NCBI RefSeq assembly: GCF_016859285.1
Contig: NC_053414.1
Location: 27,906,005-27,970,004 of the forward strand
Direction: 5' to 3'
Origin: Xiphias gladius
Lineage: Eukaryota > Chordata > Actinopteri > Istiophoriformes > Xiphiidae
Length of the DNA: 64,000 nucleotides
Shown: one piece after another, positions 1 to 64,000 of the stretch
Position numbering within the stretch: position 1 is the stretch's first letter
How the letters are laid out: each line of letters begins with the position of its first letter
Made by a program: the position numbers and the translations under genes
The notes under the pieces: generated by a model
The model's database searches: none
Told to the model about the DNA's origin: nothing
What the model saw: the letters and a program-made list of their open reading frames with translations, nothing else

Positions 1-2892
1 CTGTCCTGCTTTTTATTGGATTTGGGAAAGTTTCCAGCAAACCCATTTAAACTCGTTCTCCAAATAGCATTATGTTTATTAAAAAACAGTGGTTATCCTC
101 ATCCTAAAATCCTTTTTTTTTGTGGCATTAAAAGTGAAAAGTAGTAGTAAAACATACTAATTGAAAATATGCATACTATAAAGCATAAATCTAACATCTG
201 TCTTGCCTGTTCATGTACCTTACCTAAGCCAGATGGGGTCATGTTGGGACAAAATAAGTCTGATCTTACATTTTTCCTTATCATACTTTGTAATAGTAGG
301 GGTAGTGAATATTTAAGATCCTTTACAGGATTTTTAATTTTAAAACAAGCCAATAAACAGTCAAGAAAATATCATTTTCCAGCTAGAAATGAGCAGCTGC
401 TGTTGTCTATCTGTGTCTGAAAGTAGGGACTGATTATTTTGAAAATTTTGAGAGGTAAATATGCCCCCGTTTTCTTTGCAAACTGCATATGTGGAATGCA
501 AGAATGGAAAGCTTAAAAGGTGTAACGACAGTAACTAAAGGAGACAGGGCGTACAATACTTAAAGCAGCGATTGGTCAAGTGCGTGGAAGTGACAGGGCT
601 TGAATTTCTTCCTGCAAGCTCACCTTTTTCAATCTTCGCACGACTACTTCCATCAGTTTTTATGTGGAAAACCAAATACAACACCTTTAGAAAGTGTGCG
701 TCATTATTCCTACTAGCCCAATCCTCACATCTCCGCCCTCTCTATGACGGTAGGCCTTTCAATCTGGCTTCAAGTGTTTTAGTGCACAACAGCTATAAAC
801 ACTTTTGCCTTCAGACGTGTTCAGACAACACATGTACAAAGTAGTTCATCTCAAGTATACTGGGCCCTTTATTTTCAACTAAATGAGGTGGCAAACAGAA
901 CAAACTCTATTCTCCTTTTCAACCAAAGCACATCTCCCCACTTGTCCTGCCTAGGGTGCCCACCCTCTGCTTAAAGGTAATCCTACACAAAAGTTCTTTA
1001 AATTCTTCTGTAGGCACAAAGACAAGGATTAGGAAAAGACTCTTTCTCACTGGCTCTTCCCTACATTTTCAGTTTACAAGCAGTAACATATTTCAAAATA
1101 CGCAGAGCAAAATGTAAAATTCACGCCGGATCCAGGGCATTTTTAATTTTGTACAAACCTAATGAAGCAGTCTGACTGTACAATGTCCTCTGACATGGTG
1201 TGTATGAACACATGCTAGGTTACTCTAACTGCTGTATAATGGATGAACCGTGCTGTGCCAGTGCTCTCTCTTCTACTGAGACCAACATGCTATCAGCTCA
1301 GATGGAAATCCTCCGTTCAATTATTTAAAACACATACAGCAGGCACTCATCTACAGAGTTGTACATACTGATTATGGAGGGGAATCTAGAGTCCCAGAAA
1401 ATCAGAACACAACAGGTTGACACTTTATACTACCCAGTTACTTTTCTGAAGTTGAAATATAAAGGCCCCAGAGGAATAAACCAACTCTCTCCAATCTCTA
1501 TTTCTTCTCATCTCCTATTCTATCTTCGCTTGAATATTTCATGCTTTATCTGTTGTTTGATGTTTTCTGCTCTCTGGCACAGACACAGGCTGACCAAAGA
1601 AAGGCGTATACATGTGCTGCGCTATGCGCTGTTATTTTACTGTTAAACTGGCAGAAGTTATGATGTAAGTTCATGGAAAAGTTAGAGATTGTGACACATT
1701 GGGTTTTTGTAATCTATTCAGCCTATCTAACTCCTTTCATTAGAAAGCCAGTCAGAAAGAGATTGAGTGAAAGGGAGCGTCTAAGTGCAGAGTCCTGATT
1801 GTGGTGTCTGTACTGTATGTTTTCCCCTGGTCAACCGAATGACCTACTAATACAACAATCACATAAGTGGACAAATGCAGACCCTCCAACAACTGCATAA
1901 TACAAAGTGCAGTGTCACATGGATTATGCAACATGCTTAGTGCAGGGAGAGTCCTGAATTGATGACACGCACACACACAGAGCAAACACACGCACAAGAT
2001 CTGCTGGGAGTTGAGACTCTTAAACAGGACTTGCAGGTTGCATTGGTTAAAACAAGTATTGCAAGACCTGCTGGACAACTCCAAACATGTGGCTGCCTTG
2101 TCGTTTCTCACCTCAAACACAAATGAGTCAAGAGCTTGGCTTATTACCGTTTCAAACTATTTCATTTAGAAACTACGCAAAGGAGGTGATCATTTTACAG
2201 GTCAAAAAGAAGTCCATCAATGTGACCTTTTCACTCCTTATACTTAGCTACTAGTCATTTTAGTATCCTAGGAATTGTAAGTAGTCCTGCTGCAATGAAA
2301 ATAATTTTGGATAAGAGATACAGCTACGTGCCTTAGCTATAATTGTGTTCAGTTCACTTTTGACTTTTGATTACCAGAGTGACAAGTAGCTTGATTCTAT
2401 TCCAAATGTTGCTCTCGTCATGGTGAGTCAGTAGCAGTCTCAATACCTCACAAGTTACAGCACAGTCATCCTGACAGGCCAACTTTCCCACCCCCACAAC
2501 CCAACAAACACATCAAAACTAAAGGGAAAAAATACAAACTTGCCTTGTCACAGAAAAGTCGATGTGACTCATAACGCAGGCTTGCATCTTTACTTGTCTG
2601 CTGTTTAAAAATCCACAAAGAGACAAGCAGAAGAGTGAAAGAATGATGCTTTTTCTTGCGATGGTAAGGGAAAGCAACAGAACATTTTCTGTCTCTCTCT
2701 CTGTCTGTCAGACATTCTCCCACACCTCTTCTCTGTCTGACTTCCATCTTTCCATCCATCTGGCCTGCTGTTCACCTCCTCTCTCTGCCTGCATGTTCTC
2801 TGTCTGACTGTTCCCTGGTTGGAAGGAACCTCTCAGAGCGACTCAGCACTTCTCAGACCCTGCCCTGAGCTCAGATCACATGACAAGGGTGG

Positions 2893-2893
<1 letters not shown>

Positions 2894-2972
<79 letters not shown>
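2894..2972. repeat. (CA)n microsatellite
   Basis: An essentially uninterrupted CA dinucleotide run of about 79 bases. Open frames here (TH or CV repeats) are artefacts of the repeat. It is separated by about 95 bases of unique sequence from a second CA run of similar length. Confidence 0.97.
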
Positions 2973-2974
<2 letters not shown>

Positions 2975-3064
2975 CACATGATCTTTCAACAACAGAGCTT
3001 TTGTTCCAAGTAACAGGGGCTGCTGGTAAAGATACAACGCCCTGCCTTGTGACCTGCCCTGCCC

Positions 3065-3067
<3 letters not shown>

Positions 3068-3143
<76 letters not shown>

Positions 3144-3146
3144 ACA
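3068..3146. repeat. (CA)n microsatellite
   Basis: Second long CA run, nearly perfect up to 3138, with one G interruption and a short continuation after it. Confidence 0.97.
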
Positions 3147-5165
3147 GATGACATAACAATCAAACACATGGCAGGGTTTACTTGATATCCATCCAGCCCA
3201 TACCCATCAACTTCACTGTAACTCAGCAGCTACAATGTTGTACTTAAGCTGTGTTTTTTCTCTCATGACTCAATAATCATTGCACTATTCCTAATGCTAG
3301 TTCCTTGTGACTCATTTCCAGTGCTTTGAAAGGTTTACGGTATTTGGTATAAAATGATCTGGGGTCAGAATAAACCTGAAACGATAAACGACTATGAAAA
3401 TTGCAGATTAATGTTCTCTCGATGTACTAATTGTTTCAGCTTTAAATTTGTCCTGATAACCACTGCAATCTTCAACATACACACTACAAGCTTCCCTTTG
3501 TAAAATCCAATCCCAGCCTTTTTGCTTTAATTGTATCAGCACTTGCCCTCCTCTCCTGTAACCGGTCACACACCCATCTCTCCACGGTAGCAATCCCTGC
3601 ACTCAGTGTCTGTATCTGGTCTTTTATCAACAGGCCTCTCATGTTTTAGCTCCGAAACAGAGCACTCAGGCACGACTGTGGCCACCCGGCAGAAACCTTC
3701 AGACCACAGTTCAACTGTTAGCTCACACTGCAGGAGATACCGGCTGAGCAAAAGGCAGGCTGGTCAATCATTTACCGGTACAAAGCAGACACAATACCCT
3801 ACAGCTGATACAGGAGACAAGCAGGTCCAAGTCTCTGGCCTCTGTACACTAAACAACACTACTTCACCACACACAATCAAAACTGTAAATTCCAGCAGCC
3901 TGCAGACCTGTAACTTAAAAAAAGAATACTGTGCTACATTAGTACATTAGATGTTGCTCATTTATATTGTCTTCAAAGACAGTAACCACAGGTAGGTGGC
4001 GACTGCATGGATATATATACGAGGAACTATTCAATATTTTTCAACAAACACAAATTGAAAGTTTTATTTAGTGTTTTAAATGATTACTTGAACATGAATT
4101 ATTTCTCATTTTAAGAACTGCTTTATCATTTGAGTAGTTTCTCAGTTGAAAGGCTTTTTTTCTTTTCAGACAAAGCAGTTATAGTTTTAGGACACTTTGA
4201 GCTTAGTTTAGATGAACGTTTTTCATTCTTTTTTTGTCATTTGACCCTTTTTTTTTTAAAAGTAATTATTAGTTAAAACATGAGCATGGAAAAATCCAAT
4301 AGTTTTTGCTCCCCATTCTCCAAATAAAGTAAATCACATTGAATGTCAAAAAGTAGTATAGGGAGGGAAGTAAATCTTCACACCAGCTGTTAACTAATTC
4401 AAATTTTCAACGAGCCATGAGAAAATGGAAGAAACTACTGACAAAGTCTTACCATGTTGAGAGAATGCCACCGGGATCAATGGCCTACTCATCACCACCT
4501 GCTCCTACGTTAAATTGCATATTGCAGGCTAACAATACCATGCCCTCACTTGCTATCCAACAAAGCCAACATAAGTTTACGTGTGTTGACACTAATCTTG
4601 TTTAATTGTGGCAATGACTCTGACACATTTGGGGGAAAAAAAAAAAAAAAGGTAAACAGGTCATAATACCTCTGACACATAAAAAAAAGGTAATGAGGTC
4701 AGATCCAAAATCAAAGTGGTTACGATTACAACCCCCGGCTGGCCGCCTGTTTTCACTGCTTACAAATGAAGAGCTATGAAAGACAACAAGGAGTATGTAA
4801 GGCATGTACAGCCAGTGACAGGGGGAATCCACTGTTGCGTTGGTACCTTTGCTCTTCAGTGCGGCTAACCTTGTCAATAAATTATTAGCCAGCACTTTCT
4901 TTATTTACATACAGTTGCTTAACAATAGTATAACTAGCCGGCGACGAGATCTTGCGCTAGAAGACGCGTTTGAAGAATCTGACATTCTGAGAGCACGTCG
5001 CACACATGCGGCGGCTAAAGAGGAAAAAAAACCCAAAACTAAATATTGACATTAACTTAGCTAACGTTAGCTAGCTTAGTTAGCATTGTGACAAAAACAA
5101 GCTGTCAGAGAAGAAACACAACACACCATGTGGTTAATGCTGGCTAATCAGATCACCTCACTTAC

Positions 5166-5264
5166 CGTGAAATCCTTGTCTTTGCTTCTAACTGGTAACC
5201 AAGTTTACAGGGAGCAGCCTGTCGTTAGCTGGCTGGCTAAAGGGAGTTTGCTCTGTGTGTGTGG

Positions 5265-5306
<42 letters not shown>

Positions 5307-5330
5307 CATCCAGTAACCTCTCTCTCTCCT
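5166..5330 (-). other. Candidate non-coding first exon
   Basis: On the minus strand a good splice donor (CACG then GTAAGTG) ends at 5166, directly downstream of a CpG-rich promoter-like block. There is no long open frame, so if transcribed this is 5' UTR. A (GT)n tract lies inside the interval. In human, ELF2 lies beyond MGARP and also begins with non-coding exons, so elf2 is one candidate, but nothing in the sequence proves it. The right boundary (transcription start) is a guess. Confidence 0.25.
5255..5305. repeat. (GT)n microsatellite
   Basis: GT dinucleotide run with one short interruption (GGTT) near its left end. Confidence 0.95.
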
Positions 5331-5660
5331 CCTCTCTCCGGACGACTCTGCTCTCCTGCGGACCGACAGGCGGAGGAGTCCAGTTGCTATTGGTAACGCT
5401 ATCTAACCTCAGGCTAGCTGTCTGTTATTCATAATGAGGTGCCCTGGCGCCCGCAGACGGATGAGTACGAAGACCTCGGCGCTCCTGGTGTCTCCTGTGG
5501 GACAGTAAACGAATGAAGGTGCCGCCGTGGGGGCTTCGCCACTCTGCTAATGGAGACTGACTCCGTTGTCAGTTTAGTCTCCGCTTGTTCGGGCAAATTA
5601 CACTCGAGACGTCACGACGTGCAACAAACAATCAGGGCTCATCAGGATAAACTCAGCCAT
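5331..5660 (-). promoter_or_regulatory. CpG-rich putative promoter
   Basis: The block is clearly richer in CpG than its AT-rich flanks. It contains a CCAAT box on the minus strand (ATTGG at 5389-5393) and a near-consensus cAMP-response element (GACGTCAC at 5608-5615). These fit a promoter driving a left-going transcript; a right-going transcript is not excluded. The inference rests on base composition and motifs only. Confidence 0.45.
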
Positions 5661-6976
5661 TATTTTTTTTTCTTTGTTTTCAAACAACCTACATTCTGTT
5701 CCATTCCGCAAGGTAGAACCAGCGGATAAATAGTGTTGTTGTTTTTTTTAAAGAAGGTATTTTCTTGCTTCTCTTTGCCTTGAGGCAGTAATGATAGTCA
5801 TTAGAGTCAGAGGTTGAAAAAAAAAAAAAAGAAGAAGAAGCTCATAACAAGCTAATATCTAAATACCTGGACCAATAATCAAATGATAGCTGTCTGTCTC
5901 CACCAAGCGGTCAGTACACTAGCACTCACTTTAGCACGGTCGTTCATTAGTAGGACGGGTCCACACAATATCAGGCACAGCAAAACCTAGTTGGTGTTTT
6001 ATACATGACTTTATTTAAAGTGTCTATGTGAACACATTATCATGACAACAGAGACAACATCCTCAAGTGAAACGGGAAAACTGGTAGGCTATATTAACTA
6101 TTTCATATAGTGATATAATTTATTGTCAATGTGTGATAGTTTATGCAGTGCACCTATAATTATATTTAAAGCAAAGCATCCATCTACAAATCTTAGAGAA
6201 TTGAATGCATGTTACTATTCAATATAATCATCTAGTGTAAGCGTATAAAGGACCTACTTATAATCTATTTATCGATCTGTTTTGCACAAGGTAAAATATA
6301 GACAACAGTAACACAAAAAATAGAAATTAAATATGCGCCAAAATATGAGCATACTATTGATATCATTCTTAAAAAGCAAATATCAGCATTGGTGCAGTAT
6401 TTTTCACTGATGTTTTTGTGATGATTTCTTCTAGGAATGCATCCCTTAATATAATTTTAAAGTTAGTGTTTATAATGGTCTAATGGTCTTAAAATGCTTA
6501 CGTACCTCAAGATAGCCATGCCTGCACCTTCATTTGTGCTATGACAGAAGTGAGGAGAATGTCTATCTGTATGGTATCATTTCAGCTGAAAACATGCTGA
6601 AAAGTGCACCCCCCCCCCCACTTCAAAATCATGGTAGAGTTTGTAGATATTGGTAGGCTAACACACCATCACAGTAACAACAGACCACTTCCAATGCCTA
6701 TTGTAACACCTTTAAAGAAACTTATGTTCCATTTAACTGGTCATGAAAAGCTTTTGCAAGTGTCACCTAGAGGACAAGAGACATAATGGGAATCATTTTA
6801 CAACTGCTAATGCAGATTGGACAGGAACAGAAGGAGAACATACAAGAAACTCTGTAATAACATTTCAGAAAGGACACATTAGTTGAACCAGTGGTTAGTT
6901 CTCTTCGTGTTGTTTTCATGGGTCATCTTGGTTTGACTGACAGATAGGCGAGTGTTGTGGAAGGCACACTGTCATG
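5661..6976. other. AT-rich non-coding stretch
   Basis: I see no gene here. A poly-C run lies near 6609. A TTTATT at 6010-6015 reads as AATAAA on the minus strand and could be the poly(A) signal of an mgarp transcript using the candidate terminal exon at 6977-7017. Confidence 0.4.
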
Positions 6977-7017
6977 TCATGACTGGGCGGTCGCCACCAT
7001 CGTCGTCTCTGTGGCTG
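6977..7017 (-). CDS. mgarp: Candidate distal terminal coding exon of mgarp
   Basis: On the minus strand a pyrimidine-rich acceptor (seven T, then GTAG) precedes a 41-nt open segment entered in phase 1. It encodes TATETTMVATAQS and then a TGA stop, if joined to a phase-1 donor inside the large exon upstream (CAAA then GTAAGG, exon end at 9077). Both the phase and the Ala/Thr/Glu composition fit the rest of mgarp. It is short, so chance is a real alternative. Confidence 0.35.
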
Positions 7018-7768
7018 CTACAAAAAAAGCACAGCACCAGTTTTTGTACAGTGGACATTCATGAGTTTAATGTACACCACTCTGTGATTTTGCAACATCC
7101 TTATCCTAGAGTTTTAAATAAGTAGAATGGACATTTGGTACATATCGGTGCAGCCTTTAGAACTTGCATTATTAAACACTTTCTGTAATAGGCTGTCCGA
7201 TCAATTTCGAGGGCGAGTAGGATTTAAGGAGTGCTCTGAGAAAAGTGTGTTCTAGGAGTGTTCATGAGTCACACTGGCCTCACCAACGCTGAGCATTTAA
7301 ATGAAGCTGTCTGAGAATAATACTTATCCTGAAGATGTCCATTCTACTATCTCTAGCTCTACACAGACAGCTGTCGTTGTGCTGCTTTTAACTGATTACC
7401 TTCTTAACTGTACTATTACATCACTGAGCAGCTTTTTACAGTCCAGATAGACACCTTTGGCTCTGTGGATATAGGCAGAAATACAGTACATCTGGTCAGA
7501 GCCAAATACAGTGTAGACTCTGGTTCTGTGATCTTTTCAAGGGATAAAGTGAACAGCAGTGGTTATCGATTGAGCCACATCGTGTTCTTTATTATGTGCT
7601 GTTAATGTGATGCTTAAAAAGGAATGTTTATCTAAATCTAGAAATCGGGAAGCCCTCACAAATGCCCTTCTTCCTACCAGCAATATTTTTCTTTTTGTAA
7701 GATGTTGCTTCGTATGCTCTTTTTCCCAAGACTCGACATAGCAAAAACTGTAAACAAAACATGAAGAG

Positions 7769-7839
7769 ACTGAGCTCGCATCAAATGGAAAATGTTAAGC
7801 ACATCTAACTTAACATTTTCCATTTGATGCAAGCTCAGT
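7769..7839. repeat. Near-perfect 31-bp inverted repeat (hairpin)
   Basis: Arms at 7769-7799 and 7809-7839 are reverse complements with one mismatch (7777 against 7831) and a 9-base loop. The flanks show weaker complementarity beyond the arms. Such a structure could be a foldback mobile element, a palindrome formed by template switching, or a hairpin RNA precursor. I do not recognise a known microRNA. Confidence 0.85.
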
Positions 7840-8325
7840 TTATGTGTTTCTAGTTAGCTTTCAAACTGAAAGGTCCTTTATTAGAAAGATTTTAAGGTCG
7901 TAGCTGGGGCAGTTATCGTTAAAGATAAATGTCAGCCCAGAACAAAGGAAACACAGGTTGAGAGTAACCCTGAGAAAATGTCCACCCTCACAGTTAACTT
8001 TGGGAGAAGGGTCCTGTATCAACTCTGACACAAACCTTTATTAAAGACTAATTAAGGGCCAGATCTGTTTTTTTTATCCGATCATCTTCATAAGCCTTCT
8101 GTGTATTGAAACACATTAATCCATGTCTGTCATTGCCGCTCTGACAAATGTTCACTTTGCTGCCATCTGGTGGCTGAAATCCTGAAGGATTTATAATGGG
8201 AAACTATTTTGTCTTCCAGGCAAAAAATAATCTGGAAACATTTTAGTCCCCCTATTTAGCATTTACAAGCAATGGATTAACATTATAATGTCATCACAAG
8301 CCGATGTAAAAGGACATATTAAGTG

Positions 8326-8331
8326 TTTATT
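8326..8331 (-). terminator. Candidate poly(A) signal for mgarp
   Basis: AATAAA on the minus strand, about 730 bases downstream of the stop in the exon at 9063-9988. I see no canonical signal closer to that stop. Confidence 0.35.
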
Positions 8332-9062
8332 AACGTATAGAATTTGTCAACAATTATAACTTTACTTATGAAGACATTTTATATTTTTACAACTGTATTT
8401 TACTATGTTGTCATTAATTTTCTGTTTATAAAGCAGCCTCCACATTCGGAATTACAGTTGTTGGTAAATACATTAATGCACATGCATAGCTGCTTACGAC
8501 TACTTTATAGTGTGTTATAAACTATTAAATTTTTATGTGCTGCTTATGGATGCTAAATAGGAGGATTTAAAGTAAAGTGTTAACGTAAAGGGGATCTGAG
8601 GACAAACCTTCCACCAACCTACCCTACTTACCTTAGTCCACTGTTTTTCAAGTGTTGTCTAATACAAGCCGTAGCAGTGGTTGTCATTATTTAAGCCATC
8701 AAAACAGCGTTAACGGTACATTACGTCCATTTGGACTGTAGATAATGAACATAATATGGAATTAACTGTGCATTATTGAAATTTCCTAAACTGGCCAGGC
8801 ACAAGTATTTCTTATTTGACATCACTGTATCATGGTTAAATTTGAATGATCTACTTGTCAGTCTCACAAGTTTGTTTGAGCTTAGAAATATCAAAAATGC
8901 TAAAGTTTTGCGGGCTGATGAATGTGGGTTAATTGATTGTTGAATAGTACTGTACTGATTTCCCTGCTTTAGATTTAACAGGACAACAGGAATATATAAT
9001 ATGTAGAATTAAAGTAATGCCCAAAACAGGCATGAGGTGTTCAAAAACTGTTGACTGGCAGC

Positions 9063-9988
9063 CTATATGTCCTTACTTTGTCCCTCCATCAGTGACACCG
9101 CCTCCTTGGCCTCATGTGTTACAGCCACCTCTCCCTCACTGAGCAGCTCCCCTCCCAAAGCAGCAGGTGACGCCACCTCCTCTCCAGCTGAAGGAGCGGA
9201 GTGGCAGGAGTGGCAGTGCTTCGCCTCGTGTGCCGGAGCTTCCGATGTGGATTGCTGTTCAGCAGCTGAAAGAACTTCCAGATCGGCTCCAGTGGAGGCA
9301 GCTGCCAGCTGAGTCATGTCCACAACTGCTGCGGCTTCACCGTGCGTCGACGCAACTTCGGCGGCCTCCCCTGCTGAAGCTTCATCCGCTCCCTCCTCCA
9401 CTGATGTCTCAGCAGCAGGTGTCATCTCATCTGGTGATGTTTCATTCACTGGAGGAGCTTCAGCAGCGGTGCTGGCCTCCTCAGCAGGTGCGACTTCCTC
9501 AGCTGTATCTTCAGGTGAGGCCTCTGCAGAAGAGACGGCTTCCTCAGGAGCAGCTTCAGGGACCGGTGCCTCATGCTCAGCTTGAACCTCTTCCGCCTCC
9601 TCCACTGTCGCTTCCTCAGGAGGAGATGCAGCTGCTTCCTCCTCCTGCCTTGCAGCAGGAACCGACGTCTCCTCTGTAATCACCTCTTCAGCAGATGGAG
9701 CTTCTGCAACTTCTGCATCAGCCACTTCCTCAACAGCACCAGTCTCTGCAGACTTCAGCTCCTCCTCGCTCGCTACAACAGCTTCCTCTTCAGCTGCCTC
9801 CTCAGCTGCCACCTCTGTGGACGCTTCCAGGACTACTGCTTCTACGATCTCCACTGTGGTGTCCGAATCTTTAACCTCTATTTGTTGGACAGCTTTCACC
9901 AGACTCGTCTCCCCGACGGAAGCTGCGGCGATCTCAGCTGTAGAGCCTGCCAAGGCCTTCACAGCTGTGAAGAGATCTGGAGTAGCCT
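9063..9988 (-). CDS. mgarp: mgarp large acidic exon (tail exon B)
   Basis: An excellent pyrimidine-rich acceptor (TACTTCAG) opens a 926-nt exon in phase 1, ending at a TAG at 9063-9065. It encodes about 307 residues of very biased composition (Ala, Glu, Val, Ser, Thr), with few aromatic or basic residues, matching the acidic C-terminal tail of MGARP. One local exception is a Cys/His cluster (HCHSCH) encoded near 9201-9218. A possible internal donor at 9077 (CAAA then GTAAGG) would turn it into a 912-nt phase 1-1 internal exon joined to a distal terminal exon. Plus-strand open frames over this exon are shadows of the bias. Confidence 0.8.
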
Positions 9989-12900
9989 CTGAAGTAGGGA
10001 AGGAGGAGAGGAATTAATGGCTGAGGAAGATATTTTATACAGAACATTCGAATTTTCAGTATCCAGTATAATTGCCTTAATATCAAATTAAGAATATCAA
10101 ATATAAAACTTGTACTGTAAAGGTATTGTATTTTTATGTTCACTTTACTGAGGGATAGTTTTTCTGAGGGAGTAAAAACCCTCTTGCACTAAGAATCTAA
10201 TTCTCATTTCCAAATAACTTTGTGGTAAAGAAAAGAGGGGAATTATATCTGCTATACACAGCACATTTTTTTTTTGGTATGACATACTATGCTTTATTGT
10301 ATAAATTCCACTTACCTTGACCTTGATGTCTATCACTGGATGCTCTACAGTCAACACAGGTTCAGGAAAGGCTCTACAGGAGACTACCTGCCCAGTTCAT
10401 GCTCCTACTTTTAGAAAAAGTGTCCTGTGATACAGTGTATCTGGTGATAACTCTTAAATCTTACGTAAATTGGTATGATAGCGCTAAATTGAAATATAGA
10501 ATATCTATATGGCTTTCCAGACAGGGAATAACCCCTGGATGGAAAAATTGTAATGGTGATTTCAACATAGCGTTCACAGATATTAGTTACATGGCATTTA
10601 TGTATGTTTTGCTACGTAGTATGTAATGTAATGGGAGTCAGGGGGTTAGGCTGCCACTCACACTGTCCCATGATGTTCCTGTCCGTCACCCCACCCTGGC
10701 AAATCACCAGGACAGCCTAAAAATGAGCACTGTAATCCTGGATTAGTCTTAACCTGTCTGTGAGGCAGCTTTAAACTGCACTGGTCAAAATTTAAATAAA
10801 AGGCTCATACAAAGCTGTAATTTATCAATGAAAACTGTGGTAAATTTTCAGGATAAAGAAAAAAAAAAAATGTTCAAGCTGTACACACTTTTAAGCATGT
10901 GGTGGGTTGAGGATTTAAAAAAAAAAAAAAAAATCTTCTTGAGCAGGACCTGCCACATACATCTGATAGTTTCATTCTACCCGTCTCTGCCTGTTGTACA
11001 ACCTTATGAATAAATTTATGCAGATTAATCTATTACAGACACTTAGGTGAGGGCAGGTAGAATTGTGCTTCTAGCTTCGGTTTTTTTTAACCTTTTGTTT
11101 TATGTTGTTGCATATAAAAAACAAAATAAAAAAAAAATAAAAAATTCTGTGATTGCTAATGGATTACTCCGGTCTCGGCAAACTTTTCTTCCAATTAAAA
11201 ATTGTGTGTGAAATGCCTGTGATAAAGGGCTATACAATTCAACTGACTATCAGAAATATATCAGCATAGTCATGTGAAACGTGGAGAAAAATTCTTAGGA
11301 TCTTTGTCGTTCAATGTTCCACTTGATTGCACAGGAGCATGAAAACGGCACAGGGATTCTTCAGGCAAGGAGGCATTTCTACAGAAGAGGGTGTTTCTAT
11401 ATCTACAGTATAATTATTACAATATTTACTGCGTCACATTCACCTGCTTTGGTCAAAGCAACGAGCAAAAGCATCTAAGAGTGTCAAATGTATTTGGGCC
11501 ACAAATTAGCCCTGGACAGATTTGATATTGATTCTGATCCACTCTTGGACAAAACCTCCCAATCTTTTGATAAATGCAAACAATAATCATGTTTAAAAAA
11601 CACAACCTTGAATATACAGACAGACATTCACCACGCAAGAATAAAAATGCAATATCAAACCAAAAAAAAAAGAGTAACTTTGTCTTTATTGAAGCACATC
11701 AAACGTACTTATCATCCAGTGATGTATTATTCTTTGAACACTTAACTGTATTAATCATCATGCCAACTTTCGTGGCTCAGACAGAGATGAATCAGTTCTC
11801 TTTTCTGTAGTGTTCCCTGAAAGATTAGTTTCACAGTTAAAGAGACAGAGAGTTGGAGCAGAAGTGTGTTTAAACACTTAAAAAAAAAAAAAAAAAAAAA
11901 CTAAAAAGAAAAATGGCTTTCGGAGAAAAGGCTGGAAAAGATGTCATGATGTAGAGACATGGGTGAGTTATATGAAGTGGGCGCAGGCTGGTGTAATTGT
12001 AGATAGATAACTAATAAAAATGTAGTAATGGAAATAAGTTTCTGAATGTATGGCACAAAAAGACAAAAGGAAAATTCTGAAATAAGAGGACAAAAGAAAA
12101 TCCCATTTGAACTTTTTCTCACCATGAGAAACAGGATTTTATAGGAGTCAAGAATACCAGACAAGAGCTGCAGTCTAGAAAAGAAAAAAAAAAAAAAAAA
12201 AAACACAACTAACTAGTTTTTGGTCACACTTCACAGAGAGACAGAGTTAAATCTGAAGGAGTTCCACCGTCCCACCGTTTGTACAATAATCCTAAACTTA
12301 GCCAGGAATCATGGGACATAGCTGGAAGTAAGCATTTGCTGAGCAGAGGATGTCCGAGAGAAACAAGACTGAACAATTTCTTAAATGGACTGCATTCATC
12401 CACCATCACAACATTTTTAGATAAGTAGAGGAACAGATGATGCAGGACCGTGTCTTGTTTTTAAGGGCACTTCCAATATGATTTTACTGAGAACAACATT
12501 AGTTATCAACTCTGCTCTATCCCTTATATCACCCCCTTCAACACTCCTCTACTAACGGTACAGCAGCCAAAGCATAATTTGGATTAGCTCTGCTCTGGTG
12601 AAGAGGATTCCTATAGAAACTGAATTTTCCAAAGTGAATCTGTTTAGACAGCCTAATGCCAAATATTATGGTCCGGCTCTGAAGGTTGGGGTGAGGTAAA
12701 GGGAAGAAAGGCACCTGAAAACTGGACTGATGAACCCCTCACTGGTATTCACTAACCAACTGGAAGTGAAAACTAAATGCTTTTTTTTCCTCTTTACTAA
12801 AACAGGGGTTTATGAGTCCTTTTTTCCTGGGCCCAGAGAGGCGGGACACAGCACAAATAACTTCTAGCCCTCCTTTCTGGCCAAACTATAATCGAGCTTC

Positions 12901-15900
12901 CAGAGCTTTATGCAGCCACCTCTACAGCAGGAGCAGCCTCACCCTCAGGGGCTGCAGGCACAGTCTCTGCCTCAGCGAGGGGAGCGGGAGGGACTTCATC
13001 TACTGCAGCCATACCAGTGCTCTCTGCCGCGGGGGCTTCTGCTGGAGTCTCCACCGTGGCGGCGACTTCCGCAGCGACAGGAGCAGCCTCGGGGACTGCC
13101 TCTACTGCTGCAGGTGGAGCAGCTTCTTCTGCCACTGCTGGCTCCGCTGGTGCCTCGGTAACGATCGCCTCAGAGGCTTCTTCAGCCGCGGCCTCGACGC
13201 CAGGATCGGCAACGGTCTCCGGTACCGCTTCTGCGGGAGCGGGGACAGACTCTGCGACGACCTCGGTGGCCGGCACTGCCTCCTCCTCCACCGGGGCGGG
13301 TTCAGCTGCAGGAGCTGCTGCCTCTGGTGCTGCCTCAGCTGAAGAAGCTGCAGATGAACATTTCGTGATAAGAAATCCATGAATGCAGCCACTTTTGACA
13401 GACCTATCCGTTACCTGTTATGTGCATAATGAAAAATTACAGCTAGTATAATGTACCTTAGATTTCAAGGCCTGTTTTGGCTCACTTCTATGGATAACTG
13501 AAAAAAGGTCTGGTCGTATTTGCTGCTACAGATACAGATGTGAGGGTAAATATTCTCTCTAAGGAGTTGATGTAATGAGACAAAACATGTCCGTAATGAG
13601 CTCTAGGTGACTCAGAGGTCAAACTGTTCTTCCAATCTCCTCAAATAAAATGTGGGAATATCAGGGCACTGGAAATCCTAAATCAAACTATGGCCTCCAG
13701 CTGCCTTCCACGACCCAGCTGGGCGATAAAAACTTTAGACTTTTAAAAAGAAAAAAGGGTCAGATTTTAACCATTTGACCTCAAATTCCTTTCAATAGGT
13801 AACATACGGTTGAAGGTCAAGAGATTAGGTCTTAAAAAGGTAAAGCAGCTGCTGTTGAAACTGCCAACATAACATGTGTAAAGAGAAGGATAATCCTTAA
13901 TCCTAACTTGTCAGAGGGACAGAAATATAACTGCTGAGCACACTGAAGCTGTTGGTTACTGGATGTTTGGTCTTAATAGCTAAAAGGAAATTCAATTTCT
14001 GTTTATACAGACAGAGATACTCCTTAAAAGACTTAATTAAATGACTGCAGTTACTACAGGGTGTACAAAAATGAGCGCTCGGGGGCTGAGGTTTGAAGCA
14101 TCAAATCTGAGCTAAAAGCGGAGCGACAGTACAGCTCTTCAGGTTCTCATCTTTGCTGAAAACGCGCCATTACTCAATATCCTCTGATAGCTCCTGATAA
14201 GTCATTATCTGCCAGCTAGTTTGACCAACTGAGTAAGAGCAAAATTTATAGTAAAAACAGTGAAACAAGAACCTGATAAGCAAAACAGTTTGTCTATGTG
14301 TCTTAGTGTCCATCCAATTCTTCTTGCTGTCCTGCTGGACACATGGCTCTGTGGCGCAACGGATAGCGCATTGGACTTCTAGTCAAGCACGGGAGGAGTG
14401 ATTCAAAGGTTGTGGGTTCGAGTCCCACCAGAGTCGTGCTTTTGAAATGACGACGCTGCCGTAAGAAAAACTAACACACCTATTAATAAACTAAAGCGAC
14501 GTGTGGTAGGATGAGAAGGATTTATCCAGGTTCCAATGTGGGAAGATTAATCTCATCCTTAAGATAAATGTAATAGTGTTAAGGTCTGTGTTAAAGCAAT
14601 AAGCAAATAAAAGTCAGGATGGAAAAGGAAAAGCATTTGCACAGCACTAAATGTTACTTGCTTAAGTAGCAATGGATATGATATTGATATTACCAGAGAC
14701 CGTAGTTCTTCAAATATATTTGTTGCAACACAGATGTGAGACGTAATACCCGTCTAAATTAAGATACTACAGGACAGTACGTGTCTAAAGATGTGACCAA
14801 GGTTTTGCGCTGACAGTAACAAGTATGACTGCAGCCTTGTGTCCACCAGTGAGCTTCAACTTTTGATGCTGTCTTTACTAAGCTTAAGCTTAACATCCAT
14901 TTAGACATTATGATGTCTTTACTCTTGTATGCAAATGGTGGATTACTTGTCAGTGCCCACATCAGAACATTAAAGTGGCTGTTTTGAAACAGGCAGCCAA
15001 ACAAATCCACCGGCCCCCTAAATGTGCAACTCAAGAACACTAAATTGTACTGTAATGACAGTCAGTGATGAGCACTCAGATTAATGTGTCAGGAAATATC
15101 ATCCTTGATCACAATCACTTTAATCGCCATCACTGTGTGCATCAAGGTGTTTCTGTGACTTTGTTTCCTAGAAACTTTTTTCTATACTATTACATAATAA
15201 GATAACTGGCCGACCAAAACAGTGCAACATCCAGCGCTGTAGGGAGCAGAGCTTTAAAATCTATTTGTGACCAAAAACAGCACTTGGAGGCAACATGTAC
15301 ACAAGTGATCCAGTGACAGTGGCTGCTTATCCCCATTACAGGCTAGTTAACTGCTCTGGGCGCAGAGCCATGATCTCTCCTGGCTCAAACTGGCTGAATA
15401 AGCAAATAATTTGCAGACAGAAATCAAAACAGACAGGCCAGATCAAGCCATTGAGTGTGATCATTCTACCATGTTTGACATTTGGGTGGTGAAGCCAGAA
15501 CCACCTCAGAAAAAAAACCCAAAAAAAAAAAAAAAAAAAAAAATCTTCTGCTCTCTCTTTTTCTATTTTGTCTCTCTCAGATGAAACTTTACTTCATTTG
15601 ACTTCTCTGAACCATTTCGGTTGAACCATTTGATTCTTCAATACTCAGTATATATACACCCACTACGTATATTAAAACAAAAATGTGACTGTGGATCATG
15701 TGTCACATTGAACTAATCTAGAAGCCAAAGACAGTTGCCCAATTAAAATCTGGCTGAGTTTTGAGGTTGCTGGATTCAGAAATATTAGAGATAAAGGATG
15801 GGGAAAAGTGAGTGCCATTTTTTCTGTATTAGTACTATCAATCTTTCATGAAATGTCTCAACAAAAGAGAAATATTCTTGTGTAGAGGTGATCAAACTGA

Positions 15901-18564
15901 AGTTTGATATTTTTAAGTCAGCTAACTTTGTCTAAGCAGAAAAAGATAGTCAGGCAATTTATGTAGCTTTTATGTTGATTTTTAGCCTTGCTGACAGTTC
16001 TAGGTCTGTCCACCCCTTTGATCCAGAATATCAAAATATCTCAGCGACAATCAGACGGGTTGCCATGATACTACATTTGGTCAAATAAATCAAGGTCTCC
16101 AGAGGGTGAATTGTAATCACTTTGGTGATCCCGTCGCTGTTCATCTAGTGCATCATCCGGTCAAAAATACCTGCCAAACTCATGTACTTTGTGTTTGTTG
16201 CTATTTAGCAAATGTTACTAAACTAAACTAAGATGGCCAGCATGGTTGACGTTATACCTGCTTCACATTAGCATGTTAGCATGCCGTGTTAGCATTTAGC
16301 TCACGGCCTCATTGTGCTCTCAGAGCTGCTAGCATGGCTGTAGACATTTAGTCTTGTATAATTCTAAATATTCTGTCTGTAATCTATTAATTTCACTGTA
16401 GACAGGATAGTCTGAAATTCCGATGAAGTAGTTTGTGCTTTTATTTATTTTGCGGATTTCTGTAGTATCATTTGGAAACGCAACCACACAATTCGAGGTT
16501 TCTTTCTACTGAAAGCCCATGCAGACAAACATTATGCTCAGGAGGTTGAGTGTGTGTGTGTGTGTGTATGCGCAACTGACCCTTTGCTGCAGAACCCATG
16601 TTGGCCAGTCTGTCCTCATAGCGCTCACTGTCACCACTGACTGTCTTGTAAGCCTGAGAGAAGGAGGGCAGATATGTGCTCATTACATTCCATCACACAC
16701 CAAATGATAACAGTGTAAAGTAGTGAGTGTGTTACAAAATGCCACCTAAGACTAACAGTTTGGCTATCATGAACCAGCACCACAGATACACACTTGGGAT
16801 TTGCCAAGAGCCTAACAGTAAACAGGGAACAGGTCTGTCCAGACAATGGCTGCATGTGGCAGAGTTTGTCTGAAAGCACAAAGAACTTTCTATGTGACTT
16901 TCAATGCCTGAGCTGTGGTGATGTCTGCTCCACACAGTGCAGTCTTTCCTGGGGCTACATGTTAACGGACTCCTAGCTTACAACAGTTACATTTTGATTC
17001 ACACATTGTATATTCTAGAATTATAAATGTAAATCTATAAACAAATGACAGTAGACTTGCAATATAAATGGAAGTAGCAGCAAGTATCCATTTTAGGTGC
17101 ATGATGTATCAACATTTTCATTTCAATTTGATTAAATGATCTAATTTTAATAATGGAAGCTAAAATACATAGAAAGGAATAACAAAGCCTCTTAACTTCC
17201 TTGCAGCATTACAATCTCATGTTTTTTGCTTTAATTTACTTGCCTGTAAAAAGGAGTGGACCAAGTGATAACATTTTGCATTAAAATACTTTAAAATAAA
17301 CAAGTAAACACTTACCCCTGATACTCATATTTGTGTAGAATATCACATAGAAAACATAGCAGGAGGACACAAGTGTAAAATATCAACACTTACAGGTCAT
17401 AGCTACAAATCTGACACTAGAATGGAGAGATTTTTGATGCTCACATAGACGACTGCGGCAGTAAGGCCTCCTCCACACAGAACAAAGTATGTCATGTTGG
17501 TGGAGCCACCAGGGACTCCAAAGGCCATGTGTCGCACTGGAACTGCTGAGAGACACAGGAGGGTAGAGTTATGGGGTTAAGGTGGCAGTCAACATGGAAG
17601 CTGACTGTTAGCAAAGAGATTTACATTTACTCATAAATACAATATTTCAAAACAGATTGTAAGTTTGCACTAGAATTTAGTTATTTCCACCTTCAAATAA
17701 TCCCTGATTGAACACAGGACATCTGCTTTGTGTGCCAATCAAAAAGAACCATAAAGAAACGCAATGATAAATTTGACAATTTACTAGAGTTTCAATTGGG
17801 AAACGTGGCACAAAGACCAAAGCATTCGGACAGTGTCAACATGTCTCCATCCCTTAATCCAGTTACACAATGCAGCTCTGGTCATTTGTAGCAGAGGAGA
17901 TGGAAAGATTTAGCAGCAGCCAAGCTAAACACAAAATCGTCCCGTAAATTAAATCCCCAGCAGCACACACAAACACCGTAACACTTCCTGCTTGAAGGAT
18001 GCTGGATTTAAATCAAAGCAAACAATCTCAAAATTATCTAGTGGACTTGAATTCATATGCACTAGTCCCTCAACACGTATGTCAAGGACTGACAGGGGAT
18101 CTGGTAAGGGCTTCTTAATAGGCTATTGTTGCTGTGGTGGATAGGGGACTGTGGCCGGCTGCAGCTTGTATGTACTTTGAAAAGATTTGCTGGTGTTTAG
18201 AGGATTGCCAGTGGTGCATGCAGAGGAGGCCATAAATAAATCCACCCTGCATCCCAAACACTGCCCTCAGCCTAATCTCGCCCTGCCTAGACTTCTCTTA
18301 CACAAAGACACACCAAAGAGTGTGAACATGAACAGTTACAGTACGTATGATATCTTTAGCATCATTTACAACCTCTATGTGTGCACATGCATGGGCTTTA
18401 CTCAGCGAGCGAGCTGAGTAGGCCATCTGAGGTGGTGAAAGAACACAATGTACAGCACAACCCCAGAACATTTAAGCTGGTTTCATCAGATGGAGATTTT
18501 TTTTAAATGACTGAAAACAGAGCAGTCCACTTTGACCCGAGCTGGAACGGTGATCATCTCATTG

Positions 18565-18601
<37 letters not shown>

Positions 18602-21291
18602 AAAAAACAAAAATTAATCAAAAAATAAATACATTTAAAAAATATATAATACAGAAGCTAGTCTTGCATGGGGGACCAAAGTTCACCCTCTTCTAGCCTG
18701 CACCTTTTTAAGACAGTCTTGCCTAGAAAAGATCCAATTATTGTTAGGCAACTTTTCCTTTCAATAAGATCTAGAAGAAACCTTAAATCTTTATTCTCAA
18801 AAGTTGAGTAACATGGAGGTAAAACCCATGGAAAATTTCAATTGTTAAAAGCAGCTAGAATTGATATTTTTATACTAAAACAAATGACAATGTGAGAACA
18901 ATCTGACAATCTGAAAGGGATCGCTCCTAGTGAGAAACCTTTAGAGAATTATCACCTGAAACTGCAGCTCCCCTCAGCTTTACGGAGCTTTACAGCGAGT
19001 TTCAGCTCCTTGTTTCGCTCTCCGACCCAGAACTTCACCGCCCTGGTTAACCGTCACCGCTCTCGCAGCGTCGCTTTCAGCTGCAGCAGGCATCTTTATT
19101 CAGCGAAAGAGGCTCTAAAAGCCCACTGTACTCTACCTGCTCAGCAGCAAACAGCCGACAGACGCAGTTAGAAACTACTGGATGGACATAGTGGAGCATC
19201 TGGCGGCTAAAGAGCCAGATATTTCCCTCATGGGTCCGGAGAGGCCACAAAGAGCGACTTAAATTCAAGAGGTGGCCAGAAACACGGAGAAAAATTGAAG
19301 CTAATGTTGCGCTGTAACCGATTTTTTGAAAGAAGCTAGAGCCAGCGGCCGGCTAGCTTAGCTTAGCATAAAGACTGAAACAGCTAGCCTAGCACGGTCA
19401 AATGGTTGTTATGCGCCTAACTTTTTCTTGGTCTGGAGCAGTGACTTCCTGGAGTCTCAGCGGTTTGCCTGGCAACTGCTCCCGGCCAAGAAACAGTGCA
19501 GCACATAACTCCCGCTAAAATCCCAGTGTGTTCTTTTTAAACTTCTACTTTTGTACTGATGAAACAAATGACAAAAAGGACACGTGCTAATTAGTGAGAT
19601 GCTAGTAGGCAGATTCTGTTAACTTTAGACAGCGCCAAATTCCAGTCTTTTTGCTAAGCTAAGCTAACAGTTGTTGGCTCAAGCTACTTTTATTAATGAA
19701 CTGCATTTTTAATGCAGTACCACTAAATTACAAGTGATACATTGATAAAATGATGGGAACAAAACAGGACGTTGTCCTGCCATGGCTGCTGAGCCAATGT
19801 CGCAGTAAGTCCTCTCTCTCCTCTTCCTCTAATACCTGTGACACAGCACCATCATGCAGGGACAAGGCCAAGTACAGGTTATTTATACAGGTAATCAGTT
19901 AATCCCTGCAGTGAGGTTCAAGCCTGTAAAAATGGACACGCATGTCAGGCAACAACAGACAAAGATGGCTCCTGTGGTAGCCGTGACACATGTGGACGTG
20001 CATGTCGGGTGAACGTGCACTCGCCTGCTACTGTCTCTCGGCTGCCATGTGCTCACTGAGAGAGTGAAAGAGGACAATATGCAGACCTGCAGGACAGCCA
20101 GGGCCAGACTGGTGCGGCCCTGCTGTATAATGGTGCTGCCTACAGGCTCTAATGTGCTCGGTGTTTGTGTGTTGTGTAATTGAAAGAAGTAGCTTAACAG
20201 CATCCACCTCTGCTCTCTTTCCTACACCTACTACACAAAAGCAGCCATCCTGGCCAACAGTAGTCTTTCCAGGTTATATTCAGAGATTTGCAGCGTCGGC
20301 CACAAGTTTTTAAAAACAGGAAATTAAAGCAGCAGTTTGCCCTCAGACTGAATTCCACATGCTCAGATCCCAAAGTAAAGGATGATGTGGGCATGAATGC
20401 GTGAAAAGAAAAAGCCTTCCTGAAAATACAAGCGATCAAGTCTCAAATCCTCCTCTGCCTACACGCAAACTCGCCAAAGTCAGGTTTAAAATGCAAATGT
20501 GACAGTTCCATGGATTTTTGCTTAGATTCACGTGTAATTAGTGTAAAGAGTTATTTGTAGTTCATTGTACAGATGATGTAAATGGAATTTTGAATAGGAT
20601 TCTCAAGCTTCTGTAGAGGACAGCTGATCTCCATGTGGTCCTGCTCGTTAAAAGAGTGCTGGGACAGAGTGTTACTCTGAGAGGGAACCCTGTGGAAACG
20701 GTCCTTTCTTTACAAATACCGGACTACGGGCTTGAGACTCGAGCACCCGAGTCGGACATCAAGTGCACTTCATGCAGCCTAGTTATTAAAACCTGAAATC
20801 ATCCTTTTGTGTGTGTGTGTGTGTGTGTGTTGCTCTTTCATAACCAGTGTGTGCAGAACTGTTTGTTCCCAAAGCAGGACACACCTCCTTGTTGTTAGAC
20901 TGACTGATGCTCTGCTGCAGCTCGACTCCGACAAGGAAAAACCTGCAACCGCTGAAAAGCGACGTTCACGCAGCTCCACGGAAACAAGAACAAATGTTAA
21001 GACCCTGACTGAATCACCGCCGCACAGGTTTTTCAAACTCCACCTGAGAGAGTTGAAAACTTCTGCGCGGACAGTCAATGGGAAAACTTTTCACTAAATT
21101 CCATTCATTTGAACCCAACTGCTGAAACGCAGGAGGCAGCACTTGGTTTCATTACTCCAATTAACTTCCCAGCCAGTCACGCAACAGTCAAAAAGTCTCT
21201 AATACCGACCTGACTCACCGTTTCTGGGTGCGGGTTTGAAAGCCCACCGTGCCAGCGGCCCGACTCTCTGCCATGCCCGTCTGCAGAACAT
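9063..21291 (-). CDS. mgarp: Mitochondria-localized glutamic acid-rich protein (MGARP)
   Basis: Exons 1-3 are 21219-21291 (ATG at 21289-21291), 17445-17545 and 16581-16653. All junctions are GT-AG and they encode 82 residues. The Arg/Trp-rich N-terminus (MFCRRAWQRVG) fits mitochondrial targeting. A segment GGSTNMTYFVLCGG leads into a hydrophobic span at about residues 43-60, followed by AYKTVSGD. This matches the family's GSSGSNMIYY membrane-span-YKTV block. After it come Glu/Ala/Pro/Val-rich exons at 12908-13347 and 9063-9988, both entered in phase 1. MGARP (HUMMR/OSAP) is known as a hypoxia- and steroid-responsive protein affecting mitochondrial transport and steroidogenesis. Human MGARP is about 240 residues; here, using only the first tail exon gives 228, using only the second gives 390, and longer joins are possible. 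Exons 1-3 and the family are secure; the 3' structure is not. Confidence 0.85.
9989..12907. other. mgarp intron between the two acidic exons
   Basis: AT-rich, with several A- or T-runs (for example 11881-11900 and 12183-12203). The only coding-like element I see is a short candidate exon near 10316-10373 with a perfect donor (AAG then GTAAGT) but a phase that does not fit well. If transcripts end in the exon at 12908, part of this is 3' UTR; the nearest canonical minus-strand AATAAA I see is far away, near 11684. Confidence 0.5.
12908..13347 (-). CDS. mgarp: mgarp proximal acidic exon (tail exon A)
   Basis: After the acceptor TCATCTGCAG the exon is entered in phase 1 and encodes Ala/Glu/Pro/Val-rich sequence (beginning ASSAEAAPEAAAP) ending at TAA 12908-12910, adding about 145 residues. 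A strong internal donor (GAGG then GTGAGG, exon end at 12943) lies 35 bases before the stop. Using it gives a 405-nt exon, exactly 135 codons, phase 1 on both sides, which joins in frame to the exon at 9988. The exon can therefore be read as a terminal exon or as a cassette; transcripts are needed to decide. Confidence 0.75.
14345..14436 (+). tRNA. tRNA-Arg (anticodon TCT), intron-containing
   Basis: The acceptor stem GGCTCTG pairs with CAGAGTC (14429-14435), followed by discriminator G at 14436. Box A-like TGGCGCAACGG and box B GGTTCGAGTCC are present. The anticodon arm is TTGGA, loop CTTCTAA with TCT at the centre, then TTCAA, once a 19-base intron (14382-14400), inserted one base 3' of the anticodon, is removed. 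The mature length is then 73 bases. Vertebrate tRNA-Arg-TCT genes characteristically carry an intron at this place. The gene reads AGA codons and should be transcribed by RNA polymerase III from its internal promoter. It lies antisense inside an mgarp intron. Confidence 0.96.
14440..14443 (+). terminator. RNA polymerase III terminator of tRNA-Arg
   Basis: A TTTT run four bases after the discriminator base of the tRNA, the minimal vertebrate Pol III stop. Confidence 0.75.
16000..16370 (+). repeat. Teleost dispersed repeat, copy 1
   Basis: It has the characteristic order 'GTCTGTCCACC...', 'CAAAATATCTCAGCGACAA', 'GACGGGTTGCCATGATA', 'CACTTTGGTGATCCC', then a run of TTAGCATG/GTTAGCA words and 'GAGCTGCTAGCATGGCTGTA'. 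I know this arrangement as a common interspersed sequence in percomorph introns. A second copy lies at 63109-63330. I do not assign it to a named transposon family. Confidence 0.7.
18564..18599 (+). repeat. Poly-A run
   Basis: About 36 consecutive A followed by more A-rich sequence. It could be the tail of an old retroposed element, but I see no clear element body or target-site duplication. Confidence 0.9.
19300..19690. repeat. Teleost dispersed repeat (GCTAGC/GCTAAGC-rich)
   Basis: Contains 'GGCTAGCTTAGCTTAGCATAAAGACTGAAACAGCTAGCCTAGC' in parts, and further on 'GCTAAGCTAAGCTAACAG' and 'TTGGCTCAAGCTAC'. I recognise these words from an interspersed element frequent in fish introns and UTRs. 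Its last words recur near 31040-31070 inside a naa15 intron. The boundaries are approximate. Confidence 0.55.
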
Positions 21292-21480
21292 CCTCGCTCG
21301 GTTATCGGTGGCAGGTCGACGAGTGAGTGTGTGCGTGTGTGTGTGTGCGCGTCTGTGCAACCCCCGAGCGTTTCCAGCAGGTTTTAAAGATGAACGAGGA
21401 GGAGCTCTCGCTCTCTGTCCAATGCTGGTTGCAAACAGGACCCCCCTCCCCCCGCCCCTTCAGAGAGAACTCAGCTCACC
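21292..21480 (-). promoter_or_regulatory. Putative mgarp promoter and 5' UTR
   Basis: Immediately upstream of the mgarp ATG, moderately GC- and CpG-rich, with a short imperfect GT tract at about 21325-21350 that includes GCGTG, the core of a hypoxia-response element. Mammalian MGARP is known to be hypoxia-inducible, but a core motif inside a GT repeat is weak evidence. Confidence 0.35.
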
Positions 21481-24400
21481 AACACGACATCTACAGGCGG
21501 TAAAGCAGAATAACAGCACCCATTGGAGGCCACAAAGATTTCCAACAGTATTCTGTGGAAATCTAAAGCTACTTAATTTACCTTGGGCGATTTTAACTTT
21601 ATCTATTTATGCATTCACTGTAAGATTTTCTAATGCTTGTGTTTGGACTCCTTTGAGGCAGAGATTTCGACCCGTTGACTAGAACACCTTTGCAGGTGTT
21701 AATATGCTGTATAATCCACTGGTCATTCATGGAAATCCCTCTTCGCAATGGGATGAAGTCGCGTTGACTCTGCTGTGACTGCGAGGAGGATCAGACCCCC
21801 CCCCGAGGTGGTTCCAAGTGGATTACCGTCCCATTTGGTTGCATGGAAAGAGACAGTGAACTGTGGTTGCATAATACACACTGTCCCAGGGTGCTATTGT
21901 GGGCCCGCACTCTGCACGGCTCTGACTGGCAGAGCCAAAGCCAAGACTGGATGGAGAGATGAGAGAGGAAAATGGATGGAAAGTTACTGTTTTCTGTATA
22001 GTTGAAGTGACTTCTAGAAAGACTGGTTAGTTGACAACAGCTGAGGCGAGATCCAGGAATGGGTACAACTGTACAAGAGTCTCTGTTGCCCTCCTGTGGT
22101 TAGGGAGGCATCAGGACACTAACAAGACTTGCACCAACAGATTACTCATGTACTGTATGAAACAAAACGCTTGGGTATATTTGTGAATTTAGCCAGGGAT
22201 TGTCTGTTTCTCTCTGCTGTTACTGTATTTGGTGAGCTTTTTTTTTGCATGTCCACACTTCTTGACGTAATTTTAAAGGAAGAAGACGTACATTTTTTCC
22301 TAAATTGCGGTCACAGGTGTCGGTTACACGATGATTGTAAATGCGAAAAAATCTGGTCTAACGATAGCCGCCATAAGCCAGTGGTCACACCAGACCATGT
22401 AAGGTTGTGCTGAGCAAAAAGTGCATTGTAACGCTCATGGATTTAACTTCCAGTTTGCTAGAGGAGGGGTGCGTTGCCTTTCTGCCAGCTTGTTACCCTG
22501 TAAGGGCACTCTGTTCAAAATCTGTGACCCCCCTCGAGCTCAAATGACACTGACGACAGCACTGTGATGCCACCGCGGGTTATCTTCTCTGACACAGGGC
22601 TCCTGCACAACAGCAAACCACACAACTGTGTTCACAGGCTGTGCATTACTCTCCAAGACCAGTAAATTGTTCTTGGTGTGTAAAATCTATGGAAAGCCCC
22701 TTTAAGTAGGTTTTTTTCTTTTTTCTTTCTGGAAATCGCATTCGTCACAGGGTGAATATATTGTCCAAACATAAACTTCGGAAACTCTGGAGCTGCTAAT
22801 TCCACTTTTTTTTCACTTATTTAGTACACTGTGTTTTATTAAATATTCTTGTTATGGCGAATTGGAGAAAAAAAAAAGGAACATTCGAAGAACATCCAAA
22901 GAAACTTTCTCTCCTCCTCCACTTATGGTCTCTCCCGAGTGTCGAGAGGGACGTCTACCATCGGGCTGGTGAATGTTGCACCAGTGTGACACTTGGACGG
23001 GCACAGTCACGGGCGCCCAGCCGCGCATACCGCTGCCGCGTCGCAGGGGCCGCGGCGGTCTAGACCGCGGAACAGAAGAGGCTCGGCCCTCACCATGTGA
23101 CGGCCTCTGAATCACCCATTAGACACGAAACCCCGACACATGTGATGCACTTTCCACCGCGCACGTCGCCCGTGCACAAGACCGGTGCGTGACTGCAGTG
23201 ATGCTCCGTCCGATTGGACGCACAGCGCTGTGGTGGGAAAACCGTCGACAGCAAGGATGAGGTGGCGCCGGACCTCAAAGCCGCCGCATTCAAGTCACCC
23301 GTAAACACGGGAGCATACAGTATCGTGAGTCGGGGAGAGTCTCCAATGGAGAATCCTGCACTAGGGGGAGTGTGCGTAAACCTATCCGGTCAATTTGGGA
23401 TTTGAGCCGACTAGCTAGCCCTGCACTTAGCCCTAATCTTGTGGGCTGTGGCGGCTGGTTGAGCAATATCATGGGTTCGAGTTGTGCATTGCGACATAAA
23501 TTGGAAAAAAAAACATTTCCGAAAGCACGTGGTCTCTCTCTGCATATTCAGTTTAACTTCTAAACATGTTACATCACAGAAACCACAGCTGCTGCAAGTG
23601 GTTTCATTTCACCCTGACGTTAAAGCCACAACGTTTTTTTTTGTTTGTTTTTTTTAATTTTTCCTTTTTTAGCATCGTTCGCAATATTCAGATGGCTCCA
23701 CCTGGGTTGAACTTGGGGGGACGCTACGCCGTGTTCATATTTTCTGGGATGGATGGATGGTAGGGGTGCAAAAGTCACGCCGTGTTCACGACTAGCAGGC
23801 GGTCGGGTCCCCGAGGTGTCTTGTGCGATTACAGACCTGACTGTGTGAGGATTGAAATCGAGCATAAAATACCAATAAATCCGGAGTAAATGACATTGAA
23901 TGAGGGTCTACGGCTGATTTGTTTGGGTTTCAGGCGCTTTCATATTGTGAAGTGCCAAGTTGGGATATAGCAGAGCTCACAGAGAAATCAGAGTTTTCCA
24001 GTTGAACCTGTGACTTGGAAGTTGAGGCGGAACTCAATTCACAAGTCACAAACTTGGATAACTCCCGATTTAACGTGAACGTGGCCTTAGCGTCGGGCTT
24101 TGTTGTCTGAAACTGTGTCTTACTGTGGCACTACCCCTGTGGAAGGCAAGACAGTCGAAGACACTTGCTGAATAAAGATGGGCTGCCCATGGGGAGTGGG
24201 TCAAAGTCAGACATTTTACATTGGCCATGCACAGTATTTTCAACCCCCTACATGACCAACTCTGTTGATACAACCATCCTGAGATGTCTGATGGGGGGTG
24301 GGGGGGGCAGTGTTTCAGTGCCGTGAGGAAACCCAGTGAAGGCGGACCAGGGCACACCACTATCGGTTGTAGCAAGTGGCACCATCATACTCCAACAAGT

Positions 24401-24558
24401 AAAGACTGAGAGAGATCTCACCCCAGGGACAGTAAGCCCAGCTACAGTCAGTTCCCAGTCAGACCACACACACGCTGAAAATAAACACCGTCACTGCACT
24501 GAAAGGTCATCAGGCTCAGAGCCTCCAACCAAGTCATATTTACATTCACATTGTTTTT
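21481..24558. other. Intergenic region between rab33b and mgarp
   Basis: I see no recognisable gene. The part around 22930-23330 is GC- and CpG-rich, but I found no splice-supported exon there. Other short open frames look random. There is a G-run near 24294-24307. Confidence 0.5.
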
Positions 24559-24564
24559 TTTATT
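24559..24564 (-). terminator. Candidate poly(A) signal of rab33b
   Basis: AATAAA on the minus strand about 260 bases past the rab33b stop codon, the first canonical signal downstream. Confidence 0.5.
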
Positions 24565-24824
24565 TTGCAACTATTGTAAACAATAAGATCACAAATGTAC
24601 ACAAAATTTCCAAGTGGGACGCCTCACATTTTTAGATGTCTTTCAAATGTTAAAGTTGTCTTTGGTCAAAAATGAACATTACCAAATATGTTCTCTCATG
24701 CACGCACGCACGCACACACCCACCCACCCACCCACCCACTCACACACTCACACTCATATGAAGAGCTAAAAAGTCCCATTCTTCAATCGGAAAAGGGCAA
24801 CAGTCTCGCCTCTCCCTCGTTCTC

Positions 24825-27524
24825 TCAGCAGCAGGTCCACAGCTCTTTCTCTGGTCTTCTCTTGCTCAGGATTTTAAAGGACCCACTGTATGCCAGAGCG
24901 TTGGCTGCTGAAGGTCTCTTCTGCCGCTTCAGTTTGGCACCAACAGCGGCGACGATGTCTTCCACCTTATTCTGCTGGTATGAGACCTCCCTGTCACCAC
25001 GCTGCCCGGTCACACGTTTGATCAGCGGGTTCTTGGCAGACGTCTCAAAAAACATCATGCCGTGGGCCTTGGCGAAGCTCATCGCCCGCTCCTGGCTCAC
25101 CTGCTCCTCAGTCCTGCTGTGCTCGCGGAGGTCACTCTTATTACCCACCAGGAATCTGCGAGGAGGACGGGCGCCAGTAAGGGACAATTAACGAAGGAAG
25201 AGGACCGTAGTGTTTCAAAAAATAAGTGGCGAAGAAAGGTTTTTATGAGATTGAATCAAAAGCTGTCTCCTGTCTTTAGTGAGTGGCAGGACACGCAGAA
25301 AGCTGAGGCAATTACCTGGGGATTTCCTGTCCAAGGGAGTTCTGCCTGCACTCTTCAATCCAGGCAATCAGGCCGCTGAAGCTGGCAGGGCAGGTGACAT
25401 CATAAATGAAGAGCACGGCGTGGACGTTTCGGTAGTAGTGCTGCACCATGGACTTTCGAAAGCGCTCCTGTCCTGCCGTGTCCCACAGTTGGAGCTGACA
25501 GCGGGGAGGGAAAAGGAGAGAGCAAAAGTGAGACATTAACACGCAGGCTCTTCCCACTGACTGGCGCTGAGGAGCAGGCGGCCAGAGACAAAGACAGGAG
25601 AGAGAGGAAATGAATGAGAAGGCACAGAGAAAAAGAGAAATCGTGTTGAAATACCCCAAACCAGGACACACACACACACGCAGATACACAACAACATGCA
25701 CAGAAACATACTATGAGTCATCACTGAGAGGGAACAAAGTAAAAGGAATAAAGTTGATCTGATCGTTAGAAGGTCAGAGCCTTCTTCATAGTTTCCATGG
25801 ATGAGACAAATCAGTAACTAAATGTCAGTTCAAAACCATAAGAAACCAGATCACTCTCCCTCTCGCATAACGGGCACATTTGGAACATAAGAATAAGATT
25901 TCTTAAAGATTTGACTTGAGACTTGATATCAGAAACTTTCAAGTCTCAAGTCTCGGCCTGGTCGACACGGCAGAAAAAGGGCCTTGCACGGCCCGGGCAG
26001 CTCGCATATTTGATCCTCAGGTCCATGCTTTGAGACCGCTTGATCTCAGCTTTGTGTAAAAACGCTGTCAACATAATGTAACTTTGAAAAGGAACAATTT
26101 TAAATGCAGCGTCATTTTAAATCGTCAGCCTTTGAAGACCTGGAGGTCTTGAGACTTGTCTCCATTTGACTTGGAACTTGACCTGACACTTTTCTTGAAT
26201 GAATCAAGACTTGTCTTGAGACCTGCCCTCAGAAAACTTAAGACCCGTCTGGACTGACTTCAGACCTTCCTTACAAAAAAGCTCTGGCAACGTCATGAGG
26301 CACTCCCAATATTAAAAAATAAATAAATAAGAATACACAGACACATTTTTGAACGCTTTTTCAATGCCATTTATATTGCAGAATTTCTTCCATGATACAT
26401 TCACACTCAACCAAAGACACACAGGCCTGGTCTATTCCCTTAATAATTTAATGTTCTGGAAACAAAAGCATGAAACCTGCTCTGCCCTGAAGTTAAAAAC
26501 AAATCTTCAGTCACCACTGACAGACACTTCCTCTGTCATGTGGCCGTTTCAAAACACCCAGGAAACAGCACACACCAACTAACACCCACAGATTTAAGTC
26601 CTTTATCGTGTTTACACGATGCAGCTCGAGTGAAACTTTGCATACATGAGAGCCGGGTGAAATCCTATTGTAAAATCCTAATCCTAAATTCACTGCAGGA
26701 CCAGAATCAGGGCTGAATCAAATGCATTCAAGAGGCTGCTGATGTTGCGTGGGTACTAACGCGCCACCAACATCCGGCAGGTCACCCTCAGATTGATTTG
26801 CAGGGTGTGTTGGTTGATTTTTCAGCCATGCTGAGAATTCTCGGTCACCCAGCCTGAGACAAGTAGGCCTGTGTTCAGCAGAGCCCCGCTGCAGCGTAGA
26901 ATAGTAAGAGCTGACAGAGGAGATAAAAACGCAGCATAACACATGATAGAGTCATTGTTTAAAAGAAGCAGCTCACTCTTTAAGGGCCTGCGGGAATCTA
27001 ATGGGGATGTTATGGGCCCTTTCACACATGGAGCCCGTTTTTTTTGTGTGCTCAGGCTGATTCCTTACTTAAAGTGAACCCACAGACGAGCAGTGAAATT
27101 GTTGTAAAAGGTTCCAACAGAAAACATCGAAGTGTCTGGTTTTTATCGGTTGGTCCCCGAAGTTTTCAAAATAAAAGAGCCGCTTGGTCGTACGTAAATA
27201 AATTAAATTAAAATAATTTAACAAAAAAAAGGGTGAAAAAAAGATGTTTGGTACCATTCCTTTGCTTTAACTGATGCGCAAATTTCACCAGTTACCTTAA
27301 GTTACCTTAAGTTTTTCTCCGTCAATGTCCAGCAGTCTCTCACGGAAGTCCACCCCGATGGTGGCCTCCACTCTGCTGGGGAACTGTCCGGCGCAGAGAC
27401 GGTGCGTGAGGCAGGTCTTCCCCACCCCGGAGTCTCCGATCACCAGCACCTTGAAGGTCCGGCAGCGGGTCAGCAGTGAGGACACACTGCCCAGGGAGCT
27501 GGAAAACTCGAGGGAGGACTCCAT
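24825..27524 (-). CDS. rab33b: Ras-related GTPase Rab33B-like
   Basis: Exons at 27306-27524, 25316-25494 and 24825-25155 give 242 residues; all junctions are GT-AG. It shows the full Rab G-box set: GDSGVGKT (30-37), switch I with [15 protein letters not shown] (77-83), GNKSD (137-141) and ETSAK (170-174). [17 protein letters not shown] is the Rab33 signature. The protein ends in Cys-Cys for geranylgeranylation. The start MESSLE matches an internal MESSLE of human RAB33B, favouring B over A. Rab33B acts at the medial Golgi and binds ATG16L1 in autophagy. Unusual points are G in place of the family's N in the P-loop (GDSGVGKT), and an insertion of about ten residues after ETSAKNP. A second donor ten bases past the first exon's donor would add an immediate stop, so the first is used. 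Confidence 0.93.
25890..26260. repeat. Teleost 'acttgagacttg' dispersed repeat
   Basis: Inside rab33b intron 1, many degenerate iterations of words such as TTGACTTGAGACTTG, CTTGAGACTTGTC and GACTTGGAACTTGACC. This is an internally repetitive sequence common in fish introns. Its edges are diffuse. Confidence 0.65.
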
Positions 27525-27721
27525 CGCACGAGCGGCTCGCAGGGGAATTCGGTCGTAAGGCGAAAGCGCACGAACGCCCCGGGCATCCAACGCCGACTCC
27601 GCCACGGGGGACTTTTGGAAACCCAGGCTTCCTGTCGCAGGCGCGAGGCAACGTGTCCGACCCCAGGCTCCTCGCAAACTCGCCACGGCGCCGAGCAGCG
27701 TGAATGGGAAGAGGAGAGGGC

Positions 27722-27760
<39 letters not shown>

Positions 27761-28250
27761 GGTTTCATCTGGCAGCACGGCGATGGTCGGAGCCTGAGGG
27801 GCGGACAGTCGACCAATGACGAGCAGGCGTCAGCACGCGGCCTTAGTTCCTGGACAGAGAAAACGCGACGGGTTCGTCTGAAAAACGCTATTTCGGACGC
27901 ACGTGGTTGTGCGTTCTAGGTTCACCTGAGCAGCACGCAGAGCTGTGTACAGCGAACACACACGCGGCCCACCTTGCCTTGCTAATTTGAAACGTTCTGC
28001 CTCTTAGTGGCTGTCGTCGGACACAGAGACGCTTTTCTCATCATGGGTCCAGCTACTTTGCAACGGCGGTAACAGGTCCCCTATTCGGCTCCACGCCTCG
28101 CCCTCCTTCATCTGCTCACCTGCGCTGCCAGAGGAACGGCGCGGCGCGGCGCGGCGCTGCCCCCTGCTGGCAGACTTACTCTAGTCATTTTTGTTCTGTC
28201 CGCAGCGCCTGTGGATCCTGCTCTCCCACGGCGTCTCCCAAGACTGCCTC
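27525..28250 (-). promoter_or_regulatory. CpG-rich rab33b promoter and 5' UTR
   Basis: Strong CpG enrichment upstream of the rab33b ATG, including a GCGCGGCGCGGCGCGGCGC stretch near 28138-28157 and a (TC)n tract. This is typical of a housekeeping vertebrate promoter without a clear TATA box. The transcription start is not determined. Confidence 0.6.
27723..27756. repeat. (TC)n microsatellite in the rab33b 5' region
   Basis: A TC run of about 34 bases. On the minus strand it reads (GA)n, a possible GAGA-type element in the 5' UTR or promoter. Confidence 0.95.
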
Positions 28251-28933
28251 CATCATGTCCAGCATTTTTAGGTGACACACGTCTTCATTTAGGGTAATAC
28301 ACAAGCTTAATAGTTTCTCAAAAAGGACAAAGAGTCAAAGAACATCTGTTGTAACAATGATCCATATCTGGATTTTTTTTTTTTTTATTAACATTTGGGA
28401 TCTCTGCCAGTGTTGATACAAAACATCACAGCAGGAAGCCCAGTCTGAACAGATTACAGCAGATTGAATCTGTGCTTTGACGGAGTATTTGGTACAATTC
28501 TGGTTTACTAAAACCCCTAACTATATCTTAGTCCTCAGACCCAGTGGGACACAGAGAAGGAAGGGTCCATTACACAGTCTGTTGTTAAACGTGCCAGATG
28601 TCATTCTGACAGAAAAACAAAGAAGAGCAAAATATGGGGAAAAAAGGGACTTTCTAGTTTCAGGCCATGCGTGTACTTAGCAATGTGACAAAAGAAAGCA
28701 GCTTTACAATTGGGCGTCAAAAAAAACATATGAATAAGTGTGTGGACAGAGGGTACAATAGAACAAGTAGTGAAGTGCTGAACTGGTTCTGTTGAGGCCT
28801 GTTACACGACTGATCTTTGTCTTCATCCTAGACTGTTGTACAAAATATTCAATTTATGAGAATTTTTTTTTTTTTTTTTTTAAATCAAAATCATTTACAA
28901 ATTCCGTAACTAAAGAATCACCTAGTTTATTTA

Positions 28934-28971
<38 letters not shown>

Positions 28972-30315
28972 TAAAGAAACCTTGAGAAAAATAATCAGCT
29001 TCGGTTGCCTTCAGCTCTGTCTTTGAGTTTAGTTGTAAATACAAAACCTTTTTCTTAACCAAAAAACTTCATGTATTTTACATAGTGGCTATATCTGAGG
29101 ACCAAGTGTGTGATGAGCCACAGCCAAAATGCTCTGAGGTGACAAGGAACACACCAGCAGCTCAGTGAGGGGGACAGTGGCTACACACGCACAGATGCAA
29201 AGAAGCCAACTGTTTTCTTTCGTTTTGGTTTTAATACAAAATTCCAGATATCATACATCACCATCTCAGATTTAATCTTTCACATTAGATCCCAAATTAG
29301 AGGAAAAGGGGGAAGAAAAGAGATTAGGGGAAAAAAAGGGAGAACAGAAGTAAAGTAAATTCCAGATGCTCTTACGTTTTTACTCGTCTTGTAACATTTT
29401 AATTTGTCAGCGTCAGGCAACGGGCTTCGATGCTTAATTCTGACCTTTAGAGAAGCCGTATTCATTTGCAGAGAAGAGCCCTCTGACGTAAGATATACTG
29501 GAGGCTTGTTTCCAATTCGACTGTCAGAGTCTCTGTGTTCATGCAGATAAAACCATTTCTAGCAGTGACAACAGCAGCAACACAAGTGACTGCCAGGAGG
29601 CTCAGTGTAACCACTTCTCATTGATCCATTAAGGACAGGAGGGTGTCTATGGTATTGCTTAGATCTATCCAACTCTCTCAGAACTATGTAAAAAGGTTAA
29701 GAGTAGCAGTGTATTTGACATGGAGCACAACACACAACCTTTACAGTTTTTTTTATTCTGTGCTACAAGGTGCTCCATAATAAACAGACAGAGGATTACA
29801 TATTCCCATGTTGAAACAGGAACAGTGAGGGAAGCACAGTCTGACCCAAAAAAAAAAAAAAAAAAAAACTGTTCGCATGTGAGGCTGCTTTCTCCACTTT
29901 CTCTGTGCTGTGGCCCCCCACAGTGATCGGGCCTTCCTCACACACTCCACTGCACTGCCACATGTAGATCTGCGGTTTACTGGAGCGTCACAGCAGATAC
30001 AGATACACCTGCGGTCGCTGGATGTCCTTGGTGTCTACTTTAGGTCCTCAGTAACTCTTCCTGCTCAGCTTCATAGAGATCTGCCAGGGATCACATCCAC
30101 TCACCTCAGCCTCCCGTCCCCCAGTGACAGTCATGTCCTATTTTCATTTAAATTAGCTTTTCTTTTAAAATAAGGGGAACACAGTATGCGACAGGCGTGT
30201 GTCAAAGCAGCACTGAGTCAAACTCGAGTGGTTGCTGTCACTGTTATTGATCATCTGAAGAAACCGACTGTCCGTTGTGTCACAGTTTTTCCCAACAGTT
30301 TGCCATTAACTATTG
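28251..30315. other. Intergenic region between naa15 and rab33b
   Basis: AT-rich, with no recognised gene. It contains T- and A-runs (28860-28882, 29849-29868) and a compound (TG)n(TA)n at 28934-28971. Confidence 0.5.
28934..28971. repeat. Compound (TG)n(TA)n microsatellite
   Basis: A TG run passes directly into a TA run. Confidence 0.95.
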
Positions 30316-30321
30316 TTTATT
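30316..30321 (-). terminator. Candidate poly(A) signal of naa15
   Basis: AATAAA on the minus strand about 360 bases beyond the naa15 stop. Longer 3' ends are possible. Confidence 0.4.
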
Positions 30322-30437
30322 TTCATATTCAGCATGGTTGTCAACTCGATTAAAAAAAGTAAAATGGCCAATCTGTTAACCCCCCCCCCCCTTTTCCACA
30401 AATATACACAACCGCACACATGCACACACACGCCCTC

Positions 30438-30439
<2 letters not shown>

Positions 30440-30490
<51 letters not shown>
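30440..30490. repeat. (CA)n microsatellite in the naa15 3' UTR region
   Basis: A CA run of about 50 bases, 190 bases past the naa15 stop codon. It reads (GT)n in the transcript if that extends to the signal at 30316. Confidence 0.95.
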
Positions 30491-30493
<3 letters not shown>

Positions 30494-30679
30494 CCTGATT
30501 TTCACCATGTGGGAGAGAGCCAAGCCACTGCCAGGTCAGACCCAATTAAGATGAGCCAAAGAACGAAAACACCCATTTTTCGCTTCCCATGTTTGGCTCC
30601 ACAAAATGGCTGCCAGGCGTACCACAAGGCTCCGTGCTCGGCCCAATTCCTTTTCTCATCTGCTGTTGTTCTGTCGCAC

Positions 30680-45879
<15,200 letters not shown>

Positions 45880-46110
45880 TGTTGCGGTTGAGATCAGTTT
45901 CCTCCTCGACCTCAGCACATGTAGCTAAAGTTAGCCCGGATAGTCTAGACGAGTAGAGCTGAGTGGTGGCCCTGGCTCGCCTGCTTCAGCCACTCCGCTC
46001 GATTGCTCCGTTTTCTCTCCGCACTCACTTCCTCCTCACGTAGGGACGGAAGCTCTAAAACCTTTCAAAATGGCGGCGGCAGATTTCCCCATGACAGAGC
46101 TGGGAAGATT
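45880..46110 (-). promoter_or_regulatory. naa15 promoter with YY1- and ETS-type sites
   Basis: Upstream of the naa15 ATG lie a perfect YY1-type element (CAAAATGGCGGC at 46066-46077) and two ETS/GABP-like cores (ACTTCCTC at 46027-46034 and ACGGAAGC at 46046-46053), in a TATA-less context. This combination is typical of broadly expressed vertebrate genes. The plus-strand ATG inside the YY1 motif opens only a 14-codon frame, so I do not call a gene there. Confidence 0.65.
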
Positions 46111-47592
46111 GTGACAAAGTTAGAGTTCATCCTCCATACATGTTTTAAGACATATTAAAATACTCCACTTGGAATAATCATTTGTGTCTGACTCTGTTAA
46201 TAAGTTAAAAATTCTTAAATTGCATCTACTCCTTCTCCATCCTTGAAAAATCTTGAATAAATAGCCTATGCAAATATTTTTCATTTCAGTTTAACCATCA
46301 GACACTGTGTCTCCTACTTCACTAGGAAATACGCACCATATCGGGCTTGTGTAAATTACATACAGGACCAAACTGGTTTCCAAACTAGCTGTGATGTCAC
46401 AACATAGTGCTCAAAAAAACTATGAATGAATCATTTTTTGTTTGTTTAAGTGTCATACACCTAAAGGTGCCCAGTCCACATGGCCTTAAAATAAACTACT
46501 TACATTAGGCTCCCTTCAGAGGGAAGAGAAGACAGAAAGGAAATGAAGCAGATACACTGCATACATGTGTGAAAAACATACCAGATATAAACTTAACAGA
46601 TTAATCATACAAGGGTTTCATACGTTGATGGCAGGCATTTAACAAAAACTGAGCTATGTCAAATGTCTCATATGTGAAAGATGTAGTGTAGTCTGCGTTC
46701 ATCGGCCATATCAAACAGATTAGGATGCCCAGCAGACATTTTCAGAAAAAGCTTAAAGCAGATATTTAAATAATAATAACACAACAAGGCAACCTATGTC
46801 TGAATGTATACTGTAAACTAAATTTAGAGATCAACTCTGCGAGTTCACTTGCATGGATAACTGTTTGAGCAATCCCAATAAAAGATTTGTTTAGTAAGTC
46901 TGTTGTCGGGAATGTTAATTAATCAATTACAAAGTTGCAGCATGTCAACGCTTTGCCTAACTTCACATGACTCCCATCTTAAATCACCACTTACAGACAG
47001 TTTTGGGACCATTTTATGCAAACCCAAAAAGCAATGCATAGGTCTGTCATTCACTACACCAGCAATGTACAATATTTACTCTGAAGATCCTGATCCTGAC
47101 CCCAACACCCACTGCTTAATTCCAAACAACCTGTTTTAGCCATTAATTTGCACAAATGCAACATGAGACTCGACAGAGAGCTTTCGCAGTTTTATAAAAT
47201 TTCCCACCAATGCGAGGATTTCAGTGGACTGAAGCTAAATCTAGCACAAATGATTGTGCGAGCACACATTGAGAAATGGCTCAAAAAAACCTTAAACTGA
47301 GATTTGAAGAGAGCACAGAGAAGTTTCCCCCCTTCAGCAGATGACTGTGAATGTGTCCTTTAGTGTCAGACTCTTCACATACATCTTTCTGCACAGGGAA
47401 GGTTGAACATTCAAGTGAAGAAACAATAAACACAACAGGTTTTGGAGTGGAGGGGGACTTTTAAAACAGTCAGAGCCCATTAACAAATTTTATATGTACA
47501 AACCATGTGTCTAGATTGTTCCTATGAAAATCAACTTTTAGTTACTGAAACTGCCTTGAATATTTATAATAACAATAAACGTTGAGGCGACC

Positions 47593-47637
<45 letters not shown>

Positions 47638-48204
47638 CGCATATGGGGCTACATACATATATAAATATGTGGGCTACATATATATGTAACCCAACCAATA
47701 GCTTACTGGGTCTGAAACTGATATTGATACTTGAGAATTATAAAAAATGAATAAATAAAAAAAAATGAATAAATAAATCTGATAAAACCATTTGTTTTAA
47801 AAAAAACATAAACATCAAATATAAACCAGCATTTTATGATCTGAAAAATTTGATTATTAAAGAATTGTGACCAAGCTATGCACTAAGGAGGCCATTTCAT
47901 AGTTTAATGGATTTTCATAGAAAAACATAGACACTTTCCCCAAATGATCACAGACTTATTTATAACATTTCTTCCTTCATATACCTGATGTCAGCAATTA
48001 GGTTCAACCATGGGCCAGTTCTTACAGACTCGTTCAGTGAGGGGGCGCAATGAATAAATTTAAGAATAACTGATTATTTGTTTCAGGATTGAATCTGAGG
48101 ACAGATCTTATTTTTCCTGTTTGTAACTAAGGACTGACAGAGTTACAAAAGCTTACTATTTTAATATATGTGAATGTATCTTCTATGTTCCACCATGAGA
48201 CCTG
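46111..48204. other. Non-coding region between naa15 and the tandem array
   Basis: AT-rich, with no supported exon on either strand. ndufc1, which shares a promoter region with NAA15 in human, is not recognisable here. A (TA)n run lies at 47595-47632. Confidence 0.5.
47595..47632. repeat. (TA)n microsatellite
   Basis: An almost pure TA run of about 38 bases followed by further TA- and CATA-rich sequence to about 47690. Confidence 0.95.
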
Positions 48205-49021
48205 AAATGTAAATGAATGGTTTTCCACACAACATAAAAATGTGGCCTGCTTTATGGCTGAATGACAGACGTCGTTGTTGTTGTTGTTTGAGGCCCACAA
48301 CCTGCTATTTGCTGACCGCTGATATAGTCGACTGACATCTATTAAAGGAAAGCTCTCTAAAAACAGAAAGACTTTCTTTATCATAGATCCTAAGGCGCAG
48401 ATATGTACAGTACTATGAACAGTCACTGAAGTGAGGGCGCCTTTATCAGTTTGAGTCTTAACACCTTATGGAGCTGTTGTGTTCACTGATTTGTTGTATG
48501 TCTTTAACAATGTGGGCCCTGGGTGTGTAAGTGTGAATACAGGACACTGATTGAGGGGCTCAGACCAGGACGCATTGTGTCCTGTCTACTGTGTCCTTAT
48601 ACTTTTAGGAGAAAAAGTCTGTTCACTCGCTGAGACCAATACAAAGAAGCTGGTGTGGACTTGTCAAATGCCATCAAGAGCTTTGTTAGAACCCTGATGA
48701 ACTAGAACACATGATGAGAATGTTCTCTGTTCCATTCCTTCCCTCTATCACATCATCGCTGTAGAACTCTGACACAATGATGTGCATTCTGGCTGGAACC
48801 CGTCTCTGCAGAAGAACTTCATTTACCTTCAGAAACCTGAACTGAGCACTGTCTCTGTCTTTGGTAAACACAGGCGTCAACTGTTGAAAAACAAGAACAA
48901 TCGATAGCTCTACCTACGATTGTAACATCGGTCACTTCAGCAACAACTGGATCAGAAAGATCTACAGCTGCTAAGTGCGACTGCTCTCTTGGTTGCCCTT
49001 CAGTAACCTCACTGAGCTGAG

Positions 49022-50463
49022 ATGGCCAAACAAAGAAACCAGGTAAGATTTTCTCAATTTGACCTGGAGAAACGTTTTTTTTTCATCGCTGTCCCTCTCT
49101 AGGCCTGCCTACTTTTCCCTTTCATTTATTCATATTTGGTCTAAAGCCTCAGTACATTTTAATACAGTTTGTTGAGTTAATGCATCACAATGTTAGCAAT
49201 TTCTCATATCCTTAAGCCACCTTGAGAACTACAGTACTTCTAATATATTTTGATAAAAATATAAAAAGAAAAGGAGAATTTTATAATTACAATAGGGTTT
49301 CCTGGGCAAAAATCTTCCATCTTTCTTCTCTCAAAATGTGAAAACAGATTACTCTTGCTGTCAGCGTCTCTAATCAATGGATTCAAAATTGGAAAAAAGT
49401 GAAATTTACACTGTAACATAACTAACCAAGCATGTGTGTGAGACCTGAATAAAAAGCTTGACCCAAACATCCTTAGGTTTCACCAAAATAATCCACAGGA
49501 AAGCGGGTTTAAGCCCAACCGACTCAACTGAAACTGAAAGTAGTTGAGTTGAGTTGGGACTAGAGTTTTAGCCATGAACTTAATGTCTATTTCTCTTTTC
49601 TTCAGGCATTTGGGCCAATGCAGTTTAGCGCTGCTCTTTATGACCCACAGCAGTACAGCCTGGCTGCAGTGCAGCTGCAGCACACTGTGCAGGGCCTCAG
49701 GGACGCCCTCTACTCAGCAGTCACTGAGATAAAGTCTCTCAAAGGGGAAAACACTGCTCTAAAGGAGCAAGTTAACCTCCTGGAAAAAGGAAAGACGCAG
49801 ATGGAGAGCCAGCTCCTAGAGGAGCTCAGACGAAAAGATGAGCTCCTCAAAAGAGCCACCAGGAAAAGGCAGGCTCGCCTGAAAGCCCACATAGACTGCC
49901 TGGACCTGCTCGCTCGAAAAGAAAAAGAGCTAAAGAGGAGCGGAGAGCAGTGGAAGAGCAGGTGTGAGGCCCTGGAGGCAAGCCTGCAAAAGGAGCTGGC
50001 TCGGAAAGAGGAAAGCCGGACAAGGAAAGTGCAGGAGGTGGAAAATGAGAGGAACCTGCACTGCAACCAGGTACGATGCCTCAGCAAATCCTTTACCTCA
50101 GAATAATGGCCAGCTTGTTTCAGAATGCCTGAGAATTTGTTTCTGGATGTGGAATAAATTTGACTTTTTTCATCTTTTCAGAATCTTGTCCGCAAAACAA
50201 AAGAACTGGAGGAGAGCAAGATTCAAATCAAGGAGGAGAACAAGACCGAAAAAGAATCGGAGGAGAACCAGAATCAAAACAATAAGAACGAGAACAAGAT
50301 TCAAAACAAGAAGAACACGATTCAAAAAGAAGAAAAGATGGAAAAAGAAGACAATGAGAATGTGGAGGAGGAGAGACAGAGGAATGAAAATAAAGAAATG
50401 AATGAGAAAAAAGAGAAGAAGCCAAAGAAGAAGAGGGGGAAGAAAAAGAAGAACAGGGGATAG
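49022..50463 (+). CDS. Coiled-coil protein of unknown family, copy 1
   Basis: Three exons: 49022-49042 (MAKQRNQ, with a strong Kozak context, G at -3 and +4), 49606-50070 and 50182-50463, all GT-AG and phase 0, giving 255 residues. Residues 8-30 are mixed (AFGPMQFSAALYDPQQYSLAA). About residues 35-175 form a predicted long coiled coil with heptad Leu and charged residues (for example IKSLKGENTALKEQVNLLEK). The last exon is Lys/Glu/Asn-rich and ends in a basic cluster (KKPKKKRGKKKKNRG) that could be a nuclear or nucleolar signal. I recognise no catalytic motif and no signal peptide. Copy 2 has the same reading frame up to the last codons. That two copies keep open frames and intact splice sites suggests a functional or very recently duplicated gene. 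Function unknown. Confidence 0.75.
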
Positions 50464-50480
50464 CTACAGCAGAACATCCC

Positions 50481-50612
50481 TCCCCCTGAAACCCCCCTTC
50501 CTACCTTACCCACTCCCCACTCCCCCTTCCCCATTCCTACCCTTTACCCCTTTCTCCCTCACCCCTTACCCTTTACCCTCTCCCACCCCCATCCCTTCCC
50601 CTACCCATCCCT
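50481..50612 (+). repeat. C-rich pyrimidine tract behind copy 1
   Basis: Over about 130 bases the plus strand is almost only C and T with sparse A (words such as CCCTTTACCCCTTTCTCCC and CCCACCCCCATCCCTTCCCC). In copy 1 it follows the stop codon and is 3' UTR. The homologous tract in copy 2 is read through and translated. The opposite strand is G-rich with several GGG runs. Confidence 0.85.
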
Positions 50613-51129
50613 CTTTTATATGTATGACATATAGTAAACATATAAACTGTACAATACAGTTGTGTTGAAGTGAATTACTTCTGCCTGTGTTTGCCTTTCG
50701 AAATATAGACACAGGATTCATGGCTCTCATCAAGCATTGCAGTAATGTTTAGGAGGAACAGATCAGATGTGACAATGTATGGCATCTTTCTATCTTTAAA
50801 TATGTCACTTGTTTTAGACTTCACGTGGACAACAGGAGTTGGAAGGTTTGGAAAAAGAGTCACAGTTTGGGAATTTTTCTTTCACGTTTGTTTGTGACAC
50901 ATCTTGGCCATCAAATTAGTCTTAGTGCCCCAAAAGAGCACTGGTTCGGCACGGTTTACTCTGACAACAGAGAGGGTGAAAAATCAAAGATCATTTGGAT
51001 GATGTGGTTAAAACAGCCCGTTCTCTTATGCTAACACCTTGAATCCACTTTGTTCACTGTTCTAGGAAAAACTTCCAACTCTGGATATCATATCTCCTGA
51101 AAACAATATACCATAAAATAATACACCCC

Positions 51130-51215
51130 CACTTTTGGTTTAGGCAACAGTGTGCTTCCAACTTTGTGGCAATGGAGACAGTATTTCCTGTTTCAACATG
51201 GCCCCATGCGCAGGA
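51130..51215 (+). repeat. Decayed Tc1-like transposase fragment
   Basis: The segment GGTTTAGGCAACAGTGTGCTTCC...CCTGTTTCAACATGGCC encodes VLPTLWQ...FLFQH, which resembles a conserved stretch of teleost Tc1/mariner transposases that leads into an FQHDNAPVH motif. Only this short piece is recognisable. Similar pieces recur near 51840-51910, 55531-55605, 56842-56915, 59290-59360 and 60530-60605. The assignment is from memory of the family. Confidence 0.4.
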
Positions 51216-51301
51216 AACGGGGTCTTTTTTCTAGTTTTGGACAGGACTAAAAAATGTATCAATAAGAATAAAAGCAGTTTGCCATAATATCCTCACAGAA
51301 C

Positions 51302-52587
51302 GGGTTGTTTTTTTTACGTTGCTGCTTTAAACACAATGTATGTTAACTTTTGGCCGATCCTCCATCAGATTGTCAAACTTCTCCAATACCAAAACATACC
51401 GGAGAAGCGCTTACAGAGACGATATTGTCAGTGCAAAAGTCTAATTCTCCACCAAAATACCAACAACCAACAAAACCCACCTGTTTGGCGCCTTTCTTTT
51501 CTCCACCTGTGACTTCCCTGGACAACAGGAGTTAACATTTCACCGCAATCTGGAGGTTGGAAAACAGTCACAGTTTGGGAATTTTTTCACGCCTTGGTTT
51601 GTGACACACATCTTAACATCAATTAGTATTAGTGCCCCAAAAGAGCACTGGTTCGCACGGTTTACTCTGACAACAGAGAGGGTGAAAAATCAGCGATCAA
51701 TCGATGATGTGATTAAACAGCCCGTTCTCTTAAGGTAACACCTTGATTCAACTTTGTTCACTGTTTGAGAAAAAACATCCAACTCTGGACATCCAATCTC
51801 CCAAAAGCAATATACCATAAAATAATACACCCCCACTTTTGGTTTAGGCAACAGTGTGCTTCCAACTTTGTGGCAACGGAGACAGTATTTCCTGTTTCAA
51901 CATGGCCCGATGCAGACCGATTTGCTGACGTAGCTGCTTTAAACACAATTTATGTTAACTTTGTGATTGAGAGAAAAATTTGCATTCAAGCATTATACCA
52001 TTATTATCAATATTTATCACTCTGCTCTTATCGATAAAATCACACCAGAGACCGAGGCGCTTCTGAGACGTCTATTGTCAGTGCAAAGTCTAAATCTCCA
52101 GCAAAATACCAACAACCAACAAAACCCACCTGTGCATCGTGCACCCTGCATTTGGCACCATAATACCACACAAACTCCAAAAACAATGGATCCTGCGGCG
52201 TTACCTACACTACACTGAATGCAACTCAATGGCATCTTTAGGACAGGTAAACACCGCGTTTTCACGCTCCAGTCCCACGGTTGACAACGCAGGCTCTGCG
52301 GCTAAATTCCCAGACCAAACCTGAGCTCACGCTGAGGACATCATCAGGGTGATGTTCTCAGACTTCTCAAAGCTCCTCCAGAGACACCGGGATCCTCATA
52401 GAGGCAGCCTGTGTAGGGCTCCACCTGACCAGTAGAGTTATTTTGATGTGCACGACAGGTGGAGTGCCCCTTTAGATACTTTGAAGAATTCCTCCTAATG
52501 ATGAACCACTTACACAGGGGCAGGAAAGACAATTTGCCCATGGGTCAAACTTCTTTTTTTCCTCTTTATCGTGTTTGATCATGTTTG
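51302..52587 (+). repeat. Mosaic repeat spacer of unit 1
   Basis: Composed of rearranged pieces found again in later spacers: GATCCTCCATCAGATTGTCAA, AAACACAATGTATGTTAAC, a second copy of the 50850-51200 segment starting near 51530, and the stretch 52023-52585 that recurs at about 57080-57660 and 60725-61280. No intact gene is seen. A weak reverse-transcriptase-like string (RVMFSDFSK) can be read in the equivalent stretch near 57420-57445. Confidence 0.75.
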
Positions 52588-55500
52588 AGATGTACATGAA
52601 TGGTTTTCCACACAACATAAAAATGTGGCCTGCTTTATGGCTGAATGACAGATTGTCGTTGTTGTTTGAGGCCCACAACCTGCTATTTGCTGACCGCTGA
52701 TATAGTCGACTGACATCTATTAAAGGAAAGCTCTCTAAAAACAGAAAGACTTTCTTTATCATAGATCCTAAGGCGCAGATATGTACAGTACTATGAACAG
52801 TCACTGAAGTGAGGGCGCCTTTATCAGTTTGAGTCTTAACACCTTATGGAGCTGTTGTGTTCACTGATTTGTTGTATGTCTTTAACAATGTGGGCCCTGG
52901 GTGTGTAAGTGTGAATACAGGACACTGATTGAGGGGCTCAGACCAGGACGCATTGTGTCCTGTCTACTGTGTCCTTATACTTTTAGGAGAAAAAGTCTGT
53001 TCACTCGCTGAGACCAATACAAAGAAGCTGGTGTGGACTTGTCAAATGCCATCAAGAGCTTTGTTAGAACCCTGATGAACTAGAACACATGATGAGAATG
53101 TTCTCTGTTCCATTCCTTCCCTCTATCACATCATCGCTGTAGAACTCTGACACAATGATGTGCATTCTGGCTGGAACCCGTCTCTGCAGAAGAACTTCAT
53201 TTACCTTCAGAAACCTGAACTGAGCACTGTCTCTGTCTTTGGTAAACACGAAGCGTCAACTGTTGAAAAACAAGAACAATCGATAGCTCTACCTACGATT
53301 GTAACATCGGTCACTTCAGCAACAACTGGATCAGAAAGATCTACAGCTGCTAAGTGCGACTGCTCTCTTGGTTGCCCTTCAGTAACCTCACTGAGCTGAG
53401 ATGGCCAAACAAAGAAACCAGGTAAGATTTTCTCAATTTGACCTGGAGAAACGTTTTTTTTTCATCGCTGTCCCTCTCTAGGCCTGCCTACTTTTCCCTT
53501 TCATTTATTCATATTTGGTCTAAAGCCTCAGTACATTTTAATACAGTTTGTTGAGTTAATGCATCACAATGTTAGCAATTTCTCATATCCTTAAGCCACC
53601 TTGAGAACTACAGTACTTCTAATATATTTTGATAAAAATATAAAAAGAAAAGGAGAATTTTATAATTACAATAGGGTTTCCTGGGCAAAATCTTCCATCT
53701 TTCTTCTCTCAAAATGTGAAAACAGATTACTCTTGCTGTCAGCTGCCTCTAATCAATGGATTCAAAATTGGAAAAAAGTGAAATTTACACTGTAACATAA
53801 CTAACCAAGCATGTGTGTGAGACCTGAATAAAAAGCTTGACCCAAACATCCTTAGGTTTCACCAAAATAATCCACAGGAAAGCGGGTTTAAGTTCAACCG
53901 ACTCAACTGAAACTGAAAGTAGTTGAGTTGAGTTGGGACTAGAGTTTTAGCCATGAACTTAATGTCTATTTCTCTTTTCTTCAGGCATTTGGGCCAATGC
54001 AGTTTAGCGCTGCTCTTTATGACCCACAGCAGTACAGCCTGGCTGCAGTGCAGCTGCAGCACACTGTGCAGGGCCTCAGGGACGCCCTCTACTCAGCAGT
54101 CACTGAGATAAAGTCTCTCAAAGGGGAAAACACTGCTCTAAAGGAGCAAGTTAACCTCCTGGAAAAAGGAAAGACGCAGATGGAGAGCCAGCTCCTAGAG
54201 GAGCTCAGACGAAAAGATGAGCTCCTCAAAAGAGCCACCAGGAAAAGGCAGGCTCGCCTGAAAGCCCACATAGACTGCCTGGACCTGCTCGCTCGAAAAG
54301 AAAAAGAGCTAAAGAGGAGCGGAGAGCAGTGGAAGAGCAGGTGTGAGGCCCTGGAGGCAAGCCTGCAAAAGGAGCTGGCTCGGAAAGAGGAAAGCCGGAC
54401 AAGGAAAGTGCAGGAGGTGGAAAATGAGAGGAACCTGCACTGCAACCAGGTACGATGCCTCAGCAAATCCTTTACCTCAGAATAATGGCCAGCTTGTTTC
54501 AGAATGCCTGAGAATTTGTTTCTGGATGTGGAATAAATTTGACTTTTTTCATCTTTTCAGAATCTTGTCCGCAAAACAAAAGAACTGGAGGAGAGCAAGA
54601 TTCAAATCAAGGAGGAGAACAAGACCGAAAAAGAATCGGAGGAGAACCAGAATCAAAACAATAAGAACGAGAACAAGATTCAAAACAAGAAGAACACGAT
54701 TCAAAAAGAAGAAAAGATGGAAAAAGAAGACAATGAGAATGTGGAGGAGGAGAGACAGAGGAATGAAAATAAAGAAATGAATGAGAAAAAAGAGAAGAAG
54801 CCAAAGAAGAAGAGGGGGAAGAAAAAGAAGAACAGGGATAGCTACAGCAGAACATCCCTCCCCCTGAAACCCCCCTTCCTACCTTACCCACTCCCCACTC
54901 CCCTTCCCCATTCCTACCCTTTACCCCTTTCTCCCTCACCCCTTACCCTTTACCCTCTCCCACCCCCATCCCTTCCCCTACCCATCCCTCTTTTATATGT
55001 ATGACATATAGTAAACATATAAACTGTACAATACAGTTGTGTTGAAGTGAATTACTTCTGCCTGTGTTTGCCTTTCGAAATATAGACACAGGATTCATGG
55101 CTCTCATCAAGCATTGCAGTAATGTTTAGGAGGAACAGATCAGATGTGACAATGTATGGCATCTTTCTATCTTTAAATATGTCACTTGTTTTAGACTTCA
55201 CGTGGACAACAGGAGTTAACATTTCACCGTGAATCTCGGAGGTTTGGAAAAAGAGTCACAGTTTGGGAATTTTTCTTTCACGTTTGTTTGTGACACATCT
55301 TGGCCATCAAATTAGTCTTAGTGCCCCAAAAGAGCACTGGTTCGGCACGGTTTACTCTGACAACAGAGAGGGTGAAAAATCAAAGATCATTTGGATGATG
55401 TGGTTAAAACAGCCCGTTCTCTTATGCTAACACCTTGAATCCACTTTGTTCACTGTTCTAGGAAAAACTTCCAACTCTGGATATCATATCTCCTGAAAAC

Positions 55501-55695
55501 AATATACCATAAAATAATACACCCCCACTTTTGGTTTAGGCAACAGTGTGCTTCCAACTTTGTGGCAATGGAGACAGTATTTCCTGTTTCAACATGGCCC
55601 CATGCGCAGGAAACGGGGTTGTTTTTTTAGTTTTGGACAGGACTAAAAAATGTGTCCATAAGAATAAAAGCAGTTTGCCATAATATCCTCACAGA
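52588..55695 (+). repeat. Tandem array unit 2 (gene-bearing)
   Basis: Second copy of the block at 48205-51301, highly similar throughout including introns and flanks. Its right neighbour (55696-57660) is a longer, less rearranged version of the spacer than the one after unit 1. Confidence 0.93.
53401..55004 (+). CDS. Coiled-coil protein of unknown family, copy 2 (extended C-terminus)
   Basis: Exons 53401-53421, 53985-54449 and 54561-55004, GT-AG and phase 0, giving 309 residues. It is identical to copy 1 through the coiled coil and Lys/Glu-rich segment. One G fewer in the G-run at about 54834-54837 (AACAGGGAT against AACAGGGGAT in copy 1) bypasses the TAG used in copy 1. Reading continues through the C-rich tract as a Pro/Leu/Tyr-rich tail (SLPLKPPFLPYPLPTPL and on) to a TGA at 55002-55004. 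Which copy has the ancestral end is unclear; the tail composition is just what a pyrimidine tract encodes, so the shorter end is more likely original. Function unknown. Confidence 0.72.
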
Positions 55696-57665
55696 ATGAT
55701 CTGCACCTGCAAAACTCCTACCCAAAGCACCTGCCTTTTAAGCACTAATCAGGCCGATCCTCCATCAGATTGTCAACTTCTCACACGAAATATCCCTGAA
55801 TGCACAGGAAGCATTGCCATAACATCAGCGGAGCAAAATTACACTGCCCAGACGACTTATCCTCGCAATTCAGTTGGCAACTTGTCCTTTAATGTCCTTC
55901 CACTCAACGGCTGACAATTGCATTTGTACAAGATCGCTCAAAATATAGGGAGTTGATTACTGTGAATTTGTTTAAGCACTTGAGGTTGGAGCCTGCTTTT
56001 TGCGTGGCAAGGGAAGGAGCATACTCTTGTCAAAGAACATGAGGGCCTGTTGCTTGTTAGAGCATACTAAAAGTATTCTCCAAACTCTCAATCATTATTT
56101 TTTTTAAGCCTTAACTAATTTGTTAGATAGGAGTCACACACAAACGGAGCCAGAGCCGATGGTATTTAGTCATATAAATGCTCACCGCTTTTAGTAAAAA
56201 TTTGACACAACAGCATTTGCTAAATCACGACACTGGCTCAAAGAAGAAATTGGAGAGGAGGCAATGATTACACAGGACTGATGAGCCAGCTAATCCCACA
56301 TCTCCCACTAACAACAGTAAGGCTATACCCTGGTAGGCTATACAGAATGGAACGGTCTGATGTGTTTAGAGTTCGCTGTAGCTGCTCAGCCATTGGGCTG
56401 TCATTTTGCAACTTAATTTAAACATCAAGCCATAACACAGCCAGCGCCCTTCTCAAATCAGAGGGCTGAGGATTTATAGTTACACATGTGTCCTGCTTCC
56501 TAAAAATAAGATGGCTACAGCTGCTGTGACAATAGATACTGTAAAAAATCACTCTTCTCTCATTTATATAGACAATGCAACCGAGTTGCTTGACGCTAAG
56601 CTGCTTTAAACACAATGTAAGTGCTAACTTTTAATTTCATGCAGATTTAAACGCCTCCACGGGCTGGAGAGTGATTGAGAGAAGAAAACTTGCATTCAAG
56701 CATTATACCATCAATCATAAATACTGTATCAATTTGTATTACTTGCTCTTATCGATAAAATCACACCAAAAAAAACTTCCAACTTCTGGACATTATATCT
56801 CCCAAAAGCAGTATACATAAAATAATACACCCCACTTTTTGCTTTAGAGGCAACAGTGTGCTTCCAACTTTGTGGCAACGGAGACAGTATTTCCTGTTTC
56901 AACATGGCCCGATGCAGAACGGGTCGATTTGCTAGCGTCTAGATTTTGCTTTAAGCCTAAAAAATTTATGTAAGTAAAAGCAGTTTGCCATAATGAGGAG
57001 AATGAAAGAAACTTCCTACCCAAGCATTATAAGCACTATTCATAAATATAAATGCTGAATGCATTTGCTCTTATATATCGAGCAAAATCACACCAGAATA
57101 CCGAGGCGCTTCTGAGACGCCTATTGTCAGTGCAAAGTCTAAATCTCCAGCAAAATACCAACAACCAACAAAAACCTCCACCTGTGCATCGTAAGCACCC
57201 TGCATTTAAGCACCATAATACCACACAAACCTCCAAAAACAATGGATCCTGGCGGCTGCCAGACTCCACACTACACTGAATGCAACTCAATGGCATCTTT
57301 TGCGACAGGTAAACACCCAGCCTTTTCTCACTTGCAGCCCAGTCCCACGTTGACAACGCAGGCTCTTGCGGCGTTAAATTCCCAGACCAAACCTGAGCTT
57401 CACGCTGAGGACATCATCAGGGTGATGTTCTCAGACTTCTCAAAGCTCACTCCAGAGACAATCCCCATCCCCTCATAGAGGCAGCCTGTAGGGGAGCTCC
57501 ACCTGACCAGTAGAGTTATTTTGATGTGCACTTACAGGTGGAGTGCCCTTTAGATACTTTTGAAGAATTCTCCTAATGATGAACCACTTACACAGGGGTA
57601 GTGAAGAAAGACAATTTGCCCATGGGTCAAACTTCTTTTTTTTTCCTCTTTTTTATCGTGTTTGA
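55696..57665 (+). repeat. Mosaic repeat spacer of unit 2
   Basis: Pieces shared with 59451-60246 (for example ATGATCTGCACCTGCAAAACTCC, and CACAGGAAGCATTGCCATAACATCAG) and with 51302-52587. The part after about 56,000 carries many extra 1-4 base insertions relative to its paralogues. No gene is supported. Confidence 0.75.
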
Positions 57666-58500
57666 TCATGTTTGAGATGTACATGAATGGTTTTCCACAC
57701 AACATAAAAAATGTGGCCTGCTTTATGGCTGAATGACAGATTGTCGTTGTTGTTTGAGGCCTTTCACAACCTGCTATTTGCTGACCGCTGATAGTGTCGA
57801 CTGACATCTATTAAAGCTGAAAGCTCTCTAAAAACAGAAAGATTCTCTTTATCATAGATCCTATAAAAGCGCAGATATGTACAGTACTATGAACAGTCAC
57901 TGGAAGTGAGGGCGCTTTTATCAGTTTGAGTCTTAACACCTTTTATGGAGCTTTTGTGTTCACTGATTTGTTGTATGTCTTTAACAATGTGGGCCCTGGG
58001 TGTGTAAGTGTGAATAATAGGACACTGATTGAGGGCTCCAGACCAAGGACGCATTGTGTCCTGTGTCTACTGTGTCCTTATACTTTAGGAGAAAAAAGTC
58101 TGTTCACTCGCTGAGACCAATACAAAGAAGCTGGTGTGGACTTGTCAAATGCCATCAAGAGCTTTTGTTAGAACCCTGATGAACTAGAACACATGATGAG
58201 AATGTTCTTCTGTTCCATTCCTTCTTATCACATCATCGCTGTAGAACTCTGACACAATGATGTACATTCTGGCTCAAACCCGCTCTGCAGAAGAACTTCA
58301 TTTACCTTCAAGAAACCTGAACTGAGCACTGTCTCTGTCTTTGAGAGTAAACACGGTTGCGTCAACTGTTGAAAAACAAGAACAATCGATAGCTCTACCT
58401 ATGATTGTAACATGGAATCACTTCAGCAACAACTGGATCAGAGAAAGATCTACAGCTGCTAAGTCACGACTGCTCTCTTAGTTTGCCCTTCAAGTAACCT
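57666..58500 (+). repeat. Tandem array unit 3, left part, cut by a gap
   Basis: Homologous to about 52580-53390, the region just upstream of the coiled-coil gene. The sequence stops at the gap at the words AAGTAACCT, about a dozen bases before the ATG in the other copies. It contains numerous small insertions absent from units 1, 2 and 4. Confidence 0.9.
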
Positions 58501-59000
58501 NNNNNNNNNNNNNNNNNNNNNNNNNNNNNNNNNNNNNNNNNNNNNNNNNNNNNNNNNNNNNNNNNNNNNNNNNNNNNNNNNNNNNNNNNNNNNNNNNNNN
58601 NNNNNNNNNNNNNNNNNNNNNNNNNNNNNNNNNNNNNNNNNNNNNNNNNNNNNNNNNNNNNNNNNNNNNNNNNNNNNNNNNNNNNNNNNNNNNNNNNNNN
58701 NNNNNNNNNNNNNNNNNNNNNNNNNNNNNNNNNNNNNNNNNNNNNNNNNNNNNNNNNNNNNNNNNNNNNNNNNNNNNNNNNNNNNNNNNNNNNNNNNNNN
58801 NNNNNNNNNNNNNNNNNNNNNNNNNNNNNNNNNNNNNNNNNNNNNNNNNNNNNNNNNNNNNNNNNNNNNNNNNNNNNNNNNNNNNNNNNNNNNNNNNNNN
58901 NNNNNNNNNNNNNNNNNNNNNNNNNNNNNNNNNNNNNNNNNNNNNNNNNNNNNNNNNNNNNNNNNNNNNNNNNNNNNNNNNNNNNNNNNNNNNNNNNNNN
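58501..59000. other. Assembly gap (500 N)
   Basis: Exactly 500 unknown bases, a round number suggesting a placeholder length. In unit 2 the distance between the sequences that flank this gap (53390 and about 56537) is about 3.1 kb and includes the whole coiled-coil gene. Confidence 0.99.
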
Positions 59001-61280
59001 TACTGTAAAAATCGCTCATACTCATTCATAAGCAAATGCAGACCGATTTGCTGACGTTGCTGCTTTAAACACAATGTATGTTAACTTTTTCATGCAGATT
59101 TAAACGCCTCAACGGGCTGGAGAGTGATTGGGAGCAAAACTTGCATTCAAGCATTATACCATCAATCATAAATACTGCTGTATTTACTCTGCTCTTATCG
59201 ATAAAATCACACCAGAAAAACAAACTTCCAACTCTGGACATTATATCTCCCAAAAGCAGTATACCATAAAATAATACACCCCCACTTTTGGTTTAGGCAA
59301 CAGTGTGCTTCCAACTTTGTGGCAACGGAGACAGTATTTCCTGTTTCAACACGGCCCCATGCGCAGGAAACGGGGTTTTTTTCTAGCTTTGGAAAGGACT
59401 AAAAATTGTATCCATAAGAATAAAAGCAGTTTGCCATAATATCCTCACAGAATGATCTGCACCTGCAAAACTCCTACCCAAAGCACCAGCCTTTTAAGCA
59501 CTAATCAGGCCGATCCTCCATCAGATTGTCAACTTCTCCTACAAAATATCCCAGAATACACAGGAAGCATTGCCATAACATCAGCTGAGAAAATCACACT
59601 GCCCAGACGACTTATCCTCGTAATTCAGTTGGCAACTTGTCCTTTAATGTCCTTCCACTCAACGGCTGACAATTGCATTTGTACAAGATCACTCAAAATA
59701 TAGGGAGTTGATTACTGTGAATTTGTTTAAGCACTTGAGGTTGGAGCCCATGTTTTGCGTGGCAGAGGAAGGAGCATACTTTGTCAAAGAACATGAGGGG
59801 CCTGTTTGTTAGAGCATACTAAAGTATCTCCAAACTCAAATCATTATTTTTTTCGCCTTAACTAATTTGTTCGATAGGAGTCACCCACAAACGGACGCAC
59901 GCGATGGTATTTCGCGTCATAAATGCTCACACCGTGAAATTTGACACAACAGCATTTGCTAAAATGCGACACTGGCTAAAGAAGAAAGTTGGAGAGGAGG
60001 CAATGACACACAGGACTGATGAGCCGCTGTAATCCCACATCTCCCACTACGAACAACAGTAGGCTATACCGAGTCGGAACGGACCGGTCTGATGTGTTTG
60101 GGGAGTACGCTGTAGCTGCCTAGTGTCATTTGCACCCGATTTAATCAAAGTAAACACAGCGCCACTTCTCAAATCAGAGGCCGCACATTTATAGTTACAC
60201 ATGTGTCCTGCTGCCCTAAGATGGCTACAGCTGTGGACAATAGATACTGTAAAAATCGCTCATACTCATTCATAAGCAAATGCAGACCGATTTGCTGACG
60301 TTGCTGCTTTAAACACAATGTATGTTAACTTTTTCATGCAGATTTAAACGCCTCCACGGGCTGGAGAGTAATTGAGACCAAAACTTGCATTCAAGCATTA
60401 TACCATCAATCATAAATACTGCTGTATTTACTCTGCTCTTATCGATAAAATCACACCAGAAAAACAAACTTCCAACTCTGGACATTATATCTCCCAAAAG
60501 CAGTATACCATAAAATAATACACCCGCTTTTGGTTTAGGCAACAGTGTTTCCAACTTTGTGGCAACGGAGACAGTATTTCCTGTTTCAACATGGCCCGAT
60601 GCAGACCGACGGTTGACGTTGCTGCTTTTAAACACAATTTATGTTAACTTTGTGATTGAGAGAAAAATTTGCATTCAAGCATTATACCATTATTCATAAA
60701 TACTGCTGTATTTACTCTGCTCTTATCGATAAAATCACACCAGAGACCGAGGCGCTTCTGAGACGTCTCTATTGTCAGTGCAAAGTCTAAATCTCCAGCA
60801 AAATACCAACAACCAACAAAACCCACCTGTGCATCGTGCACCCTGCATTTGGCACCATAATACCACACAAACTCCAAAAACAATGGATCCTATGCTGCAT
60901 TCACACTACACTGAATGCAACTCAATGGCATCTTTTGTGACAGGTAAACACCCGCGTCTTTCACGCTCCAGTCCCACGGTTGACAACGCAGGCTCTTGCG
61001 GCTAAATTCCCAGACCAAACCTGAGCTCACGCTGAGGACATCATCAGGGTGATGTTCTCAGACTTCTCAAAGCTCCTCCAGAGACACCGGGATCCTCATA
61101 GAGGCAGCCTGTGTAGGGCTCCACCTGACCAGTAGAGTTATTTTGATGTGCACGACAGGTGGAGTGCCCCTTTAGATACTTTGAAGAATTCCTCCTAATG
61201 ATGAACCACTTACACAGGGGCAGGAAAGACAATTTGCCCATGGGTCAAACTTTTTTTCCTCTTCTTTATCGTGTTTGATC
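59001..61280 (+). repeat. Mosaic repeat spacer with an internal 1.24-kb duplication
   Basis: The first 370 bases (TACTGTAAAAATCGCTCATA onward) recur at 60245-60610, a nested direct repeat with a period of about 1,244 bases. The stretch 60725-61280 matches 52023-52585 closely. No gene is seen. Confidence 0.85.
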
Positions 61281-61697
61281 ATGTTTGAGATGTACATGAA
61301 TGGTTTTCACACAACATAAAAAATGTGGCCTGCTTTATGGCTGAATGACAGATTGTCGTTGTTGTTTGAGGCCCACAACCTGCTATTTGCTGACCGCTGA
61401 TATAGTCGACTGACATCTATTAAAGGAAAGCTCTCTAAAAACAGAAAGACTTTCTTTATCATAGATCCTAAGGCGCAGATATGTACAGTACTATGAACAG
61501 TCACTGAAGTGAGGGCGCCTTTATCAGTTTGAGTCTTAACACCTTATGGAGCTGTTGTGTTCACTGATTTGTTGTATGTCTTTAACAATGTGGGCCCTGG
61601 GTGTGTAAGTGTGAATACAGGACACTGATTGAGGGGCTCAGACCAGGACGCATTGTGTCCTGTCTACTGTGTCCTTATACTTTTAGGAGAAAAGGTC
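61281..61697 (+). repeat. Tandem array unit 4, truncated
   Basis: Very similar to 52588-52990 and to 48205-48610. It breaks off inside the 5' flank, after TACTTTTAGGAGAAAAGG, before any coding exon, so it carries no gene copy. Confidence 0.9.
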
Positions 61698-61875
61698 AGA
61701 GGCAGCCTGTGTAGGGCTCCACCTGACCAGTAGAGTTATTTTGATGTGCACGACAGGTGGAGTGCCCCTTTAGATGCTTTGAAGAATTCCTCCTAATGAT
61801 GAACCACTTACACAGGGGCAGGCAAGACAATTTGCTCATGGGTCAAACTTCTTTTTTTCCTCTTTATCATGTTTA
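61698..61875 (+). repeat. Repeat of the pre-unit segment, right end of the array
   Basis: A copy of 61100-61270 (AGAGGCAGCCTGTGTAGGGC onward), displaced by 598 bases. After about 61,875 the sequence is single-copy within the window, marking the right border of the array. Confidence 0.9.
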
Positions 61876-63893
61876 CATAATATTTTCATACTGTCACATC
61901 TTATAAACACATTTTAATCCATTTGTCCTGCTGCTCTTCTCCACAATGACATGTTAACTTTAGCCTTAAGTAGAGATCTTGAGTCTATCATTATTGTTAA
62001 TGTTCCACTCTTTTGATCACCTTTAAGCCCTCTGTGAGTATAATGTATGCCATAATAATAATATTACTAATAAGAAACAACACAAATAACCTAAGCCGAT
62101 ACAAACTGTAACATGGCTGGTGTCTTACAGTAAAGGTGGATAGTTAGCTGTACAGGGAGCAAGATGAAGTTTGTGTTTGTTTCAGTCAGTGGCCACTAGA
62201 GAGCGCCATAGTAACAGGAAAGAGGGGAAACCACATCACTGCTCACAACCAGACAATGTGTCGGTTATCGCTGGTCTTCAAGCGAACTATGCTCTTCTTC
62301 TGCTTTGAACGAGAGAGAGAGGACAGTTCAGAAAGAGTGTGTGTATTTGCAGAGCACATGCATGTGCAGGTTATCTTTAACAAGCCTGGGCAGCATACAG
62401 AGCACTTATGCCAGAGTCTGATACTTTTCATTTAAATAACTCAATGAAACAGAGAGATAAAGTCGTCCATAGGTAATTAGAAAAATGCCTGTGTGTGTGT
62501 GTGTTAGTGACAGAGTGAGAGGTTTTCCATGGTGTTTTATTCATGGCATGAGACAGCTTAGGCCTTGCACTGGACTGTTATCTGGTGGCCTCCTACTCTT
62601 CCACCAACACACTGGCTCCTGCTACCACATTCATCAACTTGACACCACATGTACACACACTTTTCTCGCTCTCTCTCCACACACTCCCGCCCCCTGTTCT
62701 CTCTTCACCCCTCCATATGTCTTCCCACTCCACATTTCTCCAGCTACATTTCTTCTAGTTATTCTCTGAGAGGGAGAGAGAGTGAATGATTCTTCTAGCT
62801 CATCCCCCACTCTTTGTGACACATCATTTGTTGTTCTGATTAGAGCCCACAACAGCGCCTCCGGAGTCTGTGCAAGGCTGATGGTGTGTGTCTGTAAGCG
62901 TTCGGCTACAGGAGGAAACTGGCTGTCATTAACTTGGACTTGTAACTGGCCGCTCAAAGGAGCAAGGAAGACAGTTGTGTGTGTCGGTTCATGAGGCCAC
63001 TGCTCCTGTGCAATAATTCAACTAGTTGAATTAAAGTTTTCACTAAAGAAATGATGTATGTTTGGCTCAGAAGATCACTCAGAAATGTCACTTCTGCTAA
63101 TTTTAAATTTATCGGTCGGTCGGTTGGTCCCCACCACTTTGGTCTTAACTAAAATATCCCAACAACAATGGGGTGGATAGGAAATTTTGTACAGACGTTG
63201 ATGTTTCTCGGAGGATGAAGCCCTCTGACTTTGGAGATCCCCTGGCTTTTCCTCTAGTGCCACCATGCAGTTGAAACTTTTGTTTTTTTTGTGAAATGTC
63301 CTGACAACTACTGGAGGAATTAGCACAAATGACACAAAAGGCCCCATTTGAGTTTTGCTTTTGAAAACTTAACATTTTAGCACTTTATCAAGTAAAAATA
63401 CAAAAGCTTGTCAGCGTTCGCCTCTAAAATGTGAACATGTGCTTGATTTTCATTAGAAATGTGATATTATGTGATTTTTTTTCGCCGGTCTGAAGGAATT
63501 CCTTGAAACCTGGTAATGTGTGATAGGCATTTGCCATTATTTTTCGACATTTCACACAATAAATGACTAATTGAAAGGAGCAGCAGATTTAGTGAAAAAG
63601 AAAATTGTTGTTTCTTACAGCCCTGCAGCTCTTCTCATTTGATTGGATTTGTGTAGGAAACAAGTGAGTTTCAATCTTCCAGGCTGCCGGTACGATCAAC
63701 AGTTGTTCTACTTTTTCACGCCAGTAATGAACACCTCAAGATCGTGTTCTCCAGAGATGTTAAATTGTGTGCTTGGGGATGGATTGCGGCAAACACCTCC
63801 AACTCCAGCCTCCCTCCTCCACCCTTTCACTCACCATCTTCCTCCTATCCTGTCCTTCATCCTCCCTCTTCCTCTCGTTTTTCTCTGTCCTAG
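61876..63893. other. Non-coding region right of the array
   Basis: Unique sequence with a pyrimidine-rich block near 62640-62720 and a dispersed repeat at 63109-63330. I see no supported exon, though the region could be an intron of the gene suggested by the exon at 63894. Confidence 0.5.
63109..63330 (+). repeat. Teleost dispersed repeat, copy 2
   Basis: Same family as 16000-16370: GGTCGGTCGGTTGGTCC, CCACCACTTTGGTC, AAAATATCCCAACAACAATG, GAAATTTTGTACAGACGTTG, ACTTTGGAGATCCCC, CTTTTCCTCTAGTGCCACCA. Here the left half is better kept; in copy 1 the right half is. Confidence 0.75.
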
Positions 63894-63935
63894 GTGGTGT
63901 CGCTACTGAACATGAGTAATGATGTTGTCATCTTT
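63894..63935 (+). CDS. Candidate 42-nt internal exon of an unidentified gene
   Basis: A strong pyrimidine-rich acceptor (TTTTTCTCTGTCCTAG) and a perfect donor (GTAAGT) bracket 42 bases that read, in phase 0, VVSLLNMSNDVVIF. The other frames are less protein-like. I do not recognise the protein. Neighbouring exons would lie to the right of the window or in the 2 kb to the left, where I could not find one. Confidence 0.4.
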
Positions 63936-64000
63936 GTAAGTCTCCATTTATCAATGTCAGATGGGAGAGCAGGAGTGGAGTGGATATGTGTGTGTGTGTG

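Follow-up and report, generated by a model that had tools for sequence, protein, structure and literature searches.

Pack-TYPE elements are non-autonomous class II elements that hold captured gene DNA between their terminal inverted repeats (TIRs) and, in the account of them drawn on here, are described in plants (PMC8903248). Teleost PIF/Harbinger elements, as characterized in the relevant part of PMC9179366, have TIRs of 25-50 bp and make a 3-bp target-site duplication. The locus followed up here lies in a 64,000-nucleotide stretch of the Xiphias gladius genome (contig NC_053414.1, positions 27,906,005 to 27,970,004; hereafter the window, whose own numbering is used throughout), and the family to which it belongs resembles both systems in part. 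With Pack-TYPE elements as outlined in that account it has in common TIR ends, a target-site duplication, a gene inside and a transposase that has so far not been recognised; unlike them, its host is a vertebrate, a fish, no parent gene was found, and the gene is present from start to stop, introns included, in many copies. With the PIF/Harbinger elements of that description it shares the 3-bp duplication, the TIR ends and short gene-less relatives, whereas no DDE transposase or Myb-like gene was recognised here and the inverted repeats are imperfect and shorter. The duplicated sequence is ANT, as opposed to the TWA of PIF/Harbinger. Harbinger membership was not assigned, because neither a transposase nor a Myb-like protein was recognised. 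The locus is also reminiscent of tandem segmental duplication arrays, with head-to-tail units, an internally deleted last unit and near-identical gene parts, but its unit is largely the interior of a truncated mobile element. We consider it probable (about 0.85) that the gene resides in a family of TIR-type (class II) DNA transposons, and that the copy in the window, having lost both ends, was duplicated locally.

The gene has three exons, all on the forward strand, separated by GT-AG introns, and would encode a coiled-coil protein of 255 aa with a basic tail. In copy 1, exon 1 (49022-49042) encodes MAKQRNQ, exon 2 (49606-50070) the coiled coil, for which a single helix is predicted across exon residues 14-154, and exon 3 (50182-50463) a K/E/N/Q-rich tail that ends in KKPKKKRGKKKKNRG before a TAG stop at 50461-50463. 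The junctions 49042-49606 and 50070-50182, proposed by the sequence-only reading of this DNA, are thus correct. That reading also held that both gene copies keep three exons and the same open frame. The exons are indeed all there in copy 2 (53401-53421, 53985-54449 and 54561-55004), with exon 2 the same in sequence as that of copy 1; the frame is not the same, as a 1-bp difference (50456/54834) abolishes the usual stop and leaves exon 3 open to a TGA at 55002-55004, giving 309 aa.

Three lines of evidence support the view that this reading frame is coding. Codon log-odds, trained on 620 codons of the neighbouring NAA15/RAB33B, are +50.2 for exon 2 in this frame versus -50 to +7 in its other five frames, and +28.9 for exon 3, whose other five frames are all negative. 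Of 3000 shuffled exon 2 sequences, 4 remained open in this frame and 13 in at least one of the three forward frames; for exon 3 an open frame arose by chance in 178 of 3000 shuffles, which taken alone is weak evidence. Finally, the gene model was found again in dispersed copies. The protein itself could not be named, as had been said before: the 255-aa sequence gave no Pfam match above cut-off and none in a PDB sequence search, single IMG/VR and GTDB scans, able to find close relatives only, returned nothing, and a check for Myb/trihelix domains gave just weak sub-cut-off Pfam matches, none of them Myb. Judged by titles and abstract openings, no publication describing the family was found. The basic tail suggests that the protein may be nuclear, and the long predicted helix that it may associate with itself.

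The sequence-only reading saw in this locus the best candidate in the window for something undescribed, a framing that proved wrong, since the gene belongs to a dispersed, transposon-borne family. A tblastn search of the animal's own genome with the main exon gave 59 whole or partial matches. These come from 20 contigs and, if matches within 1 kb of each other are counted as one, from 44 places, of which five are near-identical copies, namely those of the window, of the unplaced contig C691 and of locus L010. At the DNA level exon 2 has 43 matches, 5 at 99-100% and 38 at 77-88% identity. By these matches the family amounts to roughly forty copies, some whole and others partial or broken, spread through the genome. 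Similarity extends beyond exon 2 in all 18 dispersed copies compared, to a varying extent, and introns and flanks are common to them too: 16 of the 18 match at 49.0-49.1 kb, 11 at 48.2 kb, 12 at 50.6 kb and 4 at 47.0 kb. Of 19 copies, 15 could be aligned in exon 1, and 12 of these 15 (the near-identical L010 among them) have the ATG; the start codon, splice sites and basic C-terminus recur in many copies. Four remote matches were fetched as well: element flanks accompany three of them, and the fourth is an isolated exon containing a stop. An apparent open frame of 1759 aa on contig C121 was discarded as a scaffold gap of 5000 N.

The gene-bearing copies L015, L017 and L027 have a common left end, and a common right end is found in these three as well as in L014 and L021, and partially in L020 and L022. 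When the left end was used as a query, 36 of 40 scored matches began at its base 1-4. The two ends form imperfect inverted repeats of about 16 bp, read by eye, which in most copies are TAGGTACGTTTACATG on the left and, as the reverse complement, TAGCTGYGGTTACATG on the right. Between these ends the gene-bearing copies measure about 4.4-9 kb, and the same ends also delimit short gene-less elements of 0.36-0.76 kb. Three of the latter (L035, L036 and L037) have both ends and no gene match, and L038 has the left end together with a partial right end. With the gene-less L036 element (611 bp) as a query, 51 matches were obtained (40 scored of 107 candidates), of which 26 begin at base 3-5 and 15 finish at base 608-611. 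At one fixed offset, 6 of 15 insertions, including the gene-bearing L017 and L027, have an exact 3-bp target-site duplication (ANT within CANTG), which is missing there in the other 9; none of 300 shuffled pairings attained 6 of 15, and other lengths were not significant. An earlier scan with poorer anchors had given just 3 of 11. It is because of the common ends, the inverted repeats, the gene-less elements and the 3-bp duplication that we interpret the family as a TIR DNA transposon.

These same features speak against a host gene family of the ordinary kind, dispersed by segmental duplication rather than by transposition. Local tandem copies do occur (at L020, L021, the window and one cluster on C14), and intact frames exist, in line with such a family, but the common ends, the short gene-less elements with those ends and the 3-bp duplication weigh against it, and we regard this explanation as very improbable. 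Within the transposon interpretation, a transposase encoded elsewhere would move, or would have moved, both the short and the gene-bearing elements in trans, and the gene would be spliced cargo taken along in a Pack-TYPE-like manner. Alternatively, the coiled-coil protein may be the transposon's own accessory gene, with a role like that of the Myb-like second protein of Harbinger, the transposase gene having been lost from the copies seen. This would fit the recurrence of the gene structure in dispersed copies, the basic tail, the 3-bp duplication, as in the Harbinger elements covered by that part of PMC9179366, and a median dN/dS of 0.46 (201 of 204 pairs have a value below 1). However, neither a transposase nor a remnant of one was recognised in L015, L017 and L027, the three copies read end to end, in a partial test in which 51 ORFs of at least 70 aa were viewed and 8 sent to Pfam without a match, and the protein has no Myb/trihelix Pfam match. 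An accessory gene is possible but doubtful, and captured cargo is moderately favoured over it. As no transposase was recognised, the superfamily and the driver of the element are unproven.

Whether the protein is under selection is likewise uncertain from the copies compared: besides the dN/dS values, 10 of 21 exon-2 copies have 1-3 stops, and ungapped identity is barely higher in exon 2 (84.3%) than in intron 1 (83.2%) or the 3'UTR (83.3%). We would put somewhat short of an even chance the more far-reaching proposal that a vertebrate cut-and-paste transposon carried a complete spliced coiled-coil gene through dozens of insertions and kept it translatable, the protein serving either the host or, as an accessory protein of a novel type, the element. 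Automatic annotation would take the intact copies for species-specific genes and the array for a young adaptive cluster; membership in a transposon family corrects this annotation and would provide an animal case in which a TIR element has spread an entire gene, introns included. The presence of gene-bearing and gene-less relatives within one genome makes selection on such cargo testable.

In the window, element interior also occupies 46018-48202, upstream of the array; this part, which has blastn matches to L017, L020, L027, L012 and L024, precedes the first copy only. The left terminus was not found in this part, nor any terminal sequence in 43000-64000, where inner right-hand parts are present. 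Lacking either end, the window copy cannot have multiplied by transposition in its present form; instead, a unit of 4.4-6.9 kb would have been duplicated in tandem, with the gene part nearly uniform between units. Unit 1 (48203-52585, 4383 bp) consists of gene-bearing element interior followed by a stretch (52000-52499) in which no 100-bp bin is matched by more than one of the 18 dispersed copies fetched. Unit 2 (52586-57672) has 5087 bp, and unit 3 (57673-61285) is broken by an assembly gap of 500 N (58501-59000), its sequence ending just short of its ATG position. Unit 4 (61286-61874), at the array end, is an internally deleted unit that has lost the gene: a head fragment of 412 bp (61286-61697) is followed directly by the final 177 bp of a unit (61698-61874). 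The joints are all in one phase (48203/52586/57673/61286). In a pairwise alignment of 3119 columns, 48203-51300 and 52586-55696 are 98.7% identical, 12 columns being mismatched and 29 containing gaps; the offset is 4383 bp between unit starts and 4379 bp between ATG codons. The earlier description of two near-identical gene blocks about 4.4 kb apart, a gapped third unit and a gene-less fourth thus holds, and that of a young tandem array is supported by the single joint phase, some 5% substitutions between units 2 and 3 and two more gene units in series, with a 6.9-kb period, on the unplaced contig C691. The differences between units 1 and 2 are concentrated at their edges (0 of 2000 shuffles). 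Gene conversion is not required as a source of the uniform heads; recent duplication with faster-changing tails may also explain the clustering.

A false duplication, in which haplotypes or overlapping contig ends were put in series, has to be weighed, since such errors are known at contig boundaries with unequal consensus quality, as set out in the part of PMC8081667 concerned with them. Unit 3, which is rich in insertions, adjoins the N gap, and C691 may be the array's other haplotype. However, units 1 and 2 lie within one gap-free stretch, the substitutions between units 2 and 3 are counted in clean sequence, the unit 2/3 junction is a mosaic at the sites that separate the unit 1/2 and 3/4 junctions, and C691 too has its units in series. 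False duplication is an improbable source of the array, and haplotypes simply set side by side are unlikely to have produced it. Consensus error did contribute to unit 3, part of which is an artefact. An insertion-rich stretch (56070-58500), apparently an unpolished contig end, begins near 56.07 kb, spans the 2.4 kb that lead up to the gap and comprises part of the tail of unit 2 and of the head of unit 3. Private indels in 56770-58095 number 28 insertions versus 6 deletions; for the other two copies combined, the counts are 2 insertions and 10 deletions (Fisher p = 9e-5). Private substitutions number 86 versus 15 and 16. The degenerate appearance of the third unit, taken at first for divergence, thus looks to be largely insertion-type error, as in an unpolished contig end.

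An Rfam scan had as its sole match a tRNA at 14345.

The three-exon coiled-coil gene is carried by a class II DNA transposon of the terminal inverted repeat (TIR) type with a 3-bp target-site duplication. When the X. gladius genome was searched (690.8 Mb, 1298 contigs), exon 2 DNA gave at least 43 matches and exon 2 protein at least 59 rows, corresponding to at least 44 complete or incomplete matching places spread over 20 contigs. Twenty stretches were fetched: the unplaced contig C691, the near-identical copy L010 and 18 dispersed stretches. In all of the latter similarity extends past exon 2, albeit to unequal extents: exon 2 is matched in 18/18, window site 49.0-49.1 kb in 16, 50.6 kb in 12, 48.2 kb in 11, 47.0 kb in four and 46.0 kb in one, and the matched region of all 18 combined spans roughly 46.0-51.9 kb. 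L010 (C15:27361500-27371400), on the same contig at a distance of about 590 kb, duplicates 48483-50683 over 2.2 kb with 98% identity.

Three gene-bearing loci (L015, L017, L027) share a left end that lies 4585, 3518 and about 7374 bases upstream of exon 2, respectively, and beyond which they showed no mutual match. A right end is common to L014, L015, L017, L021 and L027, and partially present in L020 and L022. The left end reads TAGGTACGTTTACATG and the right end, when reverse-complemented, TAGCTGYGGTTACATG; the two form imperfect inverted repeats. End to end, L015 measures 6.8 kb, L017 4.4 kb and L027 9.0 kb, the last including an insertion in intron 1 whose ORF looks Tc1/mariner-like by eye, with no Pfam match at 0.01. 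With the left end as query, 36 of 40 scored places begin at query base 1-4. Gene-less relatives were found as well: L035, L036 and L037 are elements of 0.36-0.76 kb that possess both ends but do not match the gene, while L038 has a partial right end and L039 only the left end. As query, the L036 element (611 bp) had 107 candidates, of which 40 were scored; these gave 51 rows, 26 starting at base 3-5 and 15 ending at base 608-611.

Target sites were compared at 15 insertions with both junctions, namely the three gene-bearing loci, L035-L037 and nine further short elements; L038 and L039 (no full right end) and a pair on contig C10 (no right end) were excluded. Offsets and lengths of 2-8 were scanned, with significance taken from 300 shuffled pairings. 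Six of the 15 (L017, L027, L035, L040, L056, L059) carry an identical 3-mer at one offset, a number reached at length 3 by 0/300 shuffles; no other length between 2 and 8 gave a significant result. L036 and L053 likewise match if shifted by one base (by eye). The pattern is C-ANT-element-ANT-G; an earlier scan with poorer anchors had found a duplication in 3/11.

The gene model of the sequence-only reading was borne out for copy 1 (exons 49022-49042, 49606-50070 and 50182-50463, 255 aa). Copy 2 has the same exons as far as position 50456/54834, where a 1-bp difference abolishes the stop, such that copy 2 would encode 309 aa. The stop-containing form with the longer G run also occurs in L010 and at two of the three C691 unit ends, the shorter run in copy 2 and the last C691 unit. 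Seventeen dispersed loci were aligned at the gene end, and 9 of them show GGGGTTA, so the end found in copy 1 is the usual one in the family. L015, L020 and L021 lack intron 2 and have exons 2 and 3 fused, hence intron-2-less variants of the gene exist. In L018 (about 5520-6500), numerous tandem repeats coding for K/E/N/Q lengthen the gene tail, and one frame runs for 195 codons without a stop.

Codon log-odds derived from 620 codons of neighbouring genes were +50.2 for exon 2 and +28.9 for exon 3 in the gene frame and far lower in the remaining frames; all six frames scored negative both in intron 1 and in the 3' flank. The exon 2 frame was open in 4/3000 shuffles and that of exon 3 in 178/3000, which taken alone is weak coding evidence. 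AlphaFold2 without alignment predicted exon 2 as one helix (residues 14-154, mean pLDDT 91.8). A hydrophobic periodicity of 3.5 residues was found at residues 25-95 (reached by 104/5000 shuffles) and over 25-175 (144/5000); it is less clear at 95-175 (333/5000) and was not found in the tail (2253/5000).

Among exon-2 copies, dN/dS (pairs of 80 or more codons whose dS exceeded 0.02) had a median of 0.46 (quartiles 0.38-0.57, pooled 0.55) and was below 1 in 201/204 pairs, which are not independent. However, because the ungapped identity of exon 2 to the window (84.3%) is near that of intron 1 (83.2%), 3'UTR (83.3%) and 5' flank (81.0%), the low ratio may come partly from fast synonymous sites. 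Eleven of 21 exon-2 copies are stop-free, including the window and L010, some of them partial or frameshifted; the other ten have 1-3 stops. A limited Pfam search (8 of 51 ORFs from three copies) recognised no transposase. The gene-carrying element would have moved in trans, and its protein may be nuclear and oligomeric. No parent gene emerged from the four remote matches that were retrieved, as element sequence flanks three of them and the fourth, L060, consists of a single exon containing a stop.

In the window, element sequence begins at 46018, upstream of the array. Inner right-hand parts are present, but no terminal sequence was found in 43000-64000, so the copy is truncated at both sides and multiplied here by local duplication. 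Unit heads differ from each other by about 0.4% substitutions versus 16-19% from dispersed copies; hence local duplication came later than dispersal.

Tandem units start at 48203, 52586, 57673 and 61286; 52586-55696 repeats 48203-51300 at 98.7% identity, and unit 4 is a 412-bp head fused to the final 177 bp of a unit. At 56770-58095, private changes comprise 28 insertion events, 6 deletion events and 86 substitutions; the corresponding figures at the two remaining unit junctions are 1/6/15 and 1/4/16. The insertion-rich sequence, with its onset near 56.07 kb, precedes a 500-N gap, and we read it as an unpolished contig end; the VGP paper reports that false duplications arise at contig boundaries where consensus quality differs (PMC8081667). 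Within the clean sequence at 55465-56064, 32 substitutions over about 600 bases separate units 2 and 3, a divergence that would exceed the haplotype difference of most fish. C691 (12.4 kb) holds parts of three units and two gene copies; relative to unit 1, its first head (3.1 kb) has 10 substitutions and its second (2.6 kb) has 26. Therefore, the array probably comprises additional units beyond those in the window, or C691 represents the second haplotype of the array.

Upstream of the array, the minus strand carries exons of RAB33B and NAA15 (24828-27764, 34847-35185, 36902-37369), with more NAA15-like ORFs at 31-41 kb by eye. A Glu/Ala-rich ORF without Pfam match at 9066-10013 could be MGARP. 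These RAB33B/NAA15 surroundings are a conserved vertebrate neighbourhood, the mouse order being Mgarp-Ndufc1-Naa15-Rab33b-Setd7 (PMC5063463). The window also contains a tRNA-Arg(TCT) gene at 14344-14437 (94 nt, perhaps intron-containing).
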